Positions 1 to 64,000 of a DNA stretch of 64,000 nucleotides are shown piece after piece. The position numbers and the translations under genes were made by a program. A model generated the notes under the pieces. It did not search any database. It was not told the DNA's origin and saw only the letters and a program-made list of their open reading frames with translations. The stretch's first letter is position 1, and the number at the start of each line of letters is the position of its first letter. The stretch covers positions 310,001 to 374,000 of the forward strand of contig JAQVXD010000001.1 of the NCBI GenBank assembly GCA_028709385.1. Direction: 5' to 3'. The DNA is from Fermentimonas sp. (GTDB taxonomy: Bacteria; Bacteroidota; Bacteroidia; Bacteroidales; Dysgonomonadaceae).

Positions 1-1538
1 CACTTCCCTTCTTTTGTTCCGTTATCCACTTTGCCACGCCAGAAGCCTGTTGACGGGTCAAACAGGTTTTTATAGTTTTGTGAACGTTCCATCAGAAGCT
101 CATAATTCTCTGTATCTCCCAGTTCTCTTGCAACAAGTGCTGTAGCATAATCATCATATGCATACTCAACTGTTTTGGTTACAGCTGCTTTGTATTCATC
201 CCAGAATGGTACATCTGTTGTATCTTTCTCAGCTATCCAGCCTCTTTCGATGTATTCGTCAAGATAAGGTCTGCCACCGCGACCAGGCACTGTTGCATTT
301 TTTAAGATAAGTGCGTATGCTCTTTCAAGGTCAAAATCATTTATACCTCTGAGCCAGCTGCCCGAAATAAATACCGAAGCATGATCTCCATGAAAAAACG
401 TAGGCATATATCCACCTCTTTTTTCACCTTTATCTGTTATAGATTTAATAATGTCGGTTGTAACATCCGGTGAAATCATAGCCAGAAGTACAAGCTTATT
501 CCTGTAATCGTCCCAAAATGACGGGTTTGTATAATATCTGAAACCTTCATTTACAACGTCTCCTTTCTCATCCGTAAAATCACCGTTTACATCACTTCTG
601 AGTGCAGGCCATAAAAATGAACGGTACAGAGTCGAGTAAAACAGGCCTTTTTCACGCTCTGTTCCTCCGCTTACTTTAATGTTGGACAGTAGTTCATTCC
701 AGGTATCATCAGCATCTTGCCGTACCTGTGCGAAGCTCTTGTCAAGCATCTCCTCTTCAAGATTCATTTTAGCATTATCAGCGCTTACAAAGGAGAATCC
801 AATCTTTAACTCCAATGGCTGGTTGTTGCTGCTGTCATCAAAGCTGACAACAGATACTTCATGCCGATCATTTTTCACCTGCTCTATTTCTTCGATAGGG
901 TAGTTGCAAACAGCGTAAAAATAAATTTTACCCTCTGCATCCTGAAAACCTGTAAACGTATTATCATCAACTTTTCGTATACCCCATTCTCTTACCCTGT
1001 TGTTTGTACGTGTGATATCGACAATAAGTTTTTTATCAGAATTATCACTGAAAGTGTATCTGTGAAAACCAGATCTTAAAGTTGATGTCAGCTCTGCATT
1101 AATGCCATATCTTTCAAGAAATACCTGGTAGTATCCGGGACTTGCCGACTCATTGTCATGACTGTATCCCGATGCATAATCTGAGGGGATTATATCACCT
1201 GTAGCAGGTAATATAGGTAAATGGAGTAGATTCCAATGACCTTTATTGGTGTGGGCAAAACCATAAATTACAGTATCTTCATATTGATAACCGGCACCAC
1301 TTCTGAATTGTGTCACGGGACTGAGTTGAACCATGGCATTAGGTAATGATGATCCCGGGAATACTTCAGCACCCCAGGTTCTTTCATCCCAGGTACGTTC
1401 ATAGCCGAGGTCTTCTTTCTCCCATAAAGTAGCAGTACCCAAGAATGGATTTACATATTTAGTTAAGCTTTCTTCTGATGCAGATGTGCAGCCTGATATA
1501 GCTATTGAAAGGATAATAATTGTTGATAAAAGTTTCAT
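1..1538 (-). CDS. GH92 alpha-mannosidase lipoprotein (3' end cut by window edge)
   Basis: Exo-acting alpha-mannosidase of glycoside hydrolase family 92, expected to trim mannose from alpha-mannan or high-mannose glycans in the periplasm or at the cell surface. The reading frame is open from an ATG at 1538 to the left edge, giving about 512 residues of a family usually near 750. A lipoprotein signal (MKLLSTIIILSIAISGC) is followed by the family's opening YVNPFLGT and by GFAHTNKGHWNL. Further in are a GDHASVF segment and RGGRPYLDEYIERGW, both typical of the catalytic (alpha/alpha)6 domain. It lies 96 bp downstream of the GH76 gene on the same strand, so it is probably the last or a late gene of the mannan PUL. 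The C-terminal part, with some catalytic residues, is outside the window. Family assignment is confident; the linkage cleaved is inferred from the GH76 neighbour. Confidence 0.88.
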   Translation of the reverse strand, partial: MKLLSTIIILSIAISGCTSASEESLTKYVNPFLGTATLWEKEDLGYERTWDERTWGAEVFPGSSLPNAMVQLSPVTQFRSGAGYQYEDTVIYGFAHTNKGHWNLLHLPILPATGDIIPSDYASGYSHDNESASPGYYQVFLERYGINAELTSTLRSGFHRYTFSDNSDKKLIVDITRTNNRVREWGIRKVDDNTFTGFQDAEGKIYFYAVCNYPIEEIEQVKNDRHEVSVVSFDDSSNNQPLELKIGFSFVSADNAKMNLEEEMLDKSFAQVRQDADDTWNELLSNIKVSGGTEREKGLFYSTLYRSFLWPALRSDVNGDFTDEKGDVVNEGFRYYTNPSFWDDYRNKLVLLAMISPDVTTDIIKSITDKGEKRGGYMPTFFHGDHASVFISGSWLRGINDFDLERAYALILKNATVPGRGGRPYLDEYIERGWIAEKDTTDVPFWDEYKAAVTKTVEYAYDDYATALVARELGDTENYELLMERSQNYKNLFDPSTGFWRGKVDNGTKEGK

Positions 1539-1634
1539 TGTAAAGTTAATATGAAAAATGTATGAATTAATGCTGTTACGAACCTAGTCATAAAAGTCTT
1601 AAAAAACAAACTAAATGTATATGCTTTATAAGGT

Positions 1635-2777
1635 TTAATCTATAAAATTCTCATTTTGTAAAAATGCGGCAGCCTCTATTAGCATACAGCCGCTGAGCTG
1701 TTCAGTTAAACCTGTTACTGTTCCTGGTTTTACACGCCAATTCGGACCAAAAAGTATGCTTTGCTTATTTGTTCCTTCATTCCAGAGTGTTTTGGAATTA
1801 AGCTCAATAAACTGGATATATCTTCTGCGAACCGAAGCATCCAGCCTTTCTTGAATAATAAGTTGTGTGAAGTATCTTACAAAAATTCCTTTGAAGAGTC
1901 CGCCATCTCCTTCACCTTCGCTTTTCAAAATTGAGTTGTTTACTAAACTACTCATTGTATAGTCTGCAGCAAGAGCAGCATCATTTAAATAGCTTTTCTC
2001 GTTGAATATTTTATGCAATTCAACTGCAGCTCCAATATATGTACCCTGGTTATATGTGAATACCCAGTCTTTATTTATCGTACCATCACGAGAGTCAATA
2101 TTATCCCAGACAGCACCGGAATTTGTGTTTACTAAAGTTGATTTAAGCCAGTCGTATATGCGTAATGCCCACTCTTTGTCCTCTTCATTACCGAATTCCT
2201 GATAAAGTCGTGCCGCCAGAATAGCTGCCGGACCGTTAGAACAGGCATTTTTACTCCATTCCATACCTTTTTTCCAGGTAATACCTCCACCTGCATTATC
2301 ATTCCAGCCCTCTTTGATATAACCCCAAAGCTCAAGTGCTGCGTCTTTGTACTTTGGTTCATTTGTTGCTTTATATGCCCTGAGTAAAGCTAAAGCATTC
2401 CACTCCATATCATCATAATAATCATTCCTCCATGTGTTGCCGTTTTTCACTTTAACACCTGTGAACCATTGCTCAATATAAGTTTTATATGATTGGTTAT
2501 CAGTTCTCTCATAAGCATCTATCACTACATCCAGAGCATGTGCATTTGGCCAGTACTGAAAGGTAGTATTACCGCCATTATTTGTATTAAAATATAGTCC
2601 GCTTCGATTCCAAAAAGAAGATGTTAGTGCATTACTGCTTGAGTTAGCTGCTTCATTCCAGTTAATCTCAATCTTATCGTCATCATCTTTATCTCCATCT
2701 ATCGGTATTTCACCTTTCTCGCATCCAAAGGCAAACAGTACAAGTAACAGTAGATAATATTTATAGTCTTTCTTCAT
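1635..2777 (-). CDS. GH76 endo-alpha-1,6-mannanase lipoprotein
   Basis: Predicted endo-alpha-1,6-mannanase, which cuts the backbone of yeast-type alpha-mannan at the cell surface or in the periplasm. I chose the ATG at 2777 because it places a clean lipoprotein signal (MKKDYKYYLLLLVLFAFGC) at the N-terminus; an in-frame ATG 24 bp upstream would add eight residues in front of it. The central YYDDMEWNALALLRAY carries the paired aspartates that act as catalytic nucleophile and acid/base in GH76. Other supports are GGGITWKKGMEWSKNACSNG and VFTYNQGTYIGAAVELH, which are family-typical (alpha/alpha)6 segments. An acidic run (DGDKDDDDKIE) links the lipid anchor to the catalytic domain. It sits between the SusE-like genes and the GH92 gene on the same strand, which is the basis for calling this an alpha-mannan locus. 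Confidence 0.9.
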   Translation of the reverse strand: MKKDYKYYLLLLVLFAFGCEKGEIPIDGDKDDDDKIEINWNEAANSSSNALTSSFWNRSGLYFNTNNGGNTTFQYWPNAHALDVVIDAYERTDNQSYKTYIEQWFTGVKVKNGNTWRNDYYDDMEWNALALLRAYKATNEPKYKDAALELWGYIKEGWNDNAGGGITWKKGMEWSKNACSNGPAAILAARLYQEFGNEEDKEWALRIYDWLKSTLVNTNSGAVWDNIDSRDGTINKDWVFTYNQGTYIGAAVELHKIFNEKSYLNDAALAADYTMSSLVNNSILKSEGEGDGGLFKGIFVRYFTQLIIQERLDASVRRRYIQFIELNSKTLWNEGTNKQSILFGPNWRVKPGTVTGLTEQLSGCMLIEAAAFLQNENFID

Positions 2778-2851
2778 AAGAGTATTTTTTAATATAATCA
2801 TTAAGTATGGAAATTACATAATTGTAATTCCCATACTTATCTTTTCAAAAA

Positions 2852-3994
2852 TCAGGGAGCAATAATCGAATGTGTGTACGGTTGATCTGCCTGAAGATAT
2901 ATTGTATATACTGCAGGGTTACCATCGAAATTACCCATCAATTTCCATTTATTGTCCCACTGAGTCGGGTTTAGCAATTTTAAGTAATAATATGATTCAG
3001 GAGTGTTGGCATTTGGTCTGGAGTCTGTTTGATTCAGTGTTCCCCATTCCATTTCCACCTCCTCTTCGCTACCTTCCTCTTTTATAAACATTCTGAATTT
3101 ATAACGCTCATCGCGTCCCCATCCTTCTTGTTTAAAAGTGACAGTCTCGGTTGTTTGGAAAACACCGTAACCTTTGTATGGAAGATCGAATAATATTTTA
3201 TTATCCGGACTAAAGAAAAATCCAATCCTTGTAACCTCTGAAATAGTCCCTGCACCTGTGTTGAAGTCAACAGTTACCCTGTAAACTCCATCACTGGAGA
3301 CTGTAGTCTGCCCATCATTTTTTACTATTCCGTCATTTAGCGAGAATAGCTCAGGTGTACCTGAATTTGAGCTCGCAAAATTGAAAGGAACACCGGCTTT
3401 CAGATAGGTATAAACTTCAAATTCTCCCGTGGATACAGCTTTCATCTTATGAGCCTTACTTAGGTCTGTACCACCTTCTGAGGCTTCTCCGGTTACAAAT
3501 AGATCAATTGGAATCTCTTCTTCAGGAAAACCGGCTAATCGTGTTATAATTATTTTATTCTCCTTGGCAGCCTTCATTAGATTGGTGCCTTTTATAGAAA
3601 AGACAGTCCATTTAATTGTGCCGGTTGCAGAAGGTCCCATTCCGGTCATTCCGGCAATTTTATTTAACTGCTTGTGTGATAAGTTTATAAAATTGCTGAA
3701 ACCGTTATTGTTTGAGTAAGCAATATAAAGAGGTTTTGAAAAATCTCCATCTTCATTGTCAAAAGCAATCTGATATATTGCAGGACCACCTCCCGAAATA
3801 TTTGCATGCTCCCATTCAAAATATTCAGAAGCTGAAGCTGCAGGCTGTAAAACCAACACTTTGCTGTCCATAGGTTCAATAAGTTCTTTTACATCTGTCA
3901 GAATCTTATCAGTTTCACCCATGTTATCTGTACATCCTGACAAAAATAGTGTCAGAGAAATAAAAATAGAAAGATAATATGTTATTTGTTTCAT
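2852..3994 (-). CDS. SusE-like outer-membrane glycan-binding lipoprotein (second of two)
   Basis: Surface lipoprotein of the SusE type, expected to bind glycan and assist SusC/SusD import. The signal peptide ends in a lipobox (ISLTLFLSGC). The N-terminal third has the SusE-family pattern LIEPMDSKVLVLQPAASASEY, followed by FEWEHA, an Ig-like fold. The pattern HKQLNKIAGMTG ... TIKWTVFSIKG ... ITRLAGFPEE recurs almost unchanged in the gene just upstream. The C-terminal half (from about residue 165) looks like repeated starch-binding-like beta domains (LFVTGEASEGG; GDFxGNPAVYTIYL-type end). It is 6 bp from the paralogue at 4001, so the two are surely co-transcribed. Binding specificity cannot be read from sequence. 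Confidence 0.85.
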   Translation of the reverse strand: MKQITYYLSIFISLTLFLSGCTDNMGETDKILTDVKELIEPMDSKVLVLQPAASASEYFEWEHANISGGGPAIYQIAFDNEDGDFSKPLYIAYSNNNGFSNFINLSHKQLNKIAGMTGMGPSATGTIKWTVFSIKGTNLMKAAKENKIIITRLAGFPEEEIPIDLFVTGEASEGGTDLSKAHKMKAVSTGEFEVYTYLKAGVPFNFASSNSGTPELFSLNDGIVKNDGQTTVSSDGVYRVTVDFNTGAGTISEVTRIGFFFSPDNKILFDLPYKGYGVFQTTETVTFKQEGWGRDERYKFRMFIKEEGSEEEVEMEWGTLNQTDSRPNANTPESYYYLKLLNPTQWDNKWKLMGNFDGNPAVYTIYLQADQPYTHSIIAP

Positions 3995-4000
3995 AATTTA

Positions 4001-5128
4001 TTATTCTTTAATGATTAGATTATGAGTGTATTGACCTTCTGGATTTAGAGAAAACATAAAGTCATATGTCTTATCACTCCAACCGGTTGTTGAAGGATTT
4101 TTCCATATTTCCCCATCAGTCCATTGTTGAACATTATCTCTTTCTACCATGTAGTAATATGCTTCATTGCCTGTAGGTTTACTATCGTTCCCGGGTGAAC
4201 GCCATTCAGTTTCACCTGCCGAGCTGTTCATTCTGAATTTATACCTGTCGTCGTTATTGTCGTTACCTGTAAGACCTGTTATTGTGTAATTGGTTAATTC
4301 CCAAACACCTAATCCCTTATATGGCAACTCAATTTCTCTCTGAGACCAGTTTAAGAACAAAGCAACCTTAGTAACTTCCTTTGTTGTAAAAGATCCTATG
4401 TTAAAGTCAAGGAAGTATTTATATATTCCGGTACTTGTAACAGTTGATGTACCACCTTCCACAATCTTTTCACCACTCAAGGAGTAAGTAACAGGTTCTC
4501 CTGTTGTGCTATTTACGAAATAAAATTCTTCTCCCTGAGTTAGTTGCATATATATTTCAAATTCCCCTTCATTTGTTTTTTTCATTTTAAGAGCATTTGA
4601 GATATTGTTTCCAACTTCTGTGCCTTCACCAGTAATATAAAGCTGATCCGGGATATTCGCAAATCCTGCTAATCTAGTTAACGTAATTGTCCTTTCCTGT
4701 TTAGCTTTTACAGGGTTAATTCCCTTTGAGGAATATACAGTCCATTTAAGTGTACCCTGCTCAGATGATTCAATTCCCGCTAATGCAGCTATTTGGTTTA
4801 ATTGCTTGTGAGTCAGAGTGGCGTGGTTGCTTCCACCATTGTTATCTGCAGCAAAAACTGCAACCGGCTCAGAAAAGTCTCCTCCTACTTCATCAAAAGC
4901 AATTTCATAAAGAACTGATCCGCTATCTTCAGCTCTGGCAGGCTCCCATTCAAAATACAACATTGCTGATGCTGAAGACTGTAGTGTGAGTGTTCTTCCA
5001 TCAACCGGCTCATAAAGTGTCTCCACAGCAGTTACACCCAGATCTCTAACTTCTCCTTCACTACTGCACGCTGAAATGGAAAATATTAGTGATAATATAA
5101 TTGTTAATTGTAATAATTTATTTTTCAT
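4001..5128 (-). CDS. SusE-like outer-membrane glycan-binding lipoprotein (first of two)
   Basis: Paralogue of the protein encoded at 2852-3994, 375 residues, with the same layout: lipobox (LIFSISAC), N-terminal SusE-type domain with TLYEPVDGRTLTLQSSASAM then LYFEWEPA, the shared HKQLNQIAALAG / TLKWTVYSSKG / LTRLAGF stretches, and C-terminal beta domains beginning LYITGEGTEVG. It lies 37 bp downstream of the susD-like stop codon on the same strand. The family binds polysaccharide at the cell surface and is not an enzyme. The close similarity and adjacency of the two genes indicate a local duplication followed by divergence, most evident in the C-terminal half. Confidence 0.85.
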   Translation of the reverse strand: MKNKLLQLTIILSLIFSISACSSEGEVRDLGVTAVETLYEPVDGRTLTLQSSASAMLYFEWEPARAEDSGSVLYEIAFDEVGGDFSEPVAVFAADNNGGSNHATLTHKQLNQIAALAGIESSEQGTLKWTVYSSKGINPVKAKQERTITLTRLAGFANIPDQLYITGEGTEVGNNISNALKMKKTNEGEFEIYMQLTQGEEFYFVNSTTGEPVTYSLSGEKIVEGGTSTVTSTGIYKYFLDFNIGSFTTKEVTKVALFLNWSQREIELPYKGLGVWELTNYTITGLTGNDNNDDRYKFRMNSSAGETEWRSPGNDSKPTGNEAYYYMVERDNVQQWTDGEIWKNPSTTGWSDKTYDFMFSLNPEGQYTHNLIIKE

Positions 5129-5165
5129 AATTCCTTATTTTAAAATAACTGTAATAACAAAATCA

Positions 5166-6785
5166 TTAATATCCCGGATTTTGTGTCAGGTTTTCATTTA
5201 TATCCCTTTGTGATTGAGGAATAGCAAAGAGGTAGTCACGTTCAGGATTAAATCTCCTTGGCTCCAGCTCAATGTATTGGGTATTATTGGCTGCAAATTT
5301 TGCACCACGTGGAGTGCCGTTCATTACAGTTTCTATTGTTCTCCACCTGCGTATGTCAAACAGTCTTAAACCTTCAATTGCCAGTTCTGAACGACGCTCG
5401 CGACGAATTACTTCTCTTAAATTACTATCGACTGGGTAATTTAATGCTCCGGCATCTGTAAATCCTGCACGTTCTCTAAGTGGTCTGATTGTTTGGTTCC
5501 ATACCGATTCATTCATCTCACCAAGCTCATTCTTTGCCTCAGCGTACATTAATAGAACGTCTGCATAACGCATTAAAATAAGGTTCAAACCTGCATTCAT
5601 ACCTTCAGGAGCTTGCGGATCGAAATACTTTCTGATATAGTAGCCTGTTGAGGTGGAGTTCTGCCCGGGACCGGAGTATTCATCCAGGTTGGTAGCTCCT
5701 GCTTCTGCTGAAGATCCTGGCCGGATGTAAATTGTAGATACATTACCGTCACCGTCTTTCCACTGGTAACCATGGTAAACTATAGTTGCTCCGAATCGGG
5801 GATCTCTGTTTATATATGGATTGTCTTCATTATATCCTGACCCTTCTTCGTTAATGGCTTTCCCATTTTTCATGATGTAATCATCAACAAGTTCCTGAGT
5901 CGGTGCAAAAGCATTTATTCTACCCCCAACAGATATAGGAATACCGTCGTACATTTCCATCCAGGTTCTTAGGTTTAAAGTATAACCCATGTCCAAAATA
6001 ACCTCGTTATTTAATTCATTTTCTGGAAGAAACAGACCTTCGTAGCTTGGGAATAGTTCATACTCACCAAACTCACCGTTAATAATACGTTGAGTTATCG
6101 AAGCCACTTCCGACCAGCTGTTATCGTAAAGATAGGTTCTTGCAAGGAGTGTCATAACTGCGCCTTGGGTAATTCTGCCCTTGTCTTTATCAGAGTATTC
6201 TCCTTTTTTAGGCAGACTGCCAACTATGTTGTTAAGTTCGTTCCTGACAAATTCTATTACTTCAGATTTAGGAGAGCGTTCTATTTCATTGGCTTCCTGG
6301 CGACTTATATTATAATCAAAAAGCGGAACATCTCCATAGTGATTGGCAAGTCTGAAAAACAGAGAGGCTCTTATAAAACGTGCTTCTGATTTCATGCGTT
6401 CTTTAACAGATTCATCCATATTTGGAACAAGATCAATATTATCCAAGAGAATATGGCAAGTCTTTATTCCACTATAACAGTCTGACCATTCACTGGCAAA
6501 TCTGCCAAGTGCAGCATCAGCCTGTCCTGATGTGATTATTTTCTCATTTGTATTACCTCTGCCTTCATAGAGGTTGTCTGTCAACCTTTCATTTGCAAAG
6601 AAGTACCCTGAATTGAACATCTGGCTGTAAGCCATATTTAAAACAGCTGCAGCCTTTTCTGTTGATGTCCAGTAGTTGGCATCCGTAAACCTGTTTGTAG
6701 GAGCCAGATCCAGATCATTACAAGCTGAAAGCAGAGCAGTTGCTATTAAAATAAAAGATATATATTTTATGATTCTCGTTTTCAT
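5166..6785 (-). CDS. SusD/RagB-family nutrient-binding lipoprotein (mannan PUL)
   Basis: Surface glycan-binding lid that pairs with the SusC transporter encoded immediately upstream (11 bp gap). The signal peptide ends LIATALLSAC. SusD features include DLAPTNRFTDANYWTS, the TPR-like region RFIRASLFFRLANHYGDVPL, the LLARTYLY helix, and the C-terminal block RERRSELAIEGLRLFDIRRW. It ends QSQRDINENLTQNPGY, the usual SusD terminus. Length (539) is normal for the family. Together with the STN-SusC it should form the import complex for the oligosaccharides released by the GH76 enzyme. Substrate is inferred from neighbours only. Confidence 0.93.
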   Translation of the reverse strand: MKTRIIKYISFILIATALLSACNDLDLAPTNRFTDANYWTSTEKAAAVLNMAYSQMFNSGYFFANERLTDNLYEGRGNTNEKIITSGQADAALGRFASEWSDCYSGIKTCHILLDNIDLVPNMDESVKERMKSEARFIRASLFFRLANHYGDVPLFDYNISRQEANEIERSPKSEVIEFVRNELNNIVGSLPKKGEYSDKDKGRITQGAVMTLLARTYLYDNSWSEVASITQRIINGEFGEYELFPSYEGLFLPENELNNEVILDMGYTLNLRTWMEMYDGIPISVGGRINAFAPTQELVDDYIMKNGKAINEEGSGYNEDNPYINRDPRFGATIVYHGYQWKDGDGNVSTIYIRPGSSAEAGATNLDEYSGPGQNSTSTGYYIRKYFDPQAPEGMNAGLNLILMRYADVLLMYAEAKNELGEMNESVWNQTIRPLRERAGFTDAGALNYPVDSNLREVIRRERRSELAIEGLRLFDIRRWRTIETVMNGTPRGAKFAANNTQYIELEPRRFNPERDYLFAIPQSQRDINENLTQNPGY

Positions 6786-6796
6786 ATTATAAAGTA

Positions 6797-9700
6797 TTAA
6801 AATTCAATATCTATTCCAAAACCGTAGTAAACTAAAGTCGGGTAGTTACGTGCACTGTTTGCACCTACACCACCTATACCTCCCATATTATTGCCGAATT
6901 CTGAAGACTCCGGATCAATAAATGAGTTTTTAGTAAATGTCAGCGGATTTTGTGCATTCACACTCAGACGTAGTTTTTCAACACCAAATTTGTTTGTCAA
7001 CGAGCCTGGAAGTGTATATCCTAACTGAATATTTTTTATTCGCAGATAAGCTCCGTCAAGAAGATAGATATCTGTTCCTCCTCTTCCCCAGTTGTTTTGA
7101 GATGAAAGTGAACTTGGTGCAATTAATCGGGGCCATCTTGCATCAGGATTTGTAGGTGTCCAGAAATCAAGTTGATGTCTGTAAATTGCATACGAATAGT
7201 TTGAGTGGAAAGGTTCTATCAGCTCACCGCGGATATACATATCTCTTTTACCCACACCTTGTAGGAATATTGAAAAATCAAAGTTCTTATATTGCAGGTC
7301 ATATGTAAATCCAAATGTATATCTCGGGAATGCATTTCCTAAAATAACACGGTCTCTTTCATCAATTACTCCGTCACTGTTTTGGTCAACATATTTAACA
7401 TCACCGGGCTGTAATGATGCTCCGATTGGTAAGGCGCTGTTTGCGATTTCATCCATACTTTGGAAGTAACCATCTGTTTTGTAACCAAAATAGGATCCAA
7501 GGGCTTCTCCCTCTCGTATTATTTTAAACATTTGATCACTCTGGTCTATTCTTTCTTCACCGCCAAAATCTGTAACTTTGTTTTGTGAGTCAGAGAAATT
7601 TAAATTGAAGTTGTGTGTGAAATCACCTGATCTCAACCTGTAGTTTACAGTAGCTTCCCACCCTCTGTTTCTCATTTCACCGGCATTTTCAGCTGCAGCC
7701 GAACTGCCAAATATAGAAGATACTTCAGGTGCCAGAAGAATGTCCCATGTTCTCTTGTTAAAATAGTCAAGAGAAACGTAAAGGTTATTATTAAAAAAAC
7801 CGGCATCAACTCCTATATTAAAATTACTTGATTTCTCCCAGGTCAGATCTGGATTGCCATATCTGAAACCTGTTCCGGGCACTGCTATATTATTGAATAC
7901 ATAGCTGTTGGTATGCATTTCGTACACTGTCTGATATGAGTAGTTGGATACATTCTGATTTCCAAGTACTCCATATGAAGTTCTGAGCTTAAGTTCTCCA
8001 ACATCATCTCGGTAGTCTTCCATAAATAATTCCTCCGAAACTCTCCAGGCTGCAGAGAATGATGGGAAAAAGCCCCATCTGTTTTCTTCGGCAAATTTTG
8101 ATGAACCGTCGTATCTGAAGGAAACATCTCCATAGTATTTATTCATATAATTGTACCCAAATCTTCCAAATAATGAAGTAATACTTGTCTGATCTGTATC
8201 ATCGTTAGAGTTTCTGTTGCCTGTATCCTGCTCAGCATCATCAGTAGTTGGAAGTCCCAAGTCAGGGTCTGTAAACCTCCATGCAATTCTGCTGCCTTTA
8301 AAAGTATAAGACTCGTTAGATACACCTACTAAACCGGAAATATGATGCAAATCGTCTAATTGTTTCTCATAGTCAAGCAGGAACTGAGTACTAAGTGTAT
8401 AACGTTTATTGTTATAATCTTCTGTCAACCTGTTAGGATTGATATTTGCCGTTGGTGTTTCCAGATTAGCAGCGGAATATAAAGGAACCTGAATATCTCT
8501 TCTGAATCTGTGATGTTGAGTCAGATCAATACCAACAAGTCCTTTTGCCGTTAATCCATCAACTATTTTATAATCTAAATTGAGACTTCCGATTATGTTA
8601 TCCTCATCTTTATTTTCATATCCGCCTTCTTTTAATTTAGCCATTGTGTTATCATCTCCAATGATGTTGTTGATAAGGTATTTTCCATCTTGCTGAAAGC
8701 GATAATAATAATATGGGGGTATTCGGGAAGAGTTAATAATTACATTACCAGTTCCGCCGGAAATTGTTCTTTCATCACGACGATTGTACGCCAGCAGAGA
8801 GGTAAGCTTAAATCGATTATACTCAGTTGTAAGATTAGAGCGCAGATTATATCGTTCCATACCATAACCTCCGACAAAATTACTTTCTTGATTCAAATAT
8901 CCGGCTGAAACCATATATGTTGTATTGTCACTTCCTCCGGATACATTAACGTTGTAATTCTGTTGTAACCCCTTCTGCATTATTTCGTTGAAAAACCAAA
9001 ACTCTTCGTTTCTGTGATCATAAAGATCGCGGATCTGTGCAGGGGTGAAAGCTGGATCATCTCCTGAATTCATGTTTGCCTGGTTTCGATACATGGCGTT
9101 TTGCCATCCTTCTACCGGCTGGAACAGTATTTTTGGATCCTGATATCCGGCTAGTCCACTGAATCTGACCATCGGTTTTTGTAACTTAGACCCTTTCTTT
9201 GTAGTTACCAGTATAACTCCGTTTGCAGAACGTGAACCGTATATTGCGGCACTTCCGGCATCCTTAAGTACAGAAACGCTTTCAATGTCATTTTGATTCA
9301 TATTATTCAACGTGCTGGTTGATGATATCAATCCGTCAATTACAATTAGCGGGTCGTTATTACCCATTGTACTAACACCTCTGATGTTGATACTCATATT
9401 GTTGTCATTCGGATTCATGTTCTTCTGCTGAACAATAAGGTTTGCTGAAGCACCCTGAAGTGCCTGAACGGCATTACTGACAGGCCGGTCTTCAAATAAG
9501 TCTGAACTTACCTGATCAACAGCACCTGTAATGCTGCTACGCTGACGCGTTCCATAACCAATTACAATAACTTCATCCAAAGCTTTGGTGTCTTCCTGCA
9601 GAATAATATTAAAATTAACTCTGCCTGATGTGTTGATAGTCTGTTCTATATAGCCAATGTATGAAATCTGAATTGATGCATTTTCATCCACACTTAATGT

Positions 9701-10237
9701 AAAGTTACCGTCAATATCTGTAACAGTTCCATTTGTAGTGCCAACCTCTACAACATTAGCTCCAATTATTGATTCACCAAAGGCATCCAAAATCCTTCCT
9801 GAAATTTGCTTGCCCTGTTGTTGTATTATGTTATTTGACAGCTCTTCTATGTAATCTCGAGCTGGTATATTTTCTTTGGATTCATAAACAACAATCTGTT
9901 TATCCAATATCATGTAAGTCAGTCCGGAGTTATTTAGAACTTCGTCTAAAACCTCTTTCACATTTGTAGTGTTGGCATCAATGTCTACCTTCTTATCTAT
10001 CATTTTTTCACTTGCATCTGAAAAAACAAAGATGAAATTACTATTCTTTTCAATCTCTTCACAAACTTCTTTTATTGATGCAGATTTTTTATTGAAATTA
10101 AATATTTGTGAATAGCTTGTTGTTGCGTGAGAAAACATGATGCTGCAAAATAAAAATATCACTGTAGTTCTCATCATTTTCAGTATATTTTTGTGTTTAA
10201 CGGGATTTACTGAATACCCACTTAGGCATTTATTCAT
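6797..10237 (-). CDS. SusC/RagA TonB-dependent transporter with N-terminal STN signalling domain
   Basis: Outer-membrane TonB-dependent importer of the SusC family, 1146 residues. The order is: a long N-region and signal peptide (about 1-45), an STN domain (about 50-115, with VKEVLDEVLNNSGLTYMIL), a carboxypeptidase-regulatory-like domain (about 143-220, GRILDAFGESIIGANV), a TonB-box region (ALDEVIVIGYGTRQR), a plug (about 245-350, IRGVSTMGNNDPLIVIDG) and a 22-strand-type barrel to the end. In this family an STN domain contacts a FecR-type anti-sigma factor in the periplasm, and such a gene lies just upstream here. I kept the ATG at 10237 because ECF-linked SusC proteins often have a long basic N-region; ATGs at 10177 and 10174 are alternatives. 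SusD follows 11 bp downstream. Confidence 0.93.
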   Translation of the reverse strand: MNKCLSGYSVNPVKHKNILKMMRTTVIFLFCSIMFSHATTSYSQIFNFNKKSASIKEVCEEIEKNSNFIFVFSDASEKMIDKKVDIDANTTNVKEVLDEVLNNSGLTYMILDKQIVVYESKENIPARDYIEELSNNIIQQQGKQISGRILDAFGESIIGANVVEVGTTNGTVTDIDGNFTLSVDENASIQISYIGYIEQTINTSGRVNFNIILQEDTKALDEVIVIGYGTRQRSSITGAVDQVSSDLFEDRPVSNAVQALQGASANLIVQQKNMNPNDNNMSINIRGVSTMGNNDPLIVIDGLISSTSTLNNMNQNDIESVSVLKDAGSAAIYGSRSANGVILVTTKKGSKLQKPMVRFSGLAGYQDPKILFQPVEGWQNAMYRNQANMNSGDDPAFTPAQIRDLYDHRNEEFWFFNEIMQKGLQQNYNVNVSGGSDNTTYMVSAGYLNQESNFVGGYGMERYNLRSNLTTEYNRFKLTSLLAYNRRDERTISGGTGNVIINSSRIPPYYYYRFQQDGKYLINNIIGDDNTMAKLKEGGYENKDEDNIIGSLNLDYKIVDGLTAKGLVGIDLTQHHRFRRDIQVPLYSAANLETPTANINPNRLTEDYNNKRYTLSTQFLLDYEKQLDDLHHISGLVGVSNESYTFKGSRIAWRFTDPDLGLPTTDDAEQDTGNRNSNDDTDQTSITSLFGRFGYNYMNKYYGDVSFRYDGSSKFAEENRWGFFPSFSAAWRVSEELFMEDYRDDVGELKLRTSYGVLGNQNVSNYSYQTVYEMHTNSYVFNNIAVPGTGFRYGNPDLTWEKSSNFNIGVDAGFFNNNLYVSLDYFNKRTWDILLAPEVSSIFGSSAAAENAGEMRNRGWEATVNYRLRSGDFTHNFNLNFSDSQNKVTDFGGEERIDQSDQMFKIIREGEALGSYFGYKTDGYFQSMDEIANSALPIGASLQPGDVKYVDQNSDGVIDERDRVILGNAFPRYTFGFTYDLQYKNFDFSIFLQGVGKRDMYIRGELIEPFHSNYSYAIYRHQLDFWTPTNPDARWPRLIAPSSLSSQNNWGRGGTDIYLLDGAYLRIKNIQLGYTLPGSLTNKFGVEKLRLSVNAQNPLTFTKNSFIDPESSEFGNNMGGIGGVGANSARNYPTLVYYGFGIDIEF

Positions 10238-10279
10238 AAATTCTTATAATTTAGTTATTATTGAACTAAGAAAATTAAA

Positions 10280-10294
10280 TAACCGGTTCGGTTA
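10280..10294. promoter_or_regulatory. inverted repeat upstream of STN-susC
   Basis: TAACCGGTTCGGTTA, an inverted repeat of TAACCG and CGGTTA separated by GTT. It lies 43 nt before the susC start codon, in the gap between the FecR gene and susC. This is where a promoter or operator serving the sigma factor's target would be expected. A role as ECF promoter element or operator is inference only. Confidence 0.35.
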
Positions 10295-10365
10295 GTATTT
10301 AAAGTATTTCTAATTCTTTCTCTCTTTAATAGATGTTTATTTTTCTCTCTCATAGGCTTTATTTT

Positions 10366-11550
10366 TTAATCAATTTCATTGGTAATATATATACGATTAT
10401 TCTCAATTTCATAGCTTGTGGATGTTAATAGTGAAATTGTTTTCATAACATTGTCCAGATTTTCAGAAAGCTGAATCTTTCCTGTGCAACTGCGTTTTTG
10501 TAAATCTACACCCTTGTCAAAATTAAAAGATAGATTGTAGTACCTTCCAACTTGTTGCAGTACCTCTGTCATTGGTGTTTTGTTGAGTGACAAATAACCA
10601 TCTTTCCAGCTTGTATAATTTTCAACATCAACATTCATTTTATCAAATTCCATTGATTCAGAATTATATATAGCTAATTCATTAGGATGTAGTGACACTT
10701 TTTTATTAATTCCATTCTTCGTTAAAGAGACATTCCCTTCTAAGAGCACTACTGTTGAATTTAGATCGTTATATGATGTCACATTAAAAGATGTTCCCAG
10801 CACTTCAACTCTTATGTCTTGTGTCATTACATAAAAAGGTTTATTATTGTCGTGTGCTACTTCAATATAAATCTCTCCCGATTTTAATTTAATTTCGCGC
10901 TCTTTTTCATTAAATTGAGCAGGGAATTCAAGAACTGTTCCGGAATTAAGCCAAACTTTTGTCCCGTCTGCCAGAATTAAATTAGTGCGTTTGCCAAATG
11001 GAACGATCAATGAATTTAATTCATCTTTCTTTAATTCTATTTTTTTTATCTCTTTATTGCTCTGGCTAACCTGAGCAATTCCTTTCTCATCAAGAGAAAT
11101 GTCGATATCCTCATCAAATAATATTGTGTTGTTACTTGTTACAAGCTGCACATCTTCGTTATTTAGCAATTCCCCGACTATCATTCCGTCTTTGATATCT
11201 GAATCAGTAACACTATCTGTGAAAAATTGAGTGAGCATTACAACCAGAATTGCAAAAGCTGCACATGCAGCAGCAGTTATTATTAAACCCTGTCGCAACT
11301 TATACCTGGTTTTATTCTTTATGGTAAATTGTATTCTATTAAGCAGTTCTTCACGTTCGGCTGTACTTAAATAATTCTTGTTTAAACCCTCATTCTTCAG
11401 ATATGATGCTGCTTTATGAATTTCTTTTTCCAGATGAGGGTCTGTTTCAATAAGATTATTCCAGTAAATATCCAATGATTCATCAGGAGCTAATTGCCAT
11501 CGGACAAACTTGATATCATGTAATAAATCAGTATAATGGATATTTTTCAT
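10366..11550 (-). CDS. FecR-family anti-sigma factor
   Basis: Inner-membrane anti-sigma factor that would hold the ECF sigma factor until the STN-SusC signals. The N-terminal about 80 residues are cytoplasmic, then one membrane segment (about 82-105, LIITAAACAAFAILVVML). The periplasmic FecR domain follows (about 183-290, including VPFGKRTNLILADGTKVWLN, then NSGTVLEFP, and DIRVEVLGTSFNVTSY). The C-terminal domain typical of Bacteroidetes FecR proteins (DUF4974-like) begins near residue 310 (PMTEVLQQVGRYYNLSFNF). Length (394) is normal. The sigma gene is 213 bp upstream on the same strand and susC is 128 bp downstream, the standard sigma/anti-sigma/STN-receptor order. Confidence 0.93.
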   Translation of the reverse strand: MKNIHYTDLLHDIKFVRWQLAPDESLDIYWNNLIETDPHLEKEIHKAASYLKNEGLNKNYLSTAEREELLNRIQFTIKNKTRYKLRQGLIITAAACAAFAILVVMLTQFFTDSVTDSDIKDGMIVGELLNNEDVQLVTSNNTILFDEDIDISLDEKGIAQVSQSNKEIKKIELKKDELNSLIVPFGKRTNLILADGTKVWLNSGTVLEFPAQFNEKEREIKLKSGEIYIEVAHDNNKPFYVMTQDIRVEVLGTSFNVTSYNDLNSTVVLLEGNVSLTKNGINKKVSLHPNELAIYNSESMEFDKMNVDVENYTSWKDGYLSLNKTPMTEVLQQVGRYYNLSFNFDKGVDLQKRSCTGKIQLSENLDNVMKTISLLTSTSYEIENNRIYITNEID

Positions 11551-11763
11551 TTTTAATATCTATTGTAAACAGGTAAAGGAAAACATGCTAATTTTACACA
11601 CTCTCTTAATAAAGACGATTGAGGAATTATAATATCCCCTTATTTTCTAAAAAACATGTAAATTTAACAATTGGTCGTGTTTAATTATTCGTCATTATTA
11701 AGGTCTGCGGGAGGATTAAATGAGCAGCATGAGTATTTAACTTATTTGATGCAGCTGCAGACT

Positions 11764-12303
11764 TTAATTAATTAGGAGGAGTATTGAGATTACTCCGTAT
11801 TTTTTTCGAAGGTTGCTTAAAGCTTTAGAAACCAGTTTTCTGCAGCTATGGATATTGATATCCAATAATTCAGAAATCTGTTTATAATCATATTCTTGAA
11901 CATATTTCAGATATATTATTTCTCGTTGCTTGTCTGTTAATGAGTTCAGCATCTCTTCTATTTCTTTTTTTATTTCCCTTCTCTCTTCTTCTTCAATGTA
12001 TTGATCCTCTATGTTTACGTTTATTTGAAAAGGTTTGACCTCTTCAGCTGCTATACCTTCTAATCCAATTTGATTTTTATTACCTCTTTGTATATCATAC
12101 AGCCTGTTTTTCAATGATCTGAAAAGATAGAATTTGATATTGGAGACTTCATCCAGAATTTGATTTTTAGCTGAAATATTCACAAATACATCGTGAATTG
12201 CATCTTTAACAACTTCTTTTTCAAAACCAAGGTATGTACCATATGTGAACAGGTCGTTCACATAGAGAATATATAAATTAGTCAGATAAGATGAGGTTTT
12301 CAC
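11764..12303 (-). CDS. ECF-type RNA polymerase sigma-70 factor
   Basis: Extracytoplasmic-function sigma factor of the Bacteroidetes-expanded group that pairs with FecR proteins. Region 2 is recognisable at about residues 10-75 (VVKDAIHDVFVNI, IKFYLFRSLKNRLYDI). Region 4 lies at about 115-170 (MLNSLTDKQREIIYLKYVQE then DYKQISELLDINIHSCRKLV), giving a helix-turn-helix for -35 recognition. There is no signal peptide; it acts in the cytoplasm. It is the first gene of the minus-strand PUL and is expected to drive the STN-susC operon, and possibly itself, when FecR releases it. The 213-bp gap to the anti-sigma gene is longer than the tight spacing common in such pairs. Confidence 0.93.
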   Translation of the reverse strand: MKTSSYLTNLYILYVNDLFTYGTYLGFEKEVVKDAIHDVFVNISAKNQILDEVSNIKFYLFRSLKNRLYDIQRGNKNQIGLEGIAAEEVKPFQINVNIEDQYIEEEERREIKKEIEEMLNSLTDKQREIIYLKYVQEYDYKQISELLDINIHSCRKLVSKALSNLRKKYGVISILLLIN

Positions 12304-12455
12304 TTGGTTTGTAAAGTATCAATATATTAGTAATACAAAATAAGCGAAATAAACCGAAAAAATAAAATGAAGATGTTTCGAGTACGTTTTTAACCAGCTT
12401 CAATTAAAGCTATCTTTGGTTCATACATGTGTTTCATACAGGACGATACAATTAT

Positions 12456-12495
12456 TTATCCCCTTGATAAGCGTCAAGCTTAAGCAAGGGGATAA
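12456..12495. repeat. long imperfect hairpin between sigma gene and TonB receptor gene
   Basis: TTATCCCCTTG (12456-12466) is perfectly complementary to CAAGGGGATAA (12485-12495). An inner stem TAAGC/GCTTA around a GTCAA loop extends the fold. It lies 31 bp beyond the stop codon of the receptor gene at 12527, so it may end or stabilise that transcript. No T-tract follows on either strand, so a classical intrinsic terminator is doubtful. Confidence 0.55.
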
Positions 12496-12526
12496 TTGAA
12501 TGTAATTCTATCTGATTATTATTATG

Positions 12527-14569
12527 CTACAACTTAATTGTAGCTCCGCCTGACAGCCATAATCCCGGCTGGGGGACGTTGCCTAAATCTACATGTTTGC
12601 TGTTAAATATATTGTTTGCATTAATGAATAGATCAATATTACGGAGCTTATAATTTGCTTTTACATCTAATATTGAGAAAGGTGTATAGTCTACTCTTTC
12701 GCCTGGTTTCAAATCAGCATAAAGTACATATGAGCCGTTTCTTTCCTGCCATCTGAAATTCCACGAAAGGGAAAGATCTTTTATCAGATCATGATGCAGG
12801 CTGGCAGTGAATTTATGTCGCAAATGATTAAGGGTGTAGTTTGATATCAGATCATCATCCACTCTTTCCTGATCAAGAATCATATATCCGGTATTAAATG
12901 CTGATAAGGGTTGATTATGACCAAACCACTCTTTCAGGTCGAAAGACAGATTGACTTCCATCCCTCTTTTATTTATTTGAGTGTGATTTGTAGACTCCCA
13001 CAATGCTTCGGGAGAAGGTTTTACCCAGTCTATCATATTCTTCCCTTCCATATAAAATGCGGCTATTGATCCTGTAACTACGGGATGGTTGAACTTGGCA
13101 CCCACTTCAAATGCTTCTGAAAGTTCTGCTTCAAGATTACTGTTACCTGTATGAGTTGCTGTTGTATAGTAGAGATCTGTGAAGGTGGGCATTCTGGTTG
13201 CCTTATTCCAGGATCCGTATAGACTCAATTTATCAGTTGCTCTGAAAGATCCGTTTATGGCAGGATAAAAATCAAACCTGTCTGTTACTGCAGTATTGTA
13301 GTTTAATAATCCTCCTAACGAAAGAGTTGCACGGTCGATTATGAAATTATGTTCTGCGAAGTAACTTATATTAGTTCTGTTATCAGATTTTGTGTATTTC
13401 CCGATTGTCTCTTCCATTGTATTTCCAAGAACATTACTCAATATTCCTTCATTCCTGAACTCACTTCCAAAACTTGTTATACCCAGTTGTGAGGCATATT
13501 GCATATGCAGATTCATACCGAAAACATCACTGCGGTGATAATTATGATCTGTATACCATGAAGGTATATCAGGAGAGCCCTCCCTTATTAGTTGAAATTC
13601 ATCATAATGCCTGCTCCAGTAAATGTGAGGTGTTATCTTAAGCTTGCCATTGGTCTCTCCTTTTACTGAGAAAAACAAGCCTTGTGTATCATCAAACTGA
13701 TTAGGAAATGCAGCAGTGTAAAAAGTGTTGGCACCATATGCTTTATCGTTGAGTCCTGTCTGGAAGTCGATACTTGCACCATTTATGTTAAACCTGCTTT
13801 GCCATAGCAGATTGTAGATATTGTAGTCGCTGTTGGATATATACCCGTCTGATCTCTTATATCCTGCAGAGAGTGAATGAGTGGATGTTTTACCTGCATA
13901 TGAACCTCGTGCTTCCGCACTGAAAAGACCATACATTCCACCTTCCAGCTTAGCGTATATATTTGCTTCACTATCTTTTTTAGTGATAATATTAACACCT
14001 CCGGAAAATGCACTTGCTCCATACACAAGAGAAGATGGACCCTGAACAATTTCTATGCGTTTAATATCTGATAAATTGATGGGAATGTCGAAGCTGTAAT
14101 GGCCTGTGTGAGGATTTGTAAGGTTAATTCCATTCAGAAGGATAGCTGTTTGATCAAATGATCCGCCTCTGAGAGTTATGTCCGCCTGTACGCCGTGCGG
14201 CCCGCGTTGCAGAATATCTACTCCTGCCACATAGTTCAAAAGATCTTCAATACTCCTTACCGGAGCTCGCTCAATCTCTTTACTTGAAATAACTGTCACC
14301 TGCTTAGCTGCCAGATTCAATGGCATTGCCACTTTAGAAGCGGTGACCACCACCTCATCCAGTTCTGTTGACGGGATTGAGTCTGAGGCTGTTTCAATAA
14401 AAATTTGTTCAACAGGTTCAACCGAAGTTGCATGAGCACTCATTAGTGCGCAGCCTGACAAAACACCAATGGTGACAGCCTTGTGGATGCTGTTGAAAAC
14501 ACTGTACGACTTGCGGGCAAATCGTTTGAAACGAAATGCTTTAGTCGCATTAAATTGTTTTTTATTCAT
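12527..14569 (-). CDS. TonB-dependent outer-membrane receptor, BtuB-like
   Basis: Outer-membrane TonB-gated importer of 680 residues, about the size of BtuB/siderophore receptors and far smaller than SusC. A long basic N-region and signal peptide are followed by the TonB box (TELDEVVVTASKVAMPL). The plug has RSIEDLLNYVAGVDILQRGP, GVQADITLRGGSFDQTAILL and IEIVQGPSSLVYGASAFSGG. The rest is barrel ending in an aromatic-poor GGATIKL. The plug most resembles receptors annotated as cobalamin or metal-chelate transporters in Bacteroidetes, but no B12 riboswitch fits in the 124-bp gap upstream and no partner ABC transporter is present, so the substrate is open. It is on the same strand as rsmD but probably has its own promoter. 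Confidence 0.88.
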   Translation of the reverse strand: MNKKQFNATKAFRFKRFARKSYSVFNSIHKAVTIGVLSGCALMSAHATSVEPVEQIFIETASDSIPSTELDEVVVTASKVAMPLNLAAKQVTVISSKEIERAPVRSIEDLLNYVAGVDILQRGPHGVQADITLRGGSFDQTAILLNGINLTNPHTGHYSFDIPINLSDIKRIEIVQGPSSLVYGASAFSGGVNIITKKDSEANIYAKLEGGMYGLFSAEARGSYAGKTSTHSLSAGYKRSDGYISNSDYNIYNLLWQSRFNINGASIDFQTGLNDKAYGANTFYTAAFPNQFDDTQGLFFSVKGETNGKLKITPHIYWSRHYDEFQLIREGSPDIPSWYTDHNYHRSDVFGMNLHMQYASQLGITSFGSEFRNEGILSNVLGNTMEETIGKYTKSDNRTNISYFAEHNFIIDRATLSLGGLLNYNTAVTDRFDFYPAINGSFRATDKLSLYGSWNKATRMPTFTDLYYTTATHTGNSNLEAELSEAFEVGAKFNHPVVTGSIAAFYMEGKNMIDWVKPSPEALWESTNHTQINKRGMEVNLSFDLKEWFGHNQPLSAFNTGYMILDQERVDDDLISNYTLNHLRHKFTASLHHDLIKDLSLSWNFRWQERNGSYVLYADLKPGERVDYTPFSILDVKANYKLRNIDLFINANNIFNSKHVDLGNVPQPGLWLSGGATIKL

Positions 14570-14693
14570 ATTTTATATTATTTAAAATGCGGTACAAAAA
14601 TACGAATAAATAATAAGAACAACCCGGAATTGTTTCCTGTAAAGATAAAATTGTAGCAGACAGAGATTAAAGTATGTGTCTTTAGTTTTTTAA

Positions 14694-15224
14694 TCAGGTG
14701 AATATGGAAAAGTGGACACTGCCATATTTGAGCTCTCTGTTAAATCTGGGGAGCATTGTGAAATCGTGAGATTTTGAATGTTCCAGAATCAGAATACCAT
14801 CGGGTCTGAGAAGATTTTTATCGAAGATAATATCGGGGATAGTGCGAACCTCCTTTAAGTCATAGGGAGGGTCTGCAAATATCAGGTCAAACTGTTCCCT
14901 GCATGTTTGAAGAAATTTAAAAGCATCAGCTTTTAACGGGTATAGCTCCTGTGCATCAAGTTTTTCCTTCGCCATTGTTATAAAACGCCACTGCTGATGT
15001 TCAGATTCTACAGAGACAACACGACTACAGCCTCTTGAAACAAGCTCCAGTGCAATACTCCCTGTCCCGGAAAAAAGATCAAGTGCAGTTACATCTTCCC
15101 AATCAATAAAGTTGTTAAGTACATTAAACAGCCCCTCTTTGGCGAAGTCGGTTGTCGGTCTCGCTTTCAGATTGGGAGGTACCTGAATTCTTCTTGATTT
15201 ATATTTTCCGCTAATTATTCGCAT
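14694..15224 (-). CDS. rsmD: 16S rRNA (guanine966-N2)-methyltransferase RsmD
   Basis: Methylates G966 of 16S rRNA in the 30S subunit using S-adenosylmethionine. The 176-residue protein begins MRIISGKYKSRRIQVP and continues ARPTTDFAKEGLFNVL, the family's N-terminal signature. It then has the SAM-binding loop LDLFSGTGSIALELVSRG and the catalytic FDLIFADPPYDL. Length is normal. Its start overlaps the end of the DUF3822 gene by 10 bp, so the two are translationally coupled on the minus strand. Confidence 0.95.
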   Translation of the reverse strand: MRIISGKYKSRRIQVPPNLKARPTTDFAKEGLFNVLNNFIDWEDVTALDLFSGTGSIALELVSRGCSRVVSVESEHQQWRFITMAKEKLDAQELYPLKADAFKFLQTCREQFDLIFADPPYDLKEVRTIPDIIFDKNLLRPDGILILEHSKSHDFTMLPRFNRELKYGSVHFSIFT

Positions 15225-16030
15225 AGTGCAGTAATAACATCTGTTGGTAACATCCGTATCTGTTCAACTGTTATATTTGCTTTAGGTTTCAATTCGACCC
15301 TCTCAACATTATTGATAAGTCTCTTAAGATCATTTACTACTGTTAAATGAGAATCTATTTCACCGCATAAGTAAAGATAGTCTTTAGTTTGATCCATTAG
15401 TAATTTTTCCCAGATACTTGCTATGTAATATGTTGTATCGGGCATATTATTTGCGGGAAATGTGACTGCAGATTGAAGTCTGTCTTCAAAGTAGCAGAAC
15501 ATGGAAACATAACCATCATGAAAATCAGCAAAGCATTGCTTATTGCCTATCGTTTTCTCATATGTGTTAAAAAAATGCAGAAGTGAAGATGTATGATGTT
15601 TAAACTCCGGATTGCTCAGATGCCTGGAAAGGAATGAATGTACCTCCTCGTCCATGTTATATACAATTGAATACTCCTGCGATTCAGAAGAATCGTGTAA
15701 TGAAGTTCCACTTAAATTTTGGAAATTGAAATCGATGATATCCCTATTTTGCCTTGCATCAAAAAATTGTTTAGGCACAAGAGTGTAGTGGGGTGAAACA
15801 ATTACAACAGTGGTTTTATTGAAAGGATATGTAAAAAATCCCTGATCAAAAATAATCTTTTTGATGTTTTCAGAATATGTCAACTTATTACTTAAGTTGG
15901 TCTTTTGAAAATGGAATATATCAGGATCAGACGGAGAATTAAAATAAAAAGAAAATCCATCCGGTGACAACCGAATGGATAATCTATATTTTTCTGAATG
16001 TGCTAAATCTATATTTTCCGGTAGAAACAT
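15215..16030 (-). CDS. DUF3822-family protein
   Basis: Conserved Bacteroidetes protein of unknown function, 271 residues, no signal peptide and no membrane segment. It has the family's two-part layout: an N-terminal half with LSIRLSPDGFSFYF and VVIVSPHYTLVPKQFF, and a C-terminal half with CFADFHDGYVSMFCYFEDRL and YLYLCGEID, reminiscent of the ASKHA (actin-like ATPase) fold of pilus-assembly PilM-type proteins. That structural comparison is inference. Overlap with rsmD and 21-bp spacing from the upstream gene indicate a three-gene minus-strand operon (16052-16759, this gene, rsmD). Confidence 0.82.
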   Translation of the reverse strand: MFLPENIDLAHSEKYRLSIRLSPDGFSFYFNSPSDPDIFHFQKTNLSNKLTYSENIKKIIFDQGFFTYPFNKTTVVIVSPHYTLVPKQFFDARQNRDIIDFNFQNLSGTSLHDSSESQEYSIVYNMDEEVHSFLSRHLSNPEFKHHTSSLLHFFNTYEKTIGNKQCFADFHDGYVSMFCYFEDRLQSAVTFPANNMPDTTYYIASIWEKLLMDQTKDYLYLCGEIDSHLTVVNDLKRLINNVERVELKPKANITVEQIRMLPTDVITALCE

Positions 16031-16051
16031 AAACTACATTGTAGTAACCAA

Positions 16052-16759
16052 TTATTCCCAGTTACCTGCATTGTTGTTAGCAACCACAAGAGAGCCTACC
16101 TGCATGCCTGGGAATCTGTCTCCCGGACGGTCAAGTACTTCCTGAATCTTCTGGGCAAGTAGTTTTTTGTCCAGATCTCCTAAGTAATCAGTATAAGGAG
16201 TTTTTGCTTCAAATACCTGAATAGGATACCCTGATGCTGTTATCAGTGAATCAACACCCATCTGGAAAGTTGTTCCGGCAGGTGCAAATGGAACATACAT
16301 TAGAGAATCAGCAGAGAAATTAGTGCGATTAGGGTATAGTACTTCTACTGCAGGTGAGAATAATGAATCTCTTACAAGCTGAGGAGCATTCATCTCATCA
16401 TCCCATAAACCGGCTTCTCTGATCTTTGCTTCGTTTCCGGTGTTGATGATTTCCATCGCTTTTACTTCTGTCATTCCTGATTCAAGCTGTGACTCAGTGA
16501 GATCTCCTGATCTAACGATTGTAGCAATTTGGCCTGTTTTTACAAAATTGATAAGTGTGTCAAAACTGGCGGTGTAGGTGCCGGTTTGTGAGCGTAAAGC
16601 AACTTGTGCTGTGCGGATATCCATCAAGCGCTGTATAACTGCCTGATCTCGTTTTGCGACTTCAGCATTGAAGTCAATTGGGCCCTGGATACTTTTCCAA
16701 CTTATCCAGGCTAAAAGAACAATGGCTATTGCTAAAAGCACTCTCATTACAACTTTCAT
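16052..16759 (-). CDS. conserved membrane-anchored hypothetical protein
   Basis: Not recognised by function. The 235-residue protein has one N-terminal membrane segment (about residues 4-20, VMRVLLAIAIVLLAWIS) followed by a helical stretch (DFNAEVAKRDQAVIQRLMDI). It then has RTAQVALRSQTGTYTASFDT, a pattern like the amino-terminal helix of type IV pilin-like proteins followed by a soluble domain. The remainder is predicted periplasmic. It is the first gene of the apparent operon with DUF3822 and rsmD. A pilin-like or secretion-related role with the possibly PilM-like DUF3822 protein is an inference that I hold weakly. Confidence 0.7.
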   Translation of the reverse strand: MKVVMRVLLAIAIVLLAWISWKSIQGPIDFNAEVAKRDQAVIQRLMDIRTAQVALRSQTGTYTASFDTLINFVKTGQIATIVRSGDLTESQLESGMTEVKAMEIINTGNEAKIREAGLWDDEMNAPQLVRDSLFSPAVEVLYPNRTNFSADSLMYVPFAPAGTTFQMGVDSLITASGYPIQVFEAKTPYTDYLGDLDKKLLAQKIQEVLDRPGDRFPGMQVGSLVVANNNAGNWE

Positions 16760-16815
16760 GGACTTTTCTTTTTTAATTTATATTGTTTTGTTATTGATTT
16801 TCTGATTTTAGACTA

Positions 16816-16823
16816 CAAATTTA
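16816..16823 (-). promoter_or_regulatory. candidate -7 box for the 16759-14694 operon
   Basis: On the minus strand this reads TAAATTTG, matching the Bacteroidetes -7 consensus TAnnTTTG. It lies 57 bp upstream of the ATG at 16759. No TTTG -33 box is visible at the usual 19-21 bp spacing. Confidence 0.35.
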
Positions 16824-16873
16824 GAAAAAGAATGATAATTATGCTACTTTTACAGGAAAAATAACCAAAAAAA

Positions 16874-18301
16874 ATGATAAATCACTTTTTTATTGAGAAA
16901 ATCAATGAAAATTTCCCTTATGACTTTACAAGTGACCAGTTACAAGCATTAGAAAGTATTACTGAATTTATTTTCTCGGATAGCGGAGACAAGATATTTT
17001 TACTTACGGGATATGCAGGTACGGGTAAATCTTCACTTATAGGCAGTCTTGTTAGAACAATGACACAGTTTAAACAGAAGACTGTATTACTGGCTCCTAC
17101 AGGCAGGGCTGCTAAAGTTTTTTCGGGGTACGCAGCTCAAAAGGCATTTACGATACATAAAAAAATATACAGGCAACAAAAGATGTCTGAAGGAACAATG
17201 CAGTTTTCACTATCCGAGAATCTGCATAAACATACTCTCTTTATTGTTGATGAAGCATCAATGATAAATAATGAATCGCCGGATTTCTCGGTCTTCGGAA
17301 CAGGGCGGCTGCTTGATGATCTGATTGAGTTTGTTTATTCAGCTGAGGGTTGCAGAATGTTGTTAATTGGTGATGATGCTCAGTTGCCTCCTGTGAAGCA
17401 GGAATATAGTCCTGCACTGGATAGAGAAATTCTTCAATCTTATTCATTAGAGGTCACGGAAGCTACTCTGAGGGATATCGTAAGGCAGGAAGTTGAGTCG
17501 GGTATTTTACATAATGCAACTTATCTGAGAGACTCGTTAGCTATGAATGCAACAGATGATTTCCCAAAGCTTAAAGTCGACGGATTTGCAGATGTCAAGA
17601 GGATAACAGGGAATGATTTAATTTACGAAATCTCGGATGCATATTCGCGTGACGGAATGGAGGAGACAATTGTAATATCCCGTTCCAATAAAAGGGTCAA
17701 TGCATATAATAACGGAATAAGAAACACTGTTTTGTACAGGGAAGAGGAGATTTCGACAGGTGATATCCTGATGATTACAAAGAACAACTATTTCTGGATT
17801 GAAGACTATGAGAACCTGGATTTCCTGGCTAACGGAGAATTTGTTGAAGTTACGCGGGTCAGAGGTGAAGAGGAGATGTACGGTTTCAGGTTCTGCAATG
17901 TAGTTCTTTATCACCGTGAATATGATGTTGAGTTTGAGGCCAAGATTAATCTTGATGTATTGCATACAGAGGTGCCGGGACTTACAGGTGAGCAAAATAA
18001 TCAGCTTTTCTCGGAAGTAATGGAGGATTACGGGCACATTACCCAAAAAAGACTCAGGTATAAGAAAGTAAAAACAGACCCCTTTTTTAATGCGCTGCAG
18101 ACAAAATACGGCTACGCTGTTACCTGTCACAAAGCACAGGGTGGAGAATGGAAAAATGTGTTTTTGGATATTGGTTATATTCAAAAATCATACTTGGGAG
18201 AAAGCTTCTACAGATGGTTATATACTTCAATTACAAGGGCAACTCAAACGTTATATCTTGTAAATTTGCCTGATGATTTTATTGAGCTTTCTAAAATATG
18301 A
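16874..18301 (+). CDS. RecD-like superfamily 1 DNA helicase/ATPase
   Basis: Predicted ATP-dependent 5'-3' DNA helicase of the RecD/Dda type, 475 residues, cytoplasmic. Helicase motifs appear in order: motif I/Walker A GYAGTGKSSL (about residue 45), motif Ia LLAPTGRAAKVFSG, motif II LFIVDEASMIN, motif III MLLIGDDAQLPPV, then the UvrD-C-like end with AVTCHKAQGGEWKNVFLDIG and motif VI YTSITRATQTLYLV. It is much shorter than RecD of RecBCD, and no recB or recC is nearby, so it belongs to the stand-alone group common beside rsmD in Bacteroidetes. It is divergent from the gene at 16759, with 114 bp between them. Its biological role is not established from sequence. Confidence 0.88.
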   Translation: MINHFFIEKINENFPYDFTSDQLQALESITEFIFSDSGDKIFLLTGYAGTGKSSLIGSLVRTMTQFKQKTVLLAPTGRAAKVFSGYAAQKAFTIHKKIYRQQKMSEGTMQFSLSENLHKHTLFIVDEASMINNESPDFSVFGTGRLLDDLIEFVYSAEGCRMLLIGDDAQLPPVKQEYSPALDREILQSYSLEVTEATLRDIVRQEVESGILHNATYLRDSLAMNATDDFPKLKVDGFADVKRITGNDLIYEISDAYSRDGMEETIVISRSNKRVNAYNNGIRNTVLYREEEISTGDILMITKNNYFWIEDYENLDFLANGEFVEVTRVRGEEEMYGFRFCNVVLYHREYDVEFEAKINLDVLHTEVPGLTGEQNNQLFSEVMEDYGHITQKRLRYKKVKTDPFFNALQTKYGYAVTCHKAQGGEWKNVFLDIGYIQKSYLGESFYRWLYTSITRATQTLYLVNLPDDFIELSKI

Positions 18302-18379
18302 TTACTTTTGTGTGTTTCATGGAATGAGCGACTCACATAAAGTGTTTGCCATAAGAATCATTAATTAAAGGAATGTCAG

Positions 18380-19171
18380 ATGTCTGAAAAAATAGCATTT
18401 TATATTGAACGGCTTCTTAGTGAGATAAAATCCTTAGAGGAAAGTGTGCAGGAGGTAAGCAACAGCGGAAATCTGCCGTTTTCTTTTTTCAAAGAATCAT
18501 TTAACAGGACTCATGAAATTACGGGATTGCTGCATGATCTTGAGTTTTTACAGGTTGATGATTTGAAAAGCCAGATGGAACGTTTGGTAGTTGTATTGTC
18601 CGAAAAAGAGAGAAAAGAACAGGAGGCTTCACAGGAGAGGGAAAGAGAAAAAGAAAGAGACAGAGAGTTTTTTTCGTCAAAAACAAAAGATTCCGAGTTG
18701 CCTGAGGATAGGGAACAAGTTTTGTCTGAGACAAATGAGAGTGAGACCGAAAAATCAGAAGTACATGCAGGAAACATTCACGCTGAAGGTTTTGTACTGC
18801 CTGAATACAGAAATCCGCATAAAACAGATGGCAGTCAAATTAAAAAGCAGGAATCTTCTGTAATTCAAAAGATTCAAAACGATACAAATACTGAATTTGA
18901 AAATAAAGTAAGGAAAAGTTTAGCTGATACAATTAAAACTCCTCCTGCTTTAGTAGACTTAAAAAGAGGAATAAGCCTTAACGACAGGTTTATTTTTCAA
19001 CGTGAACTGTTTGGTAATGACCGGAACCTGATGAACAGTACGATCGAGAAACTTAATAAATTTGAATCATACGAAGAAGCTGAGGAGTATGTAAGAGAGA
19101 ATGTGACTGTGGATTTGGATAATCCTGCTGTAATTGACTTTCTGTCGATTGTTAAAAAGGTATTTAAGTAA
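18380..19171 (+). CDS. conserved hypothetical, charged variable middle region
   Basis: Function not recognised. The 263-residue protein has three parts: an N-terminal helical segment (about 1-75, AFYIERLLSEIKSLEESVQE), a very charged, low-complexity middle (about 76-150, rich in E, K, R and S; EREREKERDREFFSSK), and a C-terminal domain (about 185-263). The last contains GISLNDRFIFQRELFGNDRN and YEEAEEYVRENVTVDLDNPA. The arrangement recalls Bacteroidales proteins whose conserved C-terminal domain follows a disordered linker. No signal peptide. It ends 13 bp before rsmI on the same strand, so it is likely co-transcribed with it. Confidence 0.75.
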   Translation: MSEKIAFYIERLLSEIKSLEESVQEVSNSGNLPFSFFKESFNRTHEITGLLHDLEFLQVDDLKSQMERLVVVLSEKERKEQEASQEREREKERDREFFSSKTKDSELPEDREQVLSETNESETEKSEVHAGNIHAEGFVLPEYRNPHKTDGSQIKKQESSVIQKIQNDTNTEFENKVRKSLADTIKTPPALVDLKRGISLNDRFIFQRELFGNDRNLMNSTIEKLNKFESYEEAEEYVRENVTVDLDNPAVIDFLSIVKKVFK

Positions 19172-19184
19172 ATAGAGTGTAAAG

Positions 19185-19856
19185 ATGGGAAAACTGTATG
19201 TAGTGCCCACACCTGTAGGAAATTTGGAGGATATAACTCTAAGGGCACTGAAAGTGCTTAAAGAGTGTGATGTTGTTTTAGCAGAAGACACACGAACAAG
19301 CAGTGTGCTTATGAAACATTTCGGTATAGAAACCCATATGCAGTCGTATCACAAATTCAATGAACATAAGGCTTCTGATCACCTGGTGGAAAGAATGAAA
19401 TCCGGTGAGATCTTTGCATTGATATCTGATGCAGGAACTCCTGCTATATCAGATCCGGGATATTTGCTTGTGAGAGACTGTATAAGTGAAGGAGTTGAGG
19501 TTGAGTGTCTTCCGGGTGCAACTGCTTTTGTACCAGCACTTGTTGAGTCAGGTTTACCAAATGACCGTTTTTGTTTTGAAGGGTTTCTTCCTCAGAAAAA
19601 AGGGAGGCAGACACGACTCAGACAGCTCTCCGAAGAGGTAAGGACGATGGTCTTTTATGAGTCTCCTTACAGGGTTGTAAAAACACTTACGCAACTGGCT
19701 GATAATTTGGGGAATGAAAGGGCTGCATCTGTTTCCAGAGAGATTTCCAAAATGTATGCAGAAACAGTGAGAGGGACACTTGAAGAATTAACAAATCACT
19801 TTAAAGTAAACGAACCAAGGGGTGAGTTTGTTATAGTAGTTAAAGGTAAGGATTAA
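19185..19856 (+). CDS. rsmI: 16S rRNA (cytidine1402-2'-O)-methyltransferase RsmI
   Basis: Methylates the 2'-hydroxyl of C1402 in 16S rRNA, in the decoding centre. The 223-residue sequence has the tetrapyrrole-methylase fold: YVVPTPVGNLEDITLRALKV at the start, the AEDTR motif, ISDAGTPAISDPG, and LPGATAFVPALVESGLP. It also has FEGFLPQKKGRQTRL, typical of RsmI. Length is slightly shorter than the E. coli protein, as is usual in Bacteroidetes. It follows the charged hypothetical gene by 13 bp. Confidence 0.95.
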   Translation: MGKLYVVPTPVGNLEDITLRALKVLKECDVVLAEDTRTSSVLMKHFGIETHMQSYHKFNEHKASDHLVERMKSGEIFALISDAGTPAISDPGYLLVRDCISEGVEVECLPGATAFVPALVESGLPNDRFCFEGFLPQKKGRQTRLRQLSEEVRTMVFYESPYRVVKTLTQLADNLGNERAASVSREISKMYAETVRGTLEELTNHFKVNEPRGEFVIVVKGKD

Positions 19857-19911
19857 TAAAAAAACAGTAAAGAGAATTTTTTATAATTGTAAAATATAAA
19901 TATTATAATTT

Positions 19912-20766
19912 ATGAAAAAAGTATGGATTTTGTTTCTTGTAATGGGACTGATTGTTTCATGTACAAATGTAAAGGAGTCGAAGGAATACAAGGATCTGCA
20001 GGCACAGCGCGACTCTCTTCTAATGCAATCTGCAGATGCAGAAGGTGAGGCTGCAGAAATGATGTCCGTTATTAGTGAGGTGGAGGCAAATTTTGAGAAA
20101 ATAAGAGAAGCTGAGAAGTATATTTCTACTCAATCAGCGCAGTCGGGTGAGATGAGTCAGGATACCAAACAGCGTGTTACTGAAAACTTCAGAATGATTA
20201 ACGAAATCCTGCAGCGCAATAAAGCACAGCTGGATGAACTTAACAGGAAGTACAGCAGCAGCAATACTGAACTCGCGTCACTAAAAAACACAATCAGCAG
20301 GTTAAACCGTGAGATGCAGGAGAGCTCAGGCAGACTTGCAGAGCTTCAGAACGAACTTGCTCTTAAGGATGAGCAGATAGCCCAGCTGTCGCAGGATATT
20401 ACATCTCTGGCGCTGGAAACAGAGCAGCAGGCGGCTACAATTCAGGAGCAGGACAGATCTCTGAATACGGCTTATTATGTATTTGGTACTGCTAATGAAC
20501 TAAAGGATCAGAAAATTCTTTCAGGTGGTTTTTTACAGGCAACGCGTGTAATGCAGGATACTTTTAATAAAGACTATTTTCTGCAGATTGATATTCGTGA
20601 AGTCACCAAGATTCCTTTATATGCAAAAAAGGGAAAACTTTGGTCTACACACCCTGAAGGAACTTATGAGTTTGTAACCGGAGATGACGGGAATATTGTT
20701 TTCCAGATAACAGATACTCAGCGTTTCTGGAGTCTGACCAAATACCTAATCATTGAAGTAAGCTGA
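19912..20766 (+). CDS. coiled-coil lipoprotein of unknown function
   Basis: A 284-residue predicted lipoprotein (MKKVWILFLVMGLIVSC). Residues about 25-185 are almost wholly coiled coil with heptad-like L/I/A spacing (RDSLLMQSADAEGEAAEMM, LNRKYSSSNTELASLKNTIS, LKDEQIAQLSQDITSLALE). A compact C-terminal domain (about 190-284) with YYVFGTANELKDQKILSGGF and EGTYEFVTGDDGNIVFQITD follows. The family is common in Bacteroidales but has no role I can name; an envelope spacer or scaffold is a guess. The next gene begins 8 bp after the stop, so the two are probably one operon. Confidence 0.75.
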   Translation: MKKVWILFLVMGLIVSCTNVKESKEYKDLQAQRDSLLMQSADAEGEAAEMMSVISEVEANFEKIREAEKYISTQSAQSGEMSQDTKQRVTENFRMINEILQRNKAQLDELNRKYSSSNTELASLKNTISRLNREMQESSGRLAELQNELALKDEQIAQLSQDITSLALETEQQAATIQEQDRSLNTAYYVFGTANELKDQKILSGGFLQATRVMQDTFNKDYFLQIDIREVTKIPLYAKKGKLWSTHPEGTYEFVTGDDGNIVFQITDTQRFWSLTKYLIIEVS

Positions 20767-20774
20767 TCGGGTTG

Positions 20775-21464
20775 ATGTACGAAAACTTATTTATTGATCT
20801 TGATGACACACTGTGGGACATCCATCTGAATGGCAAGGAGTGTCTTGAGGAGATTTATAAAGATTACGGATATTCTGAATATTATCCTACATTTCAGGAT
20901 TATTACAAGGTTTATATGCCAAGTAATAATCATTTGTGGGGGTTATACCGTCAGGGAGTAATTAAAAAAGAAGAGCTTATTGTTGAACGATTTTTGGTTC
21001 CTGTAAGGGAGTTTGGAATAAATGACCCTGAATATGCTAAAAATCTAAGCGATGATTTTCTTGAAAGGACAACAAGAAAAACACGCCTCATTGACGGTAC
21101 CATCGAGCTTTTGGAATACCTGAAGCCCAGATACCGGATGCATATCCTTTCTAACGGATTCAGGGAGGTTCAATATAAAAAGATCGAAAATTCAGGTTTG
21201 AGAAAGTACTTCGATAAAATAATCCTTTCGGAGGATGCTAATATCAATAAGCCTAACGAGGGAATGTTTACTTACGCTCTGATAAACACCAACTCTAAGC
21301 GTAATAAAACGATTATGATTGGTGACAGCTGGGAAGCTGATATTGTAGGTGCAAAGAACAGCAGGATTGACCAGATCTGGTTCAATCCTGCACAATTTGA
21401 GCCTGATGGTTTTGAGCCAACATATACTGTTGACTCCCTGTTGAAAATAAAGGATATACTATAA
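20775..21464 (+). CDS. HAD-superfamily hydrolase, YjjG-type nucleotidase-like
   Basis: Predicted phosphatase of the haloacid dehalogenase superfamily. Motif I is FIDLDDTLWD with the nucleophile and acid aspartates; motif II is MHILSNGF; motif III is the Lys of DANINKPNEGMF; motif IV is MIGDSWEADIVGA. The layout and the four-helix cap match YjjG-type noncanonical pyrimidine nucleotidases, which dephosphorylate dUMP/dTMP-like substrates; specificity is inferred. I use the ATG at 20775; an in-frame TTG directly before it is less likely. The 3' end overlaps the convergent arcA gene by 6 bp. Confidence 0.85.
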   Translation: MYENLFIDLDDTLWDIHLNGKECLEEIYKDYGYSEYYPTFQDYYKVYMPSNNHLWGLYRQGVIKKEELIVERFLVPVREFGINDPEYAKNLSDDFLERTTRKTRLIDGTIELLEYLKPRYRMHILSNGFREVQYKKIENSGLRKYFDKIILSEDANINKPNEGMFTYALINTNSKRNKTIMIGDSWEADIVGAKNSRIDQIWFNPAQFEPDGFEPTYTVDSLLKIKDIL

Positions 21465-22721
21465 CTGACTCCTGCGTAATGGCATTGTCATGCAACGGGG
21501 ACCGCCTCCTCCGCGAGGTAGTTCTGATCCCTCTATTGTAATAACGCATTTTTTTGTCGAGTCGATGCTGAAATTGTCGTTTATAACATCTCGTGCAGTA
21601 ACAATTTCAAAACCATTCTTGTTTAGTTCTTCGAGAGTGTGAATGTTACGTGCGTATGAAATTACTTTGCCTGGTGCTATTGCAAGGAAATTAGCACCAC
21701 TATGCCATTGTTCTCTTTCCTGATCCCACTCATCTGCTTTTCCTCCGCATACCACAGGCTCCAGATCTATTCCAAGTTTTCTGAGCAGACTAAGTATTCC
21801 TGCGGCTGATGATATTTTGACAACCTTGCCGTTCTCAATCTGCATATGCACAGTTTGATAGGGTGAGCTGTTCATAATTAATGGTTTGTATACCATGGCA
21901 GTGTTTGTGTCAAGCATGGTGAATACCATATCCAGATGAATAAATGATTCGGGCGACTCCGGCAGTTGTTGTACGATAACATGCTTTTTGCCGTTTCCGG
22001 TTTTACAAAACTCCTGTACCAGTAAATCTATTCCCTGAGAGCTTGTCCTGGAGCCGTTTCCTATAAGCAAAATATCATCGCTTATCACAAGTATATCACC
22101 GCCTTCTACCTTCACTAAGGGGTTATTGTTTGATATATCGTATGTGTTAATTATATTAGAATCGAAGAATAGTCCGCTTTCAAAAATAGCATCCATAATA
22201 AGTGATTCGCGAAGTCGCACACTATTAGCCATCTTACATATTATTGCGTTATTACCTATTATAGCGCTGGCGTCGCGTGTGAAGTAAAAATTGTAAAGTG
22301 GCTTAAGTGCATAATACTCTTCACGTAAGAAGTCTGTAAGAGTGTTAATCTTAATCGGCAATCCTTCTATTAATATCTTCGACAGGTTTTGGGGAGAGAG
22401 TTTCATGAGGTAATCTACATATCCCGAGACCTGCTCCAAATCACTTATCTTTAGAATAAGCTGTTCCTTTAGATTTTCCTTTTCCAGTAACTTTGTTAAA
22501 AGATCAGAAACTTCATAAACTCTTGAAGTCTTTTTAAGTACCCCATGCAGCTGATCGTACTCTTTACGCGCAATAGACAGATTGAGAATATCGCTGTAAA
22601 GTGCTCTCTGAGCATTACGAGGAGTCATGTTTTCCACTTCCGGTCCTGGATAGTGAACCAACACTGCTTCAAGTTTACCTGTTTCGGATTGTACACTTAA
22701 GGTTGTTTTAGTCTCTGTCAT
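21459..22721 (-). CDS. arcA: arginine deiminase
   Basis: Converts L-arginine to L-citrulline and ammonia in the cytoplasm. Family markers in the 420-residue protein are LEAVLVHYPGPEVENMTP at the start, NFYFTRDASAIIG, VKVEGGDILVISDDILLIGN, the catalytic-histidine segment SFIHLDMVFTMLDT, and the C-terminal RGGGGPRCMTMPLRR. The last carries the nucleophilic cysteine, about residue 410. Length is normal. It stands alone: no ornithine carbamoyltransferase, carbamate kinase or arginine/ornithine antiporter is adjacent, so energy recovery from citrulline would need genes elsewhere. It converges on the HAD gene with a 6-bp overlap. Confidence 0.95.
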   Translation of the reverse strand: MTETKTTLSVQSETGKLEAVLVHYPGPEVENMTPRNAQRALYSDILNLSIARKEYDQLHGVLKKTSRVYEVSDLLTKLLEKENLKEQLILKISDLEQVSGYVDYLMKLSPQNLSKILIEGLPIKINTLTDFLREEYYALKPLYNFYFTRDASAIIGNNAIICKMANSVRLRESLIMDAIFESGLFFDSNIINTYDISNNNPLVKVEGGDILVISDDILLIGNGSRTSSQGIDLLVQEFCKTGNGKKHVIVQQLPESPESFIHLDMVFTMLDTNTAMVYKPLIMNSSPYQTVHMQIENGKVVKISSAAGILSLLRKLGIDLEPVVCGGKADEWDQEREQWHSGANFLAIAPGKVISYARNIHTLEELNKNGFEIVTARDVINDNFSIDSTKKCVITIEGSELPRGGGGPRCMTMPLRRSQL

Positions 22722-22747
22722 ACAAAAATATTAGAAATGTTTATTAA

Positions 22748-22755
22748 CAAAAATA
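22748..22755 (-). promoter_or_regulatory. candidate -7 box for arcA
   Basis: Reads TATTTTTG on the minus strand, a match to TAnnTTTG, 27 bp upstream of the arcA ATG. A second match at 22723-22730 lies too close to the start codon. No clear -33 box is seen. Confidence 0.3.
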
Positions 22756-22815
22756 GAAATTTTATCTGAAATCGACTCCTGGTTTTTCGTAAAACATCAG
22801 TTTTTTTTTAATAAG

Positions 22816-22847
22816 ATTGATATTTACTGTTTTTATGTCTATTTTTG
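22816..22847 (+). promoter_or_regulatory. candidate promoter of the lacI-type gene
   Basis: ATTG (22816-22819; consensus TTTG) is followed after 20 bp by TATTTTTG (22840-22847; consensus TAnnTTTG), giving the spacing of Bacteroidetes housekeeping promoters. The leader would be about 75 nt. A GGAGG at 22915-22919, unusual in this phylum, sits 10 nt before the ATG at 22930. No copy of the LacI-type palindrome is seen here. Confidence 0.45.
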
Positions 22848-22929
22848 ATACGATGATTTTTCTAAAATTGAACTTTTCGCACTTAAAGTAGCCAGATCAT
22901 TATAATTTAAAAATGGAGGCAATTGAAAA

Positions 22930-23955
22930 ATGGGACAAATAACCTTAAAAGATATAGCACATGCGCTTAACTTATCGCCGTCTACTGTTTCCAGGGCAAT
23001 GCGTAATCATCCTGCAATAAGTAAAGAGACTTGCAGAATTGTGCAAGAATATGCAGAAGAGCATAAGTATAAACCCAACAGGCTGGCTTTACAGCTTCGT
23101 ACCAATAAGAATACCACAATCGGTGTAATTGTTCCAGAAATAGTTCACTATTTTTTCTCTACTGTTTTGGATGGTATACAGCAGGAGGCAGAGAGCAAGG
23201 GTTATAATCTGCTTATTTCACACTCAAACGAGGATTACGAGAGGGAGGTAAGAAGTGTAGAGACACTGCTGGATGCACGAGTATGCGGTATTCTCATATC
23301 ACAATCTAAAACAACTCTGAAATTTGACCATTTTCAGGATATTATTGACAACAATGTACATTTGCTTTTTTTTGATCGTATTTGTACAGGCATAAATACC
23401 GATAAAGTTGTTGTTGATGACTATACAGGAGCATTTACTGCTGTCGAATATCTAATTGAGACCGGATGCAGAAATATCGCTTTTTTAGGCTCAGTGCCAT
23501 CAATGCCTATATCAAACAACAGGAGAATGGGTTATGAAGATGCACTGCGAAAACATAAAATTGAAATTAATAAGAGTTTGATTGAGGTTTGTGATACAGT
23601 TGGCCTTGCAAAAAAGCTTATACCTGAAATACTGAAACATAATCCTGTTCCTGATGCATTCTTTTGCATAAATGATGAGGTTGCGGCATACTGCATACAA
23701 ATAGCTAAAAGTATGGGTTTTAATGTGCCGGAGGATATTTCTGTTTGCGGATTTACTAACAGTTATATTACAGAGGTTACTTACCCCCGGCTTACCAGTG
23801 TTGATCAGCACGGTTTTGAAATGGGTAAAGTTGCTGCCCGCTTGCTTATAAATCGTATTGAAGGAAAAGAGAAGAAGGAGGGGGTAGTGAGCAGAGTTAT
23901 TAAAACAGAACTGGTGGTAAAGGAGTCAACTAAGCTGGTGCAAACGTTTGCGTAA
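22930..23955 (+). CDS. LacI-family transcriptional regulator of the starch locus
   Basis: DNA-binding sugar-responsive regulator of 341 residues. The N-terminal helix-turn-helix and hinge read ITLKDIAHALNLSPSTVSRA and HKYKPNRLALQLRTNK. The rest is a periplasmic-binding-protein-like effector domain (NTTIGVIVPEIVHYFFST, VCGILISQSK, DAFFCINDEVAAYCIQ, DISVCGFTNSYITEVTYPRL). It is the first gene of a plus-strand group with the MFS transporter and a GH13 enzyme. Two palindromes of LacI type lie nearby, one inside its own last codons and one upstream of susC, so it probably regulates both arms of the starch locus. This replaces the SusR-type regulator of the Bacteroides thetaiotaomicron sus locus. 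The inducer, perhaps maltose or a maltodextrin, is inferred. Confidence 0.92.
   Translation: MGQITLKDIAHALNLSPSTVSRAMRNHPAISKETCRIVQEYAEEHKYKPNRLALQLRTNKNTTIGVIVPEIVHYFFSTVLDGIQQEAESKGYNLLISHSNEDYEREVRSVETLLDARVCGILISQSKTTLKFDHFQDIIDNNVHLLFFDRICTGINTDKVVVDDYTGAFTAVEYLIETGCRNIAFLGSVPSMPISNNRRMGYEDALRKHKIEINKSLIEVCDTVGLAKKLIPEILKHNPVPDAFFCINDEVAAYCIQIAKSMGFNVPEDISVCGFTNSYITEVTYPRLTSVDQHGFEMGKVAARLLINRIEGKEKKEGVVSRVIKTELVVKESTKLVQTFA
23939..23952. promoter_or_regulatory. LacI-type operator upstream of the MFS gene
   Basis: TGCAAACGTTTGCG, containing the perfect 12-bp palindrome GCAAACGTTTGC centred on CG as in LacI/PurR-family operators. It overlaps the last codons of the regulator gene (encoding VQTFA) and ends just before its stop codon. 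Its centre is 68.5 bp upstream of the last base of the -7 box at 24007-24014. Confidence 0.7.
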
Positions 23956-24006
23956 ACGTAACCTGAATTACATGGCTTTTCTGAGCATTTACTTCGAAAA
24001 CCCGTG

Positions 24007-24014
24007 TATATTTG
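24007..24014 (+). promoter_or_regulatory. candidate -7 box for the MFS-GH13 operon
   Basis: TATATTTG matches TAnnTTTG and lies 55 bp before the MFS ATG. No TTTG lies at the usual -33 spacing; instead TTTTCTGAGCAT occurs at 23977-23988, an element also found upstream of susC. Lack of a -33 box would suit an activator-dependent promoter. Confidence 0.55.
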
Positions 24015-24069
24015 TCAGATATCAAGCTTCATAACATGAAATGTACTTAAATCATTTAATCTAAACAAC

Positions 24070-25599
24070 ATGAAGAAAAGACGATTATCCTTTTGGGAGA
24101 TATGGAATATGAGCTTCGGTTTCTTAGGTATTCAGTTTGGCTTTGCTTTACAGAACGCTAACGTCAGCCGTATTTTTGAAACATTGGGTGCCAAAGTAGA
24201 AGATATCCCTATTTTATGGATAGCTGCGCCAATAACAGGATTGATAGTTCAACCTATTATAGGTCATTTCAGCGATAAAACGTGGAACCGTTTTGGTCGT
24301 CGTCGTCCCTACTTTATGATAGGTGCCATTTTTACTACATTAGCACTTTTCATAATGCCAAATTCACCATCATTATGGATTGCTGCAGGAATGCTTTGGA
24401 TAATGGATGCTTCAATTAACATCTCTATGGAGCCGTTCAGGGCATTTGTGGGTGATAATCTGCCCTCAGAGCAAAGAACGATGGGATTTGCCATGCAGAG
24501 TTTCTTTATAGGTACTGGTGCTGTGATTGCGTCTGCTTTGCCTTATATACTGACAAACTGGTTTGGGGTACCCAATACTGCAGCGGAGGGTATTATTCCT
24601 CAATCTGTCAAGCTCTCTTTTTATATTGGCGGGGTGGTGCTGCTTGCATCTGTATTGTATACTGTTTTAACATCAAAGGAGTATTCACCTGAGGAGCTGG
24701 CTGCTTTTGAAGAGGAGAAAGAGAAGTCAACGGGTATAAAGGCTGTAATAAAAACACCTGTGACTTCAGATCAGTTTATGAAAAGAGGGGTTATATGGAC
24801 TCTCGCAGGTATTGTTGCAACACTCCTGATAAAGGTCTTTAAACTTGATCTCGATAATGCACAGCTATATATTGTATCAGGACTTATCCTGGCTTTTGGC
24901 CTGATTCTAATTATTTCTGCATTAATTACACGAAAAAATAATCAGCCTAAAGGAATGGTTGGTATTATGAATGATCTGCTGCATATGCCTAAGACAATGG
25001 GGCAGCTGGCAGTAGTTCAGTTTTTCTCCTGGCTTGCTTTTTATGCAATGTGGATATACACTACTCCTGCAATAACTCAGCACATTTATGGCACAACAGA
25101 TTCAAGTTCTGTACTATATAATCAGGGCGCAAACTGGGTGGGTGTTCTTTTTGCTGTCTATAATGGTGTTTCTGCTATAAGTGCATTTTTGCTTCCACTC
25201 ATAGCTCGTCAAATAGGACGCAGGGCTACTCATGCAGTAGCCTTGGCTTTAGGAGGGATATCGTTTATCTCTCTTTACTTTATTAAAGATCCTAATATCT
25301 TGCTGATACCCATGATAGGAGTAGGTTTTGCATGGGGAAGCATACTGTCTATGCCTTATGCAATACTGACTGGATCACTCCCTGCTGATAAAATGGGTAC
25401 TTATATGGGTATATTCAATTTCTTTATTGTAATACCACAGATACTGGCTGCAAGTATACTTGGATTTATTACCCGCGAATTGTTTCACGGACAGGTAATA
25501 CTTACTTTGGTTCTTGCAGGTTGTTCCCTTGTTTTGGGTGCGTTTAGTGTATTTATCGTTCAGGACAGGGATGATGTTTATCGCCTGAAGAGAAAGTGA
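24070..25599 (+). CDS. MFS sugar transporter (SLC45/GPH-like), likely maltose or maltodextrin uptake
   Basis: Inner-membrane proton- or cation-coupled sugar transporter of 509 residues with about 12 membrane segments. The family marker is the loop RFGRRRPYFMIG after helix 2, preceded by LIVQPIIGHFSDKTWN, as in SLC45-type and related sugar symporters. Other features are MNMSFGFLGIQFGFALQNAN-type helix 1 residues and a central cytoplasmic loop (about 215-245) rich in E and K. It lies between the LacI-type regulator and a GH13 enzyme, so maltose or maltodextrin is the expected substrate. That substrate is inferred from context, not from residues. Confidence 0.87.
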   Translation: MKKRRLSFWEIWNMSFGFLGIQFGFALQNANVSRIFETLGAKVEDIPILWIAAPITGLIVQPIIGHFSDKTWNRFGRRRPYFMIGAIFTTLALFIMPNSPSLWIAAGMLWIMDASINISMEPFRAFVGDNLPSEQRTMGFAMQSFFIGTGAVIASALPYILTNWFGVPNTAAEGIIPQSVKLSFYIGGVVLLASVLYTVLTSKEYSPEELAAFEEEKEKSTGIKAVIKTPVTSDQFMKRGVIWTLAGIVATLLIKVFKLDLDNAQLYIVSGLILAFGLILIISALITRKNNQPKGMVGIMNDLLHMPKTMGQLAVVQFFSWLAFYAMWIYTTPAITQHIYGTTDSSSVLYNQGANWVGVLFAVYNGVSAISAFLLPLIARQIGRRATHAVALALGGISFISLYFIKDPNILLIPMIGVGFAWGSILSMPYAILTGSLPADKMGTYMGIFNFFIVIPQILAASILGFITRELFHGQVILTLVLAGCSLVLGAFSVFIVQDRDDVYRLKRK

Positions 25600-25665
25600 G
25601 TAATTATTTACACGGTTAACATGTAAATGTGATTTGTTTCCGGAAGCTTCTAAAAGTATAATATA

Positions 25666-27000
25666 ATGAGCAAAAGATTTAACATACAATATTTCTTGTT
25701 AATAGCGGCAACGTTATTGGTGTCTTGCGGTGTTGAAAGTGTGCATCCGGAGTGGACTTACAATGCTGTAATCTATGAGGTTAATACTCGCCAGTTTACA
25801 CCAGAAGGAACTTTTAACGCTTTGAGGGAACATCTTCCGCGACTTCAGGAGCTCGGTGTTGATATTCTTTGGTTTATGCCCGTACAAACAATTGGTGAGG
25901 TGGATCGTAAAGGTACTCTCGGAAGCTATTATTCTATAAAAAATTATACCGAAGTTAATAGTGAATTCGGCACACTTGATGATTTTAAATCAGTTGTAGA
26001 TGAAGCGCACAATCTGGGTATGAAGGTTGTACTGGATTGGGTGGCCAATCATACTTCAAGAGATGCCGTGTGGGTTGAGGAGCATCCGGAATGGTATGTC
26101 AGAGATAGTTTGGGAGGCCTTGCTGTAAGGTACGACTGGACAGATATTGCTCAGTTGGATTATGGCATTGAGGAGTTACGCACAGAGATGATCAGGTCTA
26201 TGATGTACTGGATAAATGAAGCTGACATAGATGGTTTCAGATGTGACGTGGCATATGAATTGCCTACCGATTTTTGGGTGGCTGCAAGTGATTCACTTAA
26301 ATCTCTCAAGTCTGATATATTTCTCTTGGCAGAGGCTGAAAAACCTGAGTTGAACGAAACAGTTTTCAATGCATACTATGCCTGGGATTTTCATCATACT
26401 ATGAATTCGGTAGCTCAGGGAAAAGGAGATGTTGATTCACTCCGTTTGTCGTTAAGTAACATGATAAGTAATTTCCCTTCACACGCAATACCAATGTTTT
26501 TTACATCCAATCATGATGAAAACTCCTGGAGTGGTACAGAGTTCGAGCGTATGGGTGATGCTGCTGAAGCTTTCGCTGCACTGACACATGTTTTGCCCGG
26601 TATGCCTCTGATATATAGTGGTCAGGAAGTAGGATCCGATAACCGACTTGAATTCTTCGAAAAGGATACAATCGACTGGACAGATCCTGATAATTTTAGC
26701 GGTTTTTATGCTGTTCTGAGTAACTTAAAAGAGCATAACCCTGCACTTCAGTCACAGGAAAGGCATGGCGAAACGATTGAGATTGCCAACAGTAATCCGG
26801 AGAGTGTTTGGTCATTCAGCAGAACATATGACGACAGTGAAGTTATTTCAGTCTTCAACCTTACTGACCAGGAAGTGAACGTAACGTTCAATGAACAGAT
26901 TCCAGGCAGAGGTTATTATTCCTTCCCTGATTCCAATAGGGCAGAATCAGTGAAAGAGATGACACTCGCACCGTGGTCATATCGGATTTATTTTAAATAG
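25666..27000 (+). CDS. GH13 alpha-amylase-family lipoprotein
   Basis: Alpha-glucan-degrading enzyme of family GH13, 444 residues, with a lipoprotein signal (LLIAATLLVSCG). The (beta/alpha)8 barrel starts at VIYEVNTRQFTPEGTF. It shows region I VVLDWVANHTS, region II DGFRCDVAYELP with the nucleophile Asp, region III IFLLAEAEKPEL with the acid/base Glu, and region IV FFTSNHDENSW with the transition-state Asp. A short all-beta C-terminal domain closes the protein. There is no separate carbohydrate-binding module, so it probably acts on short maltodextrins in the periplasm. It follows the MFS gene by 66 bp and is presumably in the same operon. Confidence 0.92.
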   Translation: MSKRFNIQYFLLIAATLLVSCGVESVHPEWTYNAVIYEVNTRQFTPEGTFNALREHLPRLQELGVDILWFMPVQTIGEVDRKGTLGSYYSIKNYTEVNSEFGTLDDFKSVVDEAHNLGMKVVLDWVANHTSRDAVWVEEHPEWYVRDSLGGLAVRYDWTDIAQLDYGIEELRTEMIRSMMYWINEADIDGFRCDVAYELPTDFWVAASDSLKSLKSDIFLLAEAEKPELNETVFNAYYAWDFHHTMNSVAQGKGDVDSLRLSLSNMISNFPSHAIPMFFTSNHDENSWSGTEFERMGDAAEAFAALTHVLPGMPLIYSGQEVGSDNRLEFFEKDTIDWTDPDNFSGFYAVLSNLKEHNPALQSQERHGETIEIANSNPESVWSFSRTYDDSEVISVFNLTDQEVNVTFNEQIPGRGYYSFPDSNRAESVKEMTLAPWSYRIYFK

Positions 27001-27033
27001 TTCAGGTAATCTGATGCAGTTCAGTTAATCTGA
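27001..27033. repeat. pair of direct repeats between convergent genes
   Basis: TTCAGGTAATCTGA (27001-27014) and TTCAGTTAATCTGA (27020-27033) differ at one base and have a 19-bp period. Each also contains an inverted TTCAG/CTGA arm. They fill the 39-bp gap between the GH13 stop and the flavodoxin stop, so a role in 3'-end formation for both genes is possible. Confidence 0.5.
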
Positions 27034-27039
27034 ATAAGT

Positions 27040-27546
27040 TTAAGACAGGTGTGGTTTGAGCTGTTCCACCCAGTTAACTATACGCTCTTCAGTCAGTTCA
27101 GGCTCATAGTCGTCATCCAGAGGCAATCCGACGAACTGATCAGCTACAACTGCTCTGGAGTATTCAAAGTCGTATCCTTCGGTTGAAACCTGGCCAATTA
27201 CTGTAGCTCCCTGTTTTACTACCATCTCATAAAGTATACCAATTGCATCAACAAATGAGCTGGGGTATATAGAGGCATCTCCCATTCCGAATAGTGCTAC
27301 TTTTTTCCCTGTGAGATCCAGCTGCTCGAGTTTAGGGTAGAAGTCATTCCAGTCGTCCTGCAGATCCTGAACACCCCATGTAGAAACCCCCAATATAAGT
27401 ACATCGTGATTCTTAAACGGTTCCTCATCGCCGTCGTAAATATCTGATAAAGTGGGAGAATAATCTGCCAGTAATTCAGCTATTTTCTCGGCTGCATCTT
27501 TAGTGTGCTCTGTACTTGATCCGTAAATGATTGCTATCGACTTCAT
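27040..27546 (-). CDS. fldA: flavodoxin (long-chain)
   Basis: Small FMN-binding electron carrier, 168 residues, cytoplasmic. The phosphate-binding loop is IAIIYGSSTEHTKDAAEKIA at the N-terminus. FMN-contacting segments are LGVSTWGVQDLQDDW, with the stacking tryptophan, and ALFGMGDASIYPSSFVDAI. The inserted segment ATVIGQVSTEGYDFEYSRAV identifies the long-chain class. It lies between the two arms of the starch locus on the minus strand, with its own candidate promoter at 27599-27632 and no obvious functional link to glycan use. Confidence 0.93.
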   Translation of the reverse strand: MKSIAIIYGSSTEHTKDAAEKIAELLADYSPTLSDIYDGDEEPFKNHDVLILGVSTWGVQDLQDDWNDFYPKLEQLDLTGKKVALFGMGDASIYPSSFVDAIGILYEMVVKQGATVIGQVSTEGYDFEYSRAVVADQFVGLPLDDDYEPELTEERIVNWVEQLKPHLS

Positions 27547-27598
27547 TTGATTTATCTTTTATAATTTTTAATCTGTGATTTTTGTAATGTTATACTCG

Positions 27599-27632
27599 CA
27601 AAGATAACACAAGTTTCAAAATTGCCAACAAA
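27599..27632 (-). promoter_or_regulatory. candidate flavodoxin promoter
   Basis: On the minus strand TTTG (27632-27629) is followed after 22 bp by TATCTTTG (27606-27599), close to the Bacteroidetes TTTG-N19-21-TAnnTTTG pattern. The start codon is 53 bp downstream of the -7 box. Confidence 0.5.
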
Positions 27633-27690
27633 AAAGGCCTCTATTCCTGTTTGAATTAAAGTAGTTAAACATCGGTGCTAAATCGGTCAA

Positions 27691-27718
27691 ATCAACACTG
27701 TAAAAATACAGTGTTGAT
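27691..27718. repeat. perfect palindrome with AAAA loop
   Basis: ATCAACACTGTA (27691-27702) and its exact complement TACAGTGTTGAT (27707-27718) flank AAAA. Neither strand has a T-tract after the stem, so it is not a classical terminator. It lies 59 bp upstream of the flavodoxin -33 candidate, a position compatible with an operator or a structured RNA. Confidence 0.7.
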
Positions 27719-27802
27719 ACATATATACTACATAGTTGATACATAGTTGATGTAAGCGAAGTACATCTAAAACATAGCTTTAGAAGTGTTTTTAGGGTAG
27801 AT

Positions 27803-27834
27803 AAAAAAAGTCTGGCCCGAAAAAGAACCAGACT
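27803..27834 (-). terminator. intrinsic terminator of the sus operon
   Basis: On the minus strand AGTCTGG (27834-27828) pairs with CCAGACT (27816-27810) and is followed directly by a run of seven T. It is 46 bp beyond the stop codon of the GH13 gene at 27880. Confidence 0.85.
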
Positions 27835-27879
27835 AAAAGTATCTTTATATATAAAGTGTTGAACTTTAAATATAATGTA

Positions 27880-30294
27880 TCATTTCTTAAATGAGGTATA
27901 AATCAGGAAACTGTTTGCCGGAACAGTGGTGCTCATATTTGAAGAAGTAACATTAAGAGTTTCTGTCTGATTCAAATAATTATACCAGGTTCCTGTCTTC
28001 GGAAAAGTGGTAGTTGCAGTGATTGGCTCATTTGTGAAATTGCCAACGACAACAACCTGTTTTGAATTTCCAAATGATGAGAGGGTGATAAATCTGCCTT
28101 GATTCCAGTATGTAGGAGTAACTTTCCAGTCTAGCGTTGCTGTTGAATTGAAAAGTTCTTCATTATCCATTCTCAGGTCGATAAGCTTGCTGTATGTCTT
28201 GTATAGATTATTTCGTTCTGTTACTCCCAGGTAATCCCATTTTATCGGTTTCCTGCCGGTTCTTCCGTTTTGATCAATAGAAATATCATATCCCAACTCT
28301 CCAAACTGCCATATCATTTTAGGTCCGGGAACTGTAAAGAAGAATGCTGCATTTGTGCCAAGTTGTGACATTCTTGCATTCAGATTGGTTTTAATAATTC
28401 CATTACCCCATGTAACCTGTTTATATGACAAACGCTCTTCATCATGACTTTCCATATAGCTCACCAAACTGTTGGTGGGTCGTGAGCTGCTGTAATAACT
28501 GCCTGTGAATCCTGAATTATCTTTATAGCCCATGGCAGATTGACCATACTGTTCGTTCATTTTTCTCCAAACCATCATTCCATCATTACTTAACTCAGTC
28601 TCTTCACGATCATCAGCAAAGTGCTCCAGTATGACGTAGGCATCGGGATTTACTGCTTTGATTGCATTGTTGTAATCTTTTAAGATTGCAACACGTGAAG
28701 CATCGTAGTTTGAAGCTGATGATTCTGTACTGCTCTTTTGTGTAAAGCCCTTTGTGAGATCGAATCGGAAGCCATCGATATTGTATTCCTCAAGTAGGAA
28801 CTGCAGATTTCGTTTTACAAAATCTCTTACTATGTATTTGCCATCTATTAGGGCTTCATGGTTGAAATCATGAAATACTGAATAAGGGTGAGGTGCATCA
28901 ACATTAAAGAATGGATTGTTGGTTGTAGTCTTATTTGCTGATGAATTCCACCACATCCGTGCAAAAGGATTTGCGCCTGTTGCGTGATTATAAACAACAT
29001 CAAGAATAACAGCAATTCCGCGTCTATGGCACTCATCAATAAACTCTTTATACTTCATGTCGGTGCCGTATGCTTTATCCATAGCAAAGAAAAATGCAGG
29101 ATTGTAACCCCAGCTGTCGTTGCCGTCAAATTCCTGTACAGGCATAAGCTCAATTGCATTTACGCCGAGTGATTCCAAATAATCAAGTTTTTCCATTGCA
29201 CCCTGCAGATCTCCTGTTTCAGTGAAATCCCGAAGTAACATCTCATAAATTACCAGATTGTCTTTTGCCGGAATCTGGAAATCGGTCACCTGCCAGTTGT
29301 AAGTCTCCGGTTGTGTTTTGAAAACTGATACTATTCCGATAGCTTTCTCCGGATAATGCTTTAAATCAGGATATGTTGATGCAGTGATATATTTATCATT
29401 ATTAGGATCTAATATTTTGCGGGAATAAGGATCTGCCACTCTGAAGGCTTCCTCACCTGATTTGCCAAGATAATACTGGAAAGCATACTCTTTAAAAGGA
29501 TCAAGATTTGAAATAGTAATCCACCAGACTCCTGCTGATTCATCACGAAACATTTGTGACTTCTCGTCGTTACTCAATTTCCAGTCATTAAAATCACCAA
29601 CGATATGAGCAAAATCTTTTCTGGCACCGTTTTTATCTTTATCAAAAAGAACAAAGGTTACAGTTGAATTATCAGTTATATTTATTCCATACTGCAGACC
29701 GGCAGGCACCGTTCCTGTTTTAACTGCAGCAGGCTCAAATGCTTTGAATTTACTGTCTGAAATTCCTTCAATAAAGAAATCTTTACCATCTTTATTCCCT
29801 TTCTTTTTTTCACCGTCTGTACCAGCTTCTGCACTTCTTGCGATAATACCTATTTTGTTAATCGGTATTTCACCTGAATTAAACCACTCCCTTATTGTGG
29901 GCGAGAGCTTAATACTCCATGCATAACTTTCACCTGCCACCGGATTCATCTTGATTTTAGAAGTATTTTCATCCCAGCCGGCAGGCACTTTTTGCCACTG
30001 ACCTTCATTAATTATTCCAATATGAACATAAACATCACCTTTATAATTATATAATCCGGAGCCGGCTGGTGCTTTAAAGTAGATAGTCAGCTCTTTATCA
30101 GCATCAGGGACTGTGGGTTCCCAAGAGAACCAGTCCTTTAGTTTAGCCGGTTCCTCCGGTTTTGGCTCATCAGGCTTCGGTTTTTCCGGTACAACAACAG
30201 GGTCATCTCCACAAGAGAAAAGAAAAACAGAAATAAGCAGCAGAGTTAATACTGTGCTGACTGTTTTTACAGTCTTATTATATATTTTATTCAT
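27880..30294 (-). CDS. multidomain GH13 alpha-amylase lipoprotein (SusG-like role)
   Basis: Large alpha-glucan hydrolase, probably surface-exposed and making the first cuts in starch. I start it at the ATG at 30294, giving 804 residues and a lipoprotein signal ending LLISVFLFSCG; an upstream in-frame ATG at 30342 would add 16 residues. After a Pro/Glu-rich linker comes a beta domain (DWFSWEPTVPDADKELTIYF). Then comes a CBM48-like module (FAHIVGDFNDWKLSND, EYAFQYYLG). The catalytic barrel has region I VILDVVYNHATG, region II DGFRFDLTKGF, region III AYVILEHFADD and region IV YMESHDEERL. A beta C-terminal domain closes it. The two N-terminal modules and lipid anchor suit binding of insoluble starch. 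It is the last gene of the minus-strand starch operon. Confidence 0.9.
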   Translation of the reverse strand: MNKIYNKTVKTVSTVLTLLLISVFLFSCGDDPVVVPEKPKPDEPKPEEPAKLKDWFSWEPTVPDADKELTIYFKAPAGSGLYNYKGDVYVHIGIINEGQWQKVPAGWDENTSKIKMNPVAGESYAWSIKLSPTIREWFNSGEIPINKIGIIARSAEAGTDGEKKKGNKDGKDFFIEGISDSKFKAFEPAAVKTGTVPAGLQYGINITDNSTVTFVLFDKDKNGARKDFAHIVGDFNDWKLSNDEKSQMFRDESAGVWWITISNLDPFKEYAFQYYLGKSGEEAFRVADPYSRKILDPNNDKYITASTYPDLKHYPEKAIGIVSVFKTQPETYNWQVTDFQIPAKDNLVIYEMLLRDFTETGDLQGAMEKLDYLESLGVNAIELMPVQEFDGNDSWGYNPAFFFAMDKAYGTDMKYKEFIDECHRRGIAVILDVVYNHATGANPFARMWWNSSANKTTTNNPFFNVDAPHPYSVFHDFNHEALIDGKYIVRDFVKRNLQFLLEEYNIDGFRFDLTKGFTQKSSTESSASNYDASRVAILKDYNNAIKAVNPDAYVILEHFADDREETELSNDGMMVWRKMNEQYGQSAMGYKDNSGFTGSYYSSSRPTNSLVSYMESHDEERLSYKQVTWGNGIIKTNLNARMSQLGTNAAFFFTVPGPKMIWQFGELGYDISIDQNGRTGRKPIKWDYLGVTERNNLYKTYSKLIDLRMDNEELFNSTATLDWKVTPTYWNQGRFITLSSFGNSKQVVVVGNFTNEPITATTTFPKTGTWYNYLNQTETLNVTSSNMSTTVPANSFLIYTSFKK

Positions 30295-30399
30295 AATTGC
30301 CAGCTTTTTTATTTTTATTGATTTACAGTCATATATTTCCACTGCTTATTTCCGGTATGTTTCACTAACCAATTAATTATCTTTATTGAAAGAGTGAAG

Positions 30400-32229
30400 T
30401 TATTCCAATATAAGAATTTCTTTTGGTGCAAGCTTCATAGTATTGCCCAATGAAATATTATTTCCTGTGAGAAAATCATTCCATTCGGCCCTGTTCATAA
30501 TTGACTCAGAATATCTGTCAAGGTTTATTTCAACATCTTTGCTTGTGCCGTTCAAGAAAACTAAAACACTCTCATTTCCTATAAACCGTTCGTAAACATA
30601 AACACCTTTTTGCAACACATAATGTTTCATGTCTCCATAAGCAATCACCTCATTACCACGACGCCAGTGAAGAAGCTTGCTGAGGAAGTCAAATGCTTCG
30701 TTCTGAATTTCATCCCGTTCTTCTCTGGTAAAATGATTTACCTTATCACCAGGCCAGCCACCAGGAACGTCAAGTCTGATATCACCGTCCGATTTGCTTT
30801 TATTACCATGCATAAGCAATTCAGTTCCATAATATATCTGAGGGGTGCCGGGCATAGTCAATAAGAAAGTGACTGCCTGTTTCCAGCCTGAAAGGTCGGT
30901 AGGATATTCCTTCAACAATCTGTCAGTATCATGATTATCCAGAAACCTAAGCACATTATAAATATCAGGATACATGAAATCATAAGTCATATGATCAAAA
31001 ATACCATGTAACCCGCCTCCCCATTCGCCTGTCTCTTCGAAGAAAGCAGAGTGGGAAAGTCCCATAAACTTAAAATCCATTACCGATTTTAATTTCGTGT
31101 TATTGGGGTTGATAGGGCTGTTTCTTTGCCAGAATGAAGTGCCGATTGTGTGGTTTAGCCAGGCTTCTCCAACAATATTGTAATCGGGATATTCCATTTC
31201 AACTGCCTCTATCCAATCAACCATCATATCATAATCTGCATAAGGGTAGGTGTCCTGGCGAATACCATCCACTCCTGAATATTCGATCCACCAGATACTG
31301 TTCTGTATAAGATATTTTGCGACGTGACGGTTTCTCTGGTTAAGATCAGGCATTGTTGGAACAAACCATCCGTCAATCATTTTGCTTTTGTCGTACTCCG
31401 AAGCATAAGGATCAAAATACATCTCCTTCATATGGGAAGTCTGCACATACTCTTCAAAATTATTGAACCAGTCGAAGGATGGTACATCATAAACCCATGG
31501 ATGGTCACTGCCACAGTGGTTGAAGATCATATCCATTACCACTTTCATGTCTTTGGAGTGAGCATCATCAATAAGTTTTTTATACTCTTCATTTGATCCG
31601 AAGCGAGAGTCTACTTTATAATAATCTGTTGTTGCATAACCATGATAAGAACCACCTTCCATATCATTCTCAAGAACCGGGTTCAGCCAAATTGCTGTTA
31701 CACCAAGATCAGAAAGATAGTCAAGGTGATTGGAAATTCCTTTTAAATCACCACCGTGACGTGCGTTTGGATCATTTCTGTCCACCTTATAAGGCATACG
31801 CATATCAATCTGGTCATTTGTAGGGTCACCATTCGCAAATCTGTCCGGCATTATCAGGTATAGCACATCAGATGAATCGAAACTTTCAATATCTAATCTC
31901 TCCTGATTGCGTTCCTTGAGTTCATATTGTACTGTATGACTGTTGTTTGCACCTTTAAAAACTATGTTGAACTTTTCTGGCTTTGATTCTGATAAATCAA
32001 GATAGATTAACTGATAGTTTGGGCTGTCAAGCGTTACAACCTCTTTTATCCTGATGTTTTCTGAAGTAATTTCAGGTTTATATTCTGCAATATTTTCTCC
32101 TGAAATCATGAGTTGAAGTTCATTTTCCTGCATACCGCTCCACCAAAATGCAGGGTCTATTTTTACATTTTGTGCATATAAAACTGATGCTGCTAATATA
32201 AGCGAAAAGAGTATTAATGTTTTTTTCAT
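30400..32229 (-). CDS. susA: SusA-like neopullulanase/cyclomaltodextrinase (GH13)
   Basis: Periplasmic GH13 enzyme of 609 residues that should hydrolyse maltooligosaccharides, cyclodextrins or pullulan pieces after import. The signal peptide (LILFSLILAASVLYAQ) has no lipobox cysteine. The N-terminal domain begins VKIDPAFWWSGMQENELQLM, typical of the cyclomaltodextrinase N-domain. The barrel begins LYLIMPDRFANGDPTND. It has region I VVMDMIFNHCG, region II GVDGIRQDTYPY with the nucleophile Asp, region III YNIVGEAWLN with the acid/base Glu, and region IV LRFLDNHDTDR. It lies after a hairpin terminator that separates it from susE/F, so its level may be set independently of the binding proteins. 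Confidence 0.92.
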   Translation of the reverse strand: MKKTLILFSLILAASVLYAQNVKIDPAFWWSGMQENELQLMISGENIAEYKPEITSENIRIKEVVTLDSPNYQLIYLDLSESKPEKFNIVFKGANNSHTVQYELKERNQERLDIESFDSSDVLYLIMPDRFANGDPTNDQIDMRMPYKVDRNDPNARHGGDLKGISNHLDYLSDLGVTAIWLNPVLENDMEGGSYHGYATTDYYKVDSRFGSNEEYKKLIDDAHSKDMKVVMDMIFNHCGSDHPWVYDVPSFDWFNNFEEYVQTSHMKEMYFDPYASEYDKSKMIDGWFVPTMPDLNQRNRHVAKYLIQNSIWWIEYSGVDGIRQDTYPYADYDMMVDWIEAVEMEYPDYNIVGEAWLNHTIGTSFWQRNSPINPNNTKLKSVMDFKFMGLSHSAFFEETGEWGGGLHGIFDHMTYDFMYPDIYNVLRFLDNHDTDRLLKEYPTDLSGWKQAVTFLLTMPGTPQIYYGTELLMHGNKSKSDGDIRLDVPGGWPGDKVNHFTREERDEIQNEAFDFLSKLLHWRRGNEVIAYGDMKHYVLQKGVYVYERFIGNESVLVFLNGTSKDVEINLDRYSESIMNRAEWNDFLTGNNISLGNTMKLAPKEILILE

Positions 32230-32270
32230 TTTTATAAATTATTCTACTCCTGTTTTTAATATAAAAACCT

Positions 32271-32320
32271 GAAGAAAAAATAAGTCTGAAGCTATTCTGT
32301 TTTAAACAGCTTCAGACTTA
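32271..32320 (-). terminator. intra-operon terminator/attenuator between susE/F and susA
   Basis: On the minus strand TAAGTCTGAAGCT (32320-32308) pairs perfectly over 13 bp with AGCTTCAGACTTA (32293-32281) and is followed at once by TTTTTTC. It lies 24 bp beyond the susE/F stop codon. Such a site would lower expression of the downstream amylases relative to susCDE. Confidence 0.85.
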
Positions 32321-32343
32321 TACTAAAAAATTAATCTGTTTGT

Positions 32344-33780
32344 TTATTTAATAGTTCCACTATTGTTATCAAAATTCAAAGTGATTACCTGACCGGCTGT
32401 TCCGGGGACTGCTGCTTGATCACCGCCATCATTACGATACTCAATGATGCCATCATAAACATTGAATTCGGCCTGCCACCAATCTGAAATCCATGAGTGA
32501 GCAACATACATTCTTATATCACCATCAGCCTTAAGTGGCGGGGAAGTTACTGTTTTTTCAGTATTGTCAACTGTAAACAGATTCTCAGCTTTACCGGCAT
32601 CCCAGCCACCAAATGTATTGCCCATTCCATATACTTTAACAGGGACAACAGAAAGTTTAAATTCATCATCTCTTAAATCTAAGACAACTGTATATACACC
32701 GGATGCTGCTACTGACATGTCGCCTCCATTATCTGAGATTTCTACGCTTTCCGGATCAAAACTGGTTATTTCATTGTAACCTAAGTTTACAGTACCCCAT
32801 TTAGCTTCAGATACTTTAAAGCCTTTACCTTCTTCTAAGAAAAGAATTTTCCAATATAAGCCATCATTGCCACCGGCAACTTTGTGCATCTCTGCAGCAG
32901 CTTTGCTGCCCGGTTCATCCCAGCCATATGCTGTTGCCTCTCCCACAAGATACATTTTGTCGGGATATTCAGGCGGTATTACAGGTTCACCCAATAGTTT
33001 ATAAGTTGCATTATATGTTCTTGTTCTGATATTATACTGGATAGTGAATTCAAATTCGCCACCAAATTCAGTAGAGAAATCAGGCCCACCCGGTCTTACC
33101 TGACTCATTGCATTTTCAATGAGTGGACCGGCACTGCTAAAGTTGCCAAGGTCTGTGAAAATTTTTGCTTTTCCTCCACCCTCGATGTTTAATTCTTTAC
33201 CCCAACCGCCTGAGTATCTGAATTTATAGCCACCGGGGCTCATATTGAGTTTGCCTTTCCATGTAATTGTTGTGTTTCCATCAAAAGTAGCTGCATCCAT
33301 TGGAGTTTCACCATCCCAGCCTTTAGGAGTTGCTGCACCTATTACGCCATAATTTACCGGTAAAATATTGACTTCCTCTAATGATGTGTTTACAATTACA
33401 AAATAAAATCCGTCATTATCAACTTTTAGAGGAGTTGCATCCGCTACAAGAGAATATACTGCTAAGGTCGCATCTTTACTAACTTCACCGCCGTTTCCAA
33501 ATTTAACAACCTCATTCAGGTCAGTTGCAATAGAGATAGAGAAATCACCATCAGCCTTTAGCCAGGTATAGATTCCAACCAGTTCCGGTAAATCATCACT
33601 GACATCCAGTGGTACTGCTTTTAAAGCAGATGCAGGAGCCTCGCCGCTATAAACTGTTGCAGTACCGGAAATATAGACTCCTTGTTGAATATCTTCAACA
33701 ATTGTCCAGTTTTCATTGTCACTACAATTTATCAATAAAGGTAGTAGCAATAATAATAGATAGTTATATAAATTTTTCAT
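32344..33780 (-). CDS. SusE/SusF-type starch-binding outer-membrane lipoprotein
   Basis: Surface lipoprotein of 478 residues (lipobox LLPLLINC) expected to bind starch near the SusCD complex; no catalytic motif. It appears to hold several tandem beta modules with repeated patterns: YISGTATVYSGEAPASA, YGVIGAATPKGWDGETPMDA, YLVGEATAYGWDEPGSKAAA and YGMGNTFGGWDAGKAENLF. The recurring GWD with downstream aromatic residues is what SusE/SusF starch-binding modules show. It lies 12 bp downstream of susD. Whether it corresponds to SusE or SusF cannot be decided; only one such gene is present here against two in the B. thetaiotaomicron locus. Confidence 0.88.
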   Translation of the reverse strand: MKNLYNYLLLLLLPLLINCSDNENWTIVEDIQQGVYISGTATVYSGEAPASALKAVPLDVSDDLPELVGIYTWLKADGDFSISIATDLNEVVKFGNGGEVSKDATLAVYSLVADATPLKVDNDGFYFVIVNTSLEEVNILPVNYGVIGAATPKGWDGETPMDAATFDGNTTITWKGKLNMSPGGYKFRYSGGWGKELNIEGGGKAKIFTDLGNFSSAGPLIENAMSQVRPGGPDFSTEFGGEFEFTIQYNIRTRTYNATYKLLGEPVIPPEYPDKMYLVGEATAYGWDEPGSKAAAEMHKVAGGNDGLYWKILFLEEGKGFKVSEAKWGTVNLGYNEITSFDPESVEISDNGGDMSVAASGVYTVVLDLRDDEFKLSVVPVKVYGMGNTFGGWDAGKAENLFTVDNTEKTVTSPPLKADGDIRMYVAHSWISDWWQAEFNVYDGIIEYRNDGGDQAAVPGTAGQVITLNFDNNSGTIK

Positions 33781-33792
33781 TTCTATTTAGTT

Positions 33793-35412
33793 TTAATTGG
33801 TCTGTTGATATCCCGGATTCTGAGATAAGTTAGTGTTAAGAGATAGAACATCTGCAGGAATAGGGAAAACTGTTCTAAACGGTGCAGAAACTGTTCTGTC
33901 AGTAATTGGCAGATGATATTTACCAAAACGTATCAGATCCTGACGTCTTACACCTTCCCATGCAAGTTCAAGCATTCTTTCGTCAAGAATATTATTAAGA
34001 GTTGCAGTACGTGCAGGTGCATCTACTCTTGCTCTGACTTTTTGTAATTCAGCATCTCCATTTTGTCCATTTCTAACAAGTGCTTCTGATTTCATAAGAA
34101 GAACATCTGCGTATCTGAATAAAACCCAGTCGTTCCTCACAAGCTGACCTGCAGATTGAGCATTAGTGTCAAACTCATATTTAGCCATTCTTGCTCCTGC
34201 TGTTTTTTCTTCTTCTATTCCCGATACATCCAAAGCAATTGCATCTGGTTTGTACACAAGTTCTTTACCATCATCAATTACCGGATTACCGTCAGGACCA
34301 AATACTGCTCCCATAAAGTAAGTCTTTTCTGTTCTTGGATCAACTCCGTCTTTTCTGAAAATTGCCAATGCTTCTTTAGTTGCAGATGCTCCATTCCATC
34401 CTTCCTGAGAGAATGCCTTTGCATGTGCATAGTGTCTGGAGCGCACTAAATTCATATTTCTTGCTTCAAAATTTATCGGGTCCATTGGAATTACAAATAT
34501 ATTTTCAGAAGAAAGCTCATTTGTAACACTAAAGTTAGCTGAGAAGTTAGGTTCAAGTTTGTATCCCAAATCTGTTATCATATCACAATAAGCAATTGTT
34601 GCTTCCCATGCATTCATCTGAGTACCGTCTACAGTAAAGCTTGCCTGGCCATTTGGAATTCCATTGTTGTCAGTCCAGTCATTATCAGCATATACTTGAG
34701 AATTCAGCGCAAGTCGTGCCATTAAGAAATAAGCCACAGGTTTAGTCATTCTGCCATAATATTCCCCAAATTTAGAACTGTTTGCAGAGCTCAGATATGG
34801 TATAGCTTCTTCAAGCTCTTTAACCACAAATTCAAACACTTCAGATCTGGTAGATTGTTTAACATCTGAAATCTTTACAGAAGAACTTTCCACGATAGGT
34901 ACTCGTGCATAAAGATCAAGCAGGTAGTAATAATACATTGCTCTGAAAGCTTTCACTTCGGCCTGATAAATTGGCAGTAGTGAGTTTTCCGGGTCAAGTT
35001 CTATTAATTCGTTTAGTTTATCTAACGATTGGTTGCTTTTGCCAATTACTCTGTAAAGATAGTCCCAGCTGCCTTTGATAATTGAATTGTCAATTGACCA
35101 GTTATGTGTAAACATGTCTTGCCAGAGGCCACCATCAAACCAGTCACCTCCACGTGTTGGCAGTAAAGCTTCATCAGCAGTGAAAGTATTAAGGTCGTAT
35201 ACACCTCTGTCAGTGCCGGCTAGTCCCTGACTACCACCTGTGCCGCCAACCTCAGTGTAGAGGTTAGCCACTGTGTTAAGATAAATCAGTACTGAACTTT
35301 TATATGCTTCTTCTTCCGGCATCTGGTCAACCGGATTTTCATCCAGAGAGCAAGAAAAGAGTGATAGTAACAGTGCTATTATCGTACTGTATATTATTGT
35401 ATTTTTATTCAT
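33793..35412 (-). CDS. susD: SusD-like starch-binding lipoprotein
   Basis: Surface lid of the SusCD importer, 539 residues, lipobox IALLLSLFSC. SusD features: ENPVDQMPEEEAYKSS at the start and TADEALLPTRGGDWFDGGLW, which resembles starch-specific SusD proteins. It also has AFRAMYYYYLLDLYARVPIV in the TPR region, YFLMARLALNSQVY, FRYADVLLMKSEALVRNG, and MLELAWEGVRRQDLIRFGKY. It ends LNTNLSQNPGYQQTN. It follows susC by 10 bp. The starch assignment rests on the GH13 neighbours and on the RGGDW segment. Confidence 0.93.
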   Translation of the reverse strand: MNKNTIIYSTIIALLLSLFSCSLDENPVDQMPEEEAYKSSVLIYLNTVANLYTEVGGTGGSQGLAGTDRGVYDLNTFTADEALLPTRGGDWFDGGLWQDMFTHNWSIDNSIIKGSWDYLYRVIGKSNQSLDKLNELIELDPENSLLPIYQAEVKAFRAMYYYYLLDLYARVPIVESSSVKISDVKQSTRSEVFEFVVKELEEAIPYLSSANSSKFGEYYGRMTKPVAYFLMARLALNSQVYADNDWTDNNGIPNGQASFTVDGTQMNAWEATIAYCDMITDLGYKLEPNFSANFSVTNELSSENIFVIPMDPINFEARNMNLVRSRHYAHAKAFSQEGWNGASATKEALAIFRKDGVDPRTEKTYFMGAVFGPDGNPVIDDGKELVYKPDAIALDVSGIEEEKTAGARMAKYEFDTNAQSAGQLVRNDWVLFRYADVLLMKSEALVRNGQNGDAELQKVRARVDAPARTATLNNILDERMLELAWEGVRRQDLIRFGKYHLPITDRTVSAPFRTVFPIPADVLSLNTNLSQNPGYQQTN

Positions 35413-35422
35413 GATGTTTCAA

Positions 35423-38413
35423 TTAAAAATTAATGTTTAAACCGATCGAATATGTTCTTGATAAAGGATAAAATCTTTTATCATCTAATCCGAGTTCTCC
35501 ATTTACAGTTGTACTGTTTATCATAGGAGATAGTCCGGAATAGTTAGTAAATGTGTGTAGATTATCAACCGAAGCTGTAATTCTAATACCGTTAACCCAA
35601 GGTTTCAGGTTATCCACATTAACATTATATCCGAGTGTTACATAATCAATATGAAGATAATCACCTTTTTCCAGCCAATAATCTGTTACCTCGCTATCGA
35701 AAATCTTCTTTTCAGGTGCTTCGGGCAGAACATTGTATGTAGGGAATGTATTCATATTCATGTATGAAAGTGCTGTACCATTGTATATTTTATGACCAAA
35801 GCCACCATTCAGCTGTGTTTGAATGTCAAAAGCCTTGTATCTGAAACTCAAATTAGTACCCAGTATTACTTTAGGAATTGCCTGTCCTGCAAAATATCTG
35901 TCGCCACCATCACTTAGATTGATATTTGGATCGTCATCAAGATTTAGAATATTGTATGTGTAAGTTCCCAATCCATCATTAATGATACCATTTGATTTAG
36001 GCAGATAGAATACTCCTAATGGCTGACCAACAACCTGGTAGGTTACGTAAGTATTTCCTCCCTGGAAGCCTGCACCGTTAATTCTTGCTAGACGCATATA
36101 TTCAGCTGCATTCAGGTCCTGACCCATATAAGTACCGCTTAGTGATAAGAGTTTATTTTTTTGTATAGCAACATTCCCTGCAATTGTCAGTTCCATGTCG
36201 TTAGTTCTTAAAGGCGTAACACCGAGTGACAATTCAACACCACTATTTTCCATTTCTCCAAGGTTTGCAAGCAAACGTGGATGTACAAAAGGAGGAACCG
36301 GTACATCATATTCATAAAGAAGATCTTTAGTTCTTGAATAATAGTAGTCGAATGTTGCTGTCAGCTTGTTGTCAAAAAAGGCTGCATCAAAACCAACGTC
36401 GAACATGTCTTTAGTTTCCCATTTAAGGTCGGGATTTGAGTTTCTGTTGTATGCATATGTTACTGTTTGTACACCGTTAACAGTAGTAATACCTGAGGGA
36501 CCCATTAATGAAAGAGAGTTATAAGCTGAAATCGCATCCTGGTTACCGGTACGTCCGTAACCTACTCTCCACTTAAAATTGTCAATCGCATCAACATCTT
36601 TCAAAAAGCCCTCTTCACTCATTATCCAAGCCAATGAAGCTGAAGGGAAGAAACCCCATTTATTGTTTTCTCCAAGCTTGGAAGAACCGTCGAAACGTAT
36701 ATTTGCAGTGGCGATATATTTATCTGAAATAATATAGTTTACACGTCCCAGAAAAGAATTAAGTGAGTATTCATTTTTGTATGAACTTACATCACCATAT
36801 TTAACTAATGCTCCGGCAGCTAAATTGTTATAACCGAAGTAGTTTGTATCAAAACCGCGTGCATTGGATCCAAAGCCTGAATAGGAGTAATTTTGTCCTT
36901 CAACTAATGCAAGTGCATCCAGTCGGCTATTTGCAAATAGCTTTTTGTAGTTGAGTTGAATGTTCCCCATCATTATATCGCTCTTGTTCAGACCCCTGTA
37001 TGCTTTACCTCTACCTTCTCTTATACCCTGTTTTATATTATTTGGGATATAATTCATGTTTTCCTTTGAGTTGTAAGTATATGAACCAAATGCGCTTAAA
37101 GAGAATGCCTCGTTTATGTACCAAGTCAAACGACCATTTGTGGATAAGTATGCATTTTCTTCTCTGTCATCAATTGACAGTCTTCCCAATGGGTTGTCAA
37201 CCTCATTAGCATTTGGATCTTCCGGCCATGTGCCGTCTTCTTTCTGAACAGCTGGAAGGGTTGGGTTGAAAGAAGCGGCAGAATAGAAAGTCTTTTGATA
37301 ATCATTAACATATCTGCTGTTTCTTTTTGAACCGAATGCTCCCATGTCCAGTTTTAATTTTCTGTCAAAGAAGTACTGACTTCCATCTAGCTTGATTGTG
37401 TAATTTTGCATGCCATTATTCAGGATAATACCTTTTTGGTCTATAATTCCTAATGAGGCTCTGAAATTAGTGTCAGCTGATCCGCCACTAAATGAGATTC
37501 TGTGATTTTGTGTGAATCCATTCTGTAGCATCTCATCCATAAAATTGGTTGATGCTCCGCCATCTAATGCATTTCCATATCCTCCATCAGTTACAGCTTT
37601 TCTGTAGCCATCAGCACTGAGCATATCCATTGTTTTGTATACCTGATCAACTCCAAAAGTTCCGTCATAATTAATGGAGCTGGTACCAGCTTGTCCTTTA
37701 GCAGTAGTTACAACAATAACACCGCTTGCTCCACGTGAACCATACTGGGCTGTTTCAGAAGCATCCTTAAGTATAGTAAAACTTTCAATATCTGAAGGAG
37801 ATAAAGCGTTTAATAAACCCAGGTCTCCAAATACTCCATCAATAACAACCAAAGGGTCGTTGCCACCTGATAATGATGTTGTACCCCTTATGCGGATTGA
37901 GGCACCTGCAGTTGGATCTCCTCCTGTTTTTTGGATGTTTACTCCGGCTACCTTACCTTTAAGTGCATCTAAAGGATTAACGATAACACCGGCATTCATA
38001 TCCTCTCTGCCTATTTTTTCTACTGCACCTGAAATAGTACGGGTACTACCGGTAGCATAACCCACAACAACTAATTCTTCTAATAATTCCGGGTCTTCCT
38101 CCAGAAAAATATTAATTACAGTCCTGTTGTTTACAGGAATAGTTTGAGGTTGATACCCAATGTAGCTCACCTCTAAAACACCATTTGATGGTGCCTGTAG
38201 TGTGAAATTACCGTCAAAGTCACTTACTGTCCCTGTTGATGTTCCTTGAATAAGGATATTGGCACCGATTATAGGTTCGCCGGAAACATCTACAACAGTT
38301 CCCCTTACATTTATCGTAGCACCTGTTTGAGCACTGACCGATAAAACCATTAGCATCCCTGATAGAAATAAGGTCAGAAACGCTTTCGTTTTTTTGTTGA
38401 AATTTACATACAT
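35423..38413 (-). CDS. susC: SusC-like TonB-dependent starch oligosaccharide transporter
   Basis: Outer-membrane TonB-dependent transporter, 996 residues. After a signal peptide (about 1-28) comes a carboxypeptidase-regulatory-like domain (about 33-110, NVRGTVVDVSGEPIIGANIL). The TonB-box region is LLEELVVVGYATGSTRTISG. The plug follows (IRGTTSLSGGNDPLVVIDGV, SFTILKDASETAQYGSRGAS) and then the barrel, ending YSIGLNINF. Unlike the SusC of the mannan locus it lacks an STN domain, in keeping with regulation by a cytoplasmic LacI-type protein instead of a sigma/anti-sigma relay. It is the first gene of the minus-strand starch operon, with a 283-bp upstream region carrying the operator and promoter candidates. 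Confidence 0.94.
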   Translation of the reverse strand: MYVNFNKKTKAFLTLFLSGMLMVLSVSAQTGATINVRGTVVDVSGEPIIGANILIQGTSTGTVSDFDGNFTLQAPSNGVLEVSYIGYQPQTIPVNNRTVINIFLEEDPELLEELVVVGYATGSTRTISGAVEKIGREDMNAGVIVNPLDALKGKVAGVNIQKTGGDPTAGASIRIRGTTSLSGGNDPLVVIDGVFGDLGLLNALSPSDIESFTILKDASETAQYGSRGASGVIVVTTAKGQAGTSSINYDGTFGVDQVYKTMDMLSADGYRKAVTDGGYGNALDGGASTNFMDEMLQNGFTQNHRISFSGGSADTNFRASLGIIDQKGIILNNGMQNYTIKLDGSQYFFDRKLKLDMGAFGSKRNSRYVNDYQKTFYSAASFNPTLPAVQKEDGTWPEDPNANEVDNPLGRLSIDDREENAYLSTNGRLTWYINEAFSLSAFGSYTYNSKENMNYIPNNIKQGIREGRGKAYRGLNKSDIMMGNIQLNYKKLFANSRLDALALVEGQNYSYSGFGSNARGFDTNYFGYNNLAAGALVKYGDVSSYKNEYSLNSFLGRVNYIISDKYIATANIRFDGSSKLGENNKWGFFPSASLAWIMSEEGFLKDVDAIDNFKWRVGYGRTGNQDAISAYNSLSLMGPSGITTVNGVQTVTYAYNRNSNPDLKWETKDMFDVGFDAAFFDNKLTATFDYYYSRTKDLLYEYDVPVPPFVHPRLLANLGEMENSGVELSLGVTPLRTNDMELTIAGNVAIQKNKLLSLSGTYMGQDLNAAEYMRLARINGAGFQGGNTYVTYQVVGQPLGVFYLPKSNGIINDGLGTYTYNILNLDDDPNINLSDGGDRYFAGQAIPKVILGTNLSFRYKAFDIQTQLNGGFGHKIYNGTALSYMNMNTFPTYNVLPEAPEKKIFDSEVTDYWLEKGDYLHIDYVTLGYNVNVDNLKPWVNGIRITASVDNLHTFTNYSGLSPMINSTTVNGELGLDDKRFYPLSRTYSIGLNINF

Positions 38414-38501
38414 GTTGTTAACATTATTAGATTATCTGTTCAATTTAATACTTTGTTCTCAATAATATAGAGTTGATTAACTAAATATTATACTCTCTTT
38501 A

Positions 38502-38509
38502 CAAAGTTA
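38502..38509 (-). promoter_or_regulatory. candidate -7 box of the susC operon
   Basis: Reads TAACTTTG on the minus strand, matching TAnnTTTG, 88 bp upstream of the susC ATG. A TTTG at 38538-38535 is 25 bp upstream, too far for a standard -33 box, and is part of TTTGCTGAAGCAT (38538-38526), which is shared with the MFS promoter region. Confidence 0.55.
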
Positions 38510-38563
38510 GATTTTCTTAAATGGGATGCTTCAGCAAACTACTTAATTAACAAGGTTAAGCAG

Positions 38564-38577
38564 TGCAAACGATTGCA
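38564..38577. promoter_or_regulatory. LacI-type operator upstream of susC
   Basis: Plus strand TGCAAACGATTGCA, a CG-centred palindrome with one mismatched pair, nearly identical to the site at 23939-23952. Its centre is 68.5 bp upstream of the last base of the susC -7 box, the same distance as at the MFS promoter. Confidence 0.7.
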
Positions 38578-38696
38578 TTTTAAGGTGTAAGGGTAGAATT
38601 ATCAATTGTTTACAATTGATATTTCTATTGTGAGCAGATTGTAAATAATATAGGTTAAATTATGAGTTTTATAGACTCTAAACAGGAATTTTTATG

Positions 38697-39752
38697 TCAT
38701 TTTGTAGCAGATTTACCTCTGTTGTGATTCTCTTTTTTTCTTTTTTTGCGAATAGTGACTTTTTTATTGCCCGACTTGCCTGATATTCTCCTTCTGAGCA
38801 TTATCAAAAAACGTTTGCTGGGATTACTTTTGAGATAAGATTCTATGTGACGGGCTCTTTTTTCCTCAAGTATTTGATTTATCTCAATAAGAATTCCGGA
38901 TTCTTCTACATCGCCAAACTCATCATTTATTGAAGTTCCGAAGAATCTCATTGTGGGCGAAAGGGCCATATATGCATTTATCAGCGGAGGAATATTATAT
39001 CCCAATGCACGCACTTCTTTGTTCAGAATCCTGTAGTCTTCGTTAAAATTTCTTCCATGAAAAAGTACCTCCATTTCCTTAAGGTCAGTATCAGTTTTCA
39101 AAGGCACAATTGGTGAAACTAGTTTCTCATTGTCGGGAAAATGTTTATTGAGAAAGTATAATATCATGTTACGGGCATTTTTGTTATATGTACCGTACAT
39201 GGTAACTTTACCAAAAAAGTATTTAATTTGAGGATCGATAACTGTAAGGGCTCCCAAACCGTCCCATAGGTTGTCAAGGGCGAATATGCCCTTTCTTCCC
39301 ATAAGCGTCGACTGGTATTCCAGTGAAACAAAAGATCTGCCTAATTCAACCGTGTGAGGGAGATAGTCATTAATAAATTCGTCAGAGAAATTAAGCAGAT
39401 GTGCAGTTGCCAGCATTGGTTTCCCGTTTTCGTCAAACTCAACGTCCGAACCGTATATGAAACGATAACCGCCAAGAATCTCTTCATTTTCAGGATCCCA
39501 CACAATAAGTTGCTTGTAAGGAGCTTTCATTACATCATAACGGTCAATATCAGCCTCGAGGCCTGTACCACCTCCATAATGTCTGAATGCAATTTCACGC
39601 AACCGGCCGACTTCCTTCATCAGATTTGGCGAATCGTGACTTGTGAATACATAAATTTCATTATTTGCTTTGTTGGTAGTTCTTACTCTTTTCTGAACGG
39701 TTAGTTCTGACTTTATAAGTTCCTTATCAACCGGATTGATTATCTTTTCCAT
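38697..39752 (-). CDS. glsB: GlsB-like N-acyltransferase (GNAT/OlsB-type, hemolysin-like)
   Basis: Predicted N-acyltransferase that puts a 3-hydroxy fatty acid on an amino acid, by analogy with GlsB of Bacteroides thetaiotaomicron (glycine lipids) and OlsB (ornithine lipids). The GNAT-like domain spans about residues 55-240, with LREIAFRHYGGGTGLEADID, VWDPENEEILGGYRFIYG, HTVELGRSFVSLEYQ, and FFGKVTMYGTYNKNARNMIL. The C-terminal 25 residues are strongly basic (KKVTIRKKRKKE), suiting membrane association. The partner O-acyltransferase gene ends 25 bp upstream on the same strand, matching the known glsB/glsA pairing. The amino-acid substrate cannot be read from the sequence. Confidence 0.82.
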   Translation of the reverse strand: MEKIINPVDKELIKSELTVQKRVRTTNKANNEIYVFTSHDSPNLMKEVGRLREIAFRHYGGGTGLEADIDRYDVMKAPYKQLIVWDPENEEILGGYRFIYGSDVEFDENGKPMLATAHLLNFSDEFINDYLPHTVELGRSFVSLEYQSTLMGRKGIFALDNLWDGLGALTVIDPQIKYFFGKVTMYGTYNKNARNMILYFLNKHFPDNEKLVSPIVPLKTDTDLKEMEVLFHGRNFNEDYRILNKEVRALGYNIPPLINAYMALSPTMRFFGTSINDEFGDVEESGILIEINQILEEKRARHIESYLKSNPSKRFLIMLRRRISGKSGNKKVTIRKKRKKENHNRGKSATK

Positions 39753-39777
39753 ATTAATTCTACTTTTTAAAAGGTAA

Positions 39778-40602
39778 CTACTTCATTGAGTATACAATAT
39801 CTTTCACATACTGTGCCCAATCTTTTGTAGTTCTTGTATAATCAAACATCTGCCATGAAATAGGTTTGCCAAAGGTGATATTGAATTCACTTTTTGAATT
39901 TTTGTACATCTCATCAGGCAAATATATAAGCTCGATGTTAAATTTTAATCCAAGGGATTTACGAGTATTGGCAAAATTATAGAAGAAATTTGAGTTTTTT
40001 CCCTCAAAGTGAACAGGTATAATATCTCTTTTGTATTCAACTGACTTTACAATGAAGTTTTTCATCCATTCCAGATCAATAATCTCTCCTTTAATTTTTC
40101 TTGAGCATAAGCCTGCAGGAAAGGTTATTATCTGATTGTCTGAAGCATATGCTTCGTTGATTGCAAGAGCCGAGTTCTTTGCCTGTGAACCGTATTTGTT
40201 TATCGGTACAAATATTGGTTTAAGTGGTTCGATATAATATAAAACATCATTTACCAGATATTTTATTTTTCCATTAAATATTTCGCCTAAAATTGTGGAC
40301 AAGCAGATACCGTCAAGTCCTCCCAGAGGGTGGTTTGAAGCAAATACAAATCTGCCATTTTCCGGAATATTTTCCTCACCGCTTAGATTTAATTTCAGAT
40401 TAAATTCTTTGTCAACTAATGCGCGCATAAACTCTACCCCCTCCAGGTCTTTGTTCCTTTCAAGAATTCCGTTTATGTCATCCTGATGAACAGTACGTTT
40501 GAGGTAGTTTATCAGAAACCTGGGTATTTTATTGTAATATTTTGAAGCCTTGTCCTTTAAGATAGCATCAATATCAATTCTAAACGCATTGTTTGAACTC
40601 AT
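39778..40602 (-). CDS. glsA: GlsA-like O-acyltransferase (PlsC-type)
   Basis: Predicted membrane-associated acyltransferase of the PlsC/hemolysin type that would add the second fatty acid to the N-acyl amino acid, as GlsA does in Bacteroides. In the 274-residue protein the catalytic histidine-aspartate block is FASNHPLGGLDGICLS; five residues separate His and Asp, where classical PlsC proteins have four. The second block is IFVPINKYG, and the third includes IITFPAGLCSRKIKGEIIDL (the usual FPEG appears as FPAG). It heads the two-gene minus-strand operon. Downstream function as lipid synthesis is by family and pairing. Confidence 0.82.
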   Translation of the reverse strand: MSSNNAFRIDIDAILKDKASKYYNKIPRFLINYLKRTVHQDDINGILERNKDLEGVEFMRALVDKEFNLKLNLSGEENIPENGRFVFASNHPLGGLDGICLSTILGEIFNGKIKYLVNDVLYYIEPLKPIFVPINKYGSQAKNSALAINEAYASDNQIITFPAGLCSRKIKGEIIDLEWMKNFIVKSVEYKRDIIPVHFEGKNSNFFYNFANTRKSLGLKFNIELIYLPDEMYKNSKSEFNITFGKPISWQMFDYTRTTKDWAQYVKDIVYSMK

Positions 40603-40625
40603 CTCCTCTACTTCTAATTTTGGCG

Positions 40626-40633
40626 CAAATTTA
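40626..40633 (-). promoter_or_regulatory. candidate -7 box for the glsA-glsB operon
   Basis: Reads TAAATTTG on the minus strand (TAnnTTTG), 24 bp upstream of the glsA ATG. A -33 box is not evident. Confidence 0.35.
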
Positions 40634-40792
40634 CTAAAAAATGTGTAAGCTTTACTGAGAAATAGGGTTTTTCTTATAAACGGATATTATTTAGCTTTTA
40701 TACATTACCCTGATTATTACAGTAACATGCATATAATGAGCAGTATATAGTGTATAATTTAATTGTTGATAACTTTTTCATAAAATAATGTG

Positions 40793-40815
40793 TGGAAATG
40801 TGGGGAGAAGTGGAT
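40793..40815 (+). promoter_or_regulatory. candidate MraZ-binding repeats upstream of mraZ
   Basis: TGGAA (40793), TGGGG (40801) and TGGAT (40811) form a cluster; the last two have the 10-nt period of MraZ direct repeats (TGGGN-N5-TGGGN in E. coli). They lie 55-77 bp before the mraZ ATG. The first copy is off by two bases from that period. Autoregulation of the dcw cluster by MraZ is known in other bacteria; here it is inference. Confidence 0.45.
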
Positions 40816-40869
40816 TATTTTGTAATTTTACAGCGTTGATGTCTCTATTTAGTTGAAATTGATTTATTA

Positions 40870-41322
40870 ATGTTGCAATTCCTGGGAAATATTGAAGCGA
40901 AGGCTGATGCGAAAGGCAGAATTTTTATACCTGCGGTATTTCGTAAACGTCTCCAGAGTGAGGGCGAAAGTTTTCTGGTCCTCCGCAAAGATATTTTTCA
41001 GAATTGTCTTGTTCTCTATCCCGGCAGTGTTTGGGAAAATGAGATTAATGAGCTAAGAAACAGGTTGAGTAAGTGGAACAGAGAGCAGCAACAAATCTTC
41101 CGACAGTTTGTGTTAGATGCCGAAAGGCTTGAAATGGATGCCAACGGAAGGGTGCTTATACCGAAACGTTACTTACAAATGGTTTCTGTCGAAACTAATG
41201 TCCGATTCCTTGGTGTGGATAACACTATCGAAATCTGGGCAAAGGAAGAACTAGAAAAGCCATTGGTTGAGCCTGAAGAGTTTTCTTCAAAATTGGAAGA
41301 GCTCATGGGCAGCACTTTTTAA
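40870..41322 (+). CDS. mraZ: transcriptional regulator MraZ
   Basis: AbrB-like DNA-binding protein of 150 residues that opens the dcw cluster and in other bacteria represses it. It contains two SpoVT-AbrB-type repeats: the first with NIEAKADAKGRIFIPAVFRK, the second with LEMDANGRVLIPKRYLQM; both carry the DxxGR(I/V)xIP core. The C-terminal tail (about 125-150) is acidic and probably flexible. Start chosen at the ATG that places the first repeat near the N-terminus. It precedes rsmH by 47 bp. Confidence 0.95.
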   Translation: MLQFLGNIEAKADAKGRIFIPAVFRKRLQSEGESFLVLRKDIFQNCLVLYPGSVWENEINELRNRLSKWNREQQQIFRQFVLDAERLEMDANGRVLIPKRYLQMVSVETNVRFLGVDNTIEIWAKEELEKPLVEPEEFSSKLEELMGSTF

Positions 41323-41369
41323 GATGCCATTATGGGGACATCATTTTGTTTATTTAAATACATCCCAAA

Positions 41370-42302
41370 ATGGATACTGATAATAATTACCCAGTTGTTT
41401 ATCATACACCGGCGCTGCTTGCCGAGAGCATTGACGGTTTAAATATTACTCCCTCAGGAGTCTATGTTGACGTTACCTTTGGCGGGGGTGGGCATTCTAG
41501 TGAAATTTTAAAAAGACTTGGGGATAAAGGCCGCTTGATTGCATTTGATCAGGACAAGGATGCAATGAAAAACAGTATTCCGGATCCACGCTTTACATTA
41601 GTTCATGGTAATTTTAGATTTCTGAAAAACTTCCTTCGGTTTCACAAAATAGACAGAATAGATGGGCTTATAGCTGATTTGGGTGTTTCTTCACATCATT
41701 TCGATGAATCAAACCGGGGATTTTCTTTTCGGTTTAAGGGTGATCTGGATATGCGAATGAACCAAAATGCGCAAACCTCGGCAGCTGATATTCTTAACGA
41801 GTATTCGGCAGAGAGACTTTCAGATGTTTTTTATAATTATGGTGAACTAAAGAATGCCAGAAAGATTGCAGCAGCTGTAGTTAAATTCAGAGAGTCGCAA
41901 AAAATTGAAAAGACTGATGAGTTTTTGTCAATAATTGAACCACTTACAAGAAAAGATAAAGAGAAGAAGGTACTTGCACAGGCCTTTCAGGCTCTTCGTA
42001 TTGAGGTTAACAAAGAAATGAATACACTAACCGATATGCTCAGGCAAGCTTTACTTGTTTTGAAGCCCGAAGGAAGATTAAGTGTGATTTCATATCATTC
42101 ACTTGAGGACAGGTTGGTTAAGAATTTCTTCAAAACAGGCAATTTTGAGGGTAAGCTTGAAAAAGATTTTTATGGAAATCCTCTTACCCCTTTCGAGTTG
42201 ATAAACAGGAAGGTGATAGTTCCTTCTGAGGAAGAACAGAAGCAAAATCCTCGTTCAAGAAGTGCTAAATTGAGGATTGCAAAAAAAACAGCTGAGAATT
42301 GA
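41370..42302 (+). CDS. rsmH: 16S rRNA (cytosine1402-N4)-methyltransferase RsmH
   Basis: Methylates N4 of C1402 in 16S rRNA, the same nucleotide whose ribose is modified by RsmI, encoded at 19185-19856. The 310-residue sequence has YHTPALLAESIDGL, the SAM-binding VDVTFGGGGHSSEILKRL, DRIDGLIADLGVSSHHFDES, RGFSFRFKGDLDMRMNQ, and LKPEGRLSVISYHSLEDRLV. The C-terminus is RSRSAKLRIAKK. It is the usual second gene of dcw clusters. Confidence 0.96.
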   Translation: MDTDNNYPVVYHTPALLAESIDGLNITPSGVYVDVTFGGGGHSSEILKRLGDKGRLIAFDQDKDAMKNSIPDPRFTLVHGNFRFLKNFLRFHKIDRIDGLIADLGVSSHHFDESNRGFSFRFKGDLDMRMNQNAQTSAADILNEYSAERLSDVFYNYGELKNARKIAAAVVKFRESQKIEKTDEFLSIIEPLTRKDKEKKVLAQAFQALRIEVNKEMNTLTDMLRQALLVLKPEGRLSVISYHSLEDRLVKNFFKTGNFEGKLEKDFYGNPLTPFELINRKVIVPSEEEQKQNPRSRSAKLRIAKKTAEN

Positions 42303-42327
42303 TTTTAAAAATCAGAATGCAATTAAA

Positions 42328-42657
42328 ATGAAATTTAAGTTCGATAACATACGCAAATCTTTTGTCCATGTTTTTGGAGGGAGTGTTCTTACTGAGAATT
42401 TCTTTCTTCGTAACATGAGATTTATTCTGGCATTGGTTTTAATTATGATATTATTTATAAGTCATCGCTATAACGTGCTTCAGGGAATGTCAGACATCGA
42501 AAGGCTGCAGCAAAGACTTAAAGATGTGAAATATGAGTCTCTTACAATTTCTTCGAGTCTTACTGAAGCCAGCAGGCAGGGTGAGATAGAAAGACGGGTT
42601 GAGGAAGCAGGACTTGAGCTGATTATTACAAATGAACCGGTGTATTATATTGACTAA
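42328..42657 (+). CDS. ftsL: FtsL-like cell division protein
   Basis: Small bitopic divisome protein, 109 residues from the ATG at 42328, recognised by size, position between rsmH and ftsI, and topology. It has a short cytoplasmic N-terminus, one membrane segment (about 31-46, FILALVLIMILFISH), and a periplasmic helical region (MSDIERLQQRLKDVKYESLT) able to form a coiled coil. Such proteins bridge FtsQ and the FtsW-FtsI synthase. Sequence similarity in this family is low, so the call rests largely on context. An upstream in-frame ATG at 42277 inside rsmH is less likely because it would add a charged extension. Confidence 0.88.
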   Translation: MKFKFDNIRKSFVHVFGGSVLTENFFLRNMRFILALVLIMILFISHRYNVLQGMSDIERLQQRLKDVKYESLTISSSLTEASRQGEIERRVEEAGLELIITNEPVYYID

Positions 42658-42680
42658 TAGTCTTATAGTTGGACGGATTT

Positions 42681-44894
42681 ATGGAAAATATGAAACAAGA
42701 GAATAAAAACAGGAAGAAAAGCAAAGGTATACTGGGGAGGTACGGACTCATTGTATCTATCTTAATGCTGTTTTCTGTAATGATTATATTTTCAGCCGGT
42801 AGAATCATGTTTTCATATGAAGGCAGAAAGTGGAGAGAGGTTGGTGAAAAAGAGACTGTAATCAGAGACAGGGTTATTTTACCAAAAAGGGGTAATATTT
42901 ATACTTATGATGATAAACTGCTAGCATCAACCGAACCAATTTACAGTATTTACATGGACTTTTGGGCAGATGGAATACAGAAAGATACACTAACTAAATA
43001 TGTAGGCGACTTGTCTGTTGCACTTGCAAAGAAATTCCCGGACAGAAGCGCTTCTCAATATAAAAATATAATAATGAATGGCTGGAATCTTCGTGAAAAA
43101 GAGGAGAAGCAGATTCTTGCAAACAAAGCCAAAGGAATAGAAGAAAGAGTTTCGCTGCGTTCAAGATATGTTAAGATATTGAGAAATGATATTAACTATA
43201 TAGACCTTAAAGAAATACGCACTTACCCTTTCTGGAATCAGAGATCAAACAGGAGCGGGTTGATTGCCGAGGAACGCAATGCGCGCAAAAAACCGTTTGG
43301 TAACTTGGCAAATCGAACAGTGGGCAGTGTCTATAAAGATATTGAAAAGGGCGGGGCAAGTGGTTTGGAGCTAAAATATGATTCACTTTTAAGAGGTGTT
43401 CCCGGAGTCAAATATCGTCAGAAAATTCAGGGTAAATGGATGGACGTTGTTGAAGAGCCTGCAAAAGAGGGCTGGGATATAGTAACAACAATTGATACAG
43501 ATATTCAGGATATTGCTGAACGTGCTCTTAAAAGTAAACTTGTGGAAACAGAGGCAGAATCAGGTACTGCAATTATAATGGAGGTGAAAACCGGTGAAAT
43601 TAAAGGGATAGTGAATCTTGACCGTATGAGTAACGGTGATTACGCAGAAGGTAATCCAAACGCATTTTCTTATATGAACGAGCCTGGATCAACATTTAAA
43701 ACAGTCACCACAATGATTGCACTTGATGATGGAGTGGTTACTCCCACTGATTCATTTTATGTGGGAACAGGGCTTTTTCAATATAACAAAAGATGGGTCA
43801 GAGATCACTACTGGCGCAGAGGTCAGGACAGAGGATATCTTACAGTCGCAGAAGGCATGGAGTTATCTTCCAATATTGTGATGAGTAAAATGGTTCTTAA
43901 GGGATACGAAAATAAGCCGGAAAAATTTATTGACGGTATTGACAGGATTGGTTTACGAAAACAGTTAACATGGGATGTTCCGTTAAATGGAATAGAAGGA
44001 ACTTCCTCAATACGCTATCCTGACGATAAAAATAATTATTGGTCCAAAACTACTCTCCCTTGGATGTCTTTCGGCTATGAAACACAAATTCCGCCTATAT
44101 ATATGCTGATGTTTTATAATGGAATTGCCAATGGTGGTAAAATGATTAAACCATTTATTGCGAAAAGGTTTGTGGAAAACGGGAAAGTCGTTAAGGAGTT
44201 TGAAGCTGAAGTTATCAATCCTAAAATATGTAAAGAATCTACATTAGAAGAGATCCAGAAGATGTTGACAGGGGTTGTGGAAAATGGTACAGCAAAAGTT
44301 GTCGCATCAGATTATTTCAGTATCGCAGGCAAAACAGGTACTGCACAAATCGCAGGAGGAGGCGCCTATTCAGGTTATTATGTTTCTTTCAGCGGCTATT
44401 TTCCGGCAGAAGAGCCTATGTACACAATATTTGTAGGATTGCGCAAGCCAAAAGGAGTTCCTTCAGGCGGCGGAATGGCAGGAATGGTATTCAAAAATAT
44501 TGCTGAACAGACATATTTGAGAAAAGTACGTCTTTCTGTAGAAGATTGTAAAGTTGACTCTACCTTACAAAAACTCCCTGATATAAAGCATGGCAATTGG
44601 GATAAAAACAAGTTTGTTTTAAATGAGCTCAATCTACCTGTTGATGAAAATAGCTCTGATTCGGATTGGGTGAAAATTAAACTGGACAGTATTAAATATC
44701 AACCTGAAGAGCTTGCTTTAAATGGCTCTCTTATTCCAGATGTACGAGGTATGGGTGCACGAGATGCTGTATATCTCCTGGAAAAGTCGGGATTACGGGT
44801 AAATCTTAACGGTTCAGGAAAAGTGATGTCACAGTCATTCAGGCCGGGACAAAATCTAGTGAAGGGAACAACAATAACATTAACTTTACGTTAG
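42681..44894 (+). CDS. ftsI: peptidoglycan D,D-transpeptidase FtsI (PBP3-type) with PASTA domain
   Basis: Divisome penicillin-binding protein that crosslinks septal peptidoglycan; inner-membrane anchored with a periplasmic enzyme domain. From the ATG at 42681 it has 737 residues. The membrane segment is ILGRYGLIVSILMLFSVMII (about 17-36). The transpeptidase motifs are S337-T-F-K340 (EPGSTFKT), S396-S-N398 and K551-T-G-T554. The C-terminal 60 residues form a PASTA domain (LIPDVRGMGARDAVYLLEKS), a feature of Bacteroidetes FtsI absent from the E. coli protein. An in-frame TTG at 42669 is an alternative start with no better support. It follows ftsL by 23 bp. Confidence 0.95.
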   Translation: MENMKQENKNRKKSKGILGRYGLIVSILMLFSVMIIFSAGRIMFSYEGRKWREVGEKETVIRDRVILPKRGNIYTYDDKLLASTEPIYSIYMDFWADGIQKDTLTKYVGDLSVALAKKFPDRSASQYKNIIMNGWNLREKEEKQILANKAKGIEERVSLRSRYVKILRNDINYIDLKEIRTYPFWNQRSNRSGLIAEERNARKKPFGNLANRTVGSVYKDIEKGGASGLELKYDSLLRGVPGVKYRQKIQGKWMDVVEEPAKEGWDIVTTIDTDIQDIAERALKSKLVETEAESGTAIIMEVKTGEIKGIVNLDRMSNGDYAEGNPNAFSYMNEPGSTFKTVTTMIALDDGVVTPTDSFYVGTGLFQYNKRWVRDHYWRRGQDRGYLTVAEGMELSSNIVMSKMVLKGYENKPEKFIDGIDRIGLRKQLTWDVPLNGIEGTSSIRYPDDKNNYWSKTTLPWMSFGYETQIPPIYMLMFYNGIANGGKMIKPFIAKRFVENGKVVKEFEAEVINPKICKESTLEEIQKMLTGVVENGTAKVVASDYFSIAGKTGTAQIAGGGAYSGYYVSFSGYFPAEEPMYTIFVGLRKPKGVPSGGGMAGMVFKNIAEQTYLRKVRLSVEDCKVDSTLQKLPDIKHGNWDKNKFVLNELNLPVDENSSDSDWVKIKLDSIKYQPEELALNGSLIPDVRGMGARDAVYLLEKSGLRVNLNGSGKVMSQSFRPGQNLVKGTTITLTLR

Positions 44895-44912
44895 CTGTAT
44901 TCTCAGAAAAAA

Positions 44913-46379
44913 ATGATTATTATGAAACTGAGTGAATTATTAAAAGGGTGCAAGGTCATAAATATTCGTGGTGATAAAGAGACGGAAGTGGAATCTATTA
45001 CATCAGATTCACGCAATGTCAGCAAAGGTTCTCTATTTGTTGCTGTAGAAGGTATCTTCACTGACGGTCATTCATACATAGGAAAAGCAATTGAACAGGA
45101 GGCTTCTGTTGTAGTTTATGATAAACCTTTAATAGAAGAATACTTCTCACGTGTAACTTATGTTCAGGTGGAAGACAGCTCAGCTGCGCTGGCACTGATA
45201 GCTTCTGAGTGGTTCGGAAATCCGTCAAATCATATAAAGTTAGTTGGAGTAACTGGTACAAACGGGAAAACAACTATAGCTACATTACTTTACAGATTAT
45301 TTAAATTATCTGGTTACCCTTCCGGTCTGCTTTCAACTGTAGGCAATTATGTTAATGATGATTTCTATTCAACAACACATACAACACTCGACCCGATAAC
45401 TCTAAACAGTTACCTTAGGAAAATGGTGGATGCAGGTTGTGAGTTTGCATTTATGGAGGTCAGCTCTCACGCAATACACCAAAAACGTGTACACGGACTC
45501 CTGTTTACCGGGGGAGTTTTTACAAATCTTACTCAGGATCATCTCGATTACCACAATAATATGCTCGAGTATCGTAATGTGAAAAAGTCCTTTTTTGACA
45601 ATCTGCCAAAGGATGCTTTTGCATTGACTAACTCAGATGATAAAAACGGACTGGTGATGCTTCAGAACACTAAGGCAAAGAAATACACCTATTCACTAAG
45701 GAGCATGGCTGATTTTAAAGCACGTATATTTGAAAAGCATTTCGACGGCAGTGAGATAGAAATCAACGGCAAAGAGCTTTCTGTACTGTTTGTCGGGGTG
45801 TTTAATGTATACAATCTTCTTGCAGTTTACGGAACAGCCATATTACTCGGGCTGGAAGAGGATGAGGTTCTTAGGATACTTTCAATGCTTAGGCCGGTTG
45901 CCGGAAGGTTCCAAACAATTCGTTCACCGAAAGATTATACTGCAGTGGTCGATTATGCACATACTCCGGATGCATTGTCAAATGTACTGAGCGCAATAAA
46001 TGAAGTTCTCAGTGGCGATGGAAAGGTTATTACAGTAGTTGGCTGCGGTGGCAACCGGGATAAAACAAAAAGACCGATAATGGCTCGCGAAGCAGTTAAA
46101 GGAAGCCACAGAGTTGTTTTTACATCAGATAATCCCCGGTATGAAGAACCAATGGATATTCTGAAAGATATGCTGGACGGTCTCACTGAAGAAGAAAAAA
46201 ATGCAGCATTAACTATTGCAGACCGCAGGGAGGCTATTAAGACAGCATGCGCCCTTGCTCATCCGGGTGACGTAATTCTAATAGCCGGAAAAGGACATGA
46301 GGATTATCAGGAAGTTAAAGGTGTTAAACATCATTTTGATGATAAAGAAGAGGTTGAAAAGATATTTGCAGGTCAGTGA
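44913..46379 (+). CDS. murE: UDP-MurNAc-tripeptide synthetase MurE
   Basis: Mur ligase that adds the third residue of the peptidoglycan stem peptide using ATP in the cytoplasm. The ATP loop is GVTGTNGKTTIATLLYRLF. Other Mur-ligase blocks are FMEVSSHAIHQKRVHGL, FTNLTQDHLDYH and VVDYAHTPDALSNVLSAI. The DNPR motif at about residues 406-409 (TSDNPRYEEPM) is the mark of meso-diaminopimelate specificity, so the cell wall is predicted to be DAP-type. A second ATG at 44922 (MKLSELL) is an equally likely start. It lies 18 bp after ftsI. Confidence 0.96.
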   Translation: MIIMKLSELLKGCKVINIRGDKETEVESITSDSRNVSKGSLFVAVEGIFTDGHSYIGKAIEQEASVVVYDKPLIEEYFSRVTYVQVEDSSAALALIASEWFGNPSNHIKLVGVTGTNGKTTIATLLYRLFKLSGYPSGLLSTVGNYVNDDFYSTTHTTLDPITLNSYLRKMVDAGCEFAFMEVSSHAIHQKRVHGLLFTGGVFTNLTQDHLDYHNNMLEYRNVKKSFFDNLPKDAFALTNSDDKNGLVMLQNTKAKKYTYSLRSMADFKARIFEKHFDGSEIEINGKELSVLFVGVFNVYNLLAVYGTAILLGLEEDEVLRILSMLRPVAGRFQTIRSPKDYTAVVDYAHTPDALSNVLSAINEVLSGDGKVITVVGCGGNRDKTKRPIMAREAVKGSHRVVFTSDNPRYEEPMDILKDMLDGLTEEEKNAALTIADRREAIKTACALAHPGDVILIAGKGHEDYQEVKGVKHHFDDKEEVEKIFAGQ

Positions 46380-46407
46380 TTTTTAGTTAGATAAACAAAG
46401 ATAAACA

Positions 46408-47667
46408 ATGTTATATTACCTTTTTGAATATTTAGATAAGCTTGATTTCCCGGGTGCAGGAATGTTTCAGTTTGTAATGTTCCGTTCAGCAATGGCTGCT
46501 GTGTTTGCTTTACTGATAGGTATTTTTGCAGGAAAAAAAATAATCAGGAAACTTCAGCAAAAGCAGATTGGGGAGACTATACGCGACCTCGACCTGGAAG
46601 GGCAATACAGCAAACGGGGCACACCTACAATGGGTGGAATAATCATAATATTTTCCATCCTGATTTCGATGTTGCTTTTCGGTAAACTGGAGAATATTTA
46701 CATCATTCTTATGCTTGTAAGTACTGTATGGCTCGGTGTGCTGGGTTTTGCAGATGATTATATAAAGGTATTTAAAAAAGATAAGGAGGGTCTTGAAGGA
46801 AAATTTAAGATCATTGCGCAAGTAGGACTTGGTCTTATAGTTGGTCTCACCATCTACTTCAGTCCCGAAATAGTCGTTCGTGAAAATATTGAAATACGTA
46901 TTGACAATGTAATTGAGGATGTAACTTTTAAGAGTGAAGATGTAAAGACTACAAGCACAACTATTCCTTTCGTGAAGAATAACAACTTCGATTACAGATG
47001 GCTGGTCAGCTGGATGGGTGATTATGCTGATGAGGCAGTCTGGGTTGTTTTTGTTCTGATTGTCATACTAATAGTAACTGCTGTATCAAACAGTGCTAAT
47101 CTCACAGACGGTCTGGACGGTCTGGCCTCCGGTTCATCTGCAATTATCGGAGTTGCTTTAGGTATCCTGGCCTATGTTTCGGGGCGTGTCGACTTTGCGT
47201 CATACCTAAACATAATGTACATACCCGGAAGTGATGAGCTAATGGTATTTGCATCCGCTTTTGTGGGTGCATGCGTTGGATTCTTGTGGTATAATGCATA
47301 TCCGGCACAGGTCTTTATGGGAGATACCGGCAGTCTGACTATAGGAGGTATTATTGGTGTATTCGCAGTATTAATCCACAAAGAGCTTCTGTTGCCCATA
47401 TTGTGCGGAGTCTTTTTTGTTGAGGCTCTTTCTGTTATAGCACAGGTGACATATTTTAAATACACGAAAAAGAAATATGGCATAGGAAGGCGAATATTTA
47501 AGATGACTCCCCTGCATCATCATTACCAAAAACCGGGTGACGGAAGCATAGATGCAATAATTCAAAAACCTTTAGCTCCTATAACGGAACCAAAACTGGT
47601 AACCCGTTTCTGGCTGATAGGTATTATTTTAGCTGTAGTGGCTGTCGCAACATTGAAAATGAGATAA
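46408..47667 (+). CDS. mraY: phospho-MurNAc-pentapeptide transferase MraY
   Basis: Multi-span inner-membrane enzyme that makes lipid I from UDP-MurNAc-pentapeptide and undecaprenyl phosphate. Markers in the 419-residue protein: [34 protein letters not shown] with the paired aspartates, [40 protein letters not shown], and [12 protein letters not shown] hydrophilic insert of about 50 residues (around 155-205, including [17 protein letters not shown]) is common in Bacteroidetes MraY and makes it longer than the roughly 360-residue E. coli protein. Confidence 0.96.
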
Positions 47668-47684
47668 TCTTGAAGGAATAAATT

Positions 47685-49025
47685 ATGAATGAAAAATTGA
47701 TTGTTGTTCTTGGTGGAGGAGAAAGTGGCGTCGGCTCTGCAATACTTGCCCAAAAGGCGGGTTTCAACGTGTTTTTGTCAGATAATGGCAGTTTAAAAGA
47801 TAAGTACAGGGATGCTTTAGAGTCACACAACATCAATTTTGAAGAAAACGGGCATACAGAAGAGAGAATTTTAATGGCTGATGAAGTTGTTAAGAGTCCC
47901 GGTATCCCAGATACATCAATCATAATACAAAAGCTTCTGGAAAAAGGAATTCCCGTTATTTCAGAGATCGAATTTGCAAGCCGTTTCACAACAGCCAAAC
48001 TGATATGTGTCACCGGCAGTAACGGGAAAACAACAACAGTCAGCCTGATATATCATATCCTTAAATCGGCAGGACTTAATGTAGGTCTGGGCGGTAATGT
48101 AGGCAACAGTTTTGCAAGACAAGTAGCAGAGGAAAGCTATGATTACTATGTTCTCGAACTAAGCAGTTTTCAGTTGGAGGGACTAAATAATTTCAGGGCT
48201 GATATCGCAGTGTTATTAAATATCACTCCGGATCATTTGGATAGATATGATCACAATATGCAGGAGTATATTAACGCAAAAATGAGGATAATCCGCAATC
48301 AGAGAGTTAATGATGCTTTTATTTACTGGGAAGATGACCCTGTGGTTACAAGAGAGATAGAAAAGCTAAAACCTGAAGTTACCCGTTTCCCGTTTGGTGT
48401 AAACAAAAAAGAGATTACTGCAGGATATACTGATGAGGGAAAATTGTTTATCAATACAAAAGGAAAAATATTCAATATGGAATTGGAATTATTAGCATTG
48501 GAAGGAATGCATAACGTATACAACTCGTTAGCATCAGGTATAGTGGCAAAACTTATGGATATTACGGATGAGCAGTTAAGACTGTCATTATCAGATTTCC
48601 AGGGAGTGCCGCACAGGCTCGAGAAGGTGGCTACTGTAAGAGGAGTTCAGTATATAAATGATTCTAAAGCCACTAATGTAAATTCCTGCTGGTATGCTCT
48701 TCAGAGTATGCGCAGTAAAACAGTCCTTATCCTCGGAGGAACAGATAAAGGTAATGATTACTCAGAAATTGAAGAACTGGTGCGATCAAAAGCGAGAGCT
48801 TTAATTTTTCTTGGTAAAGATAATAGTAAACTGCACTCATTTTTCGACGGCAAAGTTGATGAGATAAGAGATGCTGCTTCAATGAAAGAGGCGGTTGGTT
48901 TAGCTTATGAACTCGCACAGAAAGGGGATACTGTACTGCTTTCTCCATGCTGTGCCAGCTTTGATCTTTTCAAAAACTACGAAGACAGAGGAGATCAGTT
49001 TAAAGAATATGTCAGAAGTTTATAG
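47685..49025 (+). CDS. murD: UDP-MurNAc-L-alanine--D-glutamate ligase MurD
   Basis: Cytoplasmic Mur ligase that adds D-glutamate to UDP-MurNAc-L-Ala. The N-terminal Rossmann loop is IVVLGGGESGVGSAILAQKA; the ATP loop is CVTGSNGKTTTVSLIYHIL. It also has YVLELSSFQLEG, LLNITPDHLDRYDHNMQEY, VPHRLEKVATVRGVQYINDS, and TVLLSPCCASFDLFKNYEDR near the C-terminus. Length (446) is normal. It follows mraY by 17 bp. Confidence 0.96.
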   Translation: MNEKLIVVLGGGESGVGSAILAQKAGFNVFLSDNGSLKDKYRDALESHNINFEENGHTEERILMADEVVKSPGIPDTSIIIQKLLEKGIPVISEIEFASRFTTAKLICVTGSNGKTTTVSLIYHILKSAGLNVGLGGNVGNSFARQVAEESYDYYVLELSSFQLEGLNNFRADIAVLLNITPDHLDRYDHNMQEYINAKMRIIRNQRVNDAFIYWEDDPVVTREIEKLKPEVTRFPFGVNKKEITAGYTDEGKLFINTKGKIFNMELELLALEGMHNVYNSLASGIVAKLMDITDEQLRLSLSDFQGVPHRLEKVATVRGVQYINDSKATNVNSCWYALQSMRSKTVLILGGTDKGNDYSEIEELVRSKARALIFLGKDNSKLHSFFDGKVDEIRDAASMKEAVGLAYELAQKGDTVLLSPCCASFDLFKNYEDRGDQFKEYVRSL

Positions 49026-49079
49026 TGATTAGTAAATGAATGTTTTTTACGAATTTTAAAAAAGTAAATAAGATTAAGT

Positions 49080-50447
49080 ATGCTCGATAATAATAATTAC
49101 ACAGACAACCCGACAGAACCTCAGCTAGAGGATAGAGCGTCCGGTTCTACGCTGGGCGATTTCGGGCGTAAAATATTTAAAGGAGATAAAGTTATCTGGG
49201 CTGTATTTATAATACTCTGTGTAATTTCTTTGGTTGAAATTTTTAGCGCAACAAGCACTATTGTATATCGTCAGCAAAATCAATTCGGACCTATACTCCG
49301 ACACACGATGTTCTTAATTGGCGGAGTCGGTGTTATTCTGCTTATACACAATATTCCATACAGATTTTTCTCATCACTTATATTCGTGCTTCTTGGAGCA
49401 ATTATATTACTTATACTCACACCATTTATTGGTGAGAGTGTCAATAATGCCGACAGATGGATTTCAATTATGGGATTTACAATTCAACCATCCGAAATTG
49501 CAAAAATTTCTCTCATGGGAACAATTGCTTTCCTTCTGAGTAAGCAGAATGGAGAAAACGACGGTCTGCTGTTTAAGTGGATGATCGGGTTAATGGTTGT
49601 AGTTTGCGGAATTATTGCAGCTGACAACCTGTCAACAGCAGTCCTTCTTTTCGGTGTATGCTATCTGCTCATGTTTATAGGAAATGTGAAAATCATACGA
49701 CTTCTCAAGGTTGCCGGGGCCGGAATAGTATTAGTCCTGCTGTTTATATTGTTATTAAATATTATACCTGAGGACTGGACCAATTCAGGACCGCTTAATC
49801 GTCTTGGCACATGGCAAAACCGTATTACTCATTTCGGTGATGCAAAAGAGATGACTGAAGAGGAATACTTCACCATTACTGACGAGAATTATCAGGTAGC
49901 ACACGCCAAGATAGCTATCTCAAATGGCGGCGTATTTGGTGTTTTTCCGGGAAACAGTACCGAAAGAGATTTTCTGCCTCAGGCATATTCAGATTTTATT
50001 TATGCGATCATAATCGAGGAGATGGGTATTCTCGGAGGCTTGGTTGTTCTGCTTCTGTATGTTATTATTCTAATCAGGGGAGGGATTATTGCAAGAAAAA
50101 CCGAGAAGTTGTTCCCAAAGTATCTGGTGTTGGGATCAGCGTTAATGCTGTCTATACAGGCATTTATAAATATGGCTGTGGCGGTCAACCTGATACCGGT
50201 AACCGGTCAGCCTCTACCGTTAATCAGCAGGGGAGGTACTTCAACTCTGATCACTTGCGCGTATTTTGGACTTATACTTAGTGCTGATCGTTTTGGCATA
50301 AGTAAAAAGAAAGAGGATGAGCCGGTTACAGATGAAAATGAAAAGAGTGGCAGTGATGACTTTGAGGATAAGGATTCTTCCGGCGCAGAGGATGTTTCTT
50401 TAAACGGACTTGAAGATAAGGTTGAATTTGAAATTTATCAGGTATGA
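49080..50447 (+). CDS. ftsW: septal peptidoglycan glycosyltransferase FtsW
   Basis: SEDS-family polymerase of the divisome, partner of FtsI, with about ten membrane segments. SEDS markers in the 455-residue protein: LVEIFSATSTIVYR, NADRWISIMGFTIQPSEIAK, ISNGGVFGVFPGNSTERDFL with the extracytoplasmic catalytic loop, PQAYSDFIYAIIIEEMGILG, and LIPVTGQPLPLISRGGTSTL. The C-terminal about 55 residues are an acidic cytoplasmic tail (DENEKSGSDDFEDKDSSG), which is longer than in E. coli. The stop codon overlaps the murG start (ATGA), implying translational coupling. Confidence 0.95.
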   Translation: MLDNNNYTDNPTEPQLEDRASGSTLGDFGRKIFKGDKVIWAVFIILCVISLVEIFSATSTIVYRQQNQFGPILRHTMFLIGGVGVILLIHNIPYRFFSSLIFVLLGAIILLILTPFIGESVNNADRWISIMGFTIQPSEIAKISLMGTIAFLLSKQNGENDGLLFKWMIGLMVVVCGIIAADNLSTAVLLFGVCYLLMFIGNVKIIRLLKVAGAGIVLVLLFILLLNIIPEDWTNSGPLNRLGTWQNRITHFGDAKEMTEEEYFTITDENYQVAHAKIAISNGGVFGVFPGNSTERDFLPQAYSDFIYAIIIEEMGILGGLVVLLLYVIILIRGGIIARKTEKLFPKYLVLGSALMLSIQAFINMAVAVNLIPVTGQPLPLISRGGTSTLITCAYFGLILSADRFGISKKKEDEPVTDENEKSGSDDFEDKDSSGAEDVSLNGLEDKVEFEIYQV

Positions 50448-51541
50448 AGAAATTTATAGTAAGCGGAGGGGGAACAGGAGGACATATTTTTCCTGCAATA
50501 TCTATTGCCAATGAAATCAGAAACCGATGGCCGGACAGTGAAATCCTTTTCGTGGGAGCAGAAGATCGAATGGAGATGGAGCGTGTGCCAGCAGCGGGAT
50601 ATAAGATAATAGGACTTCCTGTGGCCGGGTTCGACAGAAAGAATATGCTTAAAAATATCGGAGTAGCAGCTAAACTGCTCAAAAGTATGAAAAAAGCCAG
50701 GGGGATAATCAAAGACTTCAAACCTGATATTGCTATAGGTGTAGGTGGTTATGCCAGTGGTCCGGTTCTTAAGGCTGCATCAGCAAAAGGTATCCCAACG
50801 CTTATTCAGGAACAAAATTCATATGCAGGTGTTACAAACAAAATGCTGGCACAAAAAGCATCTGTCATTTGTGTAGCTTACGAAGGAATGAGCAAATTCT
50901 TCCCAAAAGAAAAGATAGTACTTACAGGTAATCCCTGCCGCCAGGATCTTTTAATCTCAGAGGAGAACCGCGAAAAAGGTTATCGGCATTTTAATCTGAA
51001 TCCTGATAAAAAAACTATTTTAATGGTTGGAGGAAGTCTTGGTGCCTCCACATTAAACAAAAGCATAATATCTGCTTTCGATAAAATAAGAAAAGAGGAT
51101 GGTGTACAGGTAATCTGGCAGTGCGGTAAATATTACTTTCAGGATATGCAGAAATTGAAGAATGAAGGTAAAATACCTTCCAACATTCATTTGACAGATT
51201 TCGTGTCACGTATGGATTATGCCTACTCCGTATCCGATTTAATAATATCACGTGCAGGAGCCGGATCAATTTCAGAATTCAGTCTTCTTGGCATGACAGT
51301 CATTTTAGTTCCCTCACCAAATGTGGCTGAGGATCATCAGACTAAAAATGCACAAGCTTTGGTTGATAAAGATGCTGCAGTGATGATTTCAGATGCACTT
51401 GCTCCGGAGCTGCTTTTTGATGTTGCACTAAAACTGATAAACAACGAGATGCAAATGAGTAAGTTGAGAGAGAATATTAAAAAGCTGGCACAATATAATT
51501 CTGCAGAAAGAATTGTTGACGAGATCGCGAAGTTGATTTAG
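50444..51541 (+). CDS. murG: UDP-GlcNAc:lipid I N-acetylglucosaminyltransferase MurG
   Basis: Peripheral inner-membrane GT-B glycosyltransferase that makes lipid II. The N-terminal lipid-binding glycine loop is SGGGTGGHIFPAISIANEI. Others are GVGGYASGPVLKAASAKGIP, LIQEQNSYAGVTNKML, TGNPCRQDL, the C-domain loop LMVGGSLGASTLNKSI, and the donor-binding ISRAGAGSISEFSLLGM with PSPNVAEDHQTKNAQAL. Length (365) is normal. Start and stop overlap by 4 bp with ftsW. Confidence 0.96.
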   Translation: MKKFIVSGGGTGGHIFPAISIANEIRNRWPDSEILFVGAEDRMEMERVPAAGYKIIGLPVAGFDRKNMLKNIGVAAKLLKSMKKARGIIKDFKPDIAIGVGGYASGPVLKAASAKGIPTLIQEQNSYAGVTNKMLAQKASVICVAYEGMSKFFPKEKIVLTGNPCRQDLLISEENREKGYRHFNLNPDKKTILMVGGSLGASTLNKSIISAFDKIRKEDGVQVIWQCGKYYFQDMQKLKNEGKIPSNIHLTDFVSRMDYAYSVSDLIISRAGAGSISEFSLLGMTVILVPSPNVAEDHQTKNAQALVDKDAAVMISDALAPELLFDVALKLINNEMQMSKLRENIKKLAQYNSAERIVDEIAKLI

Positions 51542-51568
51542 CATATTGATTGTAATTTTTTTAAATTA

Positions 51569-52948
51569 ATGGAGTACAATAACATATATTTTATAGGGAT
51601 CGGGGGAATTGGCATGAGTAATCTTGCACGTTACTTCCTATCCAAAGGTAAAAGGGTAGGGGGTTACGACCGTACTGAAACTCTTCTTACAAAAACTCTC
51701 AGTAAAGAGGGTGCTTTGGTGCATTACGAAGACTCTGTTGCTCTAATCCCTGAAAGTTTTAAAGATTATAAAGACACTCTTATAGTTTACACACCCGCTG
51801 TTCCTGCATCGCACAGCGAGCTTAACTGGTTTCAGGATAATAGCTTTAAAGTGATTAAACGTGCACAGCTTTTAGGAGAAATAACTAAGTCGAGTAACGC
51901 TATTTGTGTCGCAGGAACGCATGGAAAGACAACCGTTTCAAGTATGACTGCCCACCTGCTTCGTCAGTCACATGTTGATTGTAACGCATTTTTAGGAGGG
52001 ATACTTAAAAATTATGATACAAATCTCCTGCTTTCTGATAAAAGCAATATTACTGTTGCCGAAGCAGATGAGTACGATCGTTCATTTCACTGGCTGACAC
52101 CTGATATTGCAATTATAACCTCTGCTGACCCCGACCATCTGGATATTTATGGCACCGAGCAGTCTTACAGAGAGAGCTTTGAGAAGTTTACATCTTTGAT
52201 TAAACCCGGCGGACATCTTATTCTTAAAAAGGGAACAGCCTTATCTCCTAAAGTTAACGAGACAGTAAAAGTGTGGAGTTATTCTGAAAAAGATGGAGAT
52301 TTTCATTCAGAAAATATAAGAACAGGAAATGGTGAAACAGTTTTTGATCTTGTATCACCTAAAGGAAATATTAAAGATATATCCCTCGGAGTGCCAGTCA
52401 GAATAAACGTGGAAAATGGCATAGCTGCAATTGCCGCAGCTCAGTTAAGCGGAGTAACAGATGATGAGATACGTCACGCTATGAGCTCTTTCGAAGGAGT
52501 GAAAAGGCGTTTCGAATTCAGAATAAAAAGTCAGCAGGTTGTCTATATCGATGATTATGCTCATCACCCCAACGAGCTTACTGCAGCAATCAGTTCTATT
52601 AAATCTCTTTATCCGGATAAAAAGGTTACCGCTATCTTTCAGCCTCACCTTTACTCCCGGACACGAGATTTTGCAGAGGAATTTGCAAAGAGCCTATCTC
52701 TTCTTGAAGATGTTATACTGCTGGATATCTATCCCGCCCGTGAAGCACCTATCGAAGGTGTAACGTCAGAAATAATATTTGACAGAATAACATCAAAGGA
52801 AAAGCTGCTTTGCAGTAAAAATGATCTGCCCGGCCTGCTGAAGAAAAAGCCTGTAGAAGTATTGGTTACATTTGGTGCAGGTGATATCGACCGATTGGTG
52901 CCGGAAATTGAAAAAATATTAAGAGATAGATACTTAAGTAAAGTTTAA
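51569..52948 (+). CDS. murC: UDP-MurNAc--L-alanine ligase MurC
   Basis: First Mur ligase, adding L-alanine to UDP-MurNAc in the cytoplasm. Markers in the 459-residue protein: FIGIGGIGMSNLARYFLSKG, ATP loop CVAGTHGKTTVSSMTAHLL, VAEADEYDRSFHWL, ITSADPDHLDIYG, VYIDDYAHHPNELTAAISSI, and FQPHLYSRTRDFAEEFA. It follows murG by 27 bp. A 64-bp gap with a candidate internal promoter separates it from ftsQ. Confidence 0.96.
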   Translation: MEYNNIYFIGIGGIGMSNLARYFLSKGKRVGGYDRTETLLTKTLSKEGALVHYEDSVALIPESFKDYKDTLIVYTPAVPASHSELNWFQDNSFKVIKRAQLLGEITKSSNAICVAGTHGKTTVSSMTAHLLRQSHVDCNAFLGGILKNYDTNLLLSDKSNITVAEADEYDRSFHWLTPDIAIITSADPDHLDIYGTEQSYRESFEKFTSLIKPGGHLILKKGTALSPKVNETVKVWSYSEKDGDFHSENIRTGNGETVFDLVSPKGNIKDISLGVPVRINVENGIAAIAAAQLSGVTDDEIRHAMSSFEGVKRRFEFRIKSQQVVYIDDYAHHPNELTAAISSIKSLYPDKKVTAIFQPHLYSRTRDFAEEFAKSLSLLEDVILLDIYPAREAPIEGVTSEIIFDRITSKEKLLCSKNDLPGLLKKKPVEVLVTFGAGDIDRLVPEIEKILRDRYLSKV

Positions 52949-52985
52949 TGTTTATGAAATTAGTAATAAATTAAACTTCAAAATT

Positions 52986-52993
52986 TATCTTTG
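52986..52993 (+). promoter_or_regulatory. candidate internal promoter before ftsQ
   Basis: TATCTTTG matches TAnnTTTG and lies 19 bp upstream of the GTG start of ftsQ, in the widest gap (64 bp) of the dcw cluster. No TTTG is seen at -33 spacing. If active, it would let ftsQ-ftsA-ftsZ be expressed apart from the mur genes. Confidence 0.4.
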
Positions 52994-53012
52994 TATATAA
53001 AATAACTCGATA

Positions 53013-53744
53013 GTGAAGAAAATCCTTGTCATACTTATTGCTCTGATAGTGATTGGTTACCTGATATTCTCGGCAGACTATTTCAGCGAGTCATCACACA
53101 ACAGTATATGTGAGGATTTTGTTGTTGTAGTAAAAGACAGTGCACAAACACAGTTTGTTAATGCTAAAGAAGTTGAAGACTTGGTAAAGAGGTACAAACT
53201 TCATCCGGTAGGTAAGCCTTTCAAAGAGATAAATACTCTGGCAATTCGCGACACTATACTTAATAATAAGCTTATCGAGTCTGCCGATGTGTTCATCACT
53301 TCAAAAGCAACCATTGTAGCTACAGTCAGGCAAAGAGAGCCGGTACTTCGGGTTATTTCAGATACAAAGGGCAACTTTTATGTGGATAAAGATCGTAAGA
53401 TAATGCCCGTCTCTTCCAGTTTTGCTGTTTATGTGCCAATTGCAACAGGAGTTATTGATGAGGAGTTTGCACAAAATGAACTATATGATTTTGCTATGTT
53501 CCTAAGAAATAACCCCAGTTGGGACGCCTGGTTCGAGCAGATTGTAGTAAAAAAGGGAAATGAGGTTGAATTAATACCCAGAGCAGGAGATTTTAGGATA
53601 ATTATGGGAAATCTCGAGGATTATCCTTCAAAATTGAATAAATTCGTTCGTTTTGTAGAAGGCGGGCTGAATGTTGTCGGATGGAACCGTTATTCCGAAA
53701 TAAATTTAAAGTATGATAACCAGGTTGTGTGCACTAGAAAATAG
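53013..53744 (+). CDS. ftsQ: cell division protein FtsQ/DivIB
   Basis: Bitopic divisome protein that links FtsL and the Z-ring machinery. Its position between murC and ftsA and its layout identify it: N-terminal membrane segment (about 3-19, KILVILIALIVIGYLIF), then a POTRA-like part (about 40-115, FVNAKEVEDLVKRYKLHPV, IESADVFITSKATIVATVRQ), then the beta domain (FYVDKDRKIMPVSSSFAVYV, KLNKFVRFVEGGLNVVGWNR). The start is GTG, the only one in the cluster; no ATG gives the full membrane segment. Length is 243, typical for the phylum. Confidence 0.9.
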   Translation: MKKILVILIALIVIGYLIFSADYFSESSHNSICEDFVVVVKDSAQTQFVNAKEVEDLVKRYKLHPVGKPFKEINTLAIRDTILNNKLIESADVFITSKATIVATVRQREPVLRVISDTKGNFYVDKDRKIMPVSSSFAVYVPIATGVIDEEFAQNELYDFAMFLRNNPSWDAWFEQIVVKKGNEVELIPRAGDFRIIMGNLEDYPSKLNKFVRFVEGGLNVVGWNRYSEINLKYDNQVVCTRK

Positions 53745-53777
53745 TGGATATCACAACAAAATAACCATAACCAAAGT

Positions 53778-55091
53778 ATGACGCAATCAGAATTTATAGC
53801 TGTAATAGATCTGGGAACACATAAAATAAAAGGTGTTATCGGGCGTAGAAACGACAATAATGTCTTTTCCATACTCGATAGCAAAACCATCGATTCGGGA
53901 AACTCAATCCGCAGAGGGATGGTTTACAATATAGAAGAGACCGGAGCAAGTGTCAGAAAATTAATGACAATGCTTGAAAACAGTATTGGTCAAAAGATAG
54001 GGAAAGTGTATGTTTCTCTTAACGGACAGTCCTTGCATACCATGGAGCTCAGAGAGACAAAACAACTCTCTTCCGGCGGTGTAGTGTCTAAAGAGGTTAT
54101 AAAGCAGTTAAGGGATACTGCTGATAAATTCACACCCGACCTGAAAAGGAACTACGTTGTTGCAGATGTAGAGTATTTTATAGATGGTAAACCTGAGCTT
54201 AATCCTGTTGGTGTAACAGGTACCCAAATTGAAGCTGCTTACAGGATAGTTACAGGCAGACCGAATTTACTTTCAAATATCGAAAAAAGCATAAATGAGA
54301 AGGCTAAACTTCCAATTGCAGGATATGTTGTAGGAGCATTAGCTTCTGCTGCAGTGGCTTTGAACGATGAGGATAAAGAACTGGGCTGCGCATTTGTTGA
54401 TTTTGGTGCAGGAACAACCACACTTTCGATTTATAAAAGAGGAATTCTAAAGAGAATGGTAGTAGTTCCCTTTGGCGGTAAAAATATCACTAAAGACATC
54501 TGTGCATTGAATATCACAGAAAATGATGCCGAACAATTAAAGATAAAATTTGGAAAGGCGTATGAGAATCACGAAAGTCCGTTTTTCACCTCACCATTCT
54601 CTTCAAAACCAGATGTTGATCTCACGGAGCTCAACAGGGTGATAGGATTGCGACTTGATGAGATTTCTGCAAACCTGATGGAGCAGATCAGACTTTCAGG
54701 CCTTGAAAATGAATTGGGTGCAGGTATGATAATTACAGGGGGTGCATCACAGTTGAAAAATATGAGTGAATACCTGACTCATAAGTTCAAGATGCCCGTA
54801 AGAAAGGCAACAGCAAAAAAAACATATATCAATAATGCTCCAGACCTTATCAACGACCCCTCATTTACTCAGGTACTGGGTATGTTGCTGTTTGGTGAAG
54901 AGAGCTGCCATTTTGAAGAAGAGCATATACACGAAGAATATGATGATGATGACATCTCTTCAGTTAATGAAAAAAGGGAGTCCAGAGAGTCTGCTAAAGC
55001 AGCCAAGAAGATTAAGAAAACACAAAAACAAGGTATTTTCTCAAAATTCGGAGACATGTTTGAGAATATGTTTTCTGACGAAGATGAATAA
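53778..55091 (+). CDS. ftsA: cell division protein FtsA
   Basis: Actin-like ATPase that tethers FtsZ to the membrane. In the 437-residue sequence: phosphate-1 IAVIDLGTHKIKGVIGRR; the 1C-subdomain region with KVYVSLNGQSLHTMELRE; phosphate-2 CAFVDFGAGTTTLSIYKRG; and adenosine-loop GAGMIITGGASQLKNMSEYL. The C-terminal part has a charged linker (KRESRESAKAAKKIKKTQKQ) before a terminal segment (FSKFGDMFENMF) that could be the amphipathic membrane-binding helix, followed by four acidic residues. It lies 18 bp before ftsZ. Confidence 0.95.
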   Translation: MTQSEFIAVIDLGTHKIKGVIGRRNDNNVFSILDSKTIDSGNSIRRGMVYNIEETGASVRKLMTMLENSIGQKIGKVYVSLNGQSLHTMELRETKQLSSGGVVSKEVIKQLRDTADKFTPDLKRNYVVADVEYFIDGKPELNPVGVTGTQIEAAYRIVTGRPNLLSNIEKSINEKAKLPIAGYVVGALASAAVALNDEDKELGCAFVDFGAGTTTLSIYKRGILKRMVVVPFGGKNITKDICALNITENDAEQLKIKFGKAYENHESPFFTSPFSSKPDVDLTELNRVIGLRLDEISANLMEQIRLSGLENELGAGMIITGGASQLKNMSEYLTHKFKMPVRKATAKKTYINNAPDLINDPSFTQVLGMLLFGEESCHFEEEHIHEEYDDDDISSVNEKRESRESAKAAKKIKKTQKQGIFSKFGDMFENMFSDEDE

Positions 55092-55108
55092 TTTAAAGGT
55101 ACATACTG

Positions 55109-56401
55109 ATGAATGATGAGTTGTTAGATTTTCAGATAGAGAGCCATACAGACGCAATTATAAAGGTAATTGGTGTTGGCGGCGGTGGCGGAAATGCCGT
55201 GAATCATATGTTCAGGGAGGGCATTCATAATGTTTCTTTTGCATTATGTAATACAGATAATCAAGCTCTAATGGAATCACCTGTACCAGTGAAGGTTCAG
55301 CTTGGAACATCAACTACCGGTGGATTAGGAGCAGGTAATAAGCCCGAAATTGCAAGTAAGGCAGCCGAAGAGAGTGTGGATCTGATTGAAGATCTGCTTA
55401 ATGATGGCACCCGTATGGTCTTTATAACTGCAGGAATGGGTGGAGGAACAGGAACCGGTGCTGCTCCCGTAATTGCCCGTGTTGCAAAGGATTTAGGAAT
55501 TCTTACTGTGGGTATTGTTACAATTCCCTTTGTTTTCGAAGGTTCAAGGAAGATTGTTCAGGCTCTGAAAGGTGTTGAGGAGATTGCAAAAAATGTTGAT
55601 GCATTACTGGTAATAAACAATGAAAGACTTCGTGAGATATATAGCGATCTTACTGTTCTGAATGCATTTGCCAAGGCTGATGATACACTGACCACCGCAG
55701 CTAAGAGTATAGCCGAAATCATAACAGTGCACGGTCATGTTAATCTCGACTTTGCAGATGTAAACACTACCCTTAAGGATGGCGGTGTTGCCATAATGAG
55801 TAGCGGTAAAGGGGCAGGAAACGACCGAATCAATGAAGCAATCAAAGATGCTCTTCATTCTCCTTTACTTAATAATAACGATGTTTTCAGTTCCAAGAAA
55901 ATACTGATAAATTTATGCTTCGCCGAAGAAAATCCTCTCATGATGGAAGAGATGAACGCTCTTCACGATTTCATGTCGAAATTCAGCAATGAGATAGAGG
56001 TCATCTGGGGAGCAGCTGTTGATAACACCCTGGATAAGGAGGTGAAAATAACCCTACTCGCTACCGGATTCTCAATTAATAATGTTCCGGGTATTGAAGA
56101 GATCAAACTGGAACAGTCAAAAACTGACGAATTACAGCGTAAGGTTCTGGAGGAGGAAGAACGTAAGCGTGAAATAAAAGATAAAGAGCTTATTGAAAAG
56201 TATTATGGTAAAGCCGGACTTGAATCTCTTTCGGCAAACAATTACAGACAGGAACCTTTTATACTTACATTAGAGGAGCTTGACGATGATAAGATTCTTG
56301 AAGCGATGGAAAAGAATCCTGTGTTTAAGCGCGAGCGTACTTTTAACCCGCGCACTTATCATACCGATAAACTTCAGCAGTCGGCCACACTATTCGACTA
56401 A
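55109..56401 (+). CDS. ftsZ: cell division GTPase FtsZ
   Basis: Tubulin-like GTPase that forms the division ring. In the 430-residue protein: IKVIGVGGGGGNAVNHMF near residue 20, the tubulin signature FITAGMGGGTGTGAAPVIA, GTP-contact LLVINNERLREIY, and the T7 loop NLDFADVNTTLKDGGVAIMS. The C-terminal linker is short and charged (LEEEERKREIKDKELIEKYY) and is followed by LEELDDDKILEAMEKNPVFK. It ends LQQSATLFD, a phylum-typical tail unlike the E. coli one. Confidence 0.97.
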   Translation: MNDELLDFQIESHTDAIIKVIGVGGGGGNAVNHMFREGIHNVSFALCNTDNQALMESPVPVKVQLGTSTTGGLGAGNKPEIASKAAEESVDLIEDLLNDGTRMVFITAGMGGGTGTGAAPVIARVAKDLGILTVGIVTIPFVFEGSRKIVQALKGVEEIAKNVDALLVINNERLREIYSDLTVLNAFAKADDTLTTAAKSIAEIITVHGHVNLDFADVNTTLKDGGVAIMSSGKGAGNDRINEAIKDALHSPLLNNNDVFSSKKILINLCFAEENPLMMEEMNALHDFMSKFSNEIEVIWGAAVDNTLDKEVKITLLATGFSINNVPGIEEIKLEQSKTDELQRKVLEEEERKREIKDKELIEKYYGKAGLESLSANNYRQEPFILTLEELDDDKILEAMEKNPVFKRERTFNPRTYHTDKLQQSATLFD

Positions 56402-56419
56402 CAATAAAAATTTAGAATT

Positions 56420-56869
56420 ATGACACTATTCGATACAATTACAGACGAAATAAAAAAAGCAATGCTGGCCAAAGACAGGGTCCGCCTTGATGCTTTAAGA
56501 GGAGTGAAAAAAGAGTTTATAGAAGCCAAAACTGCAAAAGGTGCATCTGAGGAATTTACAGATGACAGAGCAATTGCAATCCTTCATAAGATGGTGAAAC
56601 AGCGTAAGGAGAGCGCTGAAATATATAAAGAGCAGGGTAGGGCTGACCTGGCTGAAACAGAGATTGAACAGATGCAGGTTATTCAGGAGTTTCTCCCCAA
56701 GCAGCTTACACAACAGGAGATAGAGGTTGAAGTGATGAGGATAATCACTGATACTGGCGCATCCACCATGAAAGATATGGGAAAAGTAATGGCTATAGCT
56801 ACAAAAGAGTTAGGCGGAAAAGCAGATGGCAGTACTATCTCAGCTATAGTGAGGCAGAAGTTGTCTTAG
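56420..56869 (+). CDS. GatB/YqeY domain-containing protein
   Basis: Small cytoplasmic protein of 149 residues with the YqeY fold, which resembles the tRNA-binding tail of the GatB amidotransferase subunit. Typical segments are FDTITDEIKKAMLAKDRVRL, LHKMVKQRKESAEIYKEQGR, QVIQEFLPKQLTQQEIEVEV and MKDMGKVMAIATKELGGKAD. It follows ftsZ by 18 bp and closes the dcw transcript here, as in many Bacteroidetes. Its biochemical role is not established. Confidence 0.93.
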   Translation: MTLFDTITDEIKKAMLAKDRVRLDALRGVKKEFIEAKTAKGASEEFTDDRAIAILHKMVKQRKESAEIYKEQGRADLAETEIEQMQVIQEFLPKQLTQQEIEVEVMRIITDTGASTMKDMGKVMAIATKELGGKADGSTISAIVRQKLS

Positions 56870-56922
56870 TATGAGGTTCCAAAAGACTTTCTAAAAATAT
56901 ATTTCAGGTAAAAGAACTTTTA

Positions 56923-57624
56923 TTATCTTGTAAAGAAAGGCAACTCCCTTGTAAATCTTTTCTCTATTAAGTTTGTTTTTCGTGCTTTCTTAGCCAGTTT
57001 GGTAAGTTCTTTTTCCAAGTCTTTATCACTCTGTATATCGTCTGAAAGTAGTATCAAAGAGAAGGTTTCATCATCAATTTTATTAAATCTGAAAGCAACG
57101 GTTCTGTTTTCAATAATATCATTTTCGGCAATTGTGATGAGATAATCTTTACCCGGGCTGAAATCAAAAGTAATAGGATGGTATCCCATGGCTGAAGCTG
57201 TCAATTTACTCACTTTGTCATAATCAGTAACTAAAATCCTGCCGTCTGAACCTGTTACACCGGCATTAATAATTTTACCCGAACTGTTCTTTGACTCCAC
57301 GAGAATACCCTGCACAGAATAGTTGTTTATACTCATTACCCTTACTGTACAAGTGTCTGTTTTAGATCCATCTAACTCCTGAAAAGTTGTTTTGTCACCA
57401 GTATATTCTTTTGTGTGAACAAGTAAAAAATCATCATTTATTTCATAAGTTCCTTCTCCAACCTGAACAGTAGATAGTCCTGCAAAACCACTGATACTGA
57501 AAGATACATTCTCACCGGAAAAAACAATAGAATCATTTCCATTAATAAAGGATCCGTCAAGTTGTTGTGCAGAGATTGTAAGAGAAAAAACAAACAGAGA
57601 GATAAAGTATATAATTTTTTTCAT
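56923..57624 (-). CDS. secreted protein of unknown function
   Basis: Not recognised. From the ATG at 57624 it is 233 residues with a signal peptide (KKIIYFISLFVFSLTISAQQ). The first half reads like a small beta-rich lipocalin-type segment (SFINGNDSIVFSGENVSFSI, VGEGTYEINDDFLLVHTKEY). The second part (about 105-160, VQGILVESKNSSGKIINAGV, VSKLTASAMGYHPITFDFSP) resembles a carboxypeptidase-regulatory-like beta sandwich. A Lys/Arg-rich C-terminus follows (KELTKLAKKARKTNLIEKRF). It diverges from the 762-residue plug protein with only 72 bp between starts and back-to-back promoter candidates, so the two are probably regulated together. Confidence 0.72.
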   Translation of the reverse strand: MKKIIYFISLFVFSLTISAQQLDGSFINGNDSIVFSGENVSFSISGFAGLSTVQVGEGTYEINDDFLLVHTKEYTGDKTTFQELDGSKTDTCTVRVMSINNYSVQGILVESKNSSGKIINAGVTGSDGRILVTDYDKVSKLTASAMGYHPITFDFSPGKDYLITIAENDIIENRTVAFRFNKIDDETFSLILLSDDIQSDKDLEKELTKLAKKARKTNLIEKRFTRELPFFTR

Positions 57625-57639
57625 GACAAATAAATGTGC

Positions 57640-57662
57640 TAGCTTTGTTAAATACAAAAGTA
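57640..57662. promoter_or_regulatory. back-to-back divergent -7 boxes
   Basis: Plus strand TAGCTTTG (57640-57647) faces the gene at 57697, and minus-strand TACTTTTG (57662-57655) faces the gene at 57624. A TTTT 20 bp before the plus box could serve as a weak -33. The boxes are only 7 bp apart, so transcription in the two directions should interfere or share control. Confidence 0.45.
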
Positions 57663-57696
57663 ATAAAAAATTCAAACAATTTAATTTATTTCTAAA

Positions 57697-59985
57697 GTGA
57701 CATTGTTATTGCTTCTATTTATAAATTTATTTTTTTCTCTTACCCATATATCGGCACAAGAGCCAATAAGCAACGACACCCTTTTACATCGGTTATGGAA
57801 GCAAACTCAGCTTTATCCACAAGAAAAAGTTTATGCAGGTACCGACAGGTCAGTGTATGTAGCAGGAGATACTGTGCGATTTAGGGTACAAGTAGTTAAT
57901 TTTATTTCTCATCAGCCCGAGGGATTCAGTCGCTACGCCTACACTGAACTATTCAAAGGAGATTCTCTCGTGCAACGTGTAAAGGTACGTGGCGATTCGT
58001 CAGGTGTAATAGCCGGATATATTCCGTTGGATAAATATCTCGATCAGGGAATTTATCAATTACGTGCCTATACACGCTATTCTGCTTTTCAGAAAAACCC
58101 GTCTGTTTTTACACGTCAACTGTTGGTTTTGTCTCATTATGACTTGAATCAGAGCGATTTGAACTTTACAGAATCAAATTATAACTCGGGATATAAATCT
58201 AATGAAGAAATACATGATTTTAGAGTAAGTATTTATCCCGAAGGAGGTCAGTCGGTAGAAGGCGCATTAAGTCGTTTTACATTTGAGGCCGTGGGCAGTA
58301 CCGGATATGGAGAAGAGGTGTCAGGATACATAGTTAATAGTCGTAATGATACTATCTTGCAATTTAACACCATTCACGACGGTATGGGAGAATTTTCTTT
58401 CATCCCTCTGCAGGGTGAAGAATACCAGGCAATTTGTGTTAACAAATATGGAAGAGAGAAAGTAGTTAATTTACCAACTGCAGTAGGGGGTTCCTTTGCT
58501 TTGCGAGTAGATGCTAACAATGAGGTATTTAAGGTTTCATTAATAAATAATTCGATTCCTGCAGATGCAGCGGATCGTTTTCAGTTGCTCGTTGTACAAC
58601 GAGGTTTTCCACTATATGCTAAATCATGGAACGGAGATGCAGTTATTTTCCCTAAAAATGCATTTAGGGAAGGAGTGTTGCATTTTCTGCTTTTAGATAA
58701 GGGAAGTATTTTGAGTGAACGACCGGTTTTCGTATTTAAAGAAGAAGTAAGTATTGAATTAATAAAACATAATTCGTCGCGCATGGAAGTGGAATTGCGG
58801 GACAAAAACGGGAAACAGTTAAATGGAGCGTTTTCAACTTTCTTTACCGGTGTAGACGAATTATTCGCGGATACTAATAATACAATTCAAACGGAATTAT
58901 TGCTGACTACTGATCTGAATGGAAAAATTCGGAATCCCGGATGGTATTTTCATAAATCAGGTTCACCTGAAGTGATAGAAGCCATAGATCTGTTGGTACA
59001 GATACATGGAAGCAGACGATATAATATTGAATCTGCAATTCAAGGAGAGTATGACGAGCCTGAAGTATTACCAGAAGTAACAATGCAAGTATCAGGGAGT
59101 GTTCAGAACCGTAAAGGTAAAGGCTTGCAGGACTGCATTGTAACACTTGCTGCACCAGGTGAAGGTTTAATAGAACAGACAGTAACCTCTACAGAAGGAC
59201 GGTTTACTTTTACAGGACTTGATGTTCCTGAAAATACCCGTTTAATAGTGTCAGCAAGGACAGTTAAAGGCAAAGAGAATATAAACATAATACTGGATGA
59301 AGATTCGCTATGGTTTGAAGATGTACCGTTTCCGAATACTACTAATACAGGGTTGTTTATAAGTAATTTTGAAGCTGGTCAATTAATTGATTACAGGAAT
59401 AAAACCCTAAAAAGGCTTGCAGATGATGAAGCAATACGGCATATCTTTTTGGAAGAGATAGAAGTGAGTGCTCCGGGAAAGACTTATCGTACAGAATACG
59501 AACAACAAGCTTCCAAAGTTATAGTAGAAGATCGTATTGAACAATCAGGATTACAGGATTTGAGAACAATATTAAGAGCATTAGGCGGTGTCATTTGGAT
59601 TAATAAAAAGGATGACAGAAGCGGCAGTGGATTATGGGATCCAGTTCTGGTTTTAGATGGTACTCCTGTATATGATATAGAATCTATCGACTACCTGATT
59701 AATTATCTTCCTGTGGAAACAATCGGGCAAATTGATATTATAAAAGGGGCGCATGCCGTTGGGTATTTTGATGGAAAGCAGAATATGATAATCGCTGTTT
59801 CCACTAAAAGAGGAGGTTACAGGACAATTAACTACGAAAAGACAAATACCGGGTATTTAACACCAATGGGATACCAAATTCCAATTGATTATGATCCTCC
59901 CTCTGATACTGCTGTAAACGTCGTAATTGAAGGAGTAACATTGGAGGGTGAAACCTTTAGATGTCACAGCTCTGTTGCAAATTGA
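57697..59985 (+). CDS. secreted MG2-like / TonB-receptor plug protein without beta-barrel
   Basis: Function unknown. The 762-residue protein starts at GTG 57697 and has a signal peptide (LLLLFINLFFSLTHISAQ). Domains in order: macroglobulin MG2-like (about 35-150, YAGTDRSVYVAGDTVRFRVQ, YIPLDKYLDQGIYQLRAYTR); a second beta domain (about 180-270, SIYPEGGQSVEGALSRFTFE); a carboxypeptidase-regulatory-like domain (about 465-545, VSGSVQNRKGKGLQDCIVTL). Last comes a TonB-receptor plug (about 605-705, GLQDLRTILRALGGVIWINK, VETIGQIDIIKGAHAVGYFD). No transmembrane barrel follows. The C-terminal about 40 residues (YQIPIDYDPPSDTAVNVVIE) look shortened compared with what I remember of such proteins, which usually have a further beta segment. 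Its end overlaps the convergent gene at 59964 by 22 bp. Confidence 0.75.
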   Translation: MTLLLLLFINLFFSLTHISAQEPISNDTLLHRLWKQTQLYPQEKVYAGTDRSVYVAGDTVRFRVQVVNFISHQPEGFSRYAYTELFKGDSLVQRVKVRGDSSGVIAGYIPLDKYLDQGIYQLRAYTRYSAFQKNPSVFTRQLLVLSHYDLNQSDLNFTESNYNSGYKSNEEIHDFRVSIYPEGGQSVEGALSRFTFEAVGSTGYGEEVSGYIVNSRNDTILQFNTIHDGMGEFSFIPLQGEEYQAICVNKYGREKVVNLPTAVGGSFALRVDANNEVFKVSLINNSIPADAADRFQLLVVQRGFPLYAKSWNGDAVIFPKNAFREGVLHFLLLDKGSILSERPVFVFKEEVSIELIKHNSSRMEVELRDKNGKQLNGAFSTFFTGVDELFADTNNTIQTELLLTTDLNGKIRNPGWYFHKSGSPEVIEAIDLLVQIHGSRRYNIESAIQGEYDEPEVLPEVTMQVSGSVQNRKGKGLQDCIVTLAAPGEGLIEQTVTSTEGRFTFTGLDVPENTRLIVSARTVKGKENINIILDEDSLWFEDVPFPNTTNTGLFISNFEAGQLIDYRNKTLKRLADDEAIRHIFLEEIEVSAPGKTYRTEYEQQASKVIVEDRIEQSGLQDLRTILRALGGVIWINKKDDRSGSGLWDPVLVLDGTPVYDIESIDYLINYLPVETIGQIDIIKGAHAVGYFDGKQNMIIAVSTKRGGYRTINYEKTNTGYLTPMGYQIPIDYDPPSDTAVNVVIEGVTLEGETFRCHSSVAN

Positions 59986-60617
59986 TAAAGCTCTAATACC
60001 TGTTCCGATGAATTGAAGTCAACCTTTTTTTCTTCAATATAAGTATTAATTGTATCTCTTTTATTCTTAGGAAATAATCTCACAAAACTTCTCTGATTGT
60101 AAAAACTTCTGTCCCTTCGTCCAATTCGTACTTCATAAGACTTACTCACATCTGCAACTATTCTGTTGTCGCTCTGAATACCGCTGATAAGACCTTTTCC
60201 TGCTAATCCTTTATAACTGTCAACAGATGCTGTTTCAGATGTTCCTCCATAAGAAATACCGGAAGGTGCTTTTTTCTTTTGTGCAGTATAAAAGACATGA
60301 AATTTGGGTTCTGCCTGAATAACCTCAGTTGCTTTTCCTTTCGACATCATAAAGATTCTGTCACCAACATGCATAGATACAACCATATCGGGGTCAGTAA
60401 ACTCATTTACTTCTTTAGTGGCATTGTCAATAAAAACATATATTCCCTTTTCCAGATCGAAATTCACAGGAACAGCAAATACACGGCCATCTTTGTAGTA
60501 GATATAAGCATCCTGAAATTCTTCAAACAAATATTTGGAGTTGTCTTTTATCTCCTGTGCTGAAGCGAATAAAGGAAATATTATAGTGATAATTAAAATA
60601 TGTAAAACTAGTTTCAT
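59964..60617 (-). CDS. secreted hypothetical protein
   Basis: Not recognised. The 217-residue protein has a signal peptide (LVLHILIITIIFPLFASAQ) with no lipobox. The mature part begins FEEFQDAYIYYKDGRVFAVP, followed by VNFDLEKGIYVFIDNATKEV and MVVSMHVGDRIFMMSKGKAT, probably beta strands. The C-terminal half is basic (VRIGRRDRSFYNQRSFVRLF, PKNKRDTINTYIEEKKVDF). The 3' end overlaps the plug protein's gene by 22 bp on the opposite strand. It is separated from the third SusC/SusD locus by a terminator at 60636-60661, so it is a separate transcription unit. It has its own start at 60617 and no enzyme motif. Confidence 0.72.
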   Translation of the reverse strand: MKLVLHILIITIIFPLFASAQEIKDNSKYLFEEFQDAYIYYKDGRVFAVPVNFDLEKGIYVFIDNATKEVNEFTDPDMVVSMHVGDRIFMMSKGKATEVIQAEPKFHVFYTAQKKKAPSGISYGGTSETASVDSYKGLAGKGLISGIQSDNRIVADVSKSYEVRIGRRDRSFYNQRSFVRLFPKNKRDTINTYIEEKKVDFNSSEQVLELYQFATEL

Positions 60618-60631
60618 AATAGGATATATAT

Positions 60632-60661
60632 AAAAAAGGGTGAACTTAAACGCTCACCCTT
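60632..60661 (-). terminator. intrinsic terminator of the third SusCD locus
   Basis: On the minus strand AAGGGTGA (60661-60654) pairs with TCACCCTT (60643-60636) and is followed by further T residues (60635-60632), making TTTTTT with the end of the stem. It lies 19 bp beyond the stop codon at 60680. Confidence 0.82.
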
Positions 60662-60679
60662 ATATTAAAAAAAATATTA

Positions 60680-61402
60680 TTAAACAGGATAGAATACTAT
60701 TCTAACCTCATACAATCGGGTGTATTGTTTAACTCCGGCGGGAAGATAAGCAATATTTTTCACAAGATATCTGTGAGGTTCTGAAAAGTCTCCCGGTTTC
60801 CCAAGTTCAGGAGCACCGTTTACGGGCTCAACAATACAGTCAAAGGGATTAACTAATACAATCTCAGCAATGATCTCATTCTTTCTTACTGGGAGAGTAA
60901 CCTTCTCTGAACGATTATCTACTGGATTCACAAGTGCAAAATCACCTGTGAATTTACTACCGTCAAAAAGAAACCCTTTATTTGCAGTATTATAAGTTGA
61001 CCGATCTTTTACATAAGCTGTCATTACATATACTTTTCCATCAGGACCCGCAGCATCGCTTACTTCAGTAATTGAACCTGTTACTTTTTCCCCCGGTTGT
61101 ACTACCTGACCATTGCTTAATGTAACAGCAGAACCGGTATTGTTGGTCCAGCTTCCGTTTGTATCGCCGATTAACTGGGTATTTATGTAATTTTCAATCC
61201 ATTGTCCCCAGTTCACTGCATAGATTTGATTTTCAAACAACTCTCTTGATCTAACGTCCAGTCTGGTCGCTTCAACCTGAGAATAAGTTGTTTCCGGAGC
61301 TTCTTCGTAAACGAGTCCCTGCTCACAGCTTGACATAAACCAAACTGCAGACAACAGAGTTGCTCCGGTATATATTTTTTTAAATAATTTATTTTTCAAC
61401 AT
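60680..61402 (-). CDS. lipoprotein downstream of susD (third SusCD locus)
   Basis: Not recognised by family. The 240-residue protein has a lipobox (LLSAVWFMSSC). The mature part contains LDVRSRELFENQIYAVNWGQ, then WTNNTGSAVTLSNGQVVQPG, and a C-terminal YLVKNIAYLPAGVKQYTRLY, which looks beta-rich. It follows the susD-like gene by 13 bp and is the last gene before a terminator, so it is co-transcribed with the SusCD pair. By position it may be a surface binding or accessory lipoprotein filling the place of SusE. That role is inferred. Confidence 0.75.
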   Translation of the reverse strand: MLKNKLFKKIYTGATLLSAVWFMSSCEQGLVYEEAPETTYSQVEATRLDVRSRELFENQIYAVNWGQWIENYINTQLIGDTNGSWTNNTGSAVTLSNGQVVQPGEKVTGSITEVSDAAGPDGKVYVMTAYVKDRSTYNTANKGFLFDGSKFTGDFALVNPVDNRSEKVTLPVRKNEIIAEIVLVNPFDCIVEPVNGAPELGKPGDFSEPHRYLVKNIAYLPAGVKQYTRLYEVRIVFYPV

Positions 61403-61415
61403 AGCTGTATCTTTA

Positions 61416-63392
61416 TTAGTTATTATATATAAAGTTAGTCCATCCGGGATTCTGCTGCAATTGAGTATAATCCTTCAAAGTAGTAGCAGAGAATGGTACA
61501 AAATAATATCTGCTGTTGTCGAATTTCCTTTCATACACTGAATAAGGTACTCTGAAAGTTTCAAATTTAGGAGTGAAATAACCTTCACCTCCCTCTTCAA
61601 CAGGATATCCGTTTTCACCTACCATTTGACTTTCTACACCTTTACGGAAAATCCATATACCTCTTGAAGCTTGATTTAATTCTTCAATAGTTGTTTTTCC
61701 TTCAGCTTCGCTCCATCTTAGAAGATCAAAGTAACGGAATCCAGGTGCTTCAAATGCAAATTCCAAACGGCGTTGTAATTTCATCTCTTCATAAAGATTA
61801 TTACCTGTATAATCATCCAATCCAGCTCTTCTGCGGATTTCATTTATATGATTTACAGCATCAGCTTTGCCAAGTTTAATACCTGCTTCAGCACAATTTA
61901 ACAGTACTTCAGCGTATCTGATATTAAAAAATGTAGTTTGGCGCTGAAGACCCCAGTTAAGAGTACCATCATTATTAAATTGATTAAACTGAGAATACTT
62001 TCTTGAATAATAACCGGTGATTGTCTGTGCTGATGCTCTGTTCATAGGAGCAACATCCATTCTGTCAAGATATCTGTATCCTGTGTGAAGTGAACTGTAC
62101 TTTAGTGTAACTGCAGGATTAGTATTGTCAATCCAAGTCTGAATAATATAAGGTTCCTCTTCAGGCCCCATATATGATCCGTCGTAGGTTACAGTAGCGT
62201 AGAATCTTTCGTCACGATTTTTGTACATGTCGCGATAATTTGCGCTTTCACCTTCAATTTCTCCATCTTCGTTAATAGTAACTCCCATAGCTTTAGCCTG
62301 TGAGGTCTCCCACCAGTTTTTCCATTTTCCGTCAACTTCATCTTTCTGTAAGTATGAGTCAACTAAATCCTGTGTTGGGAACAAACCAGAGCGAATATTC
62401 CATGCATAAGAAGCATCTTCAGTTCCACCATAATATAAATGGTCGGGACCATTCTTAGAAGTCGGGTTAAATCCGCCTCTCTGATTTTCTTTAAACATTA
62501 CAGGCCAGATTGATTCTGAACTCATATGAGCATTAGGACTAGTAAACAGGTCTTCGTAATTCTCTTCGAGACTGTATTTACCAATCAAACTATTAGCTGC
62601 ATCATATGCAATCTGATAGTAATGTTGTGAGTTCTTTTCAAATTTAAATAATCCCTTTGGATCATCTTTATACAGGTTCTTTGCAGATGCATCAGCTGCA
62701 TTGGCTGCATACAAAGCTACGCGTGATATAAATGCTTTTGATACGTCTTTGTTAATCATACCAACCTCAGAATTTCCCACAAAACCTTCGAAGTATTTGA
62801 TTGATTCGTTTAAGTCAGCAAGTATATTATCAAAAACTACTTCACGCTTACTTTGAGGCAGATATGTATCGTCATCAATAGTAAGTGCTCTGTCAACATA
62901 AGGAACCGTTCCCCAGAATTTGATCATATCAAAGTATATAAAAGCCCGGAAGAAATAACTTTCAGCCAATAGCTGATTCTTTAAGTTCTCTGAAATTGCA
63001 TCTGAAGAACTGATTTTTTCAATTCCAAGATTCACATTGTATACTTTCTTGTATGCATCGCTCCAAGGTGCAGAGAATCCGATTATACCGCTGTTTTCAT
63101 CATACAGGCGTTTGTTGAATGATTCCTGGCGATAAGTGTTCCAGTCTTGCTCGGCATTACCCTGTGCGTTATCCGACCACTGTTCAGATTGAAATGTATC
63201 ACCTGAAGCAGTTTGTGTCCAGAAATAAAAATTATTCACATAAGAACGTGCCAGCTGAGGATTTTGCCAAAAGCGCCCCTCATCAACCTGTGTGGTTGGT
63301 TCGATCCCAAGTGGATCACAAGCTGTAGAGATTCCAATAAGCGATACAAGGAACATCCCAGCCATTATAAATCTATATATTTTCAATTTCAT
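61416..63392 (-). CDS. SusD/RagB-family nutrient-binding lipoprotein (third locus)
   Basis: Surface lid of a SusCD importer, 658 residues, longer than the two other SusD proteins in the window (539 each). Lipobox: FLVSLIGISTAC. SusD features: DPLGIEPTTQVDEGRFWQNP, SYFFRAFIYFDMIKFWGTVP, the FFNIRYAEVLLNCAEAGIKL helix, VNHINEIRRRAGLDDYTG, and RRLEFAFEAPGFRYFDLLRW. It ends with TQLQQNPGWTNF. It follows the susC-like gene by 15 bp. The substrate is unknown: no hydrolase of this locus is in the window. Confidence 0.92.
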   Translation of the reverse strand: MKLKIYRFIMAGMFLVSLIGISTACDPLGIEPTTQVDEGRFWQNPQLARSYVNNFYFWTQTASGDTFQSEQWSDNAQGNAEQDWNTYRQESFNKRLYDENSGIIGFSAPWSDAYKKVYNVNLGIEKISSSDAISENLKNQLLAESYFFRAFIYFDMIKFWGTVPYVDRALTIDDDTYLPQSKREVVFDNILADLNESIKYFEGFVGNSEVGMINKDVSKAFISRVALYAANAADASAKNLYKDDPKGLFKFEKNSQHYYQIAYDAANSLIGKYSLEENYEDLFTSPNAHMSSESIWPVMFKENQRGGFNPTSKNGPDHLYYGGTEDASYAWNIRSGLFPTQDLVDSYLQKDEVDGKWKNWWETSQAKAMGVTINEDGEIEGESANYRDMYKNRDERFYATVTYDGSYMGPEEEPYIIQTWIDNTNPAVTLKYSSLHTGYRYLDRMDVAPMNRASAQTITGYYSRKYSQFNQFNNDGTLNWGLQRQTTFFNIRYAEVLLNCAEAGIKLGKADAVNHINEIRRRAGLDDYTGNNLYEEMKLQRRLEFAFEAPGFRYFDLLRWSEAEGKTTIEELNQASRGIWIFRKGVESQMVGENGYPVEEGGEGYFTPKFETFRVPYSVYERKFDNSRYYFVPFSATTLKDYTQLQQNPGWTNFIYNN

Positions 63393-63407
63393 ATTACTCT
63401 GATTTTT

Positions 63408-64000
63408 TTATAATGTTACTGTAACCCCTAAAGTATAAGAGCGCTGTGTAGGGTAACTGCCCAACGTTCCGTTATTATTATAAATAGATGCACCGGATGT
63501 AATAAATTCGGGATCTTGTAGTCCTTTTAGAGGATAAGATTTTTTAGTCCAAATAAATGCGTTTGTTACTACAAAACTTAAGTCCATTCCTTGAATATAT
63601 GAAACATTTTTCAAAACACTTCTCTTCAGGTCATAACGAAGACTGATGTTTTTGAGTTTCAGGTAAGAAGCATCAAAAGCCCATGTATCAATATAACTGT
63701 ATCCCCAGCCGTTTCCTTCAGGAACAGGAATTGGTAATGCAGCATTTACGTCAGGGTTGCTTGGAGTATATGCATTCTGGAAAGCATACTGTCCGTAGTT
63801 CCACATATAACTCTGCTGACTACGCATTGGTGAAGGCATAGCACCTGAAACATTTGTTGCTCCCTGGAAGAATAATTCAAAATCGAATCCTTTCCAGTCA
63901 GCTCCAAGAGATACACCAAACTGTGTAAGAGGAGTAGTTCCGGGAACATTAAAAAAGTAGTAGTCATTTACCCTGCCGTCGCCGTTTAAGTCAACAAGAG
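63408..64000 (-). CDS. SusC/RagA TonB-dependent transporter, C-terminal part only
   Basis: The frame is open from the right edge to a stop at 63408, giving the last 197 residues of a SusC-type barrel. It holds the SusC-typical acidic loop VDLNGDGRVNDYYFF and then FGVSLGADWKGFDFELFFQG, YIDTWAFDASYLKLKNISLR, MDLSFVVTNAFIWTKKSYPL and the terminal SYTLGVTVTL strand. All are C-terminal SusC barrel strands. The SusD partner starts 15 bp downstream. The plug and N-terminal domains lie beyond the window, so it cannot be said whether an STN domain is present. Confidence 0.92.
   Translation of the reverse strand, partial: LVDLNGDGRVNDYYFFNVPGTTPLTQFGVSLGADWKGFDFELFFQGATNVSGAMPSPMRSQQSYMWNYGQYAFQNAYTPSNPDVNAALPIPVPEGNGWGYSYIDTWAFDASYLKLKNISLRYDLKRSVLKNVSYIQGMDLSFVVTNAFIWTKKSYPLKGLQDPEFITSGASIYNNNGTLGSYPTQRSYTLGVTVTL

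What the first reader, a model, noticed from the sequence alone, without database searches (positions are those of the whole stretch)
23939..38577. Two LacI-type operators with identical spacing to their promoters link both arms of the starch locus
Seen: TGCAAACGTTTGCG at 23939-23952 and, read on the minus strand, TGCAATCGTTTGCA at 38577-38564. Each centre is exactly 68.5 bp upstream of the final G of a TAnnTTTG box (24014 and 38502). Between operator and box both leaders also share TAACCT (23959-23964; 38558-38553) and TTTnCTGA(A)GCAT (23977-23988; 38538-38526), and both lack a -33 TTTG at normal spacing. Known: LacI-family operators are CG-centred palindromes. Inferred: the LacI-type protein encoded at 22930 binds both, and from near -75 it more likely activates than blocks. 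This differs from the SusR control of the B. thetaiotaomicron sus locus.
Basis: partly seen in the sequence, partly recalled or inferred. Interest (0 to 1): 0.72.

Follow-up and report, generated by a model that had tools for sequence, protein, structure and literature searches.

The report
LacI-type switch for starch genes
In a bacterium related to Fermentimonas and Proteiniphilum, and in most sampled species of its genus, the genes for eating starch carry one DNA landing site for a LacI-type protein at an almost fixed distance before each promoter, which suggests that this protein switches the genes on, unlike the membrane protein SusR known from gut Bacteroides.

Summary
In detail: both operators and TAnnTTTG boxes are where stated, 68.5 bp apart. 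The geometry is conserved. With the window included, 13 of 13 SusC promoters lie at 68.5 and 36 of 39 MFS promoters at 68.5-70.5. The own genome has a third, unlinked copy at 68.5, before malQ; at this spacing these three are its only composites with up to two mismatches. In loci fetched by LacI similarity, 47 of 65 boxes after dissimilar operators fall in three adjacent spacings. These promoters rarely have a -33 TTTG (2 of 78; controls 15 of 99). The extra leader matches (TAACCT, TTTnCTGA(A)GCAT) occur in no relative examined and look like chance. New: operator quality is graded. SusC sites fit the consensus; nearly all MFS and all malQ sites deviate once. Best reading: a LacI-family maltodextrin regulator activating from about -75, also found outside the family but in few sampled genomes of the order (18 of 393). 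Binding, ligand and sign of regulation are inferred. Four genomes without lacI keep the malQ site.

The parts
22930..23955 (+). lacI-type regulator gene, 341 aa; putative maltodextrin regulator
   Evidence: Pfam LacI HTH and Peripla_BP_3; best solved chains by sequence are CcpA; orthologues at 69-94% identity in the family
23939..23952 (+). operator 1, TGCAAACGTTTGCG, overlapping the 3' end of lacI
   Evidence: operator found in 39 of 45 family lacI-MFS gaps, window included
24007..24014 (+). -7 box TATATTTG of the MFS promoter, 68.5 bp from operator centre
   Evidence: 68.5-70.5 in 36 of 39 loci with the operator
24070..25599 (+). MFS sugar transporter, likely maltose or maltodextrin (inferred)
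   Evidence: Pfam MFS_1, MFS_2; sub-cut-off match to GPH_sucrose
25666..27000 (+). GH13 alpha-amylase-family enzyme
   Evidence: Pfam Alpha-amylase
38564..38577 (-). operator 2, TGCAATCGTTTGCA, upstream of susC
   Evidence: SusC arms match TGCAAWCGWTTGCA in 13 of 13, window included
38502..38509 (-). -7 box TAACTTTG of the susC promoter, 68.5 bp from operator centre
   Evidence: 68.5 in 13 of 13 SusC arms
35423..38413 (-). SusC-type TonB-dependent receptor
   Evidence: NCBIfam TIGR04056 above cut-off
33793..35412 (-). SusD-type lipoprotein
   Evidence: Pfam SusD_RagB
32344..33780 (-). SusE/SusF-type protein
   Evidence: Pfam SusF_SusE
30400..32229 (-). GH13 cyclomaltodextrinase-type enzyme
   Evidence: Pfam Cyc-maltodext_N, Alpha-amylase, Cyc-maltodext_C
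27880..30342 (-). GH13 enzyme, 820 aa
   Evidence: Pfam Alpha-amylase

Best explanation
The LacI-type protein encoded at 22930 is a dedicated alpha-glucan (maltose or maltodextrin) regulator. It binds one 14-bp CG-centred palindrome upstream of each target operon: MFS-GH13, susCDE-GH13-GH13, and the unlinked malQ. It works mainly as an activator. Its site is 68.5 bp (tolerated 68.5-70.5) upstream of the last G of the TAnnTTTG box, about -75, so that bound protein and RNA polymerase keep a set helical relation. It makes up for the missing -33 element, perhaps through the polymerase alpha subunit on the AT-rich DNA between. Graded site quality (SusC perfect, MFS and malQ one deviation) would favour the outer-membrane receptor when active regulator is scarce. 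Shown computationally: sites, spacing, conservation, target genes, graded quality, scarcity of -33. Inferred: binding by this protein, activation, alpha-subunit contact, maltodextrin as ligand, order of induction.
For: Spacing 68.5 in 13 of 13 SusC arms and 68.5-70.5 in 36 of 39 MFS arms, though much of the DNA between differs between lineages. Genus scan: 52 composites in 30 of 39 genomes, reversed control 0. Third own-genome site before malQ at 68.5; malQ sites at 68.5-69.5 in 26 of 28 genus genomes with lacI. Order scan: 31 of 62 matches at 68.5-70.5, 3 of 31 allowed spacings; 24 of these 31 precede SusC, lacI, MFS or alpha-glucan genes. Loci fetched by LacI similarity: 47 of 65 boxes at 68.5-70.5; other CG palindromes in held loci 0 of 16. 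-33 TTTG in 2 of 78 against 15 of 99 control promoters, p = 0.004. One operator between divergent lacI and susC with boxes at 68.5-69.5 on both sides in L104, L106 and L124, three genomes of two other families.
Against: No binding, expression or start-site data. 4 of 8 genus genomes without a lacI orthologue keep the malQ operator; missing contigs or a second binder could explain it. All nine genus genomes without lacI also lack the MFS gene, so co-occurrence at the locus arms is nearly automatic. Six of 45 family lacI-MFS gaps have no operator. The closest relative, G004, has its MFS site at 38.5. Outside the family the rule is looser: 19 of 35 boxes; of 15 sites in L093-L103 only one, in L098, has a box at 68.5 from the listed operator; in L088-L092 and L097 no close operator lies in the lacI-MFS gap. 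Altered-operator controls had 2 of 12 boxes in the peak. Only 18 of 393 order genomes have a peak composite. AT pulses also occur, more weakly, in control promoters. 9 of 13 SusC arms share GTTAATTA between operator and box, so a second factor is possible. Most LacI-family members are repressors released by their sugar (recalled).
Confidence: 0.72

Rival explanations
1. The LacI protein is a conventional repressor. From -75 it blocks or competes with a separate, unseen activator, or loops DNA, and maltodextrin releases it.
For: Most LacI-family sugar regulators repress (recalled). PMC3463425 (passages) reports CcpA repressing the lev operon from an upstream site by preventing LevR from working. 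9 of 13 SusC arms share GTTAATTA in the spacer, which could be such an activator's site.
Against: No operator is seen over the box in the printed arms; a near-invariant distance is not needed for simple blocking; across 78 dissimilar elements the spacer shows no common block beyond AT-rich pulses; -33 TTTG is rare; the malQ arm has the same geometry on another contig.
Confidence: 0.14
2. Activator, but the signal is a central metabolite (Cra-like or CcpA-like catabolite sensing) that sets or removes binding; maltodextrin is not the ligand.
For: The best solved relatives by sequence are CcpA. Some order-level sites at about 58-60 precede pgk, pckA and aldehyde ferredoxin oxidoreductase genes.
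Against: In the own genome the three targets found are alpha-glucan genes; 24 of 31 order-level peak sites precede starch or glycogen enzymes, SusC, MFS or lacI genes. It scores far below the NCBIfam CcpA cut-off, 165.9 against 442.35.
Confidence: 0.2
3. Another LacI-family paralogue binds these sites.
For: The own genome has 3 matches to this LacI; 4 of 8 genomes without the orthologue keep the malQ site.
Against: In 44 of 45 family loci, all fetched through lacI, the MFS gene follows lacI (L086 ends early); in three genomes of two other families lacI shares its operator with susC.
Confidence: 0.09

Closest known systems
B. thetaiotaomicron sus locus under SusR
   Same: SusC/D/E with GH13 enzymes; alpha-glucan genes switched by one regulator
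   Different: [quoted passage not shown] here a LacI-type protein and one CG-centred palindrome per promoter
CcpA activating from upstream cre sites (Bacillus, Lactococcus)
   Same: LacI family, palindromic site upstream of the core promoter, helix-face dependence reported (PMC3463425, passages)
   Different: CcpA is global and works with HPr-Ser-P; here three targets in the own genome at one spacing; far below the CcpA model cut-off
MalR of Firmicutes and other LacI maltose regulons
   Same: LacI family, maltose or maltodextrin genes (PMC4052901, passages)
   Different: MalR is called the maltose repressor there; here activation is inferred, in relatives of Fermentimonas and Proteiniphilum
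Bacteroides LacI regulators KdgR, UxaR, UxuR, UxmR
   Same: LacI family in Bacteroides (PMC3878776, PMC4052901, passages)
   Different: They are listed for uronate pathways; the passages seen report no starch target and no promoter geometry

Membership tests
LacI/GalR family regulator | LacI HTH plus periplasmic-binding-protein-like domain | tested here: met
   PF00356, PF13377 above cut-off
LacI/GalR family regulator | CG-centred palindromic operator near target promoters | tested here: met
LacI/GalR family regulator | protein binds that operator and responds to a small molecule | not testable with these tools
   no binding data
SusR-type control of sus | SusR orthologue at or acting on the locus | not tested
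   no SusR search was run; none of the ten locus proteins scanned in each was named as SusR
CcpA | scores above the NCBIfam CcpA equivalog cut-off | tested here: not met
   165.9 bits against 442.35; best NCBIfam match is CytR, 206.3 against 436
Class I-type activator promoter (works like) | site upstream of core promoter at near-constant helical phase | tested here: met
   looser outside the family
Class I-type activator promoter (works like) | weak or absent upstream core element | tested here: met
   -33 TTTG 2 of 78 against 15 of 99
Class I-type activator promoter (works like) | contact with RNA polymerase alpha subunit | not testable with these tools
   AT-rich pulses are compatible but also occur in control promoters
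Bacteroidota primary sigma promoter | TAnnTTTG at -7 with TTTG at -33 | tested here: inconclusive
   -7 box present, -33 absent; PMC7366714 reports both elements upstream of 81% of primary starts in B. thetaiotaomicron (section 8) and says -33 could not be identified in Flavobacterium johnsoniae (passage)
sus-type polysaccharide utilization locus | SusC/SusD pair with GH13 enzymes | tested here: met

The most novel reading that the evidence does not exclude
A LacI-type activator system, scattered over several families of the order, that runs alpha-glucan use without need of SusR. Each promoter has lost its -33 element and carries one operator at a set helical phase. Operator quality is tuned per operon by conserved single deviations, so that the outer-membrane receptor is induced before the inner transporter and MalQ.
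Probability: 0.38. Interest if true: 0.76.

Novelty: new variant of a known kind. Interest (0 to 1): 0.6.

Why it matters
Control of starch loci in Bacteroidota is described from SusR. This would be a second, simpler regulator with an unusually strict promoter geometry, and the composite predicts targets from DNA alone (the malQ site was found that way). It offers a tractable model for how activators meet the unusual Bacteroidota promoter, and a testable case of induction order written into operator quality. In the listings of searches I saw no title or abstract describing it. Those searches cover an open-access library that lacks most subscription papers, some listings were capped (15 of 233, 8 of 229), and most listed papers were not opened.

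Tried and rejected
Shared leader motifs TAACCT and TTTnCTGA(A)GCAT as functional elements: rejected, found only in the window among 39 MFS and 13 SusC arms. Operator upstream of lacI in the own family (autoregulation): matches with up to 2 mismatches in 2 of 41 loci, both the same weak site. Extension to the class outside the order: 16 matches in 332 genomes, 0 at 68.5-70.5, reversed control 4, so no support there for this operator sequence. AT-rich pulses as proof of alpha-subunit contact: not specific. Co-occurrence at the two locus arms as proof of the binder: set aside as nearly automatic. A six-frame-stop filter for non-coding sites removed most sites and was replaced. A script stopped with an error after its first part; the rest was redone.

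Full report
Observation. Operator 1 lies within the last codons of lacI (22930-23955). The locus is ADI(-), then lacI, MFS, GH13 (+), facing a flavodoxin gene, GH13, GH13, SusE, SusD, SusC (-). The window is part of an unnamed 2.83-Mb, 128-contig genome, 88% complete. The best named match to its LacI is a Fermentimonas MAG (94%), followed by Proteiniphilum and Bacteroidales records.

Conservation in the family. A LacI search of 150 relatives gave orthologues at 69-94% identity across the genus and family. I fetched 60 loci, 44 of them holding these orthologues. With the window that makes 45 family loci; MFS follows lacI in 44 (L086 ends early). 39 of 45 have the operator between lacI and MFS. 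Spacing to the box is 68.5 in 25, 69.5 in 7, 70.5 in 4 and 38.5 in 1 (L045); in L054 and L058 the box reads TATATTTA at the same place. The six without operator are L059, L064, L066, L067, L070 and L086; in L064, L066 and L070 the gap is only about 20-50 bp. I examined 13 SusC arms, the window and 12 relatives whose fetched pieces reached them; all have a box at exactly 68.5, and L049 has a second one at 36.5. Much of the DNA between operator and box differs between lineages, but 9 of 13 SusC arms share GTTAATTA (my count).

Genome-wide specificity. In 39 genus genomes the composite with spacing 68.5-70.5 occurs 52 times in 30 genomes; the reversed pattern occurs 0 times. In the own genome, at spacing 68.5, there are three sites with 0-1 mismatch, none with 2 and seven with 3; the reversed control gives five in all. 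The third site is on contig C7, 46927-47002 minus, upstream of malQ, a GH77 enzyme with CBM20.

The malQ test. malQ is unlinked, so it tests the regulator better than the locus arms. Of 39 genus genomes, 36 gave a readable malQ start. The operator is present in 27 of 28 with the lacI orthologue (26 with a box at 68.5-69.5; G014 has no box, G002 no operator) and in 4 of 8 without it, one of these at 67.5; Fisher p = 0.005, not corrected for relatedness. The four exceptions (G003, G006, G009, G029) count against a simple one-regulator story unless their lacI is missing through assembly. All nine genus genomes without lacI also lack MFS, so the contrast of 29 of 30 against 1 of 9 for the locus arms is nearly automatic.

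Order level. In 393 genomes of the order (Bacteroidales by the record titles), with spacings 54.5-84.5 allowed, 62 matches were found in 43 genomes; reversed control 2. By my count from the table 31 of 62 lie at 68.5-70.5, in 18 genomes: 12 in six genomes of the own family and 19 in twelve genomes of nine other families. In 345 class genomes, 332 of them outside the order, there were 16 outside matches, none at 68.5-70.5. I fetched 54 loci covering the order-level places not already held. Of the 31 peak sites, 24 precede SusC (7), lacI (3), MFS (2, one of them an unspecific MFS protein) or alpha-glucan genes (12: MalQ, GlgP, GH13, debranching enzyme, CBM26 protein). Two GlgP and three MalQ assignments rest on N-terminal likeness only. 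The other 7 precede GH28, PurC, a small CrcB-like frame (name recalled), Pta, an unassigned 609-aa protein, or no clear gene (two). In L104, L106 and L124 (three genomes, two families) one operator sits between divergent lacI and susC, with a box at 68.5 or 69.5 on both sides.

Unbiased spacing test. In 141 loci fetched by LacI similarity and not by operator, keeping only operators with dissimilar downstream DNA (at most 60% identity), perfect operators have 33 of 37 boxes at 68.5-70.5 and operators with up to one mismatch 47 of 65: 28 of 30 for the family run alone, 19 of 35 for the other loci run alone. Four altered operator patterns give 2 of 12. Other CG-centred palindromes in all held loci give 0 of 16. 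Against the rule: of 15 sites in the more distant loci L093-L103 only L098 has a box at 68.5 from the listed operator; L100 has one at 80.5, and several have none.

Promoter type. Among 78 elements with dissimilar spacers (of 152, all chosen at 68.5-70.5) a TTTG at -33 distance is present in 2, against 15 of 99 control promoters from loci of the same kind; for TTG 9 against 29 (p = 0.004 and 0.005). AT-rich pulses lie about 10 bp apart between operator and box; control promoters show them too, more weakly. The control set was selected by box and reading frame and may contain false promoters.

Graded operators. Against TGCAAWCGWTTGCA, SusC sites have no mismatch in 13 of 13; MFS sites have one mismatch in 37 of 39 and none in 2 (p = 2e-10, sequences related by descent). 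All 31 malQ sites found have exactly one by my reading, in 29 a C at the first base; four of the 31 are in genomes without lacI. The MFS deviation differs by lineage (C or T at base 5, G at base 10 or 14), as if it arose more than once. I read this as tuning; weaker constraint on these sites is not excluded.

Mechanism and rivals. A near-fixed distance, a missing upstream core element and one operator serving two promoters fit activation by contact with polymerase better than blocking. CcpA gives a precedent within the LacI family for activation from upstream sites and helix-face dependence (PMC3463425, passages). SusR differs in kind and in predicted site form (PMC3878776, passages). For promoters I read section 8 of PMC7366714 and passages; the start position is therefore approximate. 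Of PMC4052901, PMC10766802 and PMC11046441 I saw passages only. The listings of my literature searches showed no description of this system, in an open-access library, with capped lists and most papers unopened.

Verdict.

Noticed in passing
35423-38413 and SusC genes in L046, L049, L050, L060, L070: The first 100 residues of SusC are 62-82% identical to those of sister genomes, the later 50-residue blocks 11-60%, under the same promoter: the receptor body looks exchanged while promoter, signal peptide and N-terminal domain stayed.
   Followed up: partly
38502-38577 and SusC arms: GTTAATTA lies between operator and box in 9 of 13 SusC arms: possible site of a second factor (counted by eye).
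   Followed up: no
L045 (G004), MFS arm: The nearest relative has its MFS operator at 38.5 instead of 68.5, 30 bp less, close to three helical turns: a natural test of helical phase.
   Followed up: no
L135, L138, L139, L152, L153, L155: A smaller group of order-level operator-box pairs at 57.5-59.5, about one helical turn closer, precedes pgk, pckA, aldehyde ferredoxin oxidoreductase, GH13 and other genes: perhaps a second LacI-type regulon.
   Followed up: partly
L099, L102: Two overlapping palindromes 12 bp apart upstream of SusC; by eye the far one sits at about 68.5-70.5 from the box.
   Followed up: no
L125 (G151): One operator between divergent purC and a small frame, both boxes at 69.5: the geometry may be used outside starch genes.
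   Followed up: no
10366-14569: A sigma-factor-like protein, FecR and a TonB-dependent receptor lie together in the window.
   Followed up: no
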